A stretch of 64,000 bases of DNA from Zygnema cylindricum (Eukaryota; Streptophyta; Zygnematophyceae; Zygnematales; Zygnemataceae), in contig JBBHKE010002640.1 in assembly GCA_037447655.1 (NCBI GenBank), positions 608,696-672,695 on the forward strand. Reading direction: 5' to 3'. Shown piece after piece: positions 1 to 64,000 of the stretch. Every line of letters begins with the position of its first letter. The first letter of the stretch is position 1. Position numbers and translations under genes: made by a program. The notes under the pieces were generated by a model, which searched no databases, had not been told where the DNA came from, and worked only from the letters and a program-made list of their open reading frames with translations.

Positions 1-421
1 TAGAATAATTTTGGTAGGTAGTCGCCTGTCTCCCAGAGAGCATCTATATAAATAGGCAAACTTTCCCATTTAATTACAGCTAACTTTGTGGACCATTTTC
101 AGTGATTCTTTTTACTACAAACTCAAAGGATTCTGAGCTGCACAGGGATGTAGTCGGTCAGAATTTTTGCCTGCAAGGGTGGCTGCATTTCTAAGGGAAA
201 GTCAAAGTGGGGAATGTTATCCAAAAGTCATATTCTAACTTTGCATTCTGTGGTAGAACTGAGCACATAGAAAGTCTTTTTTACAGGGGTGAAGCTATTA
301 TGGGGTTCTAATTGTCAAGGGGTCAATCATTTGGGTTTTAAATCAACTTTAATAGGCACTATCTAGATAAGCTTCTTGTGAGTTGCCAACTCTAAGGACC
401 AATGGAGGTCTCAGAGTTTCA
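1..421 (+). repeat. C1a 5' LTR, 3' part (window starts inside it)
   Basis: The window opens inside a C1-family LTR. A TATA-like box (TATATAAATA) lies at 45-54. The LTR ends at 421 in TTTCA. It is followed at once by a primer-binding-site-like stretch (GGTTTTGGGCCCAC), one mismatch from the family consensus. The sequence matches the split 3' LTR at 2361-2571 plus 8704-9658, which identifies the two as one element. The gag ATG at 402 lies inside this LTR. Confidence 0.85.
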
Positions 422-1593
422 GGTTTTGGGCCCACTATCAAGGGTGCCTATGTTTGATGGAAAAAACTTCACTTATTGGAAGTTTACGATGGGGGGATTG
501 CTTTTCGAAAGCACTTATGGGGAATTTTTTCGGAACAAGTGAGGTGTCCTCCATCGAGCTTTGGTGGAACTCACTACGGAGATTCATCTGGGGCTTCCTG
601 GAAAACCAACCCGATTTCAAATGCAATGGAAGGTGAAGGGAAAATTATTGCCATGGAAGGGGGAAAACGGGAGAAATGAAAAGTAACACCGATGGTGAGG
701 GGAGCTAAGCTCTCGGCTACGATTCCACTTGTGGGGATTATAACTGAACCAAAAACTGAAAAAAATGACAGGAAAATTTGGGAATATAAAAACACTATAG
801 CAAAACATCTCATACTTAGATATGTGTCTAAGTTTATAGCTATCACTCTTTAAATCTAACAAATTCTTTGGAAATCTGGGAAACACTAACACAGATTTAT
901 AAGAGTGAGACTATTCAGAGGCAACAGTTAGTAAAACAGGAAATACAGGCCTATGTTTATAAAGGCGATAGCATGATAGAGTTTTGCAATGATATTGTTG
1001 CGTTATATGTCGAGCTTGCTAGTGCAGGATATGTAGAATTTGAGGAGAGAAAGATTAACACACTAATCATGAAACTCCCAAATGAGTACAAAAACATCAT
1101 TAACTGTATGCAAGAAATGGAAGGCTCCTCGTGAACTTGGAGCATTACCATGGGGATAATTTTTGTGAGGGAAAGCACTTTGGAGCTTTGTAAGAGAAGT
1201 TACAGGTTGAATGCACTAACAGCTGGTGGTGACTGGCGGAAGCGTGATGAGAGGAACGGCGGTAACGAGCGAAAGCGTGATGAAAGGAATGACGGTGACG
1301 AGCGGAAGCGTGATGAGAGGAAGAAAGACAAAGGTAAACCTTATCAGAACTTTGGTGGAAAGAGAGGGAGAGGAAAAGAAAGGGGAGCTTTGAAAAATGG
1401 GGTTTGCTTCTTTTGTAGGGAACCGAGTCACTATATGGAGCAGTGTCTTTGTTTGGAAAAAATCAGAAGTTGGAATGTTGATGAGGAGGAACAAAGGGAA
1501 GAGGAGAAAGAGGATGAAGAAATTTTGGAGCTTCCCCGCATCGGTAGTATGGGGAAGAGAGAAAAACAAAAAGAAATTCCACGAAAGCAATAG
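402..1593 (+). pseudogene. C1a gag, degenerate copia capsid/nucleocapsid
   Basis: This is a broken copia Gag. It starts MEVSEFQVLGP at 402, seven codons of which lie in the LTR, then shifts frame and hits stops near 540. Capsid sequence resumes at 868-1134 (IQRQQLVKQ, AYVYKGDSM, NTLIMKLPNEYKNIIN), colinear with the Gag of C1h. The next open stretch, 1150-1593, has a basic linker with three 11-residue repeats and then one CCHC zinc knuckle (CFFCREPSHYMEQC). In an intact element this protein packages the RNA. Here at least two frame changes and a stop near 1132 rule out a working product. Confidence 0.85.
1237..1335 (+). repeat. In-frame 33-bp x3 minisatellite in C1a gag
   Basis: Three 33-bp units at 1237, 1270 and 1303 encode RKRDERN-type repeats of 11 residues, highly charged and just before the zinc knuckle. 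The related Gag of C1f has a single RKRDEE copy at the same place, so the array is an expansion in this copy or lineage. A nucleic-acid-binding role is plausible but inferred. Confidence 0.8.
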
Positions 1594-2346
1594 TGTGCTT
1601 TTGGAGGTATAAAGGAATTAAAGAGAGGAGAAAATTAAGGGATATCGAAATATTGCGGATAGTTTTATAGATATTTTGGAAACAGAAAACTAGTCGGAAA
1701 GGGAGACTTCAACGGATTCCGAGGAAAGGGGAGAAATAAATATAAAAGGGGCTTTAAAGAATAGGGGAGAAGAAGAATATTTGATTAAAAGTTTAGGGGA
1801 GAAGAACATTTTTTTGGGAATAATAATAGAAAGTGATAATGGAAAAATTCCATAGGAGAGAGTGAGGAAAGATCAGAAAATGGGGAAAATACCATAGATA
1901 AAAATATGAGTTCGGAAGATGTAGATTTTATGGGGAACTTAGTGGGAACTCTTGATATAAAGATAAATTTGGGGGGTAATGGTTTTGATATCACTAATGG
2001 GAGTGATGCCATTTATGAAGGTGTGCCTTTAAAAGGGTTTGCATCTGGGTGTGTGTTGCAGATTGGAGATGGGGTTGGATGTTTGAATTGCAAGAGCAAA
2101 AATGGATTTTGTGTAGATGGAAAAGAGATAAGGTGGATAAAATCTTTGTTTGGATTTATGAAAAGTGGGATGCTAAATAAAATGTGTAATCAACAAGATG
2201 CAATGTTTATTTCAGCTCATCTAACAGACCTTTTTGAATATGAGATTATTTCCTTAAAGATTTATGAGAAGAAAAGAAAGAAGAAAAAGAAAGAAGAAAA
2301 AGAAAAGAAAAATCTGTTTTGTAGGAGTTGAGAGGAAAGTAGACTA
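1594..2346 (+). pseudogene. C1a internal remnant with large pol deletion, RNase H tail
   Basis: Protease, integrase and reverse transcriptase are missing. From about 1906 the open frame keeps a worn copia RNase H C-terminus: a GFASGCVLQIGDG block matches the TAGFVLQIGNG region of F2b, and IRWIKSLFGFM matches LLWVKSLL of intact copies. A lysine-rich stretch (2265-2315) replaces the normal C-terminus. The span 1594-1905 is purine-rich and shows no recognisable domain. The element is therefore internally deleted and can only have moved in trans, if at all. Confidence 0.65.
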
Positions 2347-2360
2347 GAAAATAAGGGGAG
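2347..2360 (+). other. Polypurine tract of C1a
   Basis: GAAAATAAGGGGAG lies directly before the LTR start TGTTGAAA. It is identical to the tract before the 3' LTR of C1h (44923-44936). This is the plus-strand primer for reverse transcription. Confidence 0.85.
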
Positions 2361-2571
2361 TGTTGAAATGTATATATTTTCTAGGTCTAAATAAAGGAAA
2401 ATCAATATGAGGAAGTCGGCAAAGGTAGCTTGTCTCTCGCTCCAGTCTCCAAACCCCCACACTTGTCGGAGTCACTGAAGGTTGGAGAGGAAGCTAGAGC
2501 CATGTCTGCCCATGCTGCCCAAAGAGAGAGACAAGTTGTAGTTTCTGGTAGGTGTACCAAAAAGATCTTGA
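2361..2571 (+). repeat. C1a 3' LTR, first part (split by F2a)
   Basis: The LTR begins TGTTGAAATG after the polypurine tract and carries the conserved hairpin at about 2433-2498. It breaks at 2571, where F2a is inserted. The last five bases, CTTGA, recur at 8699-8703 as the target-site duplication, and the LTR resumes from there. Confidence 0.85.
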
Positions 2572-3568
2572 TGTAATTTTATGACAACAGGTGTAGGTGG
2601 AGTTGCAGCAGTTGTAGTAGAAGTAGACATAGCTTAAGCAGAAGCTTTTCAAGAAGTCCCCACAAAACACTGTATTTCACTAATTTAATGCTTCACAGTT
2701 TTACTAAACTTTACCACACTATAGATCCTGACTCACAAGTCTAATTAACACAAAACTCAGCATACAAGAACCTCAGCATATATACTGTTAACTCCCAAAG
2801 TTACAGCCAAATTTACCCAGTAGAACATAAGATACAGGACCTGCAAGTTTCCCTAAAACTTCCTTTTGGTTTCTCTTATCTCAAAACTGGATACAAGAAT
2901 ATTTCTAAGTCCTAAACTTTATACTCTGAGAGAGCATCTACTCCCTATTAGCCAATCAGATGTTAGTACCCTGAATAGTAGTACTGTATGATAGTACGAC
3001 AAGGTACTCTAGTGTACTTCCAAAAACCTAATTCCAACTAGCCTAAAAGTGAATAGTGAAACACTATTTCCTAAAGCGCTACGCTACAAAAACAATCTCT
3101 TCAGGTATTTACAATCTGATGCCGTACGCTTAATGTTGCTCGCTTAGTCTGCAACCTCAAGTACTTCCAACCTGTTGTGGTAAACTTGTACGACTATCTG
3201 GGACGCTTACGAAGCTCCTCGTCATCCGTTGTCCCCCTCAGAATTCTCGCCGTTAATCTGATACGAATCAACGTCTGGTATTTATCTTTTGCTATCAGTG
3301 TTCCCAATGTCCGGTTTAATTTTCGTCCGCCGATCCGACGAATTTAGTCGTCCGATAGATGACATGTGGCCATGACCATTCCGCATTTCCTGCACTCTCT
3401 AAAAAACAGACGCGTGTATATGTGACCGTACTGATACTCTTGAGAAAACATTCTACCGTCACACTATTCAAGGTAAGTATTACATTTCAAATTACACCAA
3501 AAATATTCTTAGTACTTAGGCTTCCCTCACAGCTCTATATACTGAAGATAAAGCTTTCAAAAACAATA
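2572..3568 (-). repeat. F2a 3' LTR
   Basis: This copy is homologous along its length to 7703-8698. On the minus strand it begins TATTG after the polypurine tract and ends TTACA, with the terminal TG/CA partly mutated. It contains an inactive copy of the gag start. Confidence 0.85.
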
Positions 3569-3580
3569 CTCCCCTAAAGC
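3569..3580 (-). other. Polypurine tract of F2a
   Basis: On the minus strand this reads CTTTAGGGGAG and abuts the 3' LTR. F2b has a related but worn tract before 15229. Confidence 0.7.
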
Positions 3581-3591
3581 TTTAGCCTTAG

Positions 3592-6240
3592 TTACTCAAT
3601 TAGCCCAATAGCCTTTCTGTAAAATTGTAATTTAGGTGCAGGAAGAGCTTTAGTTAGCATATCTTCAACCATGTTTTCATCCGGCAAATAGCACATTTTA
3701 ATGACCTTTGCAAGCACATTTTCACAGAAAAAATGCAGGATGATATCCATGTGCTTGATCTTAAAGTGGTGGTTGAGGTTAGGGGCTATGGCAATTGCTG
3801 CCTGGTTGACGCACCAGATGACTTGAGGACCGGATTGCATATGTCCTAATTCGTGCAAAAGTGTTTTTACCCACAAGAGTTCCTTGAGGGCAGAACTTGG
3901 TGCCATATATTCAAACTCTGAAGTTTGCTGCTCCTGCAGCAGGTACCATTTCCAATCTGTAGAACATATCCAGTGGTGGATTTTCAGTTGGGCATGTCTC
4001 CATAACTCGCATCGCTCCAAGTTTTCAGCTTGACTTCTCCTCCTCCAAGGACTTGTTTAAGATTACGAGTTCCTGCGAAATACCTCAGGACTCTTTTTGC
4101 AGCTTCTTAGTCTGCCCTTTTCGGATTCTGCAGACTCCTTCTTAATGCTCCAACAGCTGCTGCCAAATCTGGCCTAGTACAGTTCATAAAATAGATAAGA
4201 CTCCCAACTACCTGCCTATATGGTTTTGAGGTTATGAAATTCTCCTCCCTTGACTCTAGCATCTCATCAACTAGAATGCCTGACTCAGAATGAACTCCCT
4301 CTAATTTTTGTCTGTATTCTATAGGAGTGACACATCCTTTAGCCTCTTTCATATCAAACTTTTCAAGCGAGGAACTTATAGCCTCTTTTTGAGTTAACGT
4401 GATTTGCCTCTTAGTTGTATCTCTCTCTACTTGTATTCCTAAAATGTATTTGGCCTCACCGAGGTCTTTCATCTCAAACCTTGATTTCAGAGCACACTTA
4501 ATCTTATTTATTTAATCCATGGATTTGCTGATAAGTAGCAAATAATCTACATAAATAGCAATGTACAGTATTCCATCCTCCCCTTGTAAAACATAAACAG
4601 AATGGTCTGAACTGATACTTTTGAAACCTAGTTTGGTGAGGAACTCATCTAACTTTAGGTTCCACTGTCTGGGGGCCTGTTTCAGCCCATACAAGGATTT
4701 CATCAGTTTACATACTAGGTTTTCTTTTCCTTTTTCTACATACATTTTTTGTTGCTACATATAAATAGTTTCTTCCAGCTCTCCATAAAGGAAAGCTATC
4801 TTAACGTCCATCTAATGGACTTCCATGTTTTCAATAGCAGCTAAACTGAGTAAGGTTCTGACAATTGGGAACCTTACCACAAGAGAGAAAGTTTCCTCAT
4901 TGTCGATTCATTCTTTCTGATTGTAACCTTTGGCCACAAGTCTGGCCTTGTACCGTTCAATCGTGCCATCTAGGTTTAATTTCACTTTAAAAACCCATTT
5001 ACTTCCGATGGCTTTCCGGTTCGGAGGTAGATCAACCAGCTCCCACGTTTAAGCTTCCATTATAGACTTCATTTCATCGTTTGCCGCTTCAATTCTGTGA
5101 GTTTTTTCTAGTGAAGAGAAAGCCTCCCGGATGGTCTGAGGTTCTCCTGGGTTAGCAGAGTAGGCAAAGTGGGAACTTCATTGGAGGCGACTGCTAGTTC
5201 TCCTTCGCCTCGGAAATTCTGAGGCAGAGACTGATGGATGTCTTGCGTTTCTTTGTTGTCTTGCAGCTGGCTGTGACTGATCCTGTAGCTATTCCCCTTG
5301 CTCCATTTGTTGTTAAAGAGGAACTTGAGTTCCCGAAATCACCGGATCTGCAAGAGGTTGCTGAACAGGTGGGTAGAACACTGTTTGTTGTGTGTCAAAA
5401 ATAACATATTCTTGAGATTTTTCGGCAAACTGATTTTCTTGTTATAGAAAAAATATCTGTTGATTCTGCCTCATCTTCTATTCTAATGTGCCTACACACT
5501 ACTATCTTTTGCTTTCCTAAAACATAAACTCTATAACCCTTTGATTTATCATCATACCCCATAAGAATACCTGGTAGACCTTTTGGTTCCATTTTTCATG
5601 TATTTAGGGATGTGTTTAGAATAAAGCGTTTTTTGCCAAATACCCTGAAATGACTTACGTCTGGTTTTCTACTTGTCCATAGTTCAAAAGGTGTAGTAGT
5701 GACTGAACGAGATGCAATCATGTTTTTGATATAGATTGCACAATTTGCGGCCTCAGCCTAGAATTTTAAATCTATATTCTTCTCAGCTAGCATAGAGCTA
5801 GCACATTCTGTAATTGTCCTGTTTAATCTTTCTGAAACACCATTTTGTTGAGGAGTGTAAGGAACTGTTAGCTGACGACTAATCCTTTCATTTAACAAAA
5901 AGTTTTCAAATTCTTTTGACATATACTCTCATCGATTATCCGATCTGAGTTCTAGAATCGGAACTCCAGGCAGATTCTCCAACCCAGCCTTGTAATGTTT
6001 GAAGTGGCCGAACACTTCACTCTTTTCTTTCATGAAGTAGACTTTGTGAACCGAAAAAAATCGTCTGTAAAAGGAACCATGAAAAAAACTCCCCCAGCAG
6101 AGGGCACTTGTGCTGGTCCTAGAACATCTGAATGAATAAGTTGAAAGACTTTTGTTGATCTGTGATCTTATTGCTGGGGAAAAGGCAACTTATGAATCTT
6201 GCCTAAAGAGCAGCCATCACATGTTTTTGCTGGCTGATTT
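3592..6240 (-). pseudogene. F2a pol remnant: integrase, reverse transcriptase, RNase H
   Basis: Read on the minus strand, integrase sequence covers about 6240-5600. Its C-terminal block (PGILMGYDDKSKGYRVYVLG) lies at 5592-5440. Reverse transcriptase covers about 5060-4107 with YGLKQAPRQWN, and the catalytic box has become IYVDYLLL, the second Asp of YVDD being Tyr. RNase H covers 4020-3592 with LLWVKTLLHELG and HHFKIKHMDI. Several stops and frame changes separate these pieces. The Asp-to-Tyr change alone would abolish polymerase activity. Confidence 0.85.
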
Positions 6241-6242
6241 GT

Positions 6243-6827
6243 TTATGAAACACCTTCTATTTTTCCAGCTTTTACCATTTTTGATAAGCTATCATAGTTA
6301 ACATGGCCTAGTCTTTTATGCCATAATTCATTCTCAGATTGTACACCAGAATAGAGAACATCATTTTCTTTAGAATCCGCCATATCCATACGATACATTT
6401 TGCTTGCATCTCTAGTTCTTGTGACTGCTATTTTGCCTAGCTTGCTCACCACCTGTCTACCTCCTTTAAGGGAGACCTCAAAACTTTTACTCTCAACCAA
6501 ATATGTGGAAAAAAGGTTCTTTTTGAATTCAGGAACAAACAAAACATTATGAAGTGTTTTTTCTACTGGTTCCCCTCCTACATCTACCAACAATGAGACA
6601 TCACCCTGTGCAGATGTCTGCACACTCATTCCACAAGCATAGTAAATATTTCTTGCAGGTGTTGACTTCAGATTGGTGAAAAGTGATTTGTTCCAGCACA
6701 TATGTGCTGATGCTCCGGTGTCCATTATCCACCCAGTGTCCTTGGAGCCTTCTATTGATGCCGCCATTGCAAATAACTCCGAACTGTCCTGCTCAATGAA
6801 GCTCAAACACTCATCTTCCTCAGTCAC
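6243..6827 (-). pseudogene. F2a protease and pre-integrase segment
   Basis: This 194-codon open stretch holds the copia aspartic protease motif WIMDTGASAHM followed by the pre-integrase zinc motif start (LWHKRLGHVNYDSLSKMVKAG). In the family this stretch is part of one Gag-Pol polyprotein. Here it is cut off from the worn nucleocapsid upstream and the integrase downstream. Confidence 0.85.
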
Positions 6828-6889
6828 AGATGATGAGAATAATGAGTTGATTTGTGACTGCTCACCAGAAAAGCTTTGGTTAAATTAAC

Positions 6890-7761
6890 TCTGCTGCCAT
6901 CGTGGCCTATATAATCCGGTCTCATTTGCCTTCTTGAGTTTAGGATAGTACCAATAACCATGACCTCTTTCTGAATAGTAAAAACAAGTAGTAAAAGACT
7001 GTCTATTCTGGCCTGGATTAAACTGTTTCAAGTGACCTTGATTCTGATTAAACTAATTCCTTTGTGGATTAAAATGATTTCTTCCTTGATTAAACTGTCC
7101 CTTCCTGTCAAAATCTATATTGAATGCTTCCACGTTCTTTTCTCCACTAAGCATCTTTGACGTAGACTCTTCTTCAAGTATAATATTAATAGCTAACTTA
7201 AGAGTCCAGCTAGACTTGTCATGCTTTTTCAATTCAGCATATGCCATCTTTCATGCTACTAAGAAGACCCCTAATTATCAGTGCAGCTAACTGGAATTCA
7301 GGAAAAGAAACTCCAACACAAGCATGAGCATCAATGAGAGCTCCGAAATTGTCCGTATACTCGACCATTGTTCCCCCCGAATATTTGTAGTCCCATATCT
7401 TTCCAGCCAACAGGAGTGCCTCCTGAACATTCGCTTTCCCATAAGAAGTCTTTGGAGACTTCCATATGTCGATCGCCTTTTTTATTTCGATCCTCGACTT
7501 GACCATGTTTTCCGAAAGGTAGAGTTTGAGAGTATTTTGATCCTGTGAATTCTTTTTCGCCCATGTTGGATCAGCCTCATCAAGTGATCCATCCAGAATG
7601 TTCAACAGACCTGCATTTTCAAAATGTGAGTCAACCATATCCGCCCAGTAAGCAAACTTCTGACCATTAAAAATAGGAATTATTCAAGACATGCCCATAA
7701 CCTGTTGCTCTATGACAACTGGTGCAGGTGGAGCTGCAGTAGTTGTAGTAGAAGTAGACAT
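6890..7761 (-). pseudogene. F2a gag, broken; start codon inside the LTR
   Basis: The start codon is at 7761 (MSTSTTTTAAPPAPVV), 59 bp inside the 5' LTR. The frame reads across the LTR end and the primer-binding site (EQQVMG) and then stops near 7687. Capsid sequence resumes at 7638-7234 and 7247-7053, with blocks LLAGKIWDYKYSGG and FPEFQLAALIIRGL. The zinc knuckle near 6980 is worn, with only one of three Cys kept. F2c has the intact equivalent of most of this region. Confidence 0.8.
7693..7702 (-). other. Primer-binding site of F2a (half initiator tRNA-Met)
   Basis: The minus strand reads GGTTATGGGC directly after the LTR terminus CAACA. This complements the anticodon-arm segment of initiator tRNA-Met, as in Drosophila copia, and not the tRNA 3' end used by most LTR elements. 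After GGGC the match is lost. Confidence 0.8.
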
Positions 7762-8698
7762 AGCTTAAGCAGAAGCTTTTCAAGAAGTCCCCACAAAACA
7801 CTCTATTTCACTAATTTAATCCTTCACAGTTTTATTGAACTTTACCGCACTATAGATCCTGACTCACATGTCTAATTAACACAAAACTCAGCATACAAGA
7901 ACCTCATAATATATACTGTTAACTCCCAAAGTTACAACCAAATTTAACCAGTAGAACATAAGATACAGGACCTGCAAGTTTCCCTAAAACTGCCTTTTGG
8001 TTTCCCTTATCTCAAAACTGGATACAAGAATATTTCTAAGTCCTAAACTTTATACTCTGAGAGAGCATCTACTCCCTATTAGCCAATCAGATGTCAGTAC
8101 CCTGAATAGTAGTACTGTATGATAGAACGACAAGGTACTCTAGTGTACTTCCAAAAACCTAATTCTAACTAGCCTAAAAGTGAATAGTGAAACACTATTT
8201 CCTAAAGCGCTACGCTACAAAAACAATCTCTTCAGGTATTTACAATCTGATGCCGTACACTTAATGTTGCTCGCTTAGTCTGCAACCTCAAGTACTTCCA
8301 ACCTGTTGTGGTAAACTTGTACGACTATCTGGGACGCTTACGAAGCTCCTCGTCATCTGTTGTCCCCCTCAGAAATCTCGCCGTTAATCTGATACGAATC
8401 AACGTTTGGTATTTGTCTTTTGCTATCAGTGTTCCTGATGTCCGGTTTAATTTCCGTCCGCCCGATCCAACGAATTTAGTCGTTTGATAGATGACATGTG
8501 GCCATGACCATTCCGCATTTCCTGCAGTGTCTAAAAAACGGACGCGTGTATATATGACCGTACTGATATTTTTGAGAAAACATTCTACTGTCACACTATT
8601 CAAGGTAAGTATTACATTTCAAATTACACCAAAAATATTCTAAGTACTTAGGCTTCCCTCACAGCTCTATATACTGAAGACAACTTTCAAAAAGAACA
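7703..8698 (-). repeat. F2a 5' LTR
   Basis: The LTR is 996 bp, from TGTTCT to AGCAACA on the minus strand. Its right edge abuts the CTTGA target duplication at 8699-8703. The last 59 bp code for the Gag N-terminus. Confidence 0.9.
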
Positions 8699-8703
8699 CT
8701 TGA

Positions 8704-9658
8704 CCGACCCAGGATTTGATCTTGGTACCTCATATCCATCAAGTATCCAGTAGTCGGTAGCTTTATCCAATAGTCTAAGATCGGTGCTAGAGTATATAGG
8801 GTACGACAATTATATAAATATGAACGACGCAATATGTTTCATTTAACTACTTAACAAGATGGCTTGTACACGGAAACGGATTAGACCGCACGAATTATGT
8901 ACCGCACGGAATTAACAAAACGACATTTTATTTAAACGACCAATTTTAAATGATGGTCTTCATCGAACGGCCGTGGTGCGAGGCGAGATTCTGGAGTGGA
9001 CGACTTGGCATTTTTGGGCACCGCCACTCCGAATGACACGTGGCACGATCCAGGAGGATTGCGGGATTTCTGGAACGCGAGATGATAATTTCGGATATGA
9101 CAAATGTCACATTCTAGTGATGTCGTACATGGACTGTACAAAAAGTACGACGGTACCTATACTTTTTTGTACGGTATAGTCTTACGATTGGACCGTACCT
9201 CACTACTAGGGAGCTTAGAGAGGGGTTTTAAGACTTAGAATAATTTTGGTAAGTAGTCGCCTCTCTCCCAGAGAGCATATGAATAAATAGGCAAACTTTG
9301 CCATTTAATTACATCTCACTCAGTGTACCATTTTCAATGATTTTTTTTTCTGTCGACTCATATGAGTCGAGGCTACACAGGGTTGTTGTCGATCAAAGTG
9401 TTTGCCTACCAGGGTGGCTGTATTTCTAAGGGAAATTCCAAGTGGGGAATGTTATCCAAAAGTCATATTCTAACTTTACATTCTGTGGTGGAACTGAGCA
9501 CACAAAAAGTCTTATTTCACAAGGGTGAAGCTATTATAGAGTTTTGATTGTCAACGGGTCAATCATTTGGGTTTTTAAATCAACTTGAATTCGGCACTAA
9601 CTAGATAAGCTTTTTGTGGGTTGCCTACTCTGAGGACCAATGGAGGTCTCAAAGTTCA
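8704..9658 (+). repeat. C1a 3' LTR, second part
   Basis: The LTR continues after the F2a insertion. It has an antisense T-arm-like segment at about 8703-8730, a TATA-like stretch near 9285, and the end ATGGAGGTCTCAAAGTTCA at 9640-9658. Downstream is minus-strand C1b gag, so C1a inserted into C1b. The solo ATG near the end has nothing of C1a left to translate. Confidence 0.85.
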
Positions 9659-9818
9659 TGGAGAGATTCGAAGACTGGATGGATTCATTCACTATTCCCT
9701 GAAACCTTTTCTCACATAGAGCTCCTATCATCATATTTTCCCAGTATATGAAGCCAGTTCCATTAAAGATAGGCACCCTAGAGGGTGAGGGCATAACCTG
9801 CAACTATGTGACCTCCAT
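9659..9818 (-). pseudogene. C1b gag N-terminal fragment
   Basis: The start codon at 9818 is followed by an in-frame TAG at codon 5. The frame then reads QVMPSPSRVPIFNGTGFIYW and CEKRFQGIVNE, matching C1h Gag residues 7-50. It stops where C1a inserted at 9658/9659. The primer-binding site (9785-9798) has mutated from GGGCCCACC to GCCCTCACC, which also changes the encoded MGPPS to MPSPS. Confidence 0.8.
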
Positions 9819-10697
9819 AGGTCCTCAGAGTAGGCAGCTCACACGAAGCCTCTAGGATAACCTTGACCCCTTTGTGTTTCAATAAGAACAATTTCCACCT
9901 TGGCAGACAAAAACTTTGACCACCTTCACCTTTGTGAAGAAAAAACTCCCCTAAGTCGATAGCAAAAACAATCTCTCTATTTACTCCCCTGAGCAGTAAG
10001 TTATGGAGGGTCAAAGTTCACATTTTGTATAGAAGCTCTCTGGGAGAGAGGGTCCTAACTACAAAATTTTCATAAGTCCTATCTCTCTCTAAAATTTTAT
10101 CTCCTGAACTGCGGCACCAATCATAATACTGTGTTGTACAGAAAGGTACAGGTGCCGTTGTACTTTATGTACGACCATTGTACGACATGGCCAACTAGTC
10201 GACACATGTTATATCTGGATTCGTTCTTCTAATCCCCGGAGATGTCGTAATCTCATGTGGTTGTACCACGTGTCAATCGATGTGGCGGTGACCGAAAACC
10301 GCCAAAATCATATTCCGCGAACTCGGCATCCTTCGCGGCCGTCCGATCAAAACCGGGTTTCAATCGTAGCGGTCATAAATCGTTGCATGATATTTGTTTC
10401 GCTGTCGAAACAAAATGCGCGGTATCCGTTTCGGAACCGTACCGTACTCAGTACTTTACAAAACTATATTTATGCACGACGTCTATAGTTACAAGTAAAT
10501 GAATTACTTCACGCTTCACAGTTTATATATTTGTCAAGCCCTATATGTCTGAGCACCGATCCTAGACTTGTAGGATAAAGCTAACCGCTGCAGGCTTACT
10601 TGAAAGACGGTAGGTACCAAGATCAAATCTTGGGTGTGTCAAGTACCCTTTCAGTAAACCTACTAAAAACATATGCTTGTCTCTTTCTGGATAGGAG
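9799..10697 (-). repeat. C1b 5' LTR, main part
   Basis: This is a minus-strand C1 LTR whose 3' end abuts gag at 9799. It includes the tRNA-like segment (on the plus strand here) at about 10560-10640, with T-stem CCAAG/CTTGG. The LTR breaks at 10697 and its 5' end lies at 12538-12691, beyond the SINE/C1c block. Confidence 0.8.
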
Positions 10698-11215
10698 AGG
10701 CATGTTAGATTTCCGTGAAATCCGAGATTCAGCATGTCCCACACTTTGGAAAATTGAGTCGGCCAAGGTTCGAACTTGGGACCTTTCACTTCACCTGCGA
10801 ACGCACTACCACTGTGCCACCAGCTCGATGTAGAGACTGGCGGGTCCGTACCCATTTATTACAGGCGGCTAGAGTATGGATATTCCATATTCTACCCCGT
10901 ATTGGACCGGCTTCACGTGCCAATCCAACACCCCCTCTCACGGGAAAGCCGGTCAAACCATCCGCAATCCCGCTGGCTCCGAAACCATGTTAGATTTCCG
11001 TGAAATCCGGGATTCGGCATGTCCCACACTTGGGAAAATTGAGTCGGCCAGGGTTCGAACGTGGGACGTTTCACTTCAGCTGCGAACGCACTATCACTGT
11101 GCCACCATCTCGATGTAGAGACTGGTGGGTCCGTACCCATTTATTACAGGCGGCTCGAGTATGGATATTCCATATTCTACCCCGTATTGGACCAACTTCA
11201 TGCGCCAATCCAACA
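10698..11215 (-). mobile_element. tRNA-derived SINE, tandem dimer
   Basis: Two minus-strand copies of a unit with 285-bp period (starts near 10701 and 10986). Each has a tRNA-like head of about 72 nt with a perfect B box (GGTTCGAAC region), a D-arm-like A box, and a roughly 210-bp body that ends in the small palindrome GATTTCCGTGAAATC. The second copy is cut near its 5' side at 11215. The same unit recurs at 12127-12537 and 59949-60446. Confidence 0.75.
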
Positions 11216-12074
11216 AAAAGAATCTATGAATTTGCTCCCTTGAGCAGTAAGTTATGGAGGGTGAAAGTTGACCTTTTGTATAGAAGCTCTTTGAGAGACA
11301 GGGTCGATTCTATCAAATTTGTCTAAGTCCTATCTCTCTCTAAAACTCTATCTACTGAAGTACGACACCAATTATAATATTGTGTCGTACAGAAAGGTAG
11401 AAGTGCCGGTGTACTTTCTTTACTGCCATTGTACGACACGGCCAACAAGTCGACACATGTCATATATGGATTCGTTCTTGTAATCACGGAGATGCCGTAA
11501 TCCAATGCGATTGTGCCACTTGTCACTTGATGTGACGTCAACCACAAGCCGTCGAAAACCTATTACGCAATCTCAACATGCTTCGGGGCCGTCCGATTAA
11601 ATCGGAATTCAATCGTAGCATTCATAAATACATGCGCGATATTTGTTTCGCCTGTCGAAACAAAATGGGCAGTATCCATTTCGTCATCGTACCGTACTCC
11701 GTACTATATAAAGTTGTATCTATGCACTACATATCTATTTCTAGTTAAACGAATTAGTCTACGTGTAACTATATAAATACTTATCAAACCCAACTTATCT
11801 TAGCACACTTCCTAGGCTGTAGGTTAACGATACCGACTATCGGCTAGTCTGACGGACGGTAGGTACCAGGATCAAATTCTGGGTCCGCCTATTCCCTTTT
11901 GGTAAATCTACTAGAAACTACTCTTGCTAGAAAGCTTAGGCAGCCTTGGCTCTAGCTCCCTATCCAGCCTTCAGTGACTACAACAGTGTGGGGGCTTGGA
12001 TAAGGGAGATAGAGGCTGACTGCATTTGCCTTTTTCTATCCTAATATAGAACTAGAAAATACACAAATATCAAC
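11216..12074 (-). repeat. C1c 3' LTR (minus), truncated at its 3' end
   Basis: This second minus-strand C1 LTR starts (minus sense) TGTTGATATTTG at 12074, after a polypurine tract at 12075-12087 (AAAATAAGAGGAG). It runs to 11216 and lacks the last 250 bp or so. The hairpin (about 11945-12010) and the tRNA-like segment (T-stem CCAGG/TCTGG) near 11870 are present. Only a few bases of internal sequence remain (12088-12126). Confidence 0.75.
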
Positions 12075-12126
12075 ACTCCTCTTATTTTCTAGTCTATTTT
12101 CTTTTCAACTCCCACACAAAAATGAA

Positions 12127-12537
12127 AACAAACCTAGTGGCACATTGGTAGTGCGTTCACAGCTGAAGTGAAAGGTCTCAGGTTCGAACCCTGGCCAGCT
12201 CAATTTTCCTAAGTGTGGGACATGCCGAATCTCAAATTTCACGAAAATCTAACATGGTATCGAAGCCAGCAAGATTGCGGATGGTTTGACCGGCTTTCTC
12301 GTGAGGGCGGGTGTTGGATTGGCACGTGAAGCCGGTACAATACGGGGTAGAATATGGAATTTCCATACTCGAGCCGCCCGTAATAAATGGGTACGGACCC
12401 GCCAGTCTCTACATCGAGCTGGTGGCACAGTGGTAGTGTGTTTGCAGCTGCAGTGAAAGGTCCCAGGTTCGAACCCTGGCAGGCTCAATTTTCCCAAGTG
12501 TGGGATATGTCGAATCCCGGATTTCACGGAAATCTAA
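12127..12537 (+). mobile_element. tRNA-derived SINE, tandem dimer (inverted relative to 10698-11215)
   Basis: The first unit starts at its tRNA head (about 12127) and runs on into a second complete head at 12416-12487 and a short tail ending GAAATCTAAG. The second head folds as a near-complete cloverleaf: acceptor, D, anticodon and T stems can all be drawn, and the T arm is CCAGG-TTCGAAC-CCTGG. It is probably not a functional tRNA gene, because it sits in a repeated composite and lacks the canonical U33. Confidence 0.78.
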
Positions 12538-12691
12538 GAAGGCAGCCATGGCTCTATCTCCCTCTTCAACCTTCATTGAATGCGACAAGTGTGGGAGCTG
12601 AAGAGAGGAGTTAGAGGCAAACTGCCTCGGCTTCTTTTCTTCATTTAATTTTAGACCTAAAAAATACTAAAAAGAACCATTAATTTCCACA
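12538..12691 (-). repeat. C1b 5' LTR, 5' end
   Basis: The conserved hairpin region lies at about 12550-12625. On the minus strand the LTR start TGTGGAAATTAATGG lies at 12691, matching TGTAGAAACTAATGG of C1h. Right of 12691 begins F2b integrase sequence on the plus strand, so C1b inserted into F2b. Confidence 0.75.
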
Positions 12692-12729
12692 AAATATACG
12701 TCAAAATAATTTGAAAACTTCCTACATAA

Positions 12730-15051
12730 GGAAGGTATTAGTCATCAGCTAACTGCTCTATATTCACCGGAACAAAACGGGGTTTCTGAGAGACTAAATA
12801 GAACTATCACAGAGAGCTCTAGGTCCATGTTTGCAGATAAAGACGTGGATTCGAAATTCTGGGCTGAAGCATTAAATTGTGTTGTTTATATAAAGAATAG
12901 AATAGGGTCAAGATCGGTAGAATCTACTCCTTACGAGGTATGTACTGGTAGAAAACCATATGTTAGTCATTTCAAAGTCTTTGTTAGCAAATGCTTTATT
13001 TTAGAAACATCTAAAGACATATGGAAAATAGAACTGAAAGGATTACCGAGTATTTTTTTGGGGTATGATGATCACTCCAAAGGGTATCGAGTCTTTGTAT
13101 TTGAGAAACAAAAAAGAGAGGTAGCAAGAAATGTTATTGCAAAAGATGAGCTTAACTCAATAGATTTCTTTCGAATGACAGAACAACAAAAGCAACAAAA
13201 AGTACAAGAATATGTCATTTTAAATTGCAAACAAGAAATTGTCACACTGATGCAAAGGCCTCCGGTGGTGACACTGATGTCTGAAATTAACCATATTCCT
13301 CAACAAATTCATTTTCAGCCATGTGACCAGAATTCAAATCCTACGGATTCTACACGGAGACAAAAAAAATGCAAGGGATCCGACAATTTCAGCCTCAAAA
13401 TTTTCGAGGGAAGACGATCCAGTAGCCGGCTGCAAGCAAACTCCCACTTTGCCTACTCTGCGGCCTTAAGAGAGCCTCTGTTCCTTTGGGAGGCCTTAAA
13501 ATCACCAGAATGACATCAGCGGATTGAGGCAGCTAACGACGAAATGAAGCCGGTTATGGATGCTCAGACATGGGAACTTGACTTGTGGATCTTCCTCTGG
13601 ACCGAAAAGCGATCGACAGCAAATGGGTATTCGAGGTGAGGTTAAATCCCGATAATACTATTGAACTATACAAGGCTAGGCTTGTGGCAAAGGGGAATAA
13701 TCAAAAAGAAGGAGTTGATTTTGAACAAACTTTTTCCGGTTATAAGATTTCCGACAGTCAGGATTTTACTGTCCCTAGCTGCTATAGAAGATATGGAAAT
13801 ACATAAGATGGATGTCAAAACAACCTTTTTGCATGGAGAGCTAGAGGAGACCATTTATATGTAGTAGCCTGAAATGTATGTAGAGCCAGGAAAAGAGCAC
13901 TTGTTATGCAAATTGTTAAAATCTATGTACGGCCTAAAACAGGCCCCTAGGCAATGGAATGTGAAGCTTCATAAATTCTTAACTAGCCTAGGATTCAAAG
14001 GATAAGCTCTGATCATTCTGTTTATGTAGTAAAAGGTGAGGATTGGATAGTGTACACATCGGTGTATGTAGATGACCTACTATTAATTAGCAAACTAATG
14101 GCTGAAATTAAGAAAATCAAAGTTGCCTTAAATTCACGGTTCGAGATGAAAAACCTCGGTGAGGCGAAATATATTTTGGGTATTCAGGTAGAAAAGGATA
14201 GAAATAAGAGATTAATAAGATTGACTTTAAAAGAGGCTATTGGAAACATGTTAGTTGAGTATAGAATGCGGGGGGCAAAAGGGTGTGTAACTCCAATGGA
14301 GTTTTGACAAAAGTTAGAGGGAGAAGAGACAAAACCTTATGTTATTGTTAGTGAATGTTTTAAGTCAGGGGAGGATGACCCTATAACACTAATAACTTAC
14401 AAACAAATAGTGGGAAGTTTAATATATTTCATGAATTGTACCCGTCTTGATATTGCTGCAGCAGTAGGAGTACTGAGCAGGAGTCTAGAAAATCCGAGAA
14501 AATCTGACTGTGATACAACAAGGAAAGTTTTAAGATATTTGGCAGGAACCAAAGACCTCAAACTCACACTAGGCCGAGGAGAAGTGAAGCTGCAAACATG
14601 GAGTGATGCAAGCTATGGCGACATGCCAAGCCGGAAATCCACCGCTGGATTTGTTTTACAAATTGGGAACGGGACTTGCTGCTAAAGCAGCAAAGTTCAA
14701 AACGTCACGGCACAAAAAACAATGGAGGCAAAATATATGGCAGCAAGCTCGGCCCTCAAAGAACTCTTATGGGTAAAATCCATGTTGGAAGAATTTGGAT
14801 TCATGCAGGTTGGACCACAGGTCATCTCGTGTGATAACCAAGCTGCCATTGCCATTGCCTCTAACCCGAGTCACCATTTCAAAAGAAAGAACATGGATGT
14901 AAAATTACACTTTGTAAGAGAAAAAGTGTTTTCCAGGGTAATTGAATTATGCTTTTTACCAGATGCTAAAATGATTGCTGATATGCTCACTAATGCTCTC
15001 CCTGCTCCTAAGTTGAAGTATTGTAGGGATGCAGTGGGACTAGGTGATTAG
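12730..15051 (+). pseudogene. F2b pol: integrase C-part, reverse transcriptase, RNase H
   Basis: Integrase begins in its catalytic core (YSPEQNGVSERLNRT near 12757, with the third acidic residue) and has the open stretch 12827-13513. Reverse transcriptase runs from about 13560 with IDSKWVFEVRLNPDNTIE. A frame change near 13740 and a stop at 13861 interrupt it. The polymerase box YVDDLLLISK is intact at about 14068. RNase H occupies 14410-15051 and ends DMLTNALPAPKL with a normal stop, interrupted by a TAA near 14683. The N-terminal half is missing at the C1b insertion site. Confidence 0.88.
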
Positions 15052-15228
15052 CTAAATTGTGGCATTGCTATACTGCCATGTTGTGCTACATCTGGGATTA
15101 CATGGTAGTAGGTAACTAGTTGATTTGCTGCGTTGTTATGTTGCTATACTGCGCTAGTTCGACAACGCAGCTGCGCTGCTTGACATCGCAGTTGCGCTGA
15201 TATAGTGAGTCTAAAGCTTTAATAGAGT
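15052..15228 (+). other. F2b 3' untranslated segment with CGCAGCTGCG motifs
   Basis: This segment lies between the RNase H stop and the LTR. It is rich in TTGCTATACTGC and CGCAG(C/T)TGCG words, at about 15165 and 15188. A worn polypurine tract (CTTTAATAGAG) precedes the LTR at 15229. Confidence 0.6.
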
Positions 15229-15301
15229 GTTGATTTTGGAAAGCTTTACGTCTCAATAAATTAGTGTAATGGCAAGAAGATAGTAAAATGTAGCATATAG
15301 G
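15229..15301 (+). repeat. F2b 3' LTR, first part
   Basis: The LTR begins TGTTGATTTTGGAAAGC, matching the F2a LTR start. It is interrupted at 15301 by C1d. The last five bases, ATAGG, are the target duplication. Confidence 0.75.
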
Positions 15302-17489
15302 TGTTGAATTATTAAATTTATAAAGTATTTTCTAGGTCTGAATAGCTTAAGAAAATAAACTGAAAAGAAAAGCGTAGGCAGTCTGCCTCCACCTCTTCTC
15401 TCTATCCTCTAAACTTGTTGTGGTCACTGAAGGAAAAAGAGGATGGTGGAGCCATGGCTGCCTTGGCTCCTTAGACAGGACGTCACTTCTTCAAAAAAGA
15501 ATGATTTCGGTAGGACTCGAACCTCAGACCGCCAGAGCGAGGCATAGCCGTCAGCCTTAGCTGGTCTGTCGTTCAAGTCCGTTAGAATACATGGGGTATG
15601 ATTAGTATTTAATTATGTCAAAATTCACCAAACCGATAAACCGACTTAAAAATAAGTAAACATAGAAAAAAAAAACATATAGTGCGAAAGTGAAAATGCA
15701 CTAAACAAATTTACCAAAAAATTGAGTTTCAACGGCAAACATTCAAAGCCGATTTCGATCCGACGGCATGCATCATCGGCGAGATCTCGAAATGGTCACT
15801 TTGGTGGTTTTCGGGCGTGACATGACCTCGCGCCACGTGGCAAGATGACATTGGGAAGCGGGAATCTCGGAGAGCATGAGGGCAAGCCTAGAGGAGACAA
15901 CCGTCCACTCAATGGCCGAGTCATACACATACCGTACAGAAAGTACACCGGCCACAATACCTTTCTGTACTTTACAGCTCCCTGATTGGTTCATGCAATT
16001 GAAATTCAAGTATTTTCTAGGTCTAGAGATTGCAAAATAAAAAGCAAAATAGTAGATATTGACAGCCTACCTCTAACTCCTCCTCAAGTCCCCACACTTG
16101 CCGTAGTCACTGAAGACTGGAGGAGGAGTTAGCCATGGCTGCCTGTGCTGTCTAGAGGGAGACAGACAGTTGTTTTATAGGGGGTTTTCTCTAAAAGGTA
16201 ATTATGACAATGCCAGGATTTGATCCTGGTACCTGCCATTTGTCACAACCGCAATAGCCGGTAGTCTTATCCATATAGTCTAAATTGTACTAGATATTAC
16301 GGGGTATGATATTCATTTAAATAGTTACAATAAGACTAATTCATTTAACTAGAACTATATGCATACTGCATAGAAACAGTTGTGTAAAGTACGACGTACG
16401 GTACGGATACGAAATAAATACCGCGCAATTTATTTGACGCCGGAAAGAATACCGCGCAGGTATTTATGACGGCCACGATTGAAATCCAAAATTGATTGGA
16501 CGGCCGCGAAGGATGCCGAGATCGCGGCGTACGATTTTGGCGGTTTACGATCACCGCCACATTGAGTGACACGTGGTAACACTACATTGGATTGCGGCAA
16601 CTCCAGAGATTACAGGAACAAATCCGGATATGACACGTGTCGAAATTTTGGCCATATCGTACAATGGTCGTACATAAAGTACACCGGTACCTGTACTTTT
16701 TTGTACGACACAGTAATTTGATTGGTGCCGTACTTCAGTAGATAGAGTTTTAGAGAGGGAATAGGACTTAGATAAATTTTGGGTAGGCAGCTGTCTCTCC
16801 CAAAGAGCATCCTGTATAAATGGCAAACTTTGGGCAGCCATAACTATCAATTTACTTGACCATTTTCAGTGATTCTTTTTGCTGCGGACTCAGGGGAGTC
16901 CATGCTACACAAGGATGTAGTTGGTCAGAGTTTTTGTCTGCCAGGGTGGCTGCATTTATAAGGGAAAGTCAAATTGGGTGAATGTGTCCAAATCTCATAT
17001 TCTAACTTTGAATTCTGTGGTGGAACTGAGCACACAGAAAGTGTTATTTCACAGGGGTGAATCTATATTAGGATTGTGACTGTCAAAGGGTCAATCATTT
17101 GGGTTTATATTAACTTGGAGTCGGCACTATCTAGATTAGCTTCTTTTGGATCTGCATACTCTGAGGGCCAATGGAGGTCTCAGAGTTTCACATACTGCAG
17201 TAGATATGGTTTGTGAGAGGGGTTTTGGAGATTGAGGAGGTAGCCGCCTCTTTCCCAATTAGCTTGTATGTATTCTGGCATCATTTTCGATTAAAAATTA
17301 ATCGCCTGGTTGGGCGTTTTCAGTGATCTCTTTTGCTGCAGACTTAGAGGAGTCCAGATTGCACAGGGGTGCAGTCACATTGCTTGTTTCCGTACTAAAG
17401 TATCTGTGATCCTAGCTGAAGAAGGGTTAGTCAAAAACTATCTAGAGGCTTCATTAATTCTATAGTTAAATGGGGGAAACTCTATTGCA
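15302..17489 (+). mobile_element. C1d solo LTR (contains nested C1e solo LTR)
   Basis: The C1 LTR starts TGTTGAATT at 15302 and ends CTCTATTGCA at 17489. It is flanked by a perfect 5-bp duplication ATAGG (15297-15301 and 17490-17494). No internal element sequence lies between, so it is a solo LTR left by LTR-LTR recombination. It is split at about 15996/17191 by C1e. It carries the hairpin (15385-15455) and an antisense tRNA-like segment (15500-15580). Confidence 0.85.
15997..17190 (+). repeat. C1e solo LTR nested in C1d
   Basis: A second C1 LTR starts near AATTGAAATTC (terminal TG apparently mutated) and ends CAGAGTTTCA at 17190. Flanks are CATGC and CATAC, a one-mismatch 5-bp duplication. 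The hairpin stem at 16073-16132 is 13 bp and perfect. The antisense T arm near 16212 has a perfect CCAGG/CCTGG stem. Confidence 0.75.
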
Positions 17490-18369
17490 ATAGGGACACG
17501 CGTCGTCACTTAAGAAGAGAACAAGTATTAGAGGAATGGCACTAGCTACGACACAGATGAAACAAAGCAGCTGCGACGCAGATGGGACAAAGCAGCTGCG
17601 ACGCATATGGGATAAAGCAGTTGAGGTTATTTGGGATTTGATTTGGTACGGAACGACGCAGCTTCGACGAAGCTGTGGTGACATTGAATATGATCCGAAC
17701 GGGACATCGCTGCTGCGGTTGATATGAATCGAGTCAATGGACGAGATTTACAAAGGGATCACAAGTGATTTGATGGCAGGCGTTTTCCCAACATTTGAAT
17801 GAACGTATCCGGACATTTATAACTAAGTCGGCGGCAATTAATTTTACAATCACTTAGTGGTGATCTCTCTGTAATATTGATTGTACAGTGATAGATTAAC
17901 TTTAGCGTGATTAGGAATACTTAGATCTTAGAGGCAGTTTTTGTTCTTGGACGTATCTCTTAAGAAAACTTGTATTGGAGGTACATCATAATCTAATGGG
18001 ACAACTACGAGTGGAAACTCACTACGAGTATAAGACTTAGGACGTAAAACATTTTATGTATCCAAACTTCAGACTGTGTAATCAGACTACTTTTGGGAAA
18101 CTTATGAGTTGCATATCTTGGTGTATGTTGGATCAATTGTACTGAAACTTTGGGAGTTGTCAGTCTTTGTGATATTCTATACCGTGGTATAGCTTGAAGC
18201 TGTTTTGGACCATTGTGTGAGATTCAGTGAGCTCTAGAAAACGGCTGTGTGGTAGGATTTTTGATAGCTTTTGAGAGTGTATCATGTCAACTTCTACTTC
18301 TACTGCTGCTCCTCCACCTGCACTTGTGGTTGTAAAACAACAGCTGACACCGGTGGTTGTAGAACAACA
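17490..18369 (+). repeat. F2b 3' LTR, second part
   Basis: The LTR resumes after C1d. Tandem AAGCAGCTGCGACGCA motifs lie at 17560-17620. The F2-type gag start is at 18284 (MSTSTSTAAPPPALVV), and the LTR ends near 18369 in GAACAACA. The flank after it lacks a primer-binding site, as expected of a 3' LTR. A short duplication (VVVKQQ then VVVEQQ) lies just before the end. Confidence 0.7.
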
Positions 18370-19168
18370 ACAGACATGCAGACAGATTGATAGACTGCCA
18401 AAATGATGCCTTTAACCAGATTGAACATAGGTCTGCGACGTACTATATATGTGTAAGCCTTAACCATTATGGCGTTCACGAAACGATACACGTGTTTAGA
18501 TCCTTTTTTTAATGAAAGTGTTACGTAAACGTCACTTTCACTAAAACATACCAAAATTGATGAAACTCCATCTATAGTCAAACGGCGCTCGTGGACGAGA
18601 ATCTAACCGTGTAAAATACATGATCGAACGGACGTCGTTGGCCCTGCCAAACCCGAATGAATCTTGGCTACTTTTGAACTTAGCGGCGCGTTGTGCTTCA
18701 TGGCGCTACATCATTGGACGCCGGAAAGGATGGGAGGAGGAACGATGGCTCCCATGTTGACAAGTGTCAACCACAATACCATGTTGTACAATGGCCGTAT
18801 AAAAAGTACAATCGGCCACTGTACCTTTTTGTATTATACACCCTTTTGATTGGCTTAGGGTAAAATAGTAGGTAGTTATGAGTAGGAGTTAAGGGACTAA
18901 GCGTGTTTGAGGTGCCTCTCTCCAGGTGACCTTTTGTATTTATAGGCCATCTTTGGCCTGCCATAACTTACTGCTTAGGGGAGCAAATTCAGTGATTCTT
19001 TTTGCGTTTGACTCAAAGGAGTCTTTTCCTCACAAGGGTGATGGTGGTCAGAATATTTGTGTGCTTAGGTGGCACTTATTTAGTAGGAAAGTGAAATGGG
19101 AAAATATTATCCTAAAGGCATTACATAGGCTGCTCATTGTGTAGGTTAATGGAGACCACAGAATTTCA
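18370..19168 (+). repeat. C1f 5' LTR, left edge unclear
   Basis: The 3' two-thirds (about 18640-19168) is a clear C1 LTR: the GTACAATGGCCGTATAAAAAGTAC block, the TACTGCTTAGGGGAGCAAATTCAG block and the end GAATTTCA at 19168. The usual LTR start and hairpin are not recognisable between 18370 and 18600, so the LTR is truncated or strongly diverged there. Confidence 0.65.
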
Positions 19169-20179
19169 AGTAATGGGCCCACCCTCGAGGGTGCCCATAT
19201 TTAATGGATCATAATTTCTTTATTGGGAAATGATGATGGAGGGAGAAATTTTTGACAAGCACTTATGGGCATAGTGTCTGAGCAAATTCAATGTCCACCT
19301 CCACCTCGGTTTGGAGAAACACGTTTTTCTAGCACCTCCACCACCACATCCACCATCACAAGCGATGAGAAGGAAGGGGGGGAAATAATCATGGAAGGAG
19401 AAAAGGGAGGAGTTGCTTCTCGCGGGACTCCATTGTCGAGGACGATACCTGCAGCAGCACCACCAGCAATAGTGACAGGGAGTTAGACCGAACGGTCAGA
19501 AAATGAAAATTGGAACTATAAAGACAAGGTGGGTAAGTTTTTAATTCTCAAAAGGGTAGTGAAAGATATTGCCATTCCCCTTATGCATTTTGAATCATCC
19601 TCTCAGATTTGGGTGTCTCTTGTAAACAAATATAAGAGTGGGTCATTGCCGCAGCAACAACTGGCAGAAAATAAGATTTCAGCTTATACTTACAAGGGAG
19701 GAAATATGAATGATTATTGCAGTGACTTAGGAGTATTATTTGGAGAACTAGATAGAGCAGGTAACTCATGGTCTGAGAGACAAAGAGTAAATACGTTGAT
19801 AATAAAACTACCTAAAGAGTATGAGAATATCATTAATCGGTTGGAAGATCTAGGTGATAGCAATTGGAATTGGGATGATACAGTGGGGATAATTTTAGTG
19901 AAAAAAAGTACCAATCACCTTAAGAGAGGAAGTCCGAGTGTTCAACCATTGGCTGCAGGATCTGATTAGCGAAAGCGTGATGAGGAAAAAGGAAAGGATC
20001 CCTATCGAAACTTTGGAGGAAAAAGACAAGGAGGTGGCAGATTGTATTGACAAGCGAGAGGAGCTCCTCGAGGTGGACTATGTCACTTCTGCAAAAACAC
20101 GGGACATTATATGGCAGATTATGTGAAGCTTGCAAATCTTTGACTGAAAGATGGACAAGGTTCCTGAAAAGATGGAGGA
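19149..20179 (+). pseudogene. C1f gag, broken
   Basis: The start codon at 19149 lies 20 bp inside the LTR. The protein begins METTEFQVMGPPSRVPIFNG and meets a stop at the next residues. Long open pieces follow at 19265-19486 and 19529-19969 (SLPQQQLAENKISAYTYKGG, NTLIIKLPKEYENIINRLED). The zinc knuckle near 20080 reads CHFCKNTGHYMADY, so its final metal-binding Cys is Tyr. The frame is cut at 20180 by an F3 LTR. The primer-binding site (19169-19183) has two mismatches. Confidence 0.82.
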
Positions 20180-20798
20180 TGTTTTTTTGAAAAGTTTGTT
20201 TCGTGCGTACGCGACATTTCGTGCACTTGCGATGGTTCGTGCGTAATGGAATTTAATGTGGAGGTTCGAATGGATTCATAGATTGGGGGAGAGAACATAC
20301 GGATAAAACTAAATTGACGTAAGGGACTCGGTGAGTGGCGTCAATAAACATTGAAAAATGGACGGCAGATCACGAAGCGATCCGATGTGAAATGAACAAA
20401 ATATTGAAATATACGCCGCCCGTACGGCGCAGCTACAATGCAAACAAGACAACGCAGTTGCGATTATGACAACGCAGTTGCGGTTATTTTGGATATAATC
20501 TGGTACGAGACAACGCAACTGCAATTGGTATGAATTAAGTTGGCGGACAAAGATTCATAAGAAGATCTAAGGTAACTAAGCAAGTTGACGCCTAGTATGC
20601 AGATTTTGCGGAGGTGTCGGTGTAAATATTTTGTACACCAAAGGTTTGTCTTTTTGCTAATTAGTTTATTAGTGTAGATTTGTTTACATTGACAAACCTC
20701 GAATTATTCAAGTATACTCACAATAGTTTAGGTAGATGGTAGATACCATACGGGTGGTATGCCTCCGTACAATCAGTGGTGAACTATCTGAGTATAAC
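20180..20798 (+). repeat. F3 LTR, 5' part
   Basis: This begins TGTTTTTTTGAAAAG and is clearly homologous to the reverse complement of 36416-37306 (shared GGATTGGGGGAG, GATCACGAAGCGATCCGATG and tandem ACGCAGTTGCG words). It is cut at 20798 by C1g, and the rest is not found to the right. Confidence 0.7.
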
Positions 20799-21798
20799 TG
20801 TTGAAATAACTAGTTTTATTTGGGTATTTTTTAGGTCTCAATATATTAGCCGAAAAAGACAAGAAAAGCGTAGGCAGCCTGCCTCCATCCCTTCTCTCTA
20901 GCCCCCATACTTGTTGTAGTCACTGAAGGAGAGAGAGAGAGAGTGATGGAGCCATGGCTGCCTCAACTAAGACTAAAAAGTGACTTAAGTCACTTTCAAC
21001 AAAAGGTTGAGTCCGGCAGGACTCGAAACTTTGACCGGCATAGCGCGGCGTAGCCGTCGGCTCTAACCAGCCTGTCGTAGAATTCCGTTAAGATACATAG
21101 GGTTTGATACCTATTTCAACTTGTGTACGGTCTTGAAACCGATTAACTAAAATATGAACGAAAGAACATATAACTAGTTAATGTTCAGTGCAGACGTCAT
21201 TTCCCACAAAACAAATGAATCAGGCATTTGTTTCGACGGCTAACATTCAATGTCAGATTCAATCTGACGGCATATATCACTACCAGGATCCCGAAATGGT
21301 CACTTTGGCAATTATGGACGTGGCATGACCTGGCGCCACGTGGAGGGATAACATTTGGTCGCGAGAATTTCGAGGAACATACGGAAGAGTGGAATAGTAA
21401 CACGCGTCCACTCAGTGGCCTTGTCGTACACATGTCGTACAGAAAGAACATCGGTCGTAGTACCTTTATGTACTGTACAGTTATTTGATTGGTTTGTATT
21501 GTAGTAGATAGGGATTGTGAGAGGGGTTAGGACTTAGCATTTTTAGATAGACAGTCACCTCTCTCTTTGAGAGTTTGTATAAATTGGCATTTTTGCCACC
21601 TCATAACTTATCGGCTGGTTGGCCGTTTTTAGTGATTCTTTTTGCTATGGACTCAAGGGAGACTAGGCTGCACAAGGGTGCAGTAAGATTGTCACTTTTC
21701 CCTCTTGGGAAGCACTAGTTGTGGCTTGAAGTGGGTTAGTTAAAATTTATCTAGAGGCTTCCTGAATTCTGTAGTCCAATGGAGGACACAAAATTGCT
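20799..21798 (+). repeat. C1g 5' LTR
   Basis: A complete C1 LTR runs from TGTTGAAATAAC to ATTGCT; the expected final CA is CT here. The hairpin lies at about 20884-20958 and an antisense tRNA-like segment at 21008-21080. The last 20 bp contain the gag start at 21779. Confidence 0.85.
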
Positions 21799-22196
21799 GG
21801 TTATGGGCCCACCCTCTAAGGTACCCACATTCAATGGATCTGGGTTCATCTATTGGGAAGCCATGATGATGGGAGATTTGTGCGAAAAACGATACTTGGG
21901 TATTGTTATGGGACAAGTGAAACGTCCACCTCAGGGAACTCCACAACGGTTTGGTGGAATAAGGTTTGCTTCAACAACCTTTGCTGCAGCAGAGGAGGCA
22001 GATGATGGGGAGAGCACTGTGTTCGAAAAGGGGAAGGAGAAGGAGACGCCTCTTACTTGAATTGCTCTTATTACCACGGCACCCAGAGCGACGACCGTAA
22101 AGACCGCGGAGAACGACACCCAAACGTGGGAAGACATCAACATGGCTGCCAAAAACTTCATTCTAAGACACCTCACTCAGGCTTTAGTAACTATCA
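21779..22196 (+). pseudogene. C1g gag 5' fragment
   Basis: The start codon is at 21779 (MEDTKLLVMGPPSKVP), and the primer-binding site at 21799-21813 matches GGTTATGGGCCCACC exactly. The frame is open for 93 codons to 22060. Homology to C1h Gag continues out of frame (NMAAKNFILRHLTQ at about 22140) until element A begins at 22197. The rest of C1g is not seen in the window. Confidence 0.82.
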
Positions 22197-23275
22197 TGTC
22201 GCATCGTATCGTTGCATGCACGCAAGAAATTTAGCTCGCATGCGCGATATTCGTGGCGCGCGCACGATATCATGCATGCACGCACGATTTCCGCACGCAC
22301 GCATGGTTTTAGTTGCACGTTTGAGTTTCGTAGTTTTCATTAGTAAAATATTGTCGATTCACTTATTTGTGACGTGTACGCGATTCGCGTGCACGTTTCG
22401 TTGAAAAGTACTAATTTTGTGCGATACTTTTTATTTCGTGCGTAGGTATTTTGATTTCGAGTATTTTGTGCGGTATGCTTCGTTTCGTGCGTATGCACGC
22501 GATTTCAAAGTATGGACGCGGAGTATCGTTTGGAGGCGAATCGGGATTTCCGGGCGACGCTTCGATACATTTATATATTTAAGTCGCGAACCCATGTAGG
22601 TTTGCGTGTACATGTAGTTAGGGAGGGTTTTTACCCATGGACGGTGGATTTTGTTGAGCGTACGGCAGACGATGTTGGCTGCCTATTGGCCAACATCTTA
22701 ATTAGTTTCATGCATGTCAAGTAGGCTAGACGTAGCCTAGTTTGCTTATGCCTAGCGTAGCTCCTACTTAGGTTAATTCTAAGACTTATAGAATTTTAGC
22801 TTTTGGACAAGAATTTTCTCTTGGCCCGGAGCTTTTCTCTTGCTCTCTCTCTTACCGATTGCTCAAGTATCCGCTTTTCCTTTGCTAGCTAGCTGTAGAA
22901 GCTATATAAACTACGTATATTCTCCCTTGTATTTTTGCCCACGCTTTTTAATCCACGCGGCTCAAAGCCAAGTCCGGAAGGTTTCCCTCCAACTTGTGTC
23001 ATTTTTGGGAAGTGGTGGATTGGAGTTCGTGTGAAGAAGCATCCGGATCCGGCTGCGCCTCTCACGGACAGCTGAACGGTTAAGGGTGTTTGTATTTATG
23101 TTGTTTGTAATTCGGTTGGGAATGGAAGAGTGAATCTTGGCCGAATTTGGAGTTTTCCTTGTTTTTGGTTGGAATTATTTATTTGCTCTGTTGCCTTTTT
23201 GAGATAACTCTTATAGAGAATACGATAGAGACCCGAGAGCAAAGGGGATACCTCGTGGCTTAGTATTTTTGTCCA
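22197..23275 (+). repeat. Element A 5' LTR
   Basis: This is the LTR of the methyltransferase-carrying family. It begins TGTCGCATCG and ends CTTAGTATTTTTGTCCA. It is homologous to the reverse complements of 50176-51342 and 38002-39165. The first 150 bp hold a short version of the 20-bp CpG-rich array. No 3' LTR for copy A is present in the window. Confidence 0.78.
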
Positions 23276-24530
23276 AAAGAAAAAAAAAACTATTAAAAAT
23301 ATAAATTTTTAAAAATATAAATTTTATTTTATAAAAAAAAAAAAAAAAAAATATTAAAAAAATAAATTTTTAAAAAAATAAAATATAATTTATAAAAAAA
23401 AAAAAAAAAAACATTTTGTTTTTGTTTTCCGCTATTTTTTTCTTTCAATCTTTGTCTCTTATTCTGCTGCCACTATATTTCTTGGCTTTAGTGTTAAACC
23501 TAAATTTTGCAGCAAATTTAGGGCTAATCTGTAGAATTAGGGTTAATCTGCAAAAATAGGGTTTGGCTGCAAAATTAGGGTTTTGGCTGCAGAATTAACG
23601 TTGCAGCAAATTTAGGGTTTATTCCTTTTGATTCTAGTCCTTAGGTCGGTATCCTTCTATTCTTTCGCTGCAAATTAGGATTTTTGGCCGTCTAGAATTA
23701 GGGTTTGGCTTTGGAATTAGGGTATTTCAAGTGGAATTAGGGTTTGCTGTTGGCTTTGGATTATTCTGGTCACAAGTTTGGCTGTATATCTGGAGTTTGA
23801 GCGGCCTCTAACTTTATTCTAACGCACTTTTCCTATCTATCGCATTTGTGTTTCTTATTTGTTATTTTTCTTCTACCCTCACCTTCTTTTTTCCTTTTCA
23901 ACTGGTCCTCAAACATTCCACGGTGTACATCTTCACATTACCGAGGGAGCGGATTTTGGAGCGGATCACATCCGAGAGCTCTGCAAAATCCGACTTGCAC
24001 TGAACAAGTTCGGTTCACTTTTAATACTCACCATAGTATTAAAAGTGTTTGTAAGTAGCCGATGCCTTGCGGGTGCAAGAGCGTTCCGTTATAGTTTGGA
24101 CACTTGTTTACGGGACCGGTGTGGATCGTTTTCAACTGAAACCTTTCTGATTGAGCACTAGCCTTTTCCTTGTTTTCCTTGCATGCTATGTGGCCCTGAG
24201 TAGCCTTAAGGTTATCTTGTGACTGTCTGGTGTGGAATTGCTTTTTAGATCTTGCCGTGGGTGGCACCGCATAGGCTTTTTCTATCAGTGTTGCTTTAGA
24301 TCTGCACCGAAAGGTGCTTAGATAGCTGTCTACTTGTTTATAGATCTGGCCTTTTGGCCTTGCCCCTTGTTTGCAGAGTAGAGGTTTTAGAATTCCGACT
24401 TCTTGCTAGATCTGACCATCGGGTCTTGATAGTGACTGCATGAGCTGATTGTACGAGTGTGGATTGGTTTGACACGTGTCGCATCTCGGTTAGGCCGTTT
24501 GAAACATTACACTATTGTAGTCGGGGTTTT
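23276..24530 (+). other. Element A leader with A/T tract and telomere-box-like repeats
   Basis: An almost pure A/T tract covers 23279-23415. From 23500 to 23750 the word TTAGGG(T) recurs about nine times inside spaced GCAAAATTAGGGTTTGGCTG-like units. The mirror-image region occurs in copy B (49450-49640 as AACCCTAA words). A shared segment near 24020-24110 matches 48990-49060 of B inverted. No open frame of note is present. Confidence 0.6.
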
Positions 24531-26330
24531 CCCCTTTGTTTATGCCCACGGATTGGGATAACCTTCTTATCAATCCGGTTCCACCTAAGGTGGTATATTT
24601 TATCGTCCTCCGCGGTTAAATTCTTCGAATTTTCCCGAATCGTTGACCACATTCGATCCGATTGCGCATCGCAGATCGCTGTCAGTGCGGAGTGGTCTGG
24701 CATCTACGTGATCATTGTCCTCGGTTTCATCTAGGTCATACCTAGAGGAGACCGAATAAGACTTTTCGAAGGCCACCTTTCCACCTCCTCACACTCGGAG
24801 GTTCTTTGCCAGCCCAGCTTTGGCACAACCGGCCCATCCTCCCTTTTACGACATGGCTTCCTCTTCAAAAGGATCCATAGGTAAGATGCAATTCTGCTTT
24901 TCTAGATTAAAGGACACCATGTCTTTATCGCATTTCCGGATGTTATACGACACGAAAATGAGGGATCTAGCCTTTAGATATCAGGATACGTTTGACCTCC
25001 GTGTCGCCTTTTCCCTTCTCGGTCGATACCTCTGTGGTACTGCCCTCACTCTCTACACTTGCAAGTACGAGGATGTTCTTTCGATGACAGAGTACGTGGC
25101 TCCCTTTGCGGGGTTACCAGAAGTCCTCGGCCAGGTGGATATCCCATATCAGGCTGCGAAACCGGCTGTATTAGATGCCAACGGGGATGAGTTGTACCCA
25201 GCTATCCTCGAGGTTCCTCGTCAGTATGCAGTGGCTGCCCGAGCGGCAGTCCCAGCTAGAGCGGGGGAAACCATTCCTTTACGTGACCCTCTCTTAGTCA
25301 TGTTTGACATCCTCCAAGAGGAGTATTGGATGCAAAATCCGGATCAGATCAAAGAGTTGATGAACTTCGAGTGTAGGCCAGGTGAAACTGCTCCTGCCTT
25401 GCGAGCTCGGATGGAAACTCTACGAGAGGCATACTCGGACCTCATGTCCGATGCGGAGGCTGTCCAGAAATTTGTGGGACAGTTTCCAGGTCCATCAAAG
25501 TGGTTTATCGAAAACCACCTCAACCAGATGTATGGACTGAAATTCACCTTTGAGCAAGCGGCTCAATACGCGGTAGAGTATGAGATGCAGACATTGTGGT
25601 GGGACGCCCATGAGCAGTCCATACCTCCTCACAGGGAACCGGCTAATCCATCTCCTCCTCCACCTAAAAACCCATGGCCTCTTGATAGGCCCCATAAGAC
25701 GCCAACCATGGAACTCCACCCGTTAGTCTCGGAAACCGAATGTATTTCCGATGTGAAAAAACCGGGCACGATGCCCGCATGTGTCCTGACAAGGCGGCCA
25801 CTTGCACTCATTACCACTAAAAGGGACATTATGTCCATCGGTGCCACATCAAGGACCCTAATTTCACTTATCAAAATCAGATAAAGAACGGCGGAATTCC
25901 GGCCCGTTCCGCGAAACCAGTCACTCCGCCTAAGGAGACCGAGAAGGAGGAAGCTCCTCCTAAGATCTCTCGTAGAGAGAGAGAGAAGGCCGAGCTTCAA
26001 GCCACAATGGCGGCCATGATGAAAGAGCAATTTACAGCTTTCATGGCGGAAATGAAACCCCAATTTACTTGGATGGCTAGGACTGTTGTCCACATGCCGT
26101 CGTTGGCCGGGCGAACCCTTCGCGATTCCACCGTCCAACAACGGGTGGCCACATTTGAAAAGGGCTTAGCAGACCATAATCGAGTGGGCAAATTACAAAA
26201 TTCTCGTTTCCCACTCTCATTTGCAAAAGAGCCTCTGTCTTCCCTACCGGAAACCGCGGTAGAGGCACTGACCATATTGAATGGCACTATTCATGAGGCT
26301 CATCGGGTGAAGGAGCGATAAAGTATTCTT
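24531..26330 (+). pseudogene. Element A gag with two CCHC knuckles, frameshifted
   Basis: The capsid-like frame is open at 24820-25884 (MSLSHFRMLYDTKMRDLAFRYQ, then a long helical region up to TFEQAAQYAVEYEM). Between about 25640 and 25870 the frame shifts, and knuckle 1 reads YFRCEKTGHDARMC (first Cys lost to Tyr). Knuckle 2 reads CTHY...KGHYVHRC with a stop inside it. A later frame (26007-26321) continues with MAAMMKEQFTAFMAEMK. Copy B supplies the same order. The family is unlike the copia Gags around it; Ty3/gypsy affinity is likely but not shown. Confidence 0.75.
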
Positions 26331-26810
26331 TCAGCGATGTTGGAGGATGTATCAAAAGCCCTTCCCTTCGTTTATGAGGTCGCAGCAGCAGCCGCTTTGA
26401 GGGCTCTGCGGTTAAACCGCAGTCTCTCAGCGGTTCAACCGTTTACTACGGAAGAGCGTCGTAATCTCGATCCCTATATCAGTTTCCTTGATAACTCTCG
26501 GGGATCATTCTCAGTGAACGGTGTTCACCCCACTCTTCCTCTCATGGACACTAAGGCCAAACTCGTGATCCTCGGATCCGGATTTGCGCTCAAGCTTGGT
26601 CTGACAACAAACAAGCTTCAAGCGACAGCTACCCGCCTTCTTACTTCTGCTGGGACCACGGAGCCGGTCCTCGAAATCACAAAGGACCCGCTCATCTTTC
26701 GGTTTCAGAAAGGAACCGAAAATGAGCCCGTTGAAATTTTCGTCAGAGCATTGGTCACTAAATGTAACGACTATGGGTGTTTAGTGGGTCAAGGCGTTAT
26801 ATTCTGAATT
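26331..26810 (+). pseudogene. Element A aspartic protease-like domain, catalytic Gly lost
   Basis: The retropepsin-like block PLMDTKAKLVILGSGFALKLGL lies at about 26540-26605. The catalytic Asp-Thr is kept but the Gly of DTGA is Lys. It is followed by the family blocks ITKDPLIFRF and LVTKCNDYGCLVGQGVIF. Copy B has DTEA at the same place, so the Gly codon has changed independently in both. A protease normally cleaves the polyprotein; neither copy should be active. Confidence 0.75.
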
Positions 26811-27072
26811 GGCGGTGGCGTGGACATGCACCAACAAACATTCTCTTACCAACCAACACAAAATTCTGGAGCGCAAAATTTGCCTCCCCCTCTTTTCAGC
26901 TCGCCGACCTTTGCCGACTATGGCTCACTCGGCTACGGCCGTTCCTGCATTTTTGGGGAACTCCGTTGGGGAGGAAATTTTCCACTCCCTTTAGCCCGAA
27001 GATATCATACCGGATAGTTCTCCACTACCCGAGCTCTTTACGGAACCGGGTTTTCTTATTGATTCTCACACA

Positions 27073-27520
27073 TTGGACCACATCTATAAGTCTACATTAC
27101 CTTTACAATTAACACATATCCCTCTCATTCCTCCAATAACTACCGATCCTTCGAGGTTCCTCCCTATTAATTGGAAGCCTATACAGTTGAGTCCTCATAC
27201 GGACGGGGTCGTTATTTTAGACTTATTTTTTGGGATCGGAACTTCTCTACTGTCATGTTTACGGAATGCGCTTCTCATTCGTCACTATTATGCACTGGAA
27301 ATAGATGCTATAGCTAGAAAGGCACAGTTGCATCACTGCAATCTCTTACATTCCTAGTATCCACAGTTGCTTCCAAAGTCTGCTTTCTTGCATATGCACA
27401 CAACCCTTCCACAGGACATCCGCATCCTTAGTATCCACCACCTACGGGATGTGGAGCCGATAGACCTTGTTTTCGGGGGGTGTGAGTGTCAAGGCATGTC
27501 TTGGGCCGGCAAAGGTCTTG
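27073..27520 (+). pseudogene. Element A cytosine-5 DNA methyltransferase-like domain, truncated
   Basis: After a short Pro-rich linker the frame reads GVVILDLFFGIGTSLLSCL (motif I, S-adenosylmethionine binding), then RHYYALEIDAIARKAQ (motif II with its acidic residue). After one TAG at 27355 it continues LPQDIRIL, then VEPIDLVFGGCECQGMSWAG (motif IV with the catalytic Cys in the Cys-Gln pair, where the usual Pro-Pro-Cys-Gln is Cys-Glu-Cys-Gln) and KGLGF. The order and spacing of I, II and IV fit C5-methyltransferases. Motifs VI-X are missing because the sequence diverges at about 27520. Methyltransferase capture by LTR elements is known in a few lineages; a host gene fragment is the alternative. 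Confidence 0.75.
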
Positions 27521-28022
27521 GTTTTTGAAAGAAAACATACATTCTAATTGTTTAATAATTCTAATTTGGGCCTTTTAAAAAAATAAATGTCGGTCGTATA
27601 CATGCTTACACTAATATAGGTACTCGTACAAAATCTGACAAATCGTACGTTCACACAGTCGAAACGTAGTCGTTGGACGAATATGTGCGAACGTGATATT
27701 TGACAACCTGATTTTATCCCCTTTTTAGAGCGCATATTCTCATGCGTCCGCGGTTACTAAAACTCATTCATTATACTTTTTCAATTAAAAAGGTACAATT
27801 TTGTACGGTTTGACATGTACTGTACACCACACTATTAAAAAAATAACGTACTTTCGTTTTGTACGGTACTTGGAATATAACCCTAAATGGCGTACAGAAA
27901 AAAATAGAATAAGCTACGCTATTTGAGAATAAAACAAAAAAAAAGCGGGACGGAATTAGCGTACACTACACTAATAGCGATTGGCGGTGTAGTTGCTTGC
28001 GCCTGACCAAAATGACGCATGC
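27521..28022 (+). other. AT-rich spacer, no gene seen
   Basis: Nothing coding is recognised here. The GTACGG and TACAATTTTGTAC words suggest worn repeat sequence. It separates the broken end of element A from the foldback element. Confidence 0.5.
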
Positions 28023-28873
28023 CAATATGAAGGGAATTGCTAATCGCAGAGACGATTTTTGCTGCGCGCAGATAGTTGTCAGAAATTGTACATTTGAAGT
28101 ACATTTTCGTACCTTAAAGTTCAGATTTGACGGTCAACCCGTCGAACAAATTTGACTGGCGAAATATTGTAACGGCGGTTAAAAAAGTGTCGCGCTTGCG
28201 AACGTTGACCGTCATTAAAAAATAAACAATTCACACGGCCGGCGCAGGTTTACTGTAACAAAACTGCGGCAGCCACATGTAAATAAAATGGCTGCGCGCA
28301 GATAATTTCTCACTTCACGTGAGCTCCACTGTGAGAACACACACCGACATGCTCTCACACCGACATTTGACTCCGCCGCAAAAATGGAATCTAATGGCGA
28401 ATGCTCTCACACCGACATTTGACTTCGCCGCAAAAATGGAATCTAATGGCGAACCGTTACACTGAACTTGGACACAAATTAAAGGACGACGTACAACATG
28501 TATAAAATCGCACGAAACAAAATAAATTTCGTACAAAATAAAAAAGCGTACTCGCGTATAAATATCGATGAGCTCAAGTGAGAAATTATCTGAGCGCTGC
28601 CATTTTATTTATATGTGGCTGCCGCAGTTTTGTTACAGTAAACCTGCGCCGGCCGTGTGAATTGTTTTTTTTTTATGACGGTCGACGTTCGCAAGCGCGG
28701 CATTTTTAACCGCCGCTACAATATTTCGCCAGTCAAATTTGTTCGACGGGTTGACCGTCAAATCTGAACTTAAAAATACGTAGCTTGTACGAAACTGTAC
28801 TACAAATGTACAATTTCTGACAACTATCTGCGCGCAGCAAAAATCGTCTCTGCGATTACCAATTCCCCAATAT
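28023..28873. mobile_element. Foldback element with arms of about 300 bp
   Basis: The left arm (about 28023-28325) and right arm (about 28567-28873) are long inverted repeats of each other. They share GCAGAGACGATTTTTGCTGC, GACGGTCAACCCGTCGAAC and GCCGGCGCAGGTTTACTGTA, the right arm as reverse complement, with scattered differences and small gaps. The 240-bp middle contains a 52-bp direct repeat (starts near 28350 and 28402, GCTCTCACACCGACATTTGA). No transposase frame lies inside, so it is non-autonomous. No clear target duplication was found. Confidence 0.85.
28350..28453. repeat. 52-bp tandem duplication in the foldback loop
   Basis: Two nearly identical units begin TGCTCTCACACCGACATTTG and end AATCTAATGGCGAA. 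They differ by CTCCGCC versus CTTCGCC. Confidence 0.85.
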
Positions 28874-29459
28874 GAATTCCCAAATTTAATTCGATTTTCG
28901 CACATTTGTAATCCTGCAGTTCCGTTATGTGCTTGCGGAATGTACGGTACAGTTCTGTAAATCCTTGTATTCCATGACTGACATCATCGTAGTGATCCGT
29001 CTCGATCCAAAGTGCACAGTTTCGTAGACGAAGTTCTCCACAGGTGAAAAGGATCATCGCAAATGCCATCTCATTCTGTCATGTGTCGGTGATGGTGATA
29101 TGTTCCTTGGTCAACGCTGTAATCTTTTGGCGCCATCGTAATCTGTTCCAATGAGGGCGATTTCCAATCAGGGTCGGCATCGGCCATGGCGGCCAGACTG
29201 GCAACACGTTCAGCTGAAACCTTCCTGCACATCCGACACCCTTGTTGTAGGTTTTCTAGGACGCTATTTGGAAGCCACGTGTCAATGTGTCAAAGCTGTC
29301 AGGTGACCAGACCACAGAAGGCAAGTCAGCATCGGGGATTCAGGAGTCAAGGTTTGCCTCAAACTGCTTTCTATAAGGAAAAGGACGCTCATGCTTATCT
29401 AATAGGGGCGAATTCCTGGTTTTTGTCCAGAGAAAAAAAGGAAAAGTTTGGTGAGTATC

Positions 29460-31826
29460 ATGTCAGAGATGGATATTACATGGTATCGGTGGCATGGCAT
29501 TTTTATGGCGGCCCCGTTTGCTGTTCTATTGCCAGTTTCTTTTATTTTAGGAAGGTGATTGGATTTATTATATAATTAAGATGCTCTAAACAACCTCAAT
29601 TGTTTGTAGTTAGTATCAAGCGACCATTGAAGAGAAATATAACCTGTAATGTCTTATATTTAGTAGAGGTTTGCATTAAAGTCGATGTTTCTTTCTCATG
29701 AGGAAACATTTTACGTTTGTGTTTTGCTCTTATAATTGCGATTAATAATTTGGAAAGTCCAGGGACTTTTGTTCAATGTTGGCAAAACGAGGTTACCTAT
29801 GTCTAACTGTCCTGTATGTTTATGGAATAGTCTATTTTTTTCCATTTTCCGCTCCGTTGTTTTAGTGTGTACTGTTAATTTCTTTCTACAGTCGATCAAT
29901 ATGCTATTTTACAAATGCATTTTGTGGTTATGATTGTGATATGTTTATAATGTTCACAAAGTGCTTATTTCCTCAATAAATTTTATATTATTTATGGTAA
30001 TTTTTCTTCATGTTTGGTTTCTTATTTTTGCTTGCAGATGTTCATTGGTGACACCGGCACGTCGCTTCTTCCTCTTACTTCATGTTGTCACGTCACTGGC
30101 AGCTTTCCTGGCTGTAGGGGCAGGCCTTGTCGTTCTTTATTGGAAAATTCCAGATTTAAGGTCCATAGACAAGCTGAAAACACGACATGGCTCTATTGGA
30201 GCCGGGGCGGTGGCTGCATTGATTCTCATTGCAGTCAACAGTTGCATCTGCTTTCCTAACAGAAAGACAACTAAAAGATCATTTGGATGGATACTACTGC
30301 ACAAAACTGCAGGTGTGCTTGTTGTTCTTGCAGCAGGTTACGTTTCTTACATCGGTATTGGGACTTATGACGATCTAACAGGGGCCTCGCAACCCACGGT
30401 AAGAAGACTTAGGGTCTCAGCTGGTGAATTTTGAAATCTGAATGCGCTTGGTTTTTTGTAATCAGGCGAACTGTTTTGTCAATCGGAATGGATATTTCAG
30501 TTAATTCGAAGAGAAGATCATGACATTTGTTAAAAAATCCGTCCTTGGCCTCATGGTACTTCAAGTTTCTTTCTGAGGGTGTTGTCGTTTTTTGCTTTAC
30601 AATGGATCTTGGCTGGTGTTGCAGCTGTACATTGGAGCCTACGGAGGTTGCACTGGGTTACTGCTTTTTCTGTATTTTATTCTGTTGTTTATACCAGCCA
30701 GGGACCCATCTCGCTTGGCCTTAATTGCAAAGGACTTCGATATGGTGTCAGCATCAAATGGCAGCAAGAAAAATAAGCACAAGCCCTGGCCACCAGCAGA
30801 TATTTCATGGCCATCAAGTCACCGGGCAATGCTCGCTGCAGGTGTTTATATCAAAACATGGTTTCTTTTTTTTGAAGTTTGCCTGTTTAGTCACTAGTGG
30901 AGATTTGTGAATATGTTCGATGCAGGTGTTTATATCGTTTTTTTTGTTTTTTTTTTTTTTGGCAGTGGAGATTTGCGAATGTGTTGCTGCTTTATTGTTA
31001 TTTGCATCCACTGACTCGTCCATATTAGCACCATCAGAACATTTAGTCTTGTCTAGTTTTAGGAGTTTCCAGCCAATAAAGACGTTTTCGACGTAGATTC
31101 TGAAAAGTTTCTTCGTAGATTTTGTTATCCTGTGTGTTATTTTGTTCATCTTTGTATGCATGTCAGCTTCATATCCATGCTGTGGCTGAGTTAAACAAGA
31201 AAAAACTGAAGGTGAAAAGTGCTTGGTTTCTTGAAACAGGTAACTTTGAGCAGCTCCCCAAGCTTGGCGCCAGTGCCCAGAGTCCTCTCTCAGTAACAGC
31301 AAGAGTTCCTGCCTCTGGCTTTGCATCGCCAAGTGCTTCAGCAAGTGACATGAAGGATATAAAACAAGCTCAACCTGATTTGGAGACAGGAGGCGTATCA
31401 AATACCACAGGAGAGCAACAGTCAGACGGGTCCCAAGGGAACACCTTGAAAAACAGAGGGAAAGGGTCTCCTTCCGCTCCTACAATGTCCCCTCTTTCTG
31501 CCACGTCAAATGCATCCCCCGATTTTCACCCGTTGTTGCCGAAGGGAGAGACGACGAAGAATGAGAAGAGTCCAGAAAGTAGTAGTCAGGCAACAAGTAG
31601 CACTAGAGATACGGTCTCTAGTGTTCTGGTTGATAGTGGAGAAATACGCAGGATTCCCAACGTGTCCTCCTCCTACACGAGCATTACTGATTCTGAGGGT
31701 TCCAGATTCCCAGGAACTGTAAGCAAGCAGATACGTCCAAAACCTTCTGAATTGGAATCAGTTGATTTGGATGTAGCTCCGCCTAGAAAGCCACGTCATC
31801 CAGGAGATAAAACTGTTGTTTTATGA
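29460..31826 (+). CDS. Cytochrome b561-domain membrane protein, spliced host gene
   Basis: The exons I can support are 29460-29554, 30038-30398 and 30625-30841; the first three join in phase (2 then 0) at GT/AG sites. The product begins MSEMDITWYRWHGIF and has five hydrophobic helices. Four His fall at residues 12, 47, 82 and 120 (WHG, LLLH, RHG, LLH). The spacing of 35, 35 and 38 is close to the 34/34/39 spacing of the two haem pairs in b561 proteins. The family moves electrons across membranes, usually from ascorbate. Upstream exons remain possible. The 3' end is unsettled: the 31167 acceptor in phase 1 gives a stop at 31187-31189 (about 231 residues, typical length). The long open frame to 31826 is in another phase. 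Confidence 0.82.
30838..30985 (+). repeat. Local tandem duplication across the intron 3 donor
   Basis: GCAGGTGTTTATATC occurs at about 30838 and again at about 30926. In both copies it is followed by a T-run and AGTGGAGATTTG(T/C)GAAT. The duplicated unit of about 88 bp contains the exon 3 donor, giving a second, decoy donor-like or acceptor-like site in the intron. Confidence 0.75.
31167..31826 (+). CDS. Possible last exon of the b561 gene, Ser/Pro-rich tail
   Basis: An open frame of about 219 codons follows a good acceptor (TATGCATGTCAG) and ends with TGA at 31824-31826. It is hydrophilic and rich in Ser, Thr, Pro and charged residues (e.g. LETGNFEQLPKLGASAQSPL, VDLDVAPPRKPRHPGDKTVV), as expected of a cytosolic disordered tail. 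It is phase 0 at the acceptor, whereas exon 3 leaves in phase 1. So an unseen exon, another donor or a sequence error is needed if it is translated with the b561 core. Confidence 0.5.
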   Translation, partial: LHIHAVAELNKKKLKVKSAWFLETGNFEQLPKLGASAQSPLSVTARVPASGFASPSASASDMKDIKQAQPDLETGGVSNTTGEQQSDGSQGNTLKNRGKGSPSAPTMSPLSATSNASPDFHPLLPKGETTKNEKSPESSSQATSSTRDTVSSVLVDSGEIRRIPNVSSSYTSITDSEGSRFPGTVSKQIRPKPSELESVDLDVAPPRKPRHPGDKTVVL

Positions 31827-31887
31827 ACTTAAATTCTGTCGACGTAACAATGGCTGGCAGCTTTACATGAAGTGGTTAGGGTAAGTT

Positions 31888-32105
31888 TAGTCTTGTTGGA
31901 GAAGGGATAGTCGCGTCTTTGAGTTAATAAACTTACTATGCATGCTGGTTTACAGTGTGCAGTAGAGTATTCTTATAAAGCATGGTAATGTTATATGGTC
32001 TTGTTGTAGGAGGGACACATTAAGTCATTTTGAGTTAATAAAACTACTGCACGCTGGTTTACAATTTGCAGAAGAGTTTCCTTATTGAACCTCTATGGTT
32101 ATGTT
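31888..32105 (+). repeat. Tandem duplication of about 110 bp downstream of the b561 gene
   Basis: Two diverged units each carry GTCTTGTTG, GAGTTAATAAA(A)C and GCTGGTTTACA in order (GAGTTAATA at 31921 and 32032). Each copy brings an AATAAA-like polyadenylation word (TTAATAAA), so the duplication may provide alternative mRNA 3' ends. Confidence 0.75.
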
Positions 32106-35100
32106 GAATGGTAGGCTGGTTAGCTTTTATGTTGAATGGTTTTTGGACTTGTCTCAATCCTCACTGGCAATTCCCAAACATACTGAATGGGTGCAGATAT
32201 CAAATGAAGATTTCATACTGATTTTTGCTGTTGTATACTGCACGACTGCAATGACTAATCCCGTTTTTGGGCTTATACTAGGTGTTAGTGAAACTCGTGG
32301 CTTTTCCTGGCTTGCCACCGTCTACACGCTTTTACATGAGTCGCAAGTGTACTTTAGGTGCTACTATGCGTAGCTTCTTGGCCCTATGTGTTGGCAGTTT
32401 TTGTCAGCTTATTCCTGTTGTGAAGGTTATGACAAGAATTTATGATGTCGATATATGTATGTTCAACATTCTGTGAGTTGCTGGTTAGTTATGTCCCAGG
32501 GTAGGGAAATTGCCGATACAAGGTAAATGAGTCATAGGTTTGTTTGGCCTAGGTTTATGGTTGAAATTGCTGGTGGTGTCATAAGTGCTAGCCGTGTCTG
32601 TGAATCCAACTACTTGCTTGAAAAACGTTTGCCTTTGTAATGTGACGTGTTGCTAAAGCATTTTTATAGTATAGTTAGTTTTCTGTGATTGGCATGTTGG
32701 ATGCTATCAATTTCTTGCTGTGTAAATCCTGAGTATGTTGTATGTTTTTATTTGGAAGTATATCTTCACGAGGACCTAGCGAGATGTAGTCGACAAGCCG
32801 TCACAGTTGTGCAACCTTGGCGTTGCTAGTGTATGAATGATATAATAGTGTAAACTTACTGCTGTTCAAAAATGTGTTGTCCTTTTGAGATATTGTACCT
32901 TTGAGAAGTTGACGAGTTTCTTTCTATAAAATCAACTCTTCTGCCTATTTTGTGATGGCGCCGTCCTTGACATTGCCATTGTTTGGTGTACATTATGAGC
33001 GACACATGTCTAAAAGAACGCCGAAGCAGTCAGCAACTGAAATGAATGAAAACGGCCACATTTGGCTGTCAGAACCTGTGCATTTTTGTAAAAGGAGTGT
33101 GCCAATCAGAACAGTCAAGTTATATATTAGTTTTAGTTGTACATTAACATTATGGCATTTGATGATATCATTATTGATTGCCTCGAAATTCAATAATGCT
33201 GTCGATATCTGCAATGACCTGATCTTGCATCGTGTGATAACTACACCGCTCAAGTTAATAACACTAATTAGGTCTCAACTTTTTTGGCCAAAGATCACAA
33301 AAATAGAGTTCACAATATTATTTCAAGACGTGGACTACAATTTGCCACGACTCCTTCCACTAAATTAGTATTATTAATTCTAATTTTGCATTAACACTAA
33401 TAAATCTTTAATGCTAATAACGATGAGCGGTGTTTCTTTAGCACGAAGAACCGTAGAAATCATTTGGTTATGTGAAATACGTATGGTTTAGCCATTATAA
33501 AATCAATAAGTCAAAATGAATCTTTGGATGGCTGAAGTACTTAAAATACTGCTAATTCTTGGATGGTTAGCATGCACTATTCAGCGAGTATCGTACTTAC
33601 TCTGGTTAAATTGTAGCATATTTGCTCCATGGGTTTAATGTGCGTAACAGTGCACACGTCCAGTGTATTGTATTCTTTTTTAGCAATTTACGTAAAAACG
33701 TCTCTGGGTTTAAAAAAAAAAAACTAGGCTAAAACTTAGCGTTGAGATGCACATCAATGCACGGAAGGTTTGATGGCTAGAAGTGAGAGTCATATGTAAT
33801 CATTTGGTAGATTTAGACAAAATAGAAGGGTACATATGTTACTAATATCGAAAACAGATGATCTTTTGGTGACAGGTGAGATTAAACATACCGAAAATAA
33901 AAAGCAGAAACATAGCTGGTACTAGGTTATTAAATGTTGTCAACAATAGCATTAATTTGTTTCACTGGGGCTTAACATTTTGTACTATCAAATTGAAGCA
34001 CAAGAACCGGAAATTTACGTCATCTGATGTCAGACTTATAATATTCGTACTCCTGTGTACTTACATATTTGGTATTGTTCCCATAGTAATGCCCCTGAAA
34101 ATTAAGTCGCACAATCACATCTCGTACCGTTATTCAAATTCCTGAATTGTTTGTGTTAAAGCAGGTTTTTGGACTGATTACACTTAACCATGTTGAGTCA
34201 TGTGGCTCGTCATGGCCACTTAACCAGGTAGAGTAAGGGAACATCCATGTGTGGCTAAGTAAGGGTTTTTTTCTGTTGTTTTACTCAAAATCTTAGCACC
34301 GTACTGCTAAAGTTACAACCGTACAAAGAAATAGCTAAAATGTAGAGTTCAATTAGCGTCATCTTCAAACTTAGGATGTACAACAAGTTGTTGTCTGGAG
34401 TTTTTTCACCCACTGTCACGTCATCTTCAAACTTATCTTCAAAAACACTGGCGATGTCTTTTAAATAAAGTAACAATGCTTTCACAAATAGAAAAACATA
34501 TTCGCACATGTCAAAAAATTTCAAAAGTTTTTGACGAAAGAACACGGTTGTTTCTTTTTATTCGCTTGCATCTTGTACCTATTTTCTTTTGCAAGGATCT
34601 CAAGGTTGCAATGCCATTTCACAGAATGAAAAATTTGCAAAGGCGCCACAGCTCGCGCCACTCTCACCTTTTTCGCCTTGCCTCTCCTTCACTCCAAAAT
34701 TCAAAGCTTCAAGACACCAGTGGAGGTAAGCACTACTAAGGGCGACCGCATGTGCGCGAACCAAGTCAGAATCCAACAAATGCGCCCAAATAAATAAAAA
34801 TAAAAATTGCAGGGGGCTCAAGAATTCTCTGTCCACTCGTGCCGATCAAATAGAAAAGGCAAACGCAAAAACATTTTGTTCAGCCATGGCTGGAAGGCTG
34901 CACGTCTTACGATGTCACTCAAAGACATGCGACGTACCAAAACGTTTCAAAAAATGCGATGTGTCTTGTGACACTCCAAAAAGTTTCAAAAAATACGATG
35001 CGCCAAGACAAATTGTAGACGTGTCACGAGCATTGTCGACGTATACAATCCTTACAACCTTAAGTAATAATTTCGTTGTAACACAATGGGACACTCGAAA

Positions 35101-36415
35101 ACCGTGTACAACGAATCTTCGCTAGAATACAAAGTAAGTTCGCTAAGTTGGAATTACATGGGGCCGTAACCCAAATAGTTTTAACTTACAAGTTTATATC
35201 ACCTTCAATTAGTGTTACCCTGGTGGCGTCTGGCTATGAGTTATTGTATCATAATTTATTGCTTCACACCAAAAGAATAACGAGCACTAAATCTACCTTT
35301 GTGTTATTATGGACCATACCGAATCCACATACAGTACACACCAGACCATCATACCTATGATGTATGTCATAGACTATGCAAAGCAAATACATATGTACTT
35401 TTGAATGAAACTAAATTACCACATTGTGACATGGTTTGTTGAAGACACATAACAAGTGACGTTCATTCTATGATGGCCCACATTCGCCCGTTAGCTTGTC
35501 GTATTTGGTGGTTCGCATGATCTTTCGCCACGCGTGAATTAAAGAGAGAAGCCACTAAGACATGTGATGCGTCCAATGCAATTTTTTCTTAAGGGACAAA
35601 AGAGTACTCAGCGCCACGAATGCAAGTGTTAGTGCTCATAATTTTAAGCAAAATTTAAGTCGTTCTCCATGTCCCAAGTACAACAAAAAAATTATTTTTT
35701 GTTGCATACCTATATCTGGTAGGTCAAAGTTTGTTTTCATAAAAATTATCGGCTTAGGCATAACGAATGGCCCAATATACTAACTCAAATATTTTAGTCA
35801 ACCAACTCAAGCCAACTCTGCCTTCAAATTTAGATTGCACTTTGGCACTTTCGCGTTGGTCATTTAAATGGTCATAGTTTGCCTCACATGTCTGAGCTTG
35901 TAAATATGTTGGTTCACTTCCTTGAAAATAAAACATACCATGTTAGCTCTTCCCACAAAGTCATACAATTGTTAACCCGTTTGTGGTTTTTGCGTAGTAA
36001 CCTTTTAAGTCTAATCTAACTAGCAATGTCACTTTCTTTGATGGCGCCACATGTTATTTTTGTGCTTATGCACACAAAAATTTAGGTCCTTGTTTACTTT
36101 TAAAATATTTTAAACGATTGACAACTTTTTTTTCAACCACAAAAGTACTATCATAAGGATGAATACACGTAATGTAACATGAGTACAGACAAAATCCCCC
36201 TTTACGTAGGGTTAAAGATCCCATCTCGTCTGTAAAACTTCTCTACGTCTCCAAAAAAGCACTCACGTAGATGATATACATAGTTCATACAAAGACCGGA
36301 AAGTTAAGCGCCAATAAAAACGGTAGCCTTCAGTCTTAGGTTGTATTTGTTGTCCATAGCCTATTTCAGCCATGGATTACTCACGGAAACACCCACAGAC
36401 TACCTCAAAAACAGC
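32106..36415. other. Intergenic stretch, no gene supported
   Basis: AT-rich sequence with only short open frames lacking recognisable domains, the longest being 138 codons at 32952-33368 with no family resemblance I can name. At 34930-35005 a short direct repeat of TTTCAAAAAATxCGATG occurs twice. No LTR, tRNA or strong repeat was recognised. Confidence 0.5.
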
Positions 36416-37306
36416 TGTGTTTCAGATGACACAGATTACTCCACAATAAAAAAAATGATCTCAAACTGCACCAATATGCAGTATACCATATACACTGTAA
36501 ACTACCAAAGTTACAGCCAAATCCAACAAGGCATCTAGAAGATATAAGCTCCAGAGTTTCCCAAAAATAGCTGACACCTTCACAAACTAACCACTTAGAC
36601 TGTTCACTGAATCTTACAGAGATACTGGAATACAATGAAACTTCACACACATATATATTCTATATCATAGAATAACTCCACAAAGTTTCACATGAAAGCA
36701 CCAATCAGAGTGATCACACCAACAGGTCAAAGATGCAGAAAACAGTTTGCCATTACTTTGATTAACTTGACTGCGATACATAAAATAATCTAAGTCCTGC
36801 AAGTTATACTCAGAGTACGGAGGCATACCAGCCGTACTGTATCTACTCTAATAACCTAACTAGTCAAAAGAACAAACCTCTGTTGTACATAATATTTACA
36901 CCGTACTCTTCGTATGTCAGAAACTAAGCTACCACTAAGCAACTACTAAGCTACCACTATCGTTTAATCATCATTACTTAAAATCTATCGAATTCATATT
37001 ATACGTAGCTACGCTAGTTGCGCTGGCTGCGCTTTCCGTACGGATCATAAAAATAGCCGCAATTGCGTTGACTTAACTGCGTCGGAGCTGCTCCGTACCG
37101 GCGGCGCCTATTTCAACATTCCGTTTATTTTACATCGGATCGCTTCGCGATCCGCCGTCCATTTGTCATTGCTTGTTCCCACCACTCAATGAGTATTTTA
37201 CGTAACTTTAATTATCAATCCGTTCGCTCCCCCAATCCGTGAATCTATTCAAACCTCCATATTAAATCTAATAAGCAGTTACGCACGAAACTGACTTTTC
37301 AAAACA
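36416..37306 (-). mobile_element. F3 solo LTR
   Basis: On the minus strand it begins TGTTTTGAAAAGTCAG (at 37306) and ends CTGAAACACA (at 36416), about 891 bp. Flanks ACAGC (36411-36415) and ACAGT (37307-37311) are a one-mismatch 5-bp duplication. It matches the F3 LTR part at 20180-20798. No internal F3 sequence adjoins it. Confidence 0.7.
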
Positions 37307-37690
37307 ACAGTATTTTACATAATATGGCATCACTCCTCTTTTACGGTTACCATATGTTTGTGTGTGGACTTAGGAAAAAAAACCAATCAGCTAAAATTAT
37401 ATTTTAGCCTTTCTAGCACCATAAAGAAAGGCCGCATTCAACTTATAAAGGGTCGGTTGTAACTAGTAACAAGTAGTTTATTAATTTTGTTGAATGATTT
37501 ACTACAATGGTCAGTTATGGGTTAGCTTATACACCATCAAGGATATCGAACAACAAGTTATGGGTCCACGTTGTAAGCTACCTGTACTAGACAAAGCCAA
37601 GAACATATTTTGGGAAGTGATGTTCATAGGTCACCTTGCGGAAAAGGAGCTTTAGAATATTGTGGATAGGTCGGAGTAATATCCAAAAAA
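37307..37690 (+). pseudogene. Old copia stub: LTR end, primer-binding site, gag N-terminus
   Basis: The sequence reaches an LTR-like end GAACAACA at 37555. A near-consensus primer-binding site follows at 37556-37570 (AGTTATGGGTCCACG). The reading frame QVMGP.CKLPVLD..KNIFWEVMFIGHLAEKE matches the Gag N-terminus of C1 elements. It then decays. The F3 solo LTR landed in its LTR. Confidence 0.65.
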
Positions 37691-37785
37691 GCGAGAGGTC
37701 AATATAGTGATGTAGACATGGTCCCTTGGAAAAGGGAAGAGTCAAGCATCGACGCTCGAATCTTCACACAATGAATGTGTCGTGC

Positions 37786-38000
37786 ATGAGCGACAAGCAA
37801 GCGAAGATGCATCACAACCAGCAAAGTCATGCTCACAAACATATATACCAACAAACTTAAATATGAAAAGTCAAAAAAATATATACACCATGAGAAGGAA
37901 TAAAGGTTAAAATGACCAAAAGAGAGAAGGGGAAGAATACTCCCCTAGAGTGAAGTGGAAAGAGAGAAAGGGAAGAATACTCCCCTACAGTGAGTGGACC
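37786..38000 (-). repeat. Direct repeat flanking the element B 3' LTR, left copy
   Basis: About 210 bp, nearly identical to 39170-39390 and in the same orientation. It lies on the far side of the LTR, where host flank would be expected. It includes the paired ACTCCCCTA(G/C)AG words. Confidence 0.85.
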
Positions 38001-38001
38001 C

Positions 38002-39165
38002 AGAGGTAGCCACTAGGCTCTCTGGTCTTTACCACATTCTCTACAAGAGTTATCTCGTTACGACAGCAAAGCAAGAAATATTCCAACCGGATCAAGGGAA
38101 AATCCAAATCCGATCAAGAATACACTCCTTTCAAGCCAACCGAAATACAAACAAGACACACACACACAACCAAACCGTCAAGCTGCCCGAGGAAGGCACA
38201 GCAAGGTCCAGATGTGCTCCCTCACGATCTCCAATCTCACACTTCCACCAAATGACAAACTTTGGAGGGAAACCTTTCGGACATGGCCTTAGGCCGTGTG
38301 GATTAAAAACAAGGGCAGAAAAACAAGGAGAATATTCTTACTCTATCTAACCTCTACAGCTAGCTAGCAAGGAGAAGAAAGACACGTGGGCAATCGGTGA
38401 GATTGAGCAAAAGAGAAGCTCAGCCGCCAAGAGAAAATTCTTGTACAAAAGCTAAATTCTCTAAGTCTGAGAATTAGGCTAAGTAAGAGCTACGCTAGGC
38501 CTAAGAAAAATTAGCCTACGTCTAGTCTATTTTACATGCATGAAACTACTTAAGATGTTGGCCAATAGGCGGCCAACTTCGTTTGCCGTACGCCTGACAA
38601 AATCCGCCGTCCCAGGGTAAAAACCCTCCCTAACTACATGTGAGCGCGAACCTACAAGGGTTCGCGACTTAAATAAAGAAATAAATGGTGTATCGAAGCG
38701 TCGCCCAGAAATCGCAATTCGCCTCCAAACGATACTCCACGTCCATACTTCGAAATCCTAGTACCTACGCATGAAATAAAAGGTATCGCACGAAATACTC
38801 GAAAAATGTGTACCTGCGCACAAAATGAAACGTCTAACACGAAATTAGTACTTTTCACTGAAACATATAAATAGATGAATCGGCGTGAAATCGCACGTGC
38901 GAATGAAAATTATGCACACGAGCCAAAATCGTGCGTGTATGCCTAAAATTGCGCGTGCATGCATAAAACCACGCGCGCGTGCCTTAAACCGTGCGTGCAT
39001 GTGAAATACCTCGCGTGCGTGAGAAATATTGCGCGTGCGTGAGAAATACCGCGCGTGCATGAGAAATATCGTACGTGCGTGGGTAATATCATGCGCGCGT
39101 GCCGAATATCGCGCGTGCGAGCATGGTATCGTGCGCGCGAGCTACCGACACGATGCGGCATGACA
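38002..39165 (-). repeat. Element B 3' LTR
   Basis: On the minus strand it begins TGTCATGCCGCATCG at 39165, like the B 5' LTR at 51342. It ends near 38002, about 20 bp short of the full LTR end (TTGGCTTAGCATTCTTGTCCA is missing). The CpG-rich 20-bp array occupies 38885-39150. Confidence 0.78.
38885..39150 (-). repeat. 20-bp CpG-rich minisatellite in the element B LTR
   Basis: About 13 units with exact 20-bp register, of the form GCGCGTGCGTGAGAAATAYC, each with 3-5 CpG sites. The B 5' LTR has a matching array at 51081-51330. Copy A has a shorter, scrambled one (22205-22310). Confidence 0.85.
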
Positions 39166-39169
39166 GTTG

Positions 39170-39390
39170 TCGTGCATGAACGACAAGCAAGCGAAGATGC
39201 ATCACAACCACCAAAGTCATGCTCACAAACATATATACCAACAAACTTAAATATGAAAAGTCAAAAAAATATATACACCATGAGAATGAATAAAGGTGAT
39301 AATGACCCAAAGAGAGAAGGGGAAGAATACTCCCCTAGAGCGAAGTGGAAAGAGAGAAGGGGGAAAATACTCCCCTACAGTGAGTGGACC
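39170..39390 (-). repeat. Direct repeat flanking the element B 3' LTR, right copy
   Basis: This is the internal-side copy, where the 3' end of element B should be, and it adjoins the LTR start. See 37786-38000. Confidence 0.85.
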
Positions 39391-39414
39391 CAATAATTCC
39401 CCCCCCCAGCCCGT

Positions 39415-39625
39415 TAGCCTGTAGAGGAGCTGGTCAACGCAACTGAGGGCTCGGAACAGATATAGAGGCAAAGCAGGGTTGAAAGATAATGGAGAAGAGA
39501 GGCACTCCATGTGGAACCCTTGATCACCACCTGTACATGTATAAACCCTCAGCAAACTCAACATCCCGTTAGTATCGTTGTCCACGACATGGAGAATGTG
39601 TGGAGAGACCTTAATGTGGATGGTA
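39415..39625 (-). pseudogene. Element B PHD-finger-like remnant
   Basis: A minus-strand open frame (from about 39585) reads NDTNGMLSLLRVYTCTGGDQ followed by GFHMECLSSPLSFNPALPL and a Cys at about position 50. This matches the second half of a PHD finger: CxxC (second Cys now Gly), then x4-His-x2-Cys, then the Leu-x-Pro-Leu turn. The first Cys pair is His-Ile-Leu-His. PHD fingers read histone tails. Its neighbours are C1h on the right (element B resumes at 45986) and the B 3' LTR side on the left. A chance match to PHD cannot be excluded. Confidence 0.5.
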
Positions 39626-40585
39626 TCTCAAACTTGTCGCAGTCACTGAGAAATTGGAGAGGAAGCTAGAGCCATGGCTACCTTGGCTATCCTGAGGTTT
39701 ACGGGAATTTTATTATAGGGTTTATATATTTGATTAAAATGAATATGCCGGCGGCAGGATTTGATCCATGTACCTGCCGGCCGGCAGACACGAAGTAGCC
39801 GGTAGCCTTAGCCGTTTCGTCTAGAGGTATTGTTACATAGCATATAGTTTGATAATTATTTAAATATGTATTCTTGCGATAAACCATTTAACTAGAATTA
39901 ATTACGGGATACATAGATCCAGTAATATGTAATGTACGACTTACGGTACGGACATAAATCAGTACCGCGCATTTGTTTCGTAAATGAAACAAATACCGCG
40001 CATGTATTTATTACGGCCACGATTAAAGCCGAATTTAATCGGACGGCCGGGATTAGCGCCGAGATCGCGGAGGAAGATTTCGGCGGTTTGTGGCCATCGC
40101 CACATCGGATGACGCGTGGCAAAATTCCGTTGGATTGTGGAAACTCCGGAGATTATGGCACCGAATCCGGATTTGACATGTGTCGACATTTTGGCCATGT
40201 CGTACAATGTCCGTACATAAAGTACACCGGCAGCTGTACTTTTGCGTACGGAACTCAATTCTGATTGGTTCCGTACATCAGTAGATAGAGTCTGTGAGAG
40301 AGATAGGACTTAGAAAAATTAGAAGATAGGACCCCCTCTCCCAGAGAGCTTCTGTACAAAAGGTCAACTTTGACCCTCCATAACTTACTGCTCAGGGGAG
40401 CAAATTCAGAGATTCTTTTTGCTATCGACTCAGGGGAGTCTTGTCTTCACAGGGGTGAAGTTGGTCAGAGTTTTTGTGTGCCAGGGTGGCAGTTATTTTT
40501 GCTTAAACACAAAGGGGTCAGGATTATCCTAGAGGCTTCTTGGAAGCTGTCCACTCTGAGGACTTATGGAGGTCTCAGAGTTTCA
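39626..40585 (+). repeat. C1h 5' LTR, missing its first 89 bp
   Basis: Identical to 45026-45985. It ends TTTCA directly before the primer-binding site. It lacks the hairpin's 5' arm and the LTR start TGTAGAAAC. Confidence 0.95.
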
Positions 40586-43316
40586 GGTTATGGGCCCACC
40601 CTCTAGGGTACCAATATTTAATGGAACTGGCTTCATATACTGGGAAAGTATGATGATAGGAGCTCTATGCGAAAAAAGGTTTTGGGGGATAGTGAGTGGA
40701 CGATTGGGGCGTCCATCAAGTCTTGGAATTCCTCCAGGGTTTAAAGGAAGCAGATTCACCAGGAAAGAGGATTCACCTTCAACGGAGGAAACAAAGGAAG
40801 GAGAGGTGGTGGACAAAGGAAAGGAGAAGGAGGCGACCACACCAATAGCAACTGGTTTAGCATTCATGTCACCTATTCCGAGGAACGAGGAGAATGATAC
40901 TGAAACCTGGGACTTCAACAATATGGCGGCAAAGCACTTCATCCTACGCCATCTCACTCAAGGACTTGCATGTCCTCATTTGCAGGTAGAGAGGGCATCC
41001 GATCTTTGGATGGCTCTCATAGAGATGTACCGAAGTGGTACGATTCAGCAACAACAGTTGGCTGATCAGAAAGTTAAGGAGTATGTATACAAAGGGGGAA
41101 ATATGTTGGATTTTTGCAATGAGCTTGCTACACTCTTCATGGAGCTAGAGAGTGCGGGTAAAGTTTTTAGTGAAAAAGAAAAAGTTAACTGTTTACTAAT
41201 GAAGTTACCTGATGAGTTCGAGAACATAGTCAACCGTGTGCAGGACTTGCCGGACTCAAGGTGGATATGGAACTCAGTGGTAGGGATGATTCTCGTTCGA
41301 GAGAATACGATTGAGATCCGAAGGGGAGGAAAGAGTGGCCAAGCCTTGGCAACAGCGACCGATTGGAGGAACAAGGATTCTCGGAAACCAGTCGGAAACT
41401 ATGGGGGTAGGGAGCAGAAAAAACAGGTTGGCGAGTTCGAACCAAGGGCTCCCAAAGGTTTATGTCATTTTTGTAAGAAACCAGGGCACTATATGGCAGA
41501 GTGCACCAAGCTAACCGAGCTTCGGTTAAAGGAGGGGCAGACCGGTGGTACCCCGAGAGGAAAGAAAAAGGCCCTTGTCACACAGGTACTTGAGGCGGAA
41601 TCCGAGGACGAGGACGATGAGCTCCTTTTGGATGAGGAGTTGGAGGCGAAAACTGAGGTTGAAATTCCACGAAGGCAGAAATGTGCTTACGGTGGATTGA
41701 AAGGTGAAGCAGGCTGGATTATAGATTCAGGTGCCTCAATGCACATGTGTAAGGATAGACACCTGTTCACTAAGATAAGAAAGATTCCCACCGTAGAGAT
41801 AGAGTACGGGGATGGGAGGATAGTCACCACTACTCTTGTAGGATCGGTAGATCTGAAAGTGTTAGTAGAAGGAAAGACATCCATATTAACATTCTCCGAT
41901 GTATTGTTTATTCCGGAGCTGAACAAAAACCTTATCTCTACATCAGTATTAGATGATAAGGGTTTTTTCACTAGCACTAGGGAAGGAGTCTTTACTGCTA
42001 GTTTTGAGGAGGATGTCTATTTCATTGCTGAGAAAGGTAGCCATGGGATGTTTAGGCTGATCTTAAGTAATGAAACGAAGAAACTTTATTATGCTGGTGT
42101 TCATGATATTATGATGTGGCATAAGAGGCTTGGGCATGTGAATCTAGATAAGTTAAGAGAGATGAAAAAGATGGGAGTGGTGGAAGGGATTCAGTTCAGT
42201 GAGAGTGATGATATAAGTGATTGTAGTGGATGTGCTCAAGGTAAAGCACACAGATTACCCTTTCCAAAAACAGCCACCTACAAGGGAGAAAAACTTCTAG
42301 ATCTAGTACACACAGATATTTGGGGACCGGCTAGAGTGCCCTCACCGGGGGGGAAGAGATTTATGATGACTATAACTGATGATTGGTCTCGGTATTCCCG
42401 AGTATATTTTTTGAAAAACAAGTCAGAGGCTGAGGATTGTTTTAGACAATATAAAGCATGGAGCGAAAAACTCCATGAAACTCCAATCAAGAGAGTAAGG
42501 AGTGACAATGGTGGAGAGTATACTTCTAACCAGTTTGAGGATTTTTTGAGGGAAGATGGGGTTCAACACCAAAAGACAGTTCCAGAAAATCCGGAACAGA
42601 ATGGGGTAGCTGAAAGGTTAAATAGAACACTAAGTGATAGTGCTAGAAGTATGTTGCCGAAAAAAAAAATAGGAAAAAGGTTTTGGGCAGAAGCAATGAA
42701 CTGTGCTAATTACCTCAAAAATAGAGTTCTTACTTCAGCTATAAAAGATCAAACACCTTATGAGAGATGGACAGGCCGGAAACCAGATTTATCTCATTTA
42801 AAGGTTTTCGGCAGTCAAGTATTCAGTCTAGATACTGATCGGTCCAATTGGAAGCTAGATCCTAAAGGAAAACCGGGATACTTATTAGGATATGATGAGG
42901 ATGTTAAAGGATATAGAGTTTATGATCTAAAAAGAGAAGATATAATCTTAGTAAAGCATCTAGTAGTTATGGATGAAGGAAAGTCTGTGGATCCCTTCAA
43001 ATATACAAAGTCAGTAAAAATCAGATTTGAGTCAGAAAATTCTGATGACTTTGAGCTTCCTAACTATCCAGGTTTTAGAGACGATGACATTCTTGCAGGA
43101 ACAAATCAGACCGAAAAGGACTCGGCTGTGGAAACTCCAATGACAACTCTACTCGAAGCGGAAGACGTGGTGGAAATTGATTCGGAATCAAGGGATGGGG
43201 AGAAGCCGAGTTTGTTCGAAAGAATCCACGAAAACCATCTATTCTGGCCTCAGATTTTGAAGGGGGGAGGAGAAGTAGCAAAAGACTGCAAGAAAAATAG
43301 GTTAATAACAAGGTAA
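40566..43316 (+). CDS. C1h Gag-protease-integrase polyprotein
   Basis: A 916-codon open frame. It starts MEVSEFQVMGPPS, the first 20 bp lying in the LTR. Capsid covers residues about 10-250, a CCHC knuckle about 300-313 (CHFCKKPGHYMAEC), and aspartic protease about 383 (WIIDSGASMHM). Integrase has its zinc-binding part at about 517-556 (WHKRLGH, CSGCAQGK) and catalytic Asp-Asp-Glu in HTDIWG (about 582), SDNGGEY (about 646) and PEQNGVAERLNRT (about 676). The last stretch after about 43200 is read in a shifted frame relative to relatives (QILKGGGE instead of SDFEGGRR), so a one-base frameshift cuts it off from reverse transcriptase. Confidence 0.93.
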   Translation: MEVSEFQVMGPPSRVPIFNGTGFIYWESMMIGALCEKRFWGIVSGRLGRPSSLGIPPGFKGSRFTRKEDSPSTEETKEGEVVDKGKEKEATTPIATGLAFMSPIPRNEENDTETWDFNNMAAKHFILRHLTQGLACPHLQVERASDLWMALIEMYRSGTIQQQQLADQKVKEYVYKGGNMLDFCNELATLFMELESAGKVFSEKEKVNCLLMKLPDEFENIVNRVQDLPDSRWIWNSVVGMILVRENTIEIRRGGKSGQALATATDWRNKDSRKPVGNYGGREQKKQVGEFEPRAPKGLCHFCKKPGHYMAECTKLTELRLKEGQTGGTPRGKKKALVTQVLEAESEDEDDELLLDEELEAKTEVEIPRRQKCAYGGLKGEAGWIIDSGASMHMCKDRHLFTKIRKIPTVEIEYGDGRIVTTTLVGSVDLKVLVEGKTSILTFSDVLFIPELNKNLISTSVLDDKGFFTSTREGVFTASFEEDVYFIAEKGSHGMFRLILSNETKKLYYAGVHDIMMWHKRLGHVNLDKLREMKKMGVVEGIQFSESDDISDCSGCAQGKAHRLPFPKTATYKGEKLLDLVHTDIWGPARVPSPGGKRFMMTITDDWSRYSRVYFLKNKSEAEDCFRQYKAWSEKLHETPIKRVRSDNGGEYTSNQFEDFLREDGVQHQKTVPENPEQNGVAERLNRTLSDSARSMLPKKKIGKRFWAEAMNCANYLKNRVLTSAIKDQTPYERWTGRKPDLSHLKVFGSQVFSLDTDRSNWKLDPKGKPGYLLGYDEDVKGYRVYDLKREDIILVKHLVVMDEGKSVDPFKYTKSVKIRFESENSDDFELPNYPGFRDDDILAGTNQTEKDSAVETPMTTLLEAEDVVEIDSESRDGEKPSLFERIHENHLFWPQILKGGGEVAKDCKKNRLITR
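40586..40600 (+). other. Primer-binding site of C1h, inside the gag frame
   Basis: GGTTATGGGCCCACC directly follows the LTR end. It complements the internal anticodon-arm segment of initiator tRNA-Met (half-tRNA priming as in Drosophila copia). It is translated as part of the Gag codons for Gln-Val-Met-Gly-Pro-Pro. Confidence 0.88.
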
Positions 43317-43360
43317 CTAAACTATCTCATCAAGATGAACCTCAAACTTATGGAGAGGCG

Positions 43361-44923
43361 ATGAATTGTCCAGAAAGAAATCGGTGGAAGACAGCCATTA
43401 ATGAAGAGATGGCCTCAATTATGGCAGCCGATACTTGGGAGCTGGTGGATTGTCCACCTAACCGAAAACCAATCGGTTGTAAGTGGGTTTTCAAACTAAA
43501 ACTGAACCCAGATAACACAATCGAGCGCTACAAGGCCAGATTAGTGGCAAAGGGATTTACACAAAAGGAAGGAATTGACTACGAGGAAACCTTTGCCCCG
43601 GTGGTCAGATTTCCCTCCGTCCGCATACTTCTCAGTTTAGCAGCGGCGGAAGACATGGAAGTGCACCAGATGGACATCAAAACAACCTTTTTGCATGGAG
43701 AATTGGAAGAGGAGATCTTCATGCGACAACCCGAAGGGTTTGTGGAAGAAGGAGAGGAGAGTAAGGTATGCCGGCTGATTAAATCTCTTTATGGTTTGAA
43801 ACAGGCGCCCCGACAGTGGAATAAGAAGCTTGATGAGTTTCTTACCGGTCTAGGATATATTCGGATCAGCTCAGATCACTCAATCTATGTTTTCGAAGAT
43901 GAGGAAGGTTTTATATTTATTGCAATTTATGTTGATGATTTGCTTGTTTTAAGTAAATCAATGGAAAAAATTAATAAACTGAAAACCGATCTTAAAGGGA
44001 GATTTGAAATGAAGGATATGGGGGAAGCAAAATATATTTTGGGAATTCAAGTAGAGAGAGACCGAAAAAGAAAAATTATAAGATTGACTCAAAAGGAAGC
44101 AATAGGGAACATGCTTGAAAAATTTCAAATGGATAAAGCTAATAGTTGTATAACTCTAATGGAGTTGAAGAAGGGATGTGAGGGGAGTGAGGAAGGAGGA
44201 GTCATAGTCTTAGACGAGGAATTATCTCCTGAAGAACAGAAGTTCATGCAGACTATTCCTTACAGGCAAGTAGTGGGAAGTCTAATCTATTTTATGAATT
44301 GTACCCGGCCGGATTTAGCTGCAGCTGTAGGAGTGCTGAGTAGAAGTCTAAATGCTCCCACTAAGAAGGATTGGGAGGCAGCTAAGAGAGTCCTTAGATA
44401 CTTGGTAGGAACTAGAGATCTATGGTTGCATTTGGGTGGGGAGAATACTGACATCACTACTTGGAGTGATGCCAGTTATGGTGATGCTCCGATGAGGAGA
44501 TGTACTTCTGGATATGTATTATATGTGGGTGATGGGGCTTGCTGTTGGAGTAGCAAACAGCAAAAGGTTATTGCTCAGTCCACCATGGAGGCTGAGTATA
44601 TGGCCTCTTGCTCTGCTGTAAAAGAATTGATGTGGGTCAAGTCTTTGCTCGGTGAGCTTGGTCACCTTAAGAGTGGTGTGCAGAAAATATTTTGTGATAA
44701 TCAGGCAGCAATCGCTATTTCTGCCAATCCTAAACACCATTTTAAAGCCAAACACATGGACATCAGACTCAGCTTTGTTAGAGAGAAAGTAGAAAACAAA
44801 ATAATCAGTTTAGAGTATAGACCAGATAGTGAGATGGTAGCGGATATGATGACCAAACCTGTGCCTTCCCCTAAACTAATTTTTTGCAGGGAGAAGTGTG
44901 GTCTGAAATTAAAGATTGACTAG
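43361..44923 (+). CDS. C1h reverse transcriptase-RNase H
   Basis: A 520-codon open frame in the -1 frame relative to the upstream one. Reverse transcriptase has IGCKWVFKLKLNPDNTIERY, LYGLKQAPRQWNKKLDEF and the polymerase box IYVDDLLVLSKS. RNase H has TWSDASYGDAPMRR, CCWSSKQQKV, STMEAEYMA and the end DMMTKPVPSPKL, then TAG. In-frame sequence upstream (VTKLSHQDEPQTYGEAM) shows the true domain begins before 43361, just after a TAG at 43298-43300. In C1j the homologous codon is CAA. The enzyme motifs are complete; translation would need suppression or frameshifting, or the copy is freshly dead. Confidence 0.92.
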   Translation: MNCPERNRWKTAINEEMASIMAADTWELVDCPPNRKPIGCKWVFKLKLNPDNTIERYKARLVAKGFTQKEGIDYEETFAPVVRFPSVRILLSLAAAEDMEVHQMDIKTTFLHGELEEEIFMRQPEGFVEEGEESKVCRLIKSLYGLKQAPRQWNKKLDEFLTGLGYIRISSDHSIYVFEDEEGFIFIAIYVDDLLVLSKSMEKINKLKTDLKGRFEMKDMGEAKYILGIQVERDRKRKIIRLTQKEAIGNMLEKFQMDKANSCITLMELKKGCEGSEEGGVIVLDEELSPEEQKFMQTIPYRQVVGSLIYFMNCTRPDLAAAVGVLSRSLNAPTKKDWEAAKRVLRYLVGTRDLWLHLGGENTDITTWSDASYGDAPMRRCTSGYVLYVGDGACCWSSKQQKVIAQSTMEAEYMASCSAVKELMWVKSLLGELGHLKSGVQKIFCDNQAAIAISANPKHHFKAKHMDIRLSFVREKVENKIISLEYRPDSEMVADMMTKPVPSPKLIFCREKCGLKLKID

Positions 44924-44936
44924 AAAATAAGGGGAG
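44923..44936 (+). other. Polypurine tract of C1h
   Basis: GAAAATAAGGGGAG overlaps the RNase H stop codon and abuts the LTR start TGTAGAAACTAATGG. Confidence 0.9.
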
Positions 44937-45006
44937 TGTAGAAACTAATGGTTTTATTAGTATTTTCTAGGTCTGAAAAGAAATATAGAAGTCGAGGCAG
45001 TCTATC

Positions 45007-45069
45007 TCTAACTTCTCTCTCCAACTCTCAAACTTGTCGCAGTCACTGAGAAATTGGAGAGGAAGCTAG
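45007..45069 (+). other. Conserved LTR hairpin with invariant loop
   Basis: Arms CTAACTTCTCTCTCCAA and TTGGAGAGGAAGCTAG flank the loop word ACTTGTCGCAGTCACTGA. The same loop word with different but still complementary arms occurs in C1a, C1d, C1e, C1g, C1i, C1j, C1b and C1c. Confidence 0.75.
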
Positions 45070-45146
45070 AGCCATGGCTACCTTGGCTATCCTGAGGTTT
45101 ACGGGAATTTTATTATAGGGTTTATATATTTGATTAAAATGAATAT

Positions 45147-45225
45147 GCCGGCGGCAGGATTTGATCCATGTACCTGCCGGCCGGCAGACACGAAGTAGCC
45201 GGTAGCCTTAGCCGTTTCGTCTAGA
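45147..45225 (-). other. Antisense tRNA-like segment in C1h LTR
   Basis: On the minus strand a B-box word GATCAAATC is preceded about 55 bp upstream by a D-arm-like region (GGCTAAGGCTACCGG). The T-stem is worn here, but in older C1 LTRs it is perfect with different base pairs. Transcription by RNA polymerase III is a possibility, not shown. Confidence 0.55.
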
Positions 45226-45985
45226 GGTATTGTTACATAGCATATAGTTTGATAATTATTTAAATATGTATTCTTGCGATAAACCATTTAACTAGAATTA
45301 ATTACGGGATACATAGATCCAGTAATATGTAATGTACGACTTACGGTACGGACATAAATCAGTACCGCGCATTTGTTTCGTAAATGAAACAAATACCGCG
45401 CATGTATTTATTACGGCCACGATTAAAGCCGAATTTAATCGGACGGCCGGGATTAGCGCCGAGATCGCGGAGGAAGATTTCGGCGGTTTGTGGCCATCGC
45501 CACATCGGATGACGCGTGGCAAAATTCCGTTGGATTGTGGAAACTCCGGAGATTATGGCACCGAATCCGGATTTGACATGTGTCGACATTTTGGCCATGT
45601 CGTACAATGTCCGTACATAAAGTACACCGGCAGCTGTACTTTTGCGTACGGAACTCAATTCTGATTGGTTCCGTACATCAGTAGATAGAGTCTGTGAGAG
45701 AGATAGGACTTAGAAAAATTAGAAGATAGGACCCCCTCTCCCAGAGAGCTTCTGTACAAAAGGTCAACTTTGACCCTCCATAACTTACTGCTCAGGGGAG
45801 CAAATTCAGAGATTCTTTTTGCTATCGACTCAGGGGAGTCTTGTCTTCACAGGGGTGAAGTTGGTCAGAGTTTTTGTGTGCCAGGGTGGCAGTTATTTTT
45901 GCTTAAACACAAAGGGGTCAGGATTATCCTAGAGGCTTCTTGGAAGCTGTCCACTCTGAGGACTTATGGAGGTCTCAGAGTTTCA

Positions 45986-46560
45986 GATGAGAAAACCGGG
46001 CTCACTAAAACTATCTCGCAAAGGTGGGGTGGCGGGTAGGATCCTTACCGGGAAAAAAAAGTCGCAATTGTCTTCCCTAAGGTTGATACTGGATAATGGA
46101 GGGAGAGTGGAAGCCAAATGAGCCATGGTGGGCAACGGTTTGCGAGACAAGAGGGAGGCAGATTTTGCGTCACAGAAAATTAGAGGGACGGTAGGAGAAG
46201 GTCTGATCATGCATATCTACTCCCCCACCAATTCGGAAGATAACATCCTGTCCCACTAAGCATTCGTAGTCGTTGCATTTGGTGACCAATGCTCGGACAA
46301 AAACTTCCACGGGCTCACTCTCGGTTCCGTTGTGAAACCGAAAGACAAGCGGGTCCTTGGTAATTCCAAGCACCGGCTCTGTGGTACCAGCTGAAGTGAG
46401 AAGCTGCGTAGATGTGGCTTGGAGCTTGTCTGCTGTCAGACTAAGCTTGAGCGCAAATCCGGATCCAAGGATCACGGGTTTGGCTTCGGTGTCCATGAGA
46501 GGGAGAGAAGGAGCAACATCATTAACAGAGAAGGACTTTTGGGAATTGTTCATGAAACTG
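45986..46560 (-). pseudogene. Element B aspartic protease-like domain
   Basis: The minus-strand frame at 46553-46170 holds PLMDTEAKPVILGSGFALKL, then TSAGTTEPVLGITKDPLVF and LVTKCNDYECLVGQDVIF. The catalytic Gly is Glu (DTEA). Downstream sequence (46210-45986) matches element A up to about 27050 and stops at the C1h LTR edge, just before the place where copy A enters its methyltransferase domain. Confidence 0.75.
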
Positions 46561-48537
46561 ATGTGAGGATCAAGGTCACGGCGCTCATCCGCGGTAGCCG
46601 GCTGAATAACTGAAAGACTAAGGTTCAGCTACAACGCCCTCAAAGCGGCGGCTGCAGCGAAATCATCAACAAGGGGAGAGGCTTTGGGAACCTCATTAGA
46701 AAAGCGAGAGGCCCTGGGGGCTTTATCAATCATGGTAGAAAGGATGCTTACCTGTTCCTTGACTCGATGTGCATCATGTATGGTACTATCCAGAATGGTG
46801 AGAGCTTCAGCCACAATCGAGGAAGCTGTGTCTGGTAGAGGTGAGAGAGATTCTTTCTTGAAAAAAAGTAGAAGGGAATTTGGGAATTTACCATCCCGAT
46901 TGTGATCAGGCGAGCCCTTATCAAAACTAGCTACCCGTTGTTAGACAGTAGAATCCCGAAGGATTCGGCCGGCCAACGATGTCATGTGGACGATTGTCCT
47001 CGCCATCCCCGTGAATTGGGGTTTCATTTCGGCCATGAAGGAAGCAAATTACTCTTTCATCATGGCGGCCATCATGACTTGTAACTCAGCCTTTTCCCTC
47101 TGTCGTCGAGAGATCTTAGGCGGAGTCGCCTCTCTCTCGGTCTATGTTGGAGGAGTGACCGGCTTGGCAGAACGGGCAGGAATTCCACTGTTTTGAATTT
47201 GAATCTGATACGAAAAATTAAGGGTCCTTAACATGGCAGCGGTGGACGTAATGTCCCTTCTGCTTGCAATGGGTGCATGTGATCGACTTATCTGGGCACA
47301 TGCGGGCATTATGCCCCGTGTTTCCACATCGGAAACATAATCGGTTTTCGGAATTAAATGGCGGGTTTCCCATGGTCGGCGTCTTTGGAGGCCTATAAGA
47401 AGGCCACGGGTTCCTCAAAGGTGGTGGGGATTGGTCAAATTGGTTTCTTTAAAATTCGGGATTTTCATGAGCATCCCACCACGACAATTACATCTCGTAC
47501 CTAACCGCATATTCAACCGCTTGCTCAAAGGTAAATTTCAGCTTGTATGTTTGACTGAGATGAGTCTGAATGAATATTTTTGATTGAGGAGGAAACTGTC
47601 CCACGAATTTTTGGACAGCCTCTGCATCGGACATAAGGTCTTGTAAGGCTTCTCGAAGGGTTTCCATTTGAGCTCGTAAAGCATGGGCAGTCTCACCCGG
47701 CCTACGTTTGAAGTTCATCAACTCCTTAACCTGATCTCGATTTTGCATCCGGTATTCTTCTTGGAGAAGATCGAACATGACCAATAGCGGGTCACGTAAA
47801 AGAATTAATCCTCTCGGTCTAGCTGGAACCGCCGCACGGGCAGCCACAGCATACTGCTGGGGAATCTCGGGGATGGCTCGATATAGCTCATCCCCATTAA
47901 CATCCAATACTGCTAGAACAGCCGCTTGATAGGGAATTTCTACCTGGCCGAGAACGGCAAGGAGTCCAACAAAGGGTGGAGAGTGCTCTGTCATTTGACA
48001 GATACTTTCATACTTCCGTGTGTATAAAGTGAGAGCCGAACCCCGAAGGTATTGTCGAAGGAGAGAGAAAGCGACCTTAAGGTCGAACCGGTCTTGATAT
48101 CGGAAGGCAAAGTCTCTCATTTTTGTGTCATAAAGCATGCGGAAATGAGATAAGGACATGGTATCCTTCAATCCGGAAAAACAGAATTGCATCCTACCCA
48201 TGGATCCCTCTGAGGAGAAAGCCATGTCGTCAAAAAGAGGATACACAGGTTGTTCCAAATTTGGACTAAACGGAAATTGAAATGTAAGAGGATGAGAAAA
48301 GATTTCCTTTAAAAAGTCTTCTTCGGTTTTATCTAGGTATGACCTAGAGGAAACCGAGGATAATGGTGAGACTGTGGTCAATATTGACCGAACTGACGGA
48401 GATCTAGGGGCCGCAACTGAAAATGGTGCGTTCGTAGACTCGGAAAAACTAGAAAGATCTAAATGCGGTGGACGGAAAACTGTCCCGCCGCGGGTAGATC
48501 CGGATTGATAATGTAAGTTATCCCAATCCGTGAGCAT
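46561..48537 (-). pseudogene. Element B gag with two intact-looking CCHC knuckles
   Basis: The 349-codon open frame at 48537-47488 contains a Ser/Pro-rich N-terminus and the capsid-like blocks MSLSHFRMLYDTKMRDFAFR and MNFKRRPGETAHALRAQMET. It stops at YEM, where copy A reads on. A second frame (47418-47218) has CFRCGNTGHNARMC and CTHCKQKGHYVHRC, both full CCHC. Between 47200 and 46560 the coiled MAAIMMKE... region of copy A is present but broken. It is better preserved than copy A, so the family consensus is best read from here. Confidence 0.78.
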
Positions 48538-50175
48538 AAACGAAGGGAAAACCCTCGATTACGACTATGAAAGAACGCAACGGCCTAATCGAGGTGCGTT
48601 AAATGGAAGGCCAAACCACACAAGACAAGCTAACACACGAAGTCTCTATCAAGACTCGATGGTCAAATCTAGCAAAAAGTCGAAATACCAAAACCTCTAC
48701 CCTGTAAACAATGGGGCAACGTCAAAGGGCCAGATCTATAAAAACAAATAGAGAACTATCCAGGCACCTTTCGGTCCAGATCTACAGGAGCACAGACAGA
48801 AAATTGTCTAAACAGTGCCACCCACGGCAAGATCTATGAAAGAAAATCCAATATAGATAGTCACAGGGAAACTCAAGGCCACTCACCGCCAGATAGCATG
48901 TAAGGAAAGCAAGCAAAATGCAAATGCTCAAAAAGAAAGGTTCGTAATAGAACCAATCCACACCCATCCCTCTACACGAGTGTCCACACTATATCGTGAC
49001 GCTCTTGCACCCGCAAGGCATCGGGATACTTACAAACACTTTTAATACTCTGGTGAGTAATAAAAGTGAACCAGACTTGGTTGAAGCAAGTCCGATTTTG
49101 CAGAGTCCCCAGGAACGTGATCCGCCACAGTTCCGAATAATCGCACCCAGGACTACCACTAAATACCCAGGGTATGCGTATCAGCGCTATGCCACGCTAT
49201 ACCCAACTATAAAGCACTTATAATTATATGTTATAATTCGTGCTGTTTTAACATATTCAATATATTTTTTTATTTTGCTAGGTTTTATGAATGATTAATT
49301 GTGGAAAGGGAAAAAGAAAGAGATTATCAAATCCACCACAAACCAAGCATCAACTAGCTAGCAAAGGAATTTGCAACAAGGGAAAGAAAGATAAAGGCTA
49401 TTGAGCACACTTTAAGGTGTGACACAATTTAAGGTGGAAATAGGCAAAGAAGGTTTCCCAAACCCTAATTCCACGCTGTAAAAACCAAAAATCTGTGACC
49501 AAGGAATGGTAATATGCTGACCTAGGGTTAAGGATTCCAAAAAATAAACCTTAAATCCGTACAAACCCTAAATCTGCGGCCCAAACCCTAAATCTGCAAC
49601 CAAACCCTAATTCCGCAGATTAACCCTAAAATCTGACACAAATTCAGACCTAAATCTGCAGACGGAAAAAAGATTGGCAGCAAGAAAGAAGACAAAGATT
49701 AAAAGCAACAAAGAAGAAAACAAAAAAGAATAACAAAATGTTTTTTTTTTTTTATAAAATAAAAATTATAAATTTATTTATTATTATAGTATTTTCTTCA
49801 AAGGCAAAAACTGAAAGCAAAACAAATAGTGGAGAGAGAGTAGAATGAAGCTTGTAGAAAAATAAAGCCAGATCAAAAGGAAAAAACCAACTCAAAAATA
49901 GGTGAGAGAAAATCTAGAAATGAAAAGATAGATTTTATATTGAAAATAATGTAATTTTTATATTTTTTTCCTTTAGATTTATTTTATCACACAAAACTGA
50001 GGAGTAAAACTGGAAATGAAAGGTAAACAGGCAGGAAAATAGAAAGACAAAAACAAGAAAAAAAACTGGATATGAAAGGTACTATTTTTTTAATGAAATA
50101 AAATTTACATTTTTAATAATATATTTAAAAAAAAAATAGACTTTTAGAAAATGTGATTTTGAAAAGTTCAGCTTT
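48538..50175 (-). other. Element B leader
   Basis: Colinear, inverted, with the element A leader: the shared tract at 48990-49060, ACCCTAAATCTG words at 49450-49640 (telomere-box like), and A/T tracts at 49740-49790 and 50080-50145. No coding sequence is supported. Confidence 0.6.
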
Positions 50176-51342
50176 TGGACAAGAATGCTAAGCCAAGAGG
50201 TAGTCACTAGGCTCTCTGGTCTTTACCACATTCTCTACAAGAGTTATCTCGTTACGACAGCAAAGCAAGAAATATTCCAACCGGAACAAGGGAAAATCCA
50301 AATCCTATAAAGAATACACTATTTTCAAGCCAACCGAAATACAAACAAGACACACACACACACAACCAAACCGTCAAGCTGCCCGAGGAAGGCACAGTAA
50401 GGTCCAGATGTGCTCCCTCAGGATCTCCAATCTCATACTTCCACCAAATGACAAACTTTGGAGGGAAACCTTCCAGACGTGGCCTTAGGCCGTGTGGATT
50501 AAAAACGAGGGCAAAAAAACAAGGAGAATAGTATTACTCTATCTAGCCTCTACAGCTAGCTAGCAAAGAGAAGAAAGACACCTGGACAATCGGTGAGAGT
50601 GAGCAATAGAGAAGCTCAACCGCCAAGAGAAAATTCTTGTCCAAAAGCTAAATTCTCTAAGTCTGAGAATTAGGCTAAGTAAGAGCTACGCTAGGCCTAA
50701 GCAAAATTAGCCTACGTCTAGTCTACTTTACATGCATGAAACTACTTAAGATGTTGGCCAATAGGCGGCCAATATCGTCTGCCGTACGCTTGACAAAAAT
50801 CCACCGTCCGAGGGTAAAAACCCTCCCTAACTACATGTGCGCGCGAACCTACATGGGTTCGCGACTTAAATAAAGAAATAAATGGTGTATCGAAGCGTCA
50901 CGCGGAAATCGCGATTCGCCTCCAATCAATACTCCACGTCCATACTTCGAAATCGTAGTACCTACGTACGAAATAAAAGATATCGCACGAAATACTCGAA
51001 AAGTGTGAACCTGCGCACGAAACAAAATGTCTAGTACGAAATAAGTACTTTTCACCGAAACATATAAATAGATGAACCGGCGTGAAATCGCACGTGCGAA
51101 CGAAAATTATGCACACGTGCCAAAATCGTGCGTGTATGCCTAAAATCGCGCGTGCATGCATAAAACCGCGCGCGCGTGCCTTTTACCGTGCGTGAATGTG
51201 AAATACCGCGCGTGCGTGAGAAATACTACGCGTGCGTGAGAAAAATCGCGCGTGCGTGCGTAATATCGTGCGCGCGCGCGGAATATCGCGCGTGCGAGCA
51301 TGGTATCGTGCGCGCGAGCTACCGACACGATGCGGCATGACA
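50176..51342 (-). repeat. Element B 5' LTR
   Basis: 1167 bp on the minus strand, from TGTCATGCCGCATCG to CTTAGCATTCTTGTCCA. It is homologous to 38002-39165 and 22197-23275. It contains the 20-bp CpG-rich array at 51081-51330. Confidence 0.8.
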
Positions 51343-52640
51343 AATGGAAGCTTCTTAAGATCAGGGCACGAAATATTATACTTGGGTCAATGTGGTATAA
51401 TTTTTTATCAAACATTGCAAATTTGGATTGAACTTGAGAAAATGTTCCAAAAATTATGATTGGGTATCAGGTAAATTCATATCGCGATAATTTCGATATT
51501 CGATATATCGAATATCGATCAAGCTCCTCCTCGATATATAATACCAAGACCAACATAAATTATCGCGATATATAATATTTTTTAAATTTAATATTTTATA
51601 TTTTAATATAATATGTTATTTTAGCGAAAAAAACAAATTGTCTGATACGCCACGTACGACGTGATTTTCGCTCCGTGACTTAAAGGTAGACGCCGCAAAA
51701 TGTAACCGACAAAAAAGTTCAAATTCTGCAATTCATATAATTACTTATTTGGGGTATGGTTACATGCGGAGGTCTTTATAATAGCACGGACATCAAAATT
51801 TATGTATTACAGAGGCCTCGGTTAACATCGCGTATATTCTGTAAACAAGTTTTTACATACGTGTTTTGATTTGAGTGGTTCCTTGAAGTTGACAATCAAA
51901 TCTCTAAAATCGTCAAAGATTTGAGAACCGACCATTTTCGTATGGAAATCCGTACTTGCGTATTAAGTACGTGTACTTCGCAAGTGTACCACGTTAATGT
52001 ACCTCAGAGATCTCCTTCACTCTGCTGACTTTTAATAGAAAGGATTTTATTTCCAATAAACGCGATGGTAATACCATCAATGTACAAAACATGATTGTCA
52101 TTAAAAAGTATTGATGACCAACAAAGGTTAAAGACCAAAATCCTAAAGGACTATAAACACAAGAAAAATGCATGAAAAGCCTAAAAGGAAAGAAAAAAAG
52201 CAAGTACAACAAAACCAAACTAATGAAACACTACAAACTAACCTAGCCGCTAAAGCCTCAAACTACGCCCAACTAAAGATCTAAACTATGGATATCGTCT
52301 ATATGCGCCGGGTGGCGCGGCGGTAAGTCTCGCAGTCCTCGGCCATCAGTCACCACCGTGCTATGTCGGATAATGGCCGAAGCTTCGTAACGTTGAAGGG
52401 CGACAGAGATGCGTTGGTGGTAGAAAGGCGACATGAGAGCTGGAGGAGGACTACCCGACCCTCTGACTTCGAAAGATCGTCAAGCACAGTCGCTCAAAAA
52501 GTTGTCGAAAGACGAGTCTACGGTTCCAAATATCTCCAAAGCAAATTGTGTGAAACTATCAGCTGGGTCTCGGTGTGCGTAGTCACGTTTTTTCGAAGCC
52601 GCTGCATCTCGAGCTGCAACAGCACTATGTGTTGTCTTGA
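51343..52640. other. Unannotated spacer with a 26-bp perfect palindrome
   Basis: No gene is supported. A perfect palindrome of TCGATAT words lies at 51493-51518, with TATCGCGATA nearby at 51478 and 51560. The stretch 52290-52345 has an A-box-like GGTGGCGCGGCGGTAAGTC but no B box. At 52640-52775 a diverged tandem duplication of about 70 bp leads into the F2c LTR. Confidence 0.5.
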
Positions 52641-53632
52641 AAACCTTGAGTTCTCTCTATATGTTGCTGCTATGCTGCCATGCTGCGCTAAGTCTGACAT
52701 CGCAGCTAGAAACCTTGAGCACTCTACACTTGTTGCTATGCTGCTAAGCTGCTCTGATCTGACATCGCAGCTGCGCTGCTCTAATATCACGGCTGCGCTG
52801 ACAGATCATAGCAGTCATAGCAGTCGTAGCAAAGTCATAGCAGCTATAGCAGTATGCGCAAGAAATGTGTTTTGAATATGAGTCAGTTTGTGTGAAGATA
52901 AATTGACGAGGACATGATTTAGTGAGTATGTAAACTCGAAAGGGAGTACACAGATTTGGTGCACTCCAGGCACACGTGTCGATCCGTGAGAAAGTCAAGT
53001 TTGGTTGTTCTAGAATAATAGGTATAGTTACATTTGAGGACCAAAGTTACACGTGGAGGTTCGTCTTCGGTGATGAAAGAATACGTGGAAAGCGGACGGA
53101 GTCCGCCGTCATTTTTGGAAGAGAAGTATTGAGTGTACCGTCATTTCAGCGGACGAACTTTAAATGCGTACTATTTCATTTCTAGCTGCTGTCTGATTGG
53201 TGGAAATAATTATGTGCATTCGACGGTGGGATTTTGTTAATGAAGAGTAGTGTACCAATTGACCACGCTAGTTGTAGTACGGTGTGATCAACCGTAGGCT
53301 CACTTGTATATATAGGACTTAGATTACTTTAGGTAAAGTAGGATTGTTGTGTAAGAAAAACTGCGAAGCAGTTTTTGGGTGTGTTTGAATTATAAGATCA
53401 TTCTGATCTTTTGGCAGAACTTTGTGAAATTCTGCATGTGGTTTCTTTGGTGTATATTTTATATTGTGGCAAATTTGCAGACCTAGGGTGGGTCTTGTTT
53501 GCTTGGGGCTTCATTGTGAAATTGGTTGTTTGTGGGATTTCGTGAGAGTTTCCTCTTTGCACAATTGATTATCATGGCAACTGCCGGTGCTTCTTCATCT
53601 TCTTCCGTGGCACCAGCTGCCTCAAATCAACA
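52640..53632 (+). repeat. F2c 5' LTR
   Basis: It contains repeated CGCAGCTGCG and GCTATGCTGC words (52700-52860), a TATATATAGG promoter-like site near 53306, and the gag start codon at 53574. It ends AATCAACA at 53632, and GGTCACGGGCCC follows. The left edge is approximate. Confidence 0.75.
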
Positions 53633-56333
53633 GGTCACGGGCCCTCCCTCACGGATCCCGGTGTTTAATGGGCAAAAGTATCTTTATTGGGCGGATTTGA
53701 CTAAGTCTTATTTGAAACAAGTGAAATTATATGATGTGATTTCTGGTATTCTTCCGGATACGGATCCGGAGTTTGGAAAGAAAAATGAAGATGCATTGCA
53801 TGTGTTGAAGTTACTTTTGTCAGAAGATCTTAACATGACATATATCAATATCTCTACGCCATCTGAAATATGGAAGGCCTTGAGTGAATCTTATGTCTTA
53901 GCTAGTGAGCAGAATGAGGTTGTTATTGCTGGAAAAATTTGGGACTATAAATATATTGGGGGTGACATGAACTCATATTGTAATGGCTTGAAACTTCTAT
54001 TATCGGAGAATGCATGTTCCGGGGGGAGTTTTCCTCCTTATCATCAAGCTATGATTCTAATGAGAGGGCTTCCTACGGAATATAGAGGAGCTGCGGAGCA
54101 GCTAAGACGGTTAGAGAAGAGTAAATGGAATATAGCAGTAGCTCAGGCTTATATCTTAGACGAAGAGGCAACTCAGATAGCATTAAATGGTGGTCAATCA
54201 GTTGTTGCTTAGAATGCACAGACATATAAGCCGGCTGGTTTTTCTGGAAACAGAAACTTTACCCCCAATCCGAATTATAGGCAATATGATAGGTGTGTCT
54301 ATTGCTTTGGTCAAGGTCATGTTTTCCGGCTGTGTCCGACATTTATAAAAGCGTGTGAAACAGGAATTTATCGTGCGGGATGGAGGGTGCGATCGGAGGA
54401 TTCATCACCAAAATTTCCGACATCAAAACTGCCGATTAAAAATGTGGCGTTCCTTGCATTTGATGAGACGTCACAAGATGAACGACCGGAAGGAAAGGAA
54501 GATGTGGTCGGATTTCCGCCATCGGATGATGACGATTTCTTTGCTCTTGAAAAAGATCTCATGGAGGGACCTCGAGAGAACGGATGGATTATGGACTCTG
54601 GATGCTCCTCCCACATGTGCGACAACCGGGCTTACTTCAAAACGCTTACTCCAATTCCCACTCGTCGAATTTATTACGCGGATGACAGCGGTGTGGAGGC
54701 TACGGCAAAAGGAAGCGTGGAGTTAGCTTGTGACATCAATGGTCAGATTGTAAAGAGAACCTTGCATGATGTTCTCTATATCCCAAAGTTTACAAAAAAA
54801 ATAATTTCCACTTCGGTAGCAGAAATGAAAGGTTTTGAAATTTTACAAAAGAATGGGAAAAAGGTAGTAAGCAAAGATGGGAAGGTAGCTTTGATAGGAA
54901 CTAGAGGCCCAAACTTGTTGTACCGAATGGACTTGGCTAATGAAATTGACTTTGCATACTCTACTGTCCTTCCGAAAAATGTTTTGTGGCATAAGAGGCT
55001 CGGTCATGTTCATCATGAAAGGCTTGATAAAATGGTAAAGCAAAATATGATAGATAGTGTTAAATTAGGACAAACAGATTCCCATGTATGTGATAAATGT
55101 GCTTTGGGAAAACTTCATAAGCTGCCACTACCTCAGACAGCGGATAACCGAGCAACGGATTTGCTGCAAATTATTCATTCGGATGTGTGGGGGCAATCAA
55201 AAGTTCCTTCACTCAGTGGCAACCGGTTTTTGGTCACTTTTACAGATGACTTCTCAAGATATAGCAAGGTTTACTTTATGAAAGAAAAGAGTGAAGTGCT
55301 CACTCACTTCAAGCATTTTCGGGTATGGGCCGAAAAACTTCATGGGAAACGGATCCTTTCCCTTCGGTCCGACAACGGAGGGGAATATATTTCTCATACA
55401 TTCTCTGAATATTTAAAAGAAAATGGCATTTCTCGACAATTTATAGTTCCTTATACTCCGGAGCAGAATGGAGAATCCGAAAGACTCAACCGAACTCTAA
55501 CAGAAAGTGCAAAATCTGTGTTACTAGATAAGGGAATAGATTTCAAATTTTGGGGTGAAGCTTTCTCCTGTGCGTCGTATATTAGAAATAGAATAGAGAC
55601 TAGAGCAGTAAAAGGGAAAACAACATATGAAGTGTGGACCGGAAGAAAACCGAATGTTAGTCACTTTCGGGTTTTTGCGAGTAAATGTTTTATTTTGGAT
55701 AATCTCCCTATTTCTAAGCTTAGTCCGAAATCGATTCCACGAATTTTTATAGGTTATGATGATGAATCCGTGGGCTATAAAGTATTTAATAGGGATAGGA
55801 ATACTCTTCAGACTGCTAGAAATATTCAGGTTAAAGAAAAGAGCAGATCGGTAGATGTTTTTGGTATGACAGATTTTGAAAAAGATTCCAAAATCATTGA
55901 ATATGTTATTTTTGAAAGTGTTCCTCTCGCTTCTTCTAGTCCCACTTTGGACCCTCCGGCAGGTCCCCTTGTGGAGAATCCTCCTCCTCCACCACCTCCT
56001 CCTCGGCGGCAACCTACGGATCCAACAATTCCAGCCTCAGATTTTCCGGGGGGAAAAAGGCAAAGCAGCAGGCTACGAAACTGTGAAGCTGCGCTATTTT
56101 CTGTCGGTTCAGTGGATCAGACTGAAAACTACGACGCTGCGAAACTGCGAAGCTGCGAAGCAGCAAAGTTGCGACGCTGCGAAGCTGCAAAGCTGCGACG
56201 CTGTGAAATTGCAAAGTTGCGACGCTGCGAAATTGCGAAGCTGCGAAACTGCTCTATTATCTGCCAGCATGATGGAACCAGTCACAATACAAGAAGCCTT
56301 TTCAGCTTCGGAAAAAGATCAATGGATCGCTGA
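53574..56333 (+). pseudogene. F2c Gag-protease-integrase frame with one internal TAG
   Basis: One frame runs from 53574 to 56333, broken only by TAG at 54210-54212 between capsid and nucleocapsid. Capsid starts MATAGASSSSS (59 bp within the LTR) and includes AGKIWDYKYIGGDMNSYC. The knuckle CVYCFGQGHVFRLC is complete (about 54295). Protease is WIMDSGCSSHM (about 54585). Integrase has WHKRLGH, CDKCALGK, HSDVWG, SDNGGEY and PEQNGESERLNRT. After about 56090 the frame enters a KLRRCEAA repeat and loses register with reverse transcriptase. Confidence 0.9.
56090..56262 (+). repeat. CTGCGAAG minisatellite in F2c pol linker
   Basis: GCTGCGAAR and GTTGCGACGCTG words are tandemly repeated over about 170 bp, encoding KLRRCEAA-like units in the linker between integrase and reverse transcriptase. 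Frame shifts from 0 to +1 across the array. F2b has no such array at this place. Confidence 0.8.
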
Positions 56334-57246
56334 GGCAAACGATGAAATGCGATCGATAATGGAGGCTCAAACTTAGGAGCTTGTGGAGCTTCCACCAGAC
56401 CGAAAAGCCATCGGCTGTAAGTGGGTCTTTAAAGTAAAGTTGAATCTAGATAACTCTATTGAAAGATATAACGCTAGGCTTGTTGCTAAAGGCTATAGTC
56501 AGAAGGAGGGAATTGACTATGAAGAGACTTTCTCTCCGGTTGTTCGGTTTCCAACCGTTAGAATTTTGTTGTCTTTAGCGGCCATTGAGGATATAGAATT
56601 ACATCAAATGGATGTTAAGATAGCTTTCTTCCATAAAGGTCTAAGGGAAGTAATTTAAATGAAGCAGCCTAAAATGTACAAAGAGACCGGAATAGAAAAT
56701 TTGGTCTGTAAACAGTTGAAATCCCTGTACGGTCTGAAACAAGCTCCACGTCAATGGAATCTGAAACTAGATGAGTTTCTAACCGGTCTTGGATTCATTA
56801 GGATTAGCTCAGATCACTCAGTTTATGTTATAAAAGAGGAAGATGGGATCATTTACATTGCTGTATATGTAGATGATTTGCTGTTGTTAAACAAGTCATT
56901 GAATTCAAGATTTGAGATGAAGGATTTAGGAGAGGTAAAGTATATTCTTGAAATTCAAGTAGAAAGGGATAGACATCGGAGAACAATCCATCTAACGCAG
57001 CTAGAAGCGATGGGAAATGTGCTTGAAAAGTTTGGAATGGCTGGGGCAAAGGGAAGTGCCACTCACATGGAATTTAAGCAGAAGGTGGAAGGCATGGAGA
57101 CCAATGAAGGATTCATCTTTGATGACATCTTGGATTCAGCGGAGGCAGATTTTATGGCCACCATTCCATACCGACAGATTGCTGGGAGCCTCATCTACTT
57201 TATGAACTGCACGAGGTCGGATATTGCAGCAGCAGTTGGTGTTTAA
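56263..57246 (+). pseudogene. F2c reverse transcriptase
   Basis: The frame shared with 55876-56376 continues through TAG (56374, replacing the Trp of TWELV) and a TAA at 56656. It has KAIGCKWVFKVKLNLDNSIERY, LYGLKQAPRQWNLKLDEFL and the catalytic box VYVDDLLLLNKS. It stops at 57246 within IAAAVGV. There are three inactivating changes in otherwise well-kept sequence. Confidence 0.88.
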
Positions 57247-57745
57247 TGTCGAAGTTTACAGAATCCGAGGAAGTCAGATTGGGAGGCAAAAAAGGGGGTT
57301 CTTCAATACCTTACAAGAACATGAAATCTTCGACTTGCTCTCGGTGAAGATGAAGTCAAAATTCAGACATGGAGCGATGCTAGCTACGGAAACATGCCAA
57401 GCGGCCGTTCCACAACCGGATTCATTTTAAAGATTGGAAGTGGAATATGCTGCTGGAGCAGCAAACTTCAAAAGGTAACAGCTCAGTCTACAATGGAGGC
57501 TGAATATATGTCAACGAGCTGAGCTGTCAAGGAGTTACTATGGGTGAAGTCTCTCCTTCAAGAACTTAATTTTATGCAATCTGGACCTAAAATAGTTTGG
57601 TGTGACGACCAGACAGCTATTGCGATTGCATCCAACCGGAGTCATCACTTCAAAAGCAAGCACATTGACATCAAGGTGCATTTTGTAAGAGAGAAGGTGA
57701 TGAACAGAATTTTGAAGCTCAGTTATCTTCCGGATGAGAAGATGT
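57247..57745 (+). pseudogene. F2c RNase H, frameshifted and C-terminally replaced
   Basis: SDASYGNMPSGRSTTGFILK and WSSKLQKVTAQSTMEAEYM are read across two frames, then VKSLLQELNFMQSG and HHFKSKHIDIKVHFVREKV. At LPDEKM (about 57742) the normal VADMLTKALPAPKL end is replaced by unrelated sequence up to the LTR. The polypurine tract is therefore also missing. Confidence 0.8.
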
Positions 57746-57984
57746 CAAGCTCGAGTGCTTTTCAGGCACACTTCTATATTACCGAGGATTTCCGTACCCT
57801 TCCTACCCGTACTGTTCTCAGAGTACGGAAAAGTGAGCGCAACCAGCCGGAAGGATTATGGTATTTCCTCAACTGAACCAGACGCACTTTATTTCGCGCC
57901 TAACGGAGGCCGGACGACAAAGTTCTACCGTCTCAAAGATCGCAGTTCCGTCGCATAGTACTAGCTTCCACCAGCCCCTACACT

Positions 57985-58895
57985 TGTTATTGTGCTGCTA
58001 TGTTGCTCTGATCTGACATCGCAGCTGCGCTGCTCTAATATCACAGCTGTGCTGACAGATCATAGCATTCATAGCTGTCATAGTAGTCGTAGCAGAGTCA
58101 TAGCAGCTATAACAGTTTGCGCAAGAAAGGTGTTTTGAATATGAGTCAGTTTGTGTGAAGATAAATTGACGAGGACATGATCTAGTGTGTATGTAAATTC
58201 GAAAGGGAGTACACAGATTTGGTGCACTCCAGGCACACGTGTCGGTCTGTGAGAAAGTCAAGTTTGGTTGTTTTAGAAGAAAAGGTACAGTTACATTTGA
58301 GGACCAAAGTTACACGTGGAGGTTCGTCTTCGGTGATGAAAGAATACGTGGAAATCGGACGAAGTCCACCGTCATTTTTGGAAGAGAAGTATTGACTGTA
58401 CCGTCATTTCAGCGGACGAACTTTAACCGCGTACTATTTCATTTCTAGCTGCTGTGTGATTGGTGGAAATAATTATGTGCATTCGACGGTGGGATTTGTT
58501 AATGTAGAGTAGTGTACCAATTGACCACGCTAGTTGTAGTACGGTGTGATCAACCGTAGGCTCACTTGTATATATAGGAGTTAGATTATTTTAGGAAAAG
58601 TAGGATTGTTGTGTAGGAAAAAACTGCGAAGCAGTTTTTGAGTGTGTTTGAATTATAAGATCATTGTGATCTTTTGGCAGAACTTTGTGAAATTTTGCAT
58701 GTGGTTTCTTTGGTGTATATTTAACATTGTGGAAAATTTGCAGACCTAGGGTGTTTCTGGTTTGCTTGGGGCTTCATTGTGAAGTTGGTTGTTTGTGGGA
58801 TTTCATGAGAGTTTCCTCTTTGCACAATTGATTATCATGGCAATTGCCGCTGCTTTTTCATCTTCTTCAGTGGTACCTGCTGCCTCAAATCAACA
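57985..58895 (+). repeat. F2c 3' LTR
   Basis: Homologous to 52731-53632 up to CAAATCAACA at 58895, including a silent gag start at 58838 (MAIAAAFSSSSV). Its left edge lacks the extra upstream repeat present in the 5' LTR. Confidence 0.82.
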
Positions 58896-59397
58896 CTATG
58901 TAATGCCGCGCGCAAGGAAACGTGGGATCCTGTAGGGTCTGTGAGGACTACGTCCCCCAATGTCCTCGCCGCGCCATGTAGAAAAACTAGTGTACCCCTA
59001 GATTGAGAACGTGGTGGTAGTATGTGCGACACCTCCCGCTTGACCTTGTAACCTGCTTCAGAACCCACGGCAACGATAGCATCCCGTACCATGTCGTGTG
59101 TTGTTGTCCGCTCCCCACCGTGTGAGCAACGTAGCAAATGTACCCCTTGCTCGTCTTTAGATTGACCACAAATGCAACGGGGCTTGCCTAAAAGAGAAGG
59201 GTGCGGCAAGCCAAGTCGTAAACGAAGCGCAACTGGAAATTGAGGAGAAGATAAACGGAGCGAAATGAAAATTGGTGTAGCAATAAGCTAAGCTCCAGCC
59301 CCAGGCATCGAGCACGATCGAAGTCGACTCCGCGCTTTAGCCATAGAGAGCGCCTGAAGGAGATCATTGAATTTGGCGGCGGCTACCTTATCGGCGA
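58896..59397 (-). pseudogene. C-terminal fragment of a non-LTR retrotransposon (LINE-like)
   Basis: The minus-strand frame (59209-58896) reads LGKPRCICGQSKDEQGVHLL then RCSHGGERTTTHDMVRDAI. This is the Cys-x-Cys ... His-x3-Cys ... His-Asp tail found after the reverse transcriptase of many LINE-like elements, followed by LADVVLTDPT-like sequence (LGDVVLTDPT). No reverse transcriptase core remains. F2c on the left and C1i on the right both adjoin it. Confidence 0.7.
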
Positions 59398-60910
59398 TGT
59401 GAGCTGAAATTATTAGATTTATATGGTATCTTCTAGGTCTTAATAGATCAATACAATAGGAAAAGAAAAGGGCGGACAGCTTGCCTCCACCTCCTCTCTC
59501 TACCCACCATACTTGTTGTAGTCACTGAGGGATAGAGAGGGTGGTTCAGCCATGCTGTCCAGTTAAGCAGGCAGGACTAAAGAGTGACTTATGTCACTCT
59601 CAACAAAAGGTTGACTCCGACAAGACTCGATCCTCCGACCGCCAGAGCGAGGCTTAGCCATCAGCTGTAACCGGTTTGTAGTTGAAGTTCGTTGAAATAC
59701 ATAGGGTGTGATATTTATTTAAACTGTGTTTTGATCATGTATCGGATTAACGGAATGACGAACGAAGGAACATAGAACCAAGTGATATATAGTGCAAACA
59801 TTATCTTGCACGAAACAAATGAATCGGACATTTGTTTCTACGACTAATATTGAATGTAGATTTGTGATCCGATGGCACATATCGCTGCCGAAATCGCAAA
59901 ATGGTCACCTTGGCGGTTTGAAGACGTCGCGTGACTTGGGAACACGTGTGTTGGATTGGCACGTGAAGCCGGTCCAATACGGGGTAGAATATGGAATATC
60001 TATACTCAAGCCGCCCGTAAGAAAAGGGTACGGACCCGCCAGTCTCAACATGGAGCTGGTGGCACAGTGGTAGCGTTCGCGGCACTGAAGTGAAAGGTCC
60101 AGGTTCGAACCGCCGGCTCAATTTTCCCAAGTGTGGGACATGCTGAATCAGATTTCAGGAAATCTAACATGAGTATCAGGAACAAGATTACGGATGGTTT
60201 GCCGGCGGCCCCGTGAGGGGTGTTGGATTGGCACGTGAAGCCGGTCCAATACGGGGTGAATATGGAATATCCATACTCGAATGCCCGTAAGAAAAGGGTA
60301 CGAACCCGCCAGTCTCAACATGGAGCTGGTGGCACAGTGGTAGTGCGTTCGGAGCTGAAGTGAATGGTCCCAGGTTCGAACCCTGGCCGGCTCAATTTTC
60401 CCAAGTGTGGGACATGCCGAATCTCGGATTTCTAGGAAATCTAACAACGTGGAGATATAACATTTGATCGGGGGAATTCCAGAGAATAGAAGGACGAGTT
60501 AAAAGTGGACACGCGTCCACTCAATGGCCTTGCCGTACACAAGCCGTAAAGAAAGTACATCGACAGTAGTACCTTTCTGTACCTTACATTCATTTGATTG
60601 GTCGTACGTCACAATATAGGGGTTGTGAGAGGGGTTTAAGACTAAGAGAATTTGGTAGGTAGTGACCTCCCTCCCTTAGAGAGTTTTGTAAAAACTTGGA
60701 ATCTTTGCCACTTCATAATTAATCGGCTGGTTGGTTATTTTCAGTGATTCTTTTTGCTACTGACTCACGGGAGTCCACACTGCACACGGGTGCAGTCAAA
60801 TTTTCCGTTTGCATTCTTGGGCAACACTGGTTGTGGCTTGAAGTGGGTTAGCTAAAAACTACCTAGAGGCTTCCTAAATTCTGTAGTCCAATGGAGGACA
60901 TTAAATTGCA
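59398..60910 (+). repeat. C1i 5' LTR (interrupted by a SINE dimer)
   Basis: It starts TGTGAGCTGAAATTATT and ends AAATTGCA directly before a perfect primer-binding site (60911-60925). The hairpin lies at 59485-59550 and an antisense tRNA-like segment at 59625-59700. Without the SINE it is about 1.0 kb, as for other C1 LTRs. Confidence 0.85.
59949..60446 (+). mobile_element. tRNA-derived SINE, tandem dimer with target duplication
   Basis: One partial and one fuller unit of the same 285-bp family, with tRNA-like heads at about 60053-60120 and 60323-60394. The second head is 72 nt, with acceptor GAGCTGG/CCGGCTC and T arm CCAGG-TTCGAAC-CCTGG. The flanks ACGTG (59944-59948 and 60447-60451) are a perfect 5-bp target duplication in the C1i LTR. 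This shows the dimer moved as one piece. Confidence 0.82.
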
Positions 60911-61120
60911 GGTTATGGGCCCACCCTCTAGGGTGCCCAACTTCAATGGATCTGGGTTCATCTATTCGGAAGCCATGATGATGGGGGCTTTGTGCCAAAA
61001 ACGATACTGGGGTATCGTCAGTGGACAAGTGAAACGTCCACCTTCGGGAACTCCACCATGATTTGTAGGAGTAAGGCTTCCTACAGCAGCTACTGCTTCA
61101 GCGGAGGAGGCGAAAAACTC
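60891..61120 (+). pseudogene. C1i gag 5' fragment
   Basis: The start codon at 60891 is 20 bp inside the LTR (MEDIKLQVMGPPSRVPNFNG). There is one stop (TGA for Arg in PPRFVG) near 61060. Homology ends at 61120 where C1j begins in the opposite direction. Confidence 0.82.
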
Positions 61121-62151
61121 TGTGTCCTCCATTGGACTACAGAGTACAGGAAGCCTCTCAATAGTTATTAACTAACCCACTTTCAATGGCAACCATTGCT
61201 ACCCAAGCAGACAAGCAGGCAATCAGAGTGCAACCTTTTGCATTTTGAACTCCCCTGATTTCGTAGGAAAAAAAATCTATGAAAACGCCCAACCAGGCGA
61301 TAAGTTATAAGCCGGCAAAAATGCCAATTTTATATAACCTCTAAGAGAGAGAGAAGACCATCTACCAGATTTTTCTAAGTCCTAGCTCCCTCTCACAACC
61401 CCTATCTACTAACTGTACGAACCAATCAGAATACTATAGAGTACATAAAAGAACTAATGCCGATGTACTTTTTGTATGACCTTTGTAGAACAAGGCCATT
61501 AAGCAAACGCGTGTCCATTTTCCACTTGTCCGTACGTTCCTCGGAATTCCCGTGATCAAATGTTATCTCTCCACGTGACGCCGGGTCATGCCACGTCACT
61601 AAATGCCAAAGTGACCATTCCGGGATTTCGGCGATGATGTGCGCCGTTGGATTTGACTCGAAATGCAATCTCAGCCGTTATAAATACTTGCGCGATATTT
61701 GTTTCGCTGTCGAAACAAAATGCGAGGTATCCGTTTCAATGTAGTATCGTACTTCGTACTTTATAAAACTGTATCTATTCATGACGTATAGAGTTTCAGT
61801 TAAATGTATTTGTTCCCTCCTAAATAAATATATATCTATCACATACTATAGCATTTAGCATTGATCCTAGTCTAATAGGATAAAGCTGACCGCTATCGGC
61901 CAACTTGACGAACGGCAGGTACCGGGATCAAATCCCGGGTCCGTTAGGAATATTTTTTGTAACCTACTAAAAAAAATTGCCGGTTGAACTAAGGCAGCCA
62001 TGGATCAACCACCTTCTCTAGCCTTCAGTGACTACAATAAGTATAGGGGCTAGAGAGAAGAGGTGGAGTTAGGTTGTCGGTCCTTTTCTTTTCTTTTTAT
62101 ACTAACATATTTAAACCTAGAAAATACTTTAGAAATCTATTAATTTTAACA
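61121..62151 (-). repeat. C1j 3' LTR (minus)
   Basis: On the minus strand it begins TGTTAAAATTAATAG at 62151 after the polypurine tract and ends GGAGGACACA at 61121, somewhat short of the usual ATTGCA end. It contains the hairpin (62005-62065) and a plus-strand tRNA-like segment with an A-box match (TAGTCTAATAG, 61868-61878), a B-box match (GATCAAATC, 61926-61934) and a perfect CCGGG/CCCGG T-stem. Confidence 0.82.
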
Positions 62152-62164
62152 CTCCCCTTATTTT
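62152..62164 (-). other. Polypurine tract of C1j
   Basis: AAAATAAGGGGAG on the minus strand, adjoining the LTR start and identical to C1h. Confidence 0.88.
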
Positions 62165-64000
62165 CTAGTCTAATTTTACCTTCAGTTTTAGTCCACATTT
62201 TTCTGTACAGTATTTCAATTTTGGAGAGGGCACTGGTTTTATCATCATATCAGCCACCATTTCCTCATCAAATCTATATACAAGATTCACAATCTTATTC
62301 TCAACTTTTTCCCTCACAAAACTCAATCTTATGTCCATATGCTTAACTTTAAAATGATGTTTTGGATTAGCTTCAATTGCAATGGCAGCTTGATTATCAC
62401 AAAACACTTCATGGACTCCCTCCTTCATATACCCCAGTTCTTGCAGCAAGGATTTGACCCACATCAACTCTTTCACAGCAGAACAAGAGGCCATGTACTG
62501 TGCCTCCATAGTAGACTGAGCAACCACCTTTTGCTGCTTACTGCTCCAACAGCATGCACTTTCCCCAACATACAACACATATCCAGAAGTGCATCTTCTC
62601 ATAGGTGCGTCCCCATAACTGGCATCACTCCAAGTAGTGATGTCAGTGTGCTCCCCTCCCAAATGCAACCATAACTCTTTAGTTCCCACCAAATATCTCA
62701 TGACTCTCTTGGCTACCTCCCAGTCTCTCTTCCTAGGATCATTAAGACTCCTACTGAGTACTCCAACTGCTGCCGCTATGTCCCGCCTGGTACAGTTCAT
62801 AAAATAGATTAAACTTCTTACGACCTGTCTATAAGGGATAGACTTCACAAACTCTCTCTCCTCTGGACTCATCTGATCATCTAAGTTCATCACTCCTCCT
62901 TCTACACTCCCATCACTTACTTTTTTCAAGTCCATGGGAGTGGTACAAGTGTTAGTATTTTCCATCTGGAATTTCTCAACCATATTACCTATTCCTTCTT
63001 TCTGAGTAAGTCTGATAATCTTCTTCCCCGTAGCTCTCTCCATTTGATTCCCCAAAATATATCTTGTCTCCCCTAAATCCTTCATATCAAATCTGCTTCT
63101 AAGATCTTTCTTTAACTTATTGATCTTTTCCAAAGATTTACTCAACACAAGAAGATCATCCACATAAATTGCAATAAAAATGACACCATTCTCATCTTCA
63201 AACATATAGATAGAATGGTCAGAGTTGATACGGATATATCCTAGACCAGTAATAAACTCATATAGTTTCTTATTCCACTTTCGGGGAGCCTGCTTCAGTC
63301 CACATAAGGACTTTATGAGCCTTCAGACTTTGCTCTCTTATCTTTCTTCCACGAACCCCTCAGGTTGTCTCATGAAAATTTCTTCCTCTAACTCACCATT
63401 AAGAATAGCAGTCATAATATCCATCTGGTGAATTTCTATGTCTTCCGCTGCTGCCAGACTGAGGAGAATCCTTACTGATGGGAACCGAACAACTAGAGCA
63501 AAGGTCTCCTCATAGTCAATCCCCTCCTTTTGGGTGAACTCCTTCGCTACTAATCGAGCCTTATATCTCTCAATGGTATAATCTGGGTGTTGTTTTAGTT
63601 TAAATACCCATTTACAGCCAATAGGTGTTTTTTCTAGAGGACAATCCACTAGTTCCCAAGTATTTGCTTCCATGATAGAGGCCATTTCATCATTTCTGGC
63701 TCTAATCCATCTTTCTTTCTTCGAACTATTCACTGCCTGTGAGTAAGACTAAGGCTCATTTGGGTGAGATAGCTTAGTTACCTTATGATCTGTTTGTTTT
63801 TCCAGTATCCTTTTGCTGCTCCTCCCTCCCTCAAACTCGGAAGTGGGAATGGATGGAAGTCTTGGATTTCTCTTCACTGTCATATCGGCTCCCCTGTGTA
63901 TGGAAGCCGGTTATTGTCCCAGTTCTTCTATCTCCTCGAAGTCCATATGAGTATGTGAGGATTACGGTGAGTCTCTTGTATCTTTGACCTCCCCCGAATC
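62165..64000 (-). pseudogene. C1j pol, partial: linker, reverse transcriptase, RNase H
   Basis: RNase H and the C-terminal reverse transcriptase are open from 63205 to 62165 (IYVDDLLVLSKSLEK, TWSDASYGDAPMRR, STMEAQYMA, MMIKPVPSPKL, stop). The N-terminal reverse transcriptase is open at 63733-63338 (IGCKWVFKLKQHPDYTIERY, DYEETFALVVRFPSVRI). One frameshift and a stop fall between them near 63330, and a TAG at about 63751 (EP.SYSQAV) precedes them. The linker upstream reads SEFEGGRSSKRILEKQ, which fixes the frame that C1h has lost. Gag and integrase lie beyond the window. Confidence 0.88.

Follow-up and report, generated by a model that had tools for sequence, protein, structure and literature searches.

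Remains of a C5-cytosine methyltransferase domain in a decayed LTR-type retroelement that probably belongs to a known split-repeat kind

The 64-kb stretch of DNA analysed here (the window) contains two decayed copies of a retroelement family, element A on the plus strand and its sister copy B on the minus strand. Element A starts at 22192 with a left terminal repeat, A1 (22192-23254, plus strand), which begins with TATCATGTCGCATCG and whose interior is about 79% identical to the repeats of copy B; the repeat was located by blastn of A against B and its start by reading. It is followed on the same strand by an ORF extending from the first ATG at 24853 to 25884 (stop-to-stop frame 24760-25884), by two CCHC knuckles recognised in the translation (25737-25859, plus strand) and by a retropepsin-like domain (26322-26807, plus strand). 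Since neither this ORF nor its counterpart in copy B gave a meaningful Pfam match, the name gag-like refers to the position ahead of the knuckles. The protease of element A scored 15.8 bits with PF13650, below the cut-off of 24.3, and no Pfam match was obtained for the retropepsin-like ORF of copy B. Gag-like ORF, knuckles and protease had all been announced upstream of the methyltransferase, on its strand, in an earlier note on this DNA, and all are present, with the knuckles numbering two and being damaged: the first Cys of knuckle 1 is changed to Tyr, and knuckle 2 has its second Cys changed to Tyr plus one stop, while both knuckles are intact in copy B. The right half of element A is missing, its remainder contains internal stops, and A1 is the only one of its repeats that survives. 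Its left flank (22102-22179) resembles, at 74% over 78 bases, the gag part of the copia element found in copy B (40883-40960), and element A may therefore sit inside an older copia gag.

Beyond the protease, one frame of element A opens at 26995, meets an internal stop, TAG, at 27355-27357, and then runs on to a TGA at 27526-27528; the remaining two frames have several stops apiece over the methyltransferase stretch. The frame starts with a linker (26995-27198, plus strand), the first part of which (..EPGFLI) was found by tblastn to be common to copy B, and leads into the N-terminal third of a C5-cytosine methyltransferase (27199-27525, plus strand). Here, motif I, DLFFGIGT (27220-27243), motif II, YALEID (27289-27306), and motif IV, GGCECQGMSWAGKGLGF (27475-27525), share a common frame, and translation of 27220-27525 confirmed the order described in the earlier note. 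The domain placed there at 27073-27520 does exist, but its homology starts near 27199 and not at 27073. It is the only methyltransferase copy in the 64-kb window, and the succession of motifs I, II and IV with Cys-Gln in motif IV agrees with membership of PF00145.

The scores obtained with profiles are insufficient alone, since both families remained below their cut-offs: PF00145 (curated cut-off 22) gave 15.5 bits (E 0.012) for a 177-aa reading and 17.7 bits (E 0.0025) for a 109-aa core, and NCBIfam dcm gave 12.6 bits versus a cut-off of 100.65. Such scores, together with an uninformative AlphaFold2 single-sequence model of the piece (mean pLDDT 41.4), would be expected if the motifs were just a chance product of open-frame sequence, an explanation to which we attach a practically negligible probability and which is already contradicted by the controls. 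In tblastn searches at E<=10, the 109-aa core matched 279 of 50,697 phage records and was covered to 80% or more in 211 of these. Its reversed form matched three phage records, with coverage never exceeding 47%, and its shuffled form did not match any. Likewise, when three full-length phage C5-methyltransferases were searched back against the window alone, the best match of each was the piece itself, at 27199/27214-27525, with E values of 5.5e-6, 5.1e-6 and 4.0e-4 (composition statistics off). A loose pattern spanning motifs I to IV, which was composed after the sequence had been seen, occurred once in the window and in none of 150 simulated windows; a looser form occurred on average 0.013 times per simulated window. 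One more phage-enzyme match, at 17245-16961 on the minus strand (E 0.028 with composition statistics off), is interrupted by stops and was taken as chance.

Among the 20 phage matches listed, for which the best E value was 2e-3, nine are annotated as DNA/cytosine methyltransferase or methylase, nine as hypothetical and two carry no annotation. Plasmid records were matched by the core in 45 of 72,556 cases at E<=10 (27 with at least 80% coverage), and the ten listed are all annotated as cytosine methyltransferases. Aligned with four phage enzymes, the read-through core retains among its invariant positions Leu-Phe-x-Gly of motif I, the Asp of motif II and Gly-Gly..Cys-Gln..Ala-Gly-Lys of motif IV. 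A search of solved structures at E<=10 listed 19 sequences, of which 17 were DNMT3A or DNMT3C, one a Cytosine-specific methyltransferase and one unrelated (best E 0.12); in another such search, DNMT3A/3C accounted for 14 of 15 sequences, all with E >0.1. By similarity, then, the stretch 27199-27525 of element A is methyltransferase homology.

The rest of such an enzyme was not found at this locus. Inspection by eye of the three forward frames after 27525, to about 29700, revealed none of motifs VI, VIII, IX and X, and tblastn with the three full-length phage enzymes gave no C-terminal part adjoining element A, so that the motifs VI, VIII and X which the earlier note had suggested looking for past 27520 did not turn up by either approach. 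No continuation of element A was seen by eye in the region 27528-29000. In the rearranged (DRM) methyltransferases, motifs VI-X precede motif I; none of them was recognised by eye in 26995-27198. Because the domain is cut off directly after motif IV and has an internal stop, and motifs VI-X were not found, the proposal of a working methylation enzyme is unsupported for copy A, whose enzyme is predicted from its sequence to be a non-functional fossil.

The architecture of the family is better preserved in copy B (37778-51342, minus strand), whose layout on its own strand is A1-coding-B1-A2-B2, that is, A-coding-B-A-B. Comparison with element A identified the left repeat A1, starting with TGTC (50193-51342, minus strand), a gag-like ORF (47488-48558, minus strand) and a retropepsin-like ORF (46170-46628, minus strand). 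These are followed by a coding tail with a PHD-finger-like remnant, GDQGFHMECLSSPL (39393-39618, minus strand), the repeat B1 (39168-39392, minus strand; 95.6% identical to B2), the right repeat A2 (37999-39165, minus strand; 91.9% identical to A1) and the repeat B2 (37778-38002, minus strand), which the repeat comparison showed to end with GACA. The copy thus ends in TGTC..GACA, and CATT follows B2 as it also precedes A1, a 4-bp duplication flanking both sides; ends and duplication look integrase-made. An ordinary LTR pair was rejected for copy B, since the left end has a single repeat (A) and the right end B-A-B, and since the left repeat begins at one common boundary in both copies (22192 in A). 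No significant B-type repeat was detected beside the left repeat of either A or B (best match E 0.13). The A repeats begin with tandem units of about 20 bp (38905-39185 and 51102-51362). At the B1/A2 junction, two extra bases, AC, separate GACA from TGTC, as in joined element ends.

The assignment of the coding tail of copy B rests on low scores. PF00628 gave 14.5 bits for a trimmed 32-aa piece and 12.4 bits for 74 aa (cut-off 24), and no match for the whole 125-aa ORF. In the search of solved structures, all 12 matches were DPF3, KAT6A/B, AIRE or KMT2D, which we take to be PHD-finger proteins (best E 0.024). Between this tail and the protease lies a copia element (39626-45986, plus strand) with identical terminal repeats at 39626-40586 and 45026-45986. 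Its candidate target, GATG, is present at 45986-45989 and at 39619-39622, and joining copy B at this site yields an open frame of 200 aa that passes from EPGFLI through HIKVSPH to the PHD-finger-like stretch. Removal of a methyltransferase from copy B by the copia insertion is therefore unlikely, given GATG on both sides and a frame open across the join, although a gap of three bases between GATG and the copia repeat at one end leaves this rejection tentative. Copy B has neither methyltransferase nor reverse transcriptase; it is best regarded as non-autonomous and devoid of pol. Judging from what is left of them, both copies are dead.

A and B align with 73% identity over 3,038 columns. In the gag-like region (234 codons, 77% amino acid identity) dN was 0.15 and dS 1.89, the latter near saturation, and in the protease (142 codons) dN was 0.12 and dS 0.95 (NG86, stop codons left out), which indicates that the lineages of A and B are old and retained their coding capacity for a long time. 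Although the protease is under constraint, its site, as presumed from position, reads MDTKAK in A (26544-26600) and MDTEAK in B in place of D-T/S-G, so that both copies show DTK or DTE instead of DTG. The linker match between A and B covers 12 of 22 residues (54.5%, E 0.035, tblastn), which would be weak alone, but it lies at the matching position. From this shared linker, the frame of element A proceeds through motif I without a stop as far as the TAG at 27355, and the open frame 26995-27357 thereby joins linker and domain. Since the frame is continuous with a linker common to copy B, the methyltransferase stretch is most likely part of the element. The claim that an LTR-type element carries a C5-methyltransferase domain is thus supported, with the domain, partial as it is, located in the Pol frame, as in the published KnitGypsy-Dnmt3.

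The main result against this assignment is that copy B is without the domain. One could suppose that a piece of a host gene, or a retrocopy of one, came to lie by chance behind a non-autonomous element with only gag and protease, the normal form of which would be B. Copy B indeed consists of gag, protease and a PHD-like tail, with a 200-aa frame across the copia site that makes it a coherent element, and the homology between A and B stops at about 27060 of A, ahead of the methyltransferase part. However, the weight of the missing domain is limited because B also lacks a reverse transcriptase and cannot, for that reason, be the autonomous form; the frame of A leads unbroken from the shared linker into motif I, with the first stop at 27355; and the same domain has already been published in the same kind of element, as described in PMC5890265. 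We therefore regard the chance neighbour as distinctly improbable. The earlier note had named a family copy that lacks the domain and ends before 27070 as an observation that would speak against it. Copy B fits this description in part, but it is not decisive: A and B are old separate lineages, and so B does not turn the domain into a mere neighbour.

As to the class and origin of the domain, motif IV and the structure matches point in different directions. The earlier note had called its Cys-Glu-Cys-Gln form distinctive; what is odd is the Glu, which occupies the place of a Pro in the four aligned phage enzymes, and the putative catalytic residue should be the second Cys of GGCECQG. The residues before this Cys are Cys-Glu in element A, compared with Ser-Pro (two enzymes), Phe-Pro and Pro-Pro in the phage enzymes. 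The sequence CQG is also unlike the CND of DNMT3A, which counts against a Dnmt3 label, while the solved-structure matches favour DNMT3A, though all with E >0.1. The DNMT3A catalytic domain aligns with the piece around motifs I-II and IV, but it has SPCND in motif IV and is not part of a retroelement. Phage and bacterial C5-methyltransferases of the Dcm type align over almost the full 109 aa, with about 31% identity among the matches listed, but they have Pro-Cys where element A has Glu-Cys, and they lack some 18-21 extra residues that element A shows between motifs II and IV. Acquisition of the methyltransferase from a virus or bacterium, rather than from a host Dnmt3 gene, would account for the Cys-Gln of motif IV, found in all four aligned phage enzymes (CQG in two, CQA in one and CQD in one) in place of CND, and for the 279 matching phage records. 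Against it stand the predominance of DNMT3A or 3C among the solved-structure sequences listed (17 of 19) and the absence of the 18-21 residues from the phage enzymes, and 109 residues are too few to build a tree. We judge such an acquisition unlikely, though it deserves more weight than the chance neighbour.

Retroelements carrying a methyltransferase were characterised by de Mendoza et al. (2018, PMC5890265). According to that paper, KnitGypsy-Dnmt3 of the charophyte Klebsormidium nitens combines a DIRS-type repeat structure with Gypsy domains (Fig. 4c legend) and has its Dnmt3 domain in Pol, and the repeats of SymbioDIRS-Dnmt3 are arranged as A-coding-B-A-B (Fig. 1e legend). A second paper, PMC12344493, refers to LTR Copia and DIRS elements where PMC5890265 has Gypsy and DIRS. 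Going by the published description, KnitGypsy-Dnmt3 and the present family are both LTR-type elements with a methyltransferase encoded in the Pol frame, and both have DIRS-like repeats and no introns. They differ in that only a stump with motifs I-IV is found here, with no reverse transcriptase or integrase seen, and in the motif IV GGCECQG and the PHD-like tail of the sister copy B. With SymbioDIRS-Dnmt3, as described in the same source, the family shares the A-coding-B-A-B repeats (in copy B) and the methyltransferase in Pol (in copy A), but SymbioDIRS has a tyrosine recombinase, whereas the TGTC..GACA ends and the 4-bp duplication look integrase-made here.

The repeat plan comes from B, where no methyltransferase is present, and the methyltransferase from A, where the right end is missing and only A1 is retained, so that no single copy has both. 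DIRS retrotransposons insert without target duplication, and the TGTC..GACA ends of copy B with CATT on both sides speak against membership of this group, the coding region being incomplete. Membership of Gypsy rests on the order of parts, the CCHC knuckles and a weak match, since the gag-like ORFs have no Pfam match and the retropepsin scored below its cut-off. In the readings examined, no reverse transcriptase, RNase H or integrase of the family was seen, A being truncated and B being without pol. Searches of protein databases, which considered only proteins of 0.55 to 1.75 times the query length, yielded no relative: for the 931-aa Gag-protease-methyltransferase reading, none of 214 candidates passed when scored on residues 755-931 and none of 7,993 when scored on residues 1-740 (E 0.01 in both cases), and none of 26 candidates passed for the 177-aa piece (E 1). 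Nor did scans of viral contigs and of prokaryote genome contigs yield a confirmed relative.

Taking together the methyltransferase homology, the open linker frame, the CCHC knuckles and retropepsin-like domain upstream, the repeat plan and ends of copy B and the decay of both copies, we consider it likely that 27199-27525 corresponds to the 5' third of a C5-cytosine methyltransferase which a split-repeat (A-coding-B-A-B) LTR-type retroelement of the KnitGypsy-Dnmt3 kind encoded in its Pol frame. With elements of this sort on record since 2018, element A looks like one more example, in decayed form, and not like something new in kind. Should its host be other than Klebsormidium, retroelements that methylate cytosine would have a wider range than is known so far. 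The link between this kind of methyltransferase and an element of A-coding-B-A-B plan, with ends that look integrase-made and a duplication of 4 bp, also raises the question of how such elements are copied and inserted, with the caution that the form without the methyltransferase (B) sits beside the form that has it (A).

For the DIRS elements, the authors of PMC5890265 propose that methylation of the cDNA acts as a self signal or protects from editing, and a possible benefit for the host is mentioned as well. The same paper states that SymbioDIRS-Dnmt3 domains produced CG methylation in yeast, while the K. nitens domain showed no activity there, a result that its authors call inconclusive. 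The earlier note had suggested that the family may write its own methylation for self-silencing or to escape host sensing. Working copies of the present family might make the methyltransferase domain as part of Gag-Pol and carry it in the element's particle, and the domain would add 5-methylcytosine to the newly made cDNA, either ahead of integration or in the course of it. On entering a methylated host genome, the copy would then resemble the DNA already resident there, something of which copy A itself would be incapable. This specific step of cDNA camouflage is a tentative proposal, on balance somewhat doubtful. Quite improbable, in our view, is that split-repeat LTR elements using an integrase formed a lineage apart, in which a single polyprotein joined a writer of cytosine methylation to a chromatin reader of the PHD type; if this were real, such an element could put marks on its own cDNA and let the state of the chromatin guide where it inserts.

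Two further features lie downstream of element A in what is a eukaryotic host with copia elements. An inverted repeat (28032-28315/28576-28867) with arms of about 290 bp that are 91% identical, foldback or MITE-like, adjoins its broken end. Beyond it lies a cytochrome b561 gene (29940-31826), recognised with PF03188 at 25.7 bits, above the cut-off of 23, over 29940-30431; no Pfam match was obtained for the reading 31119-31823.
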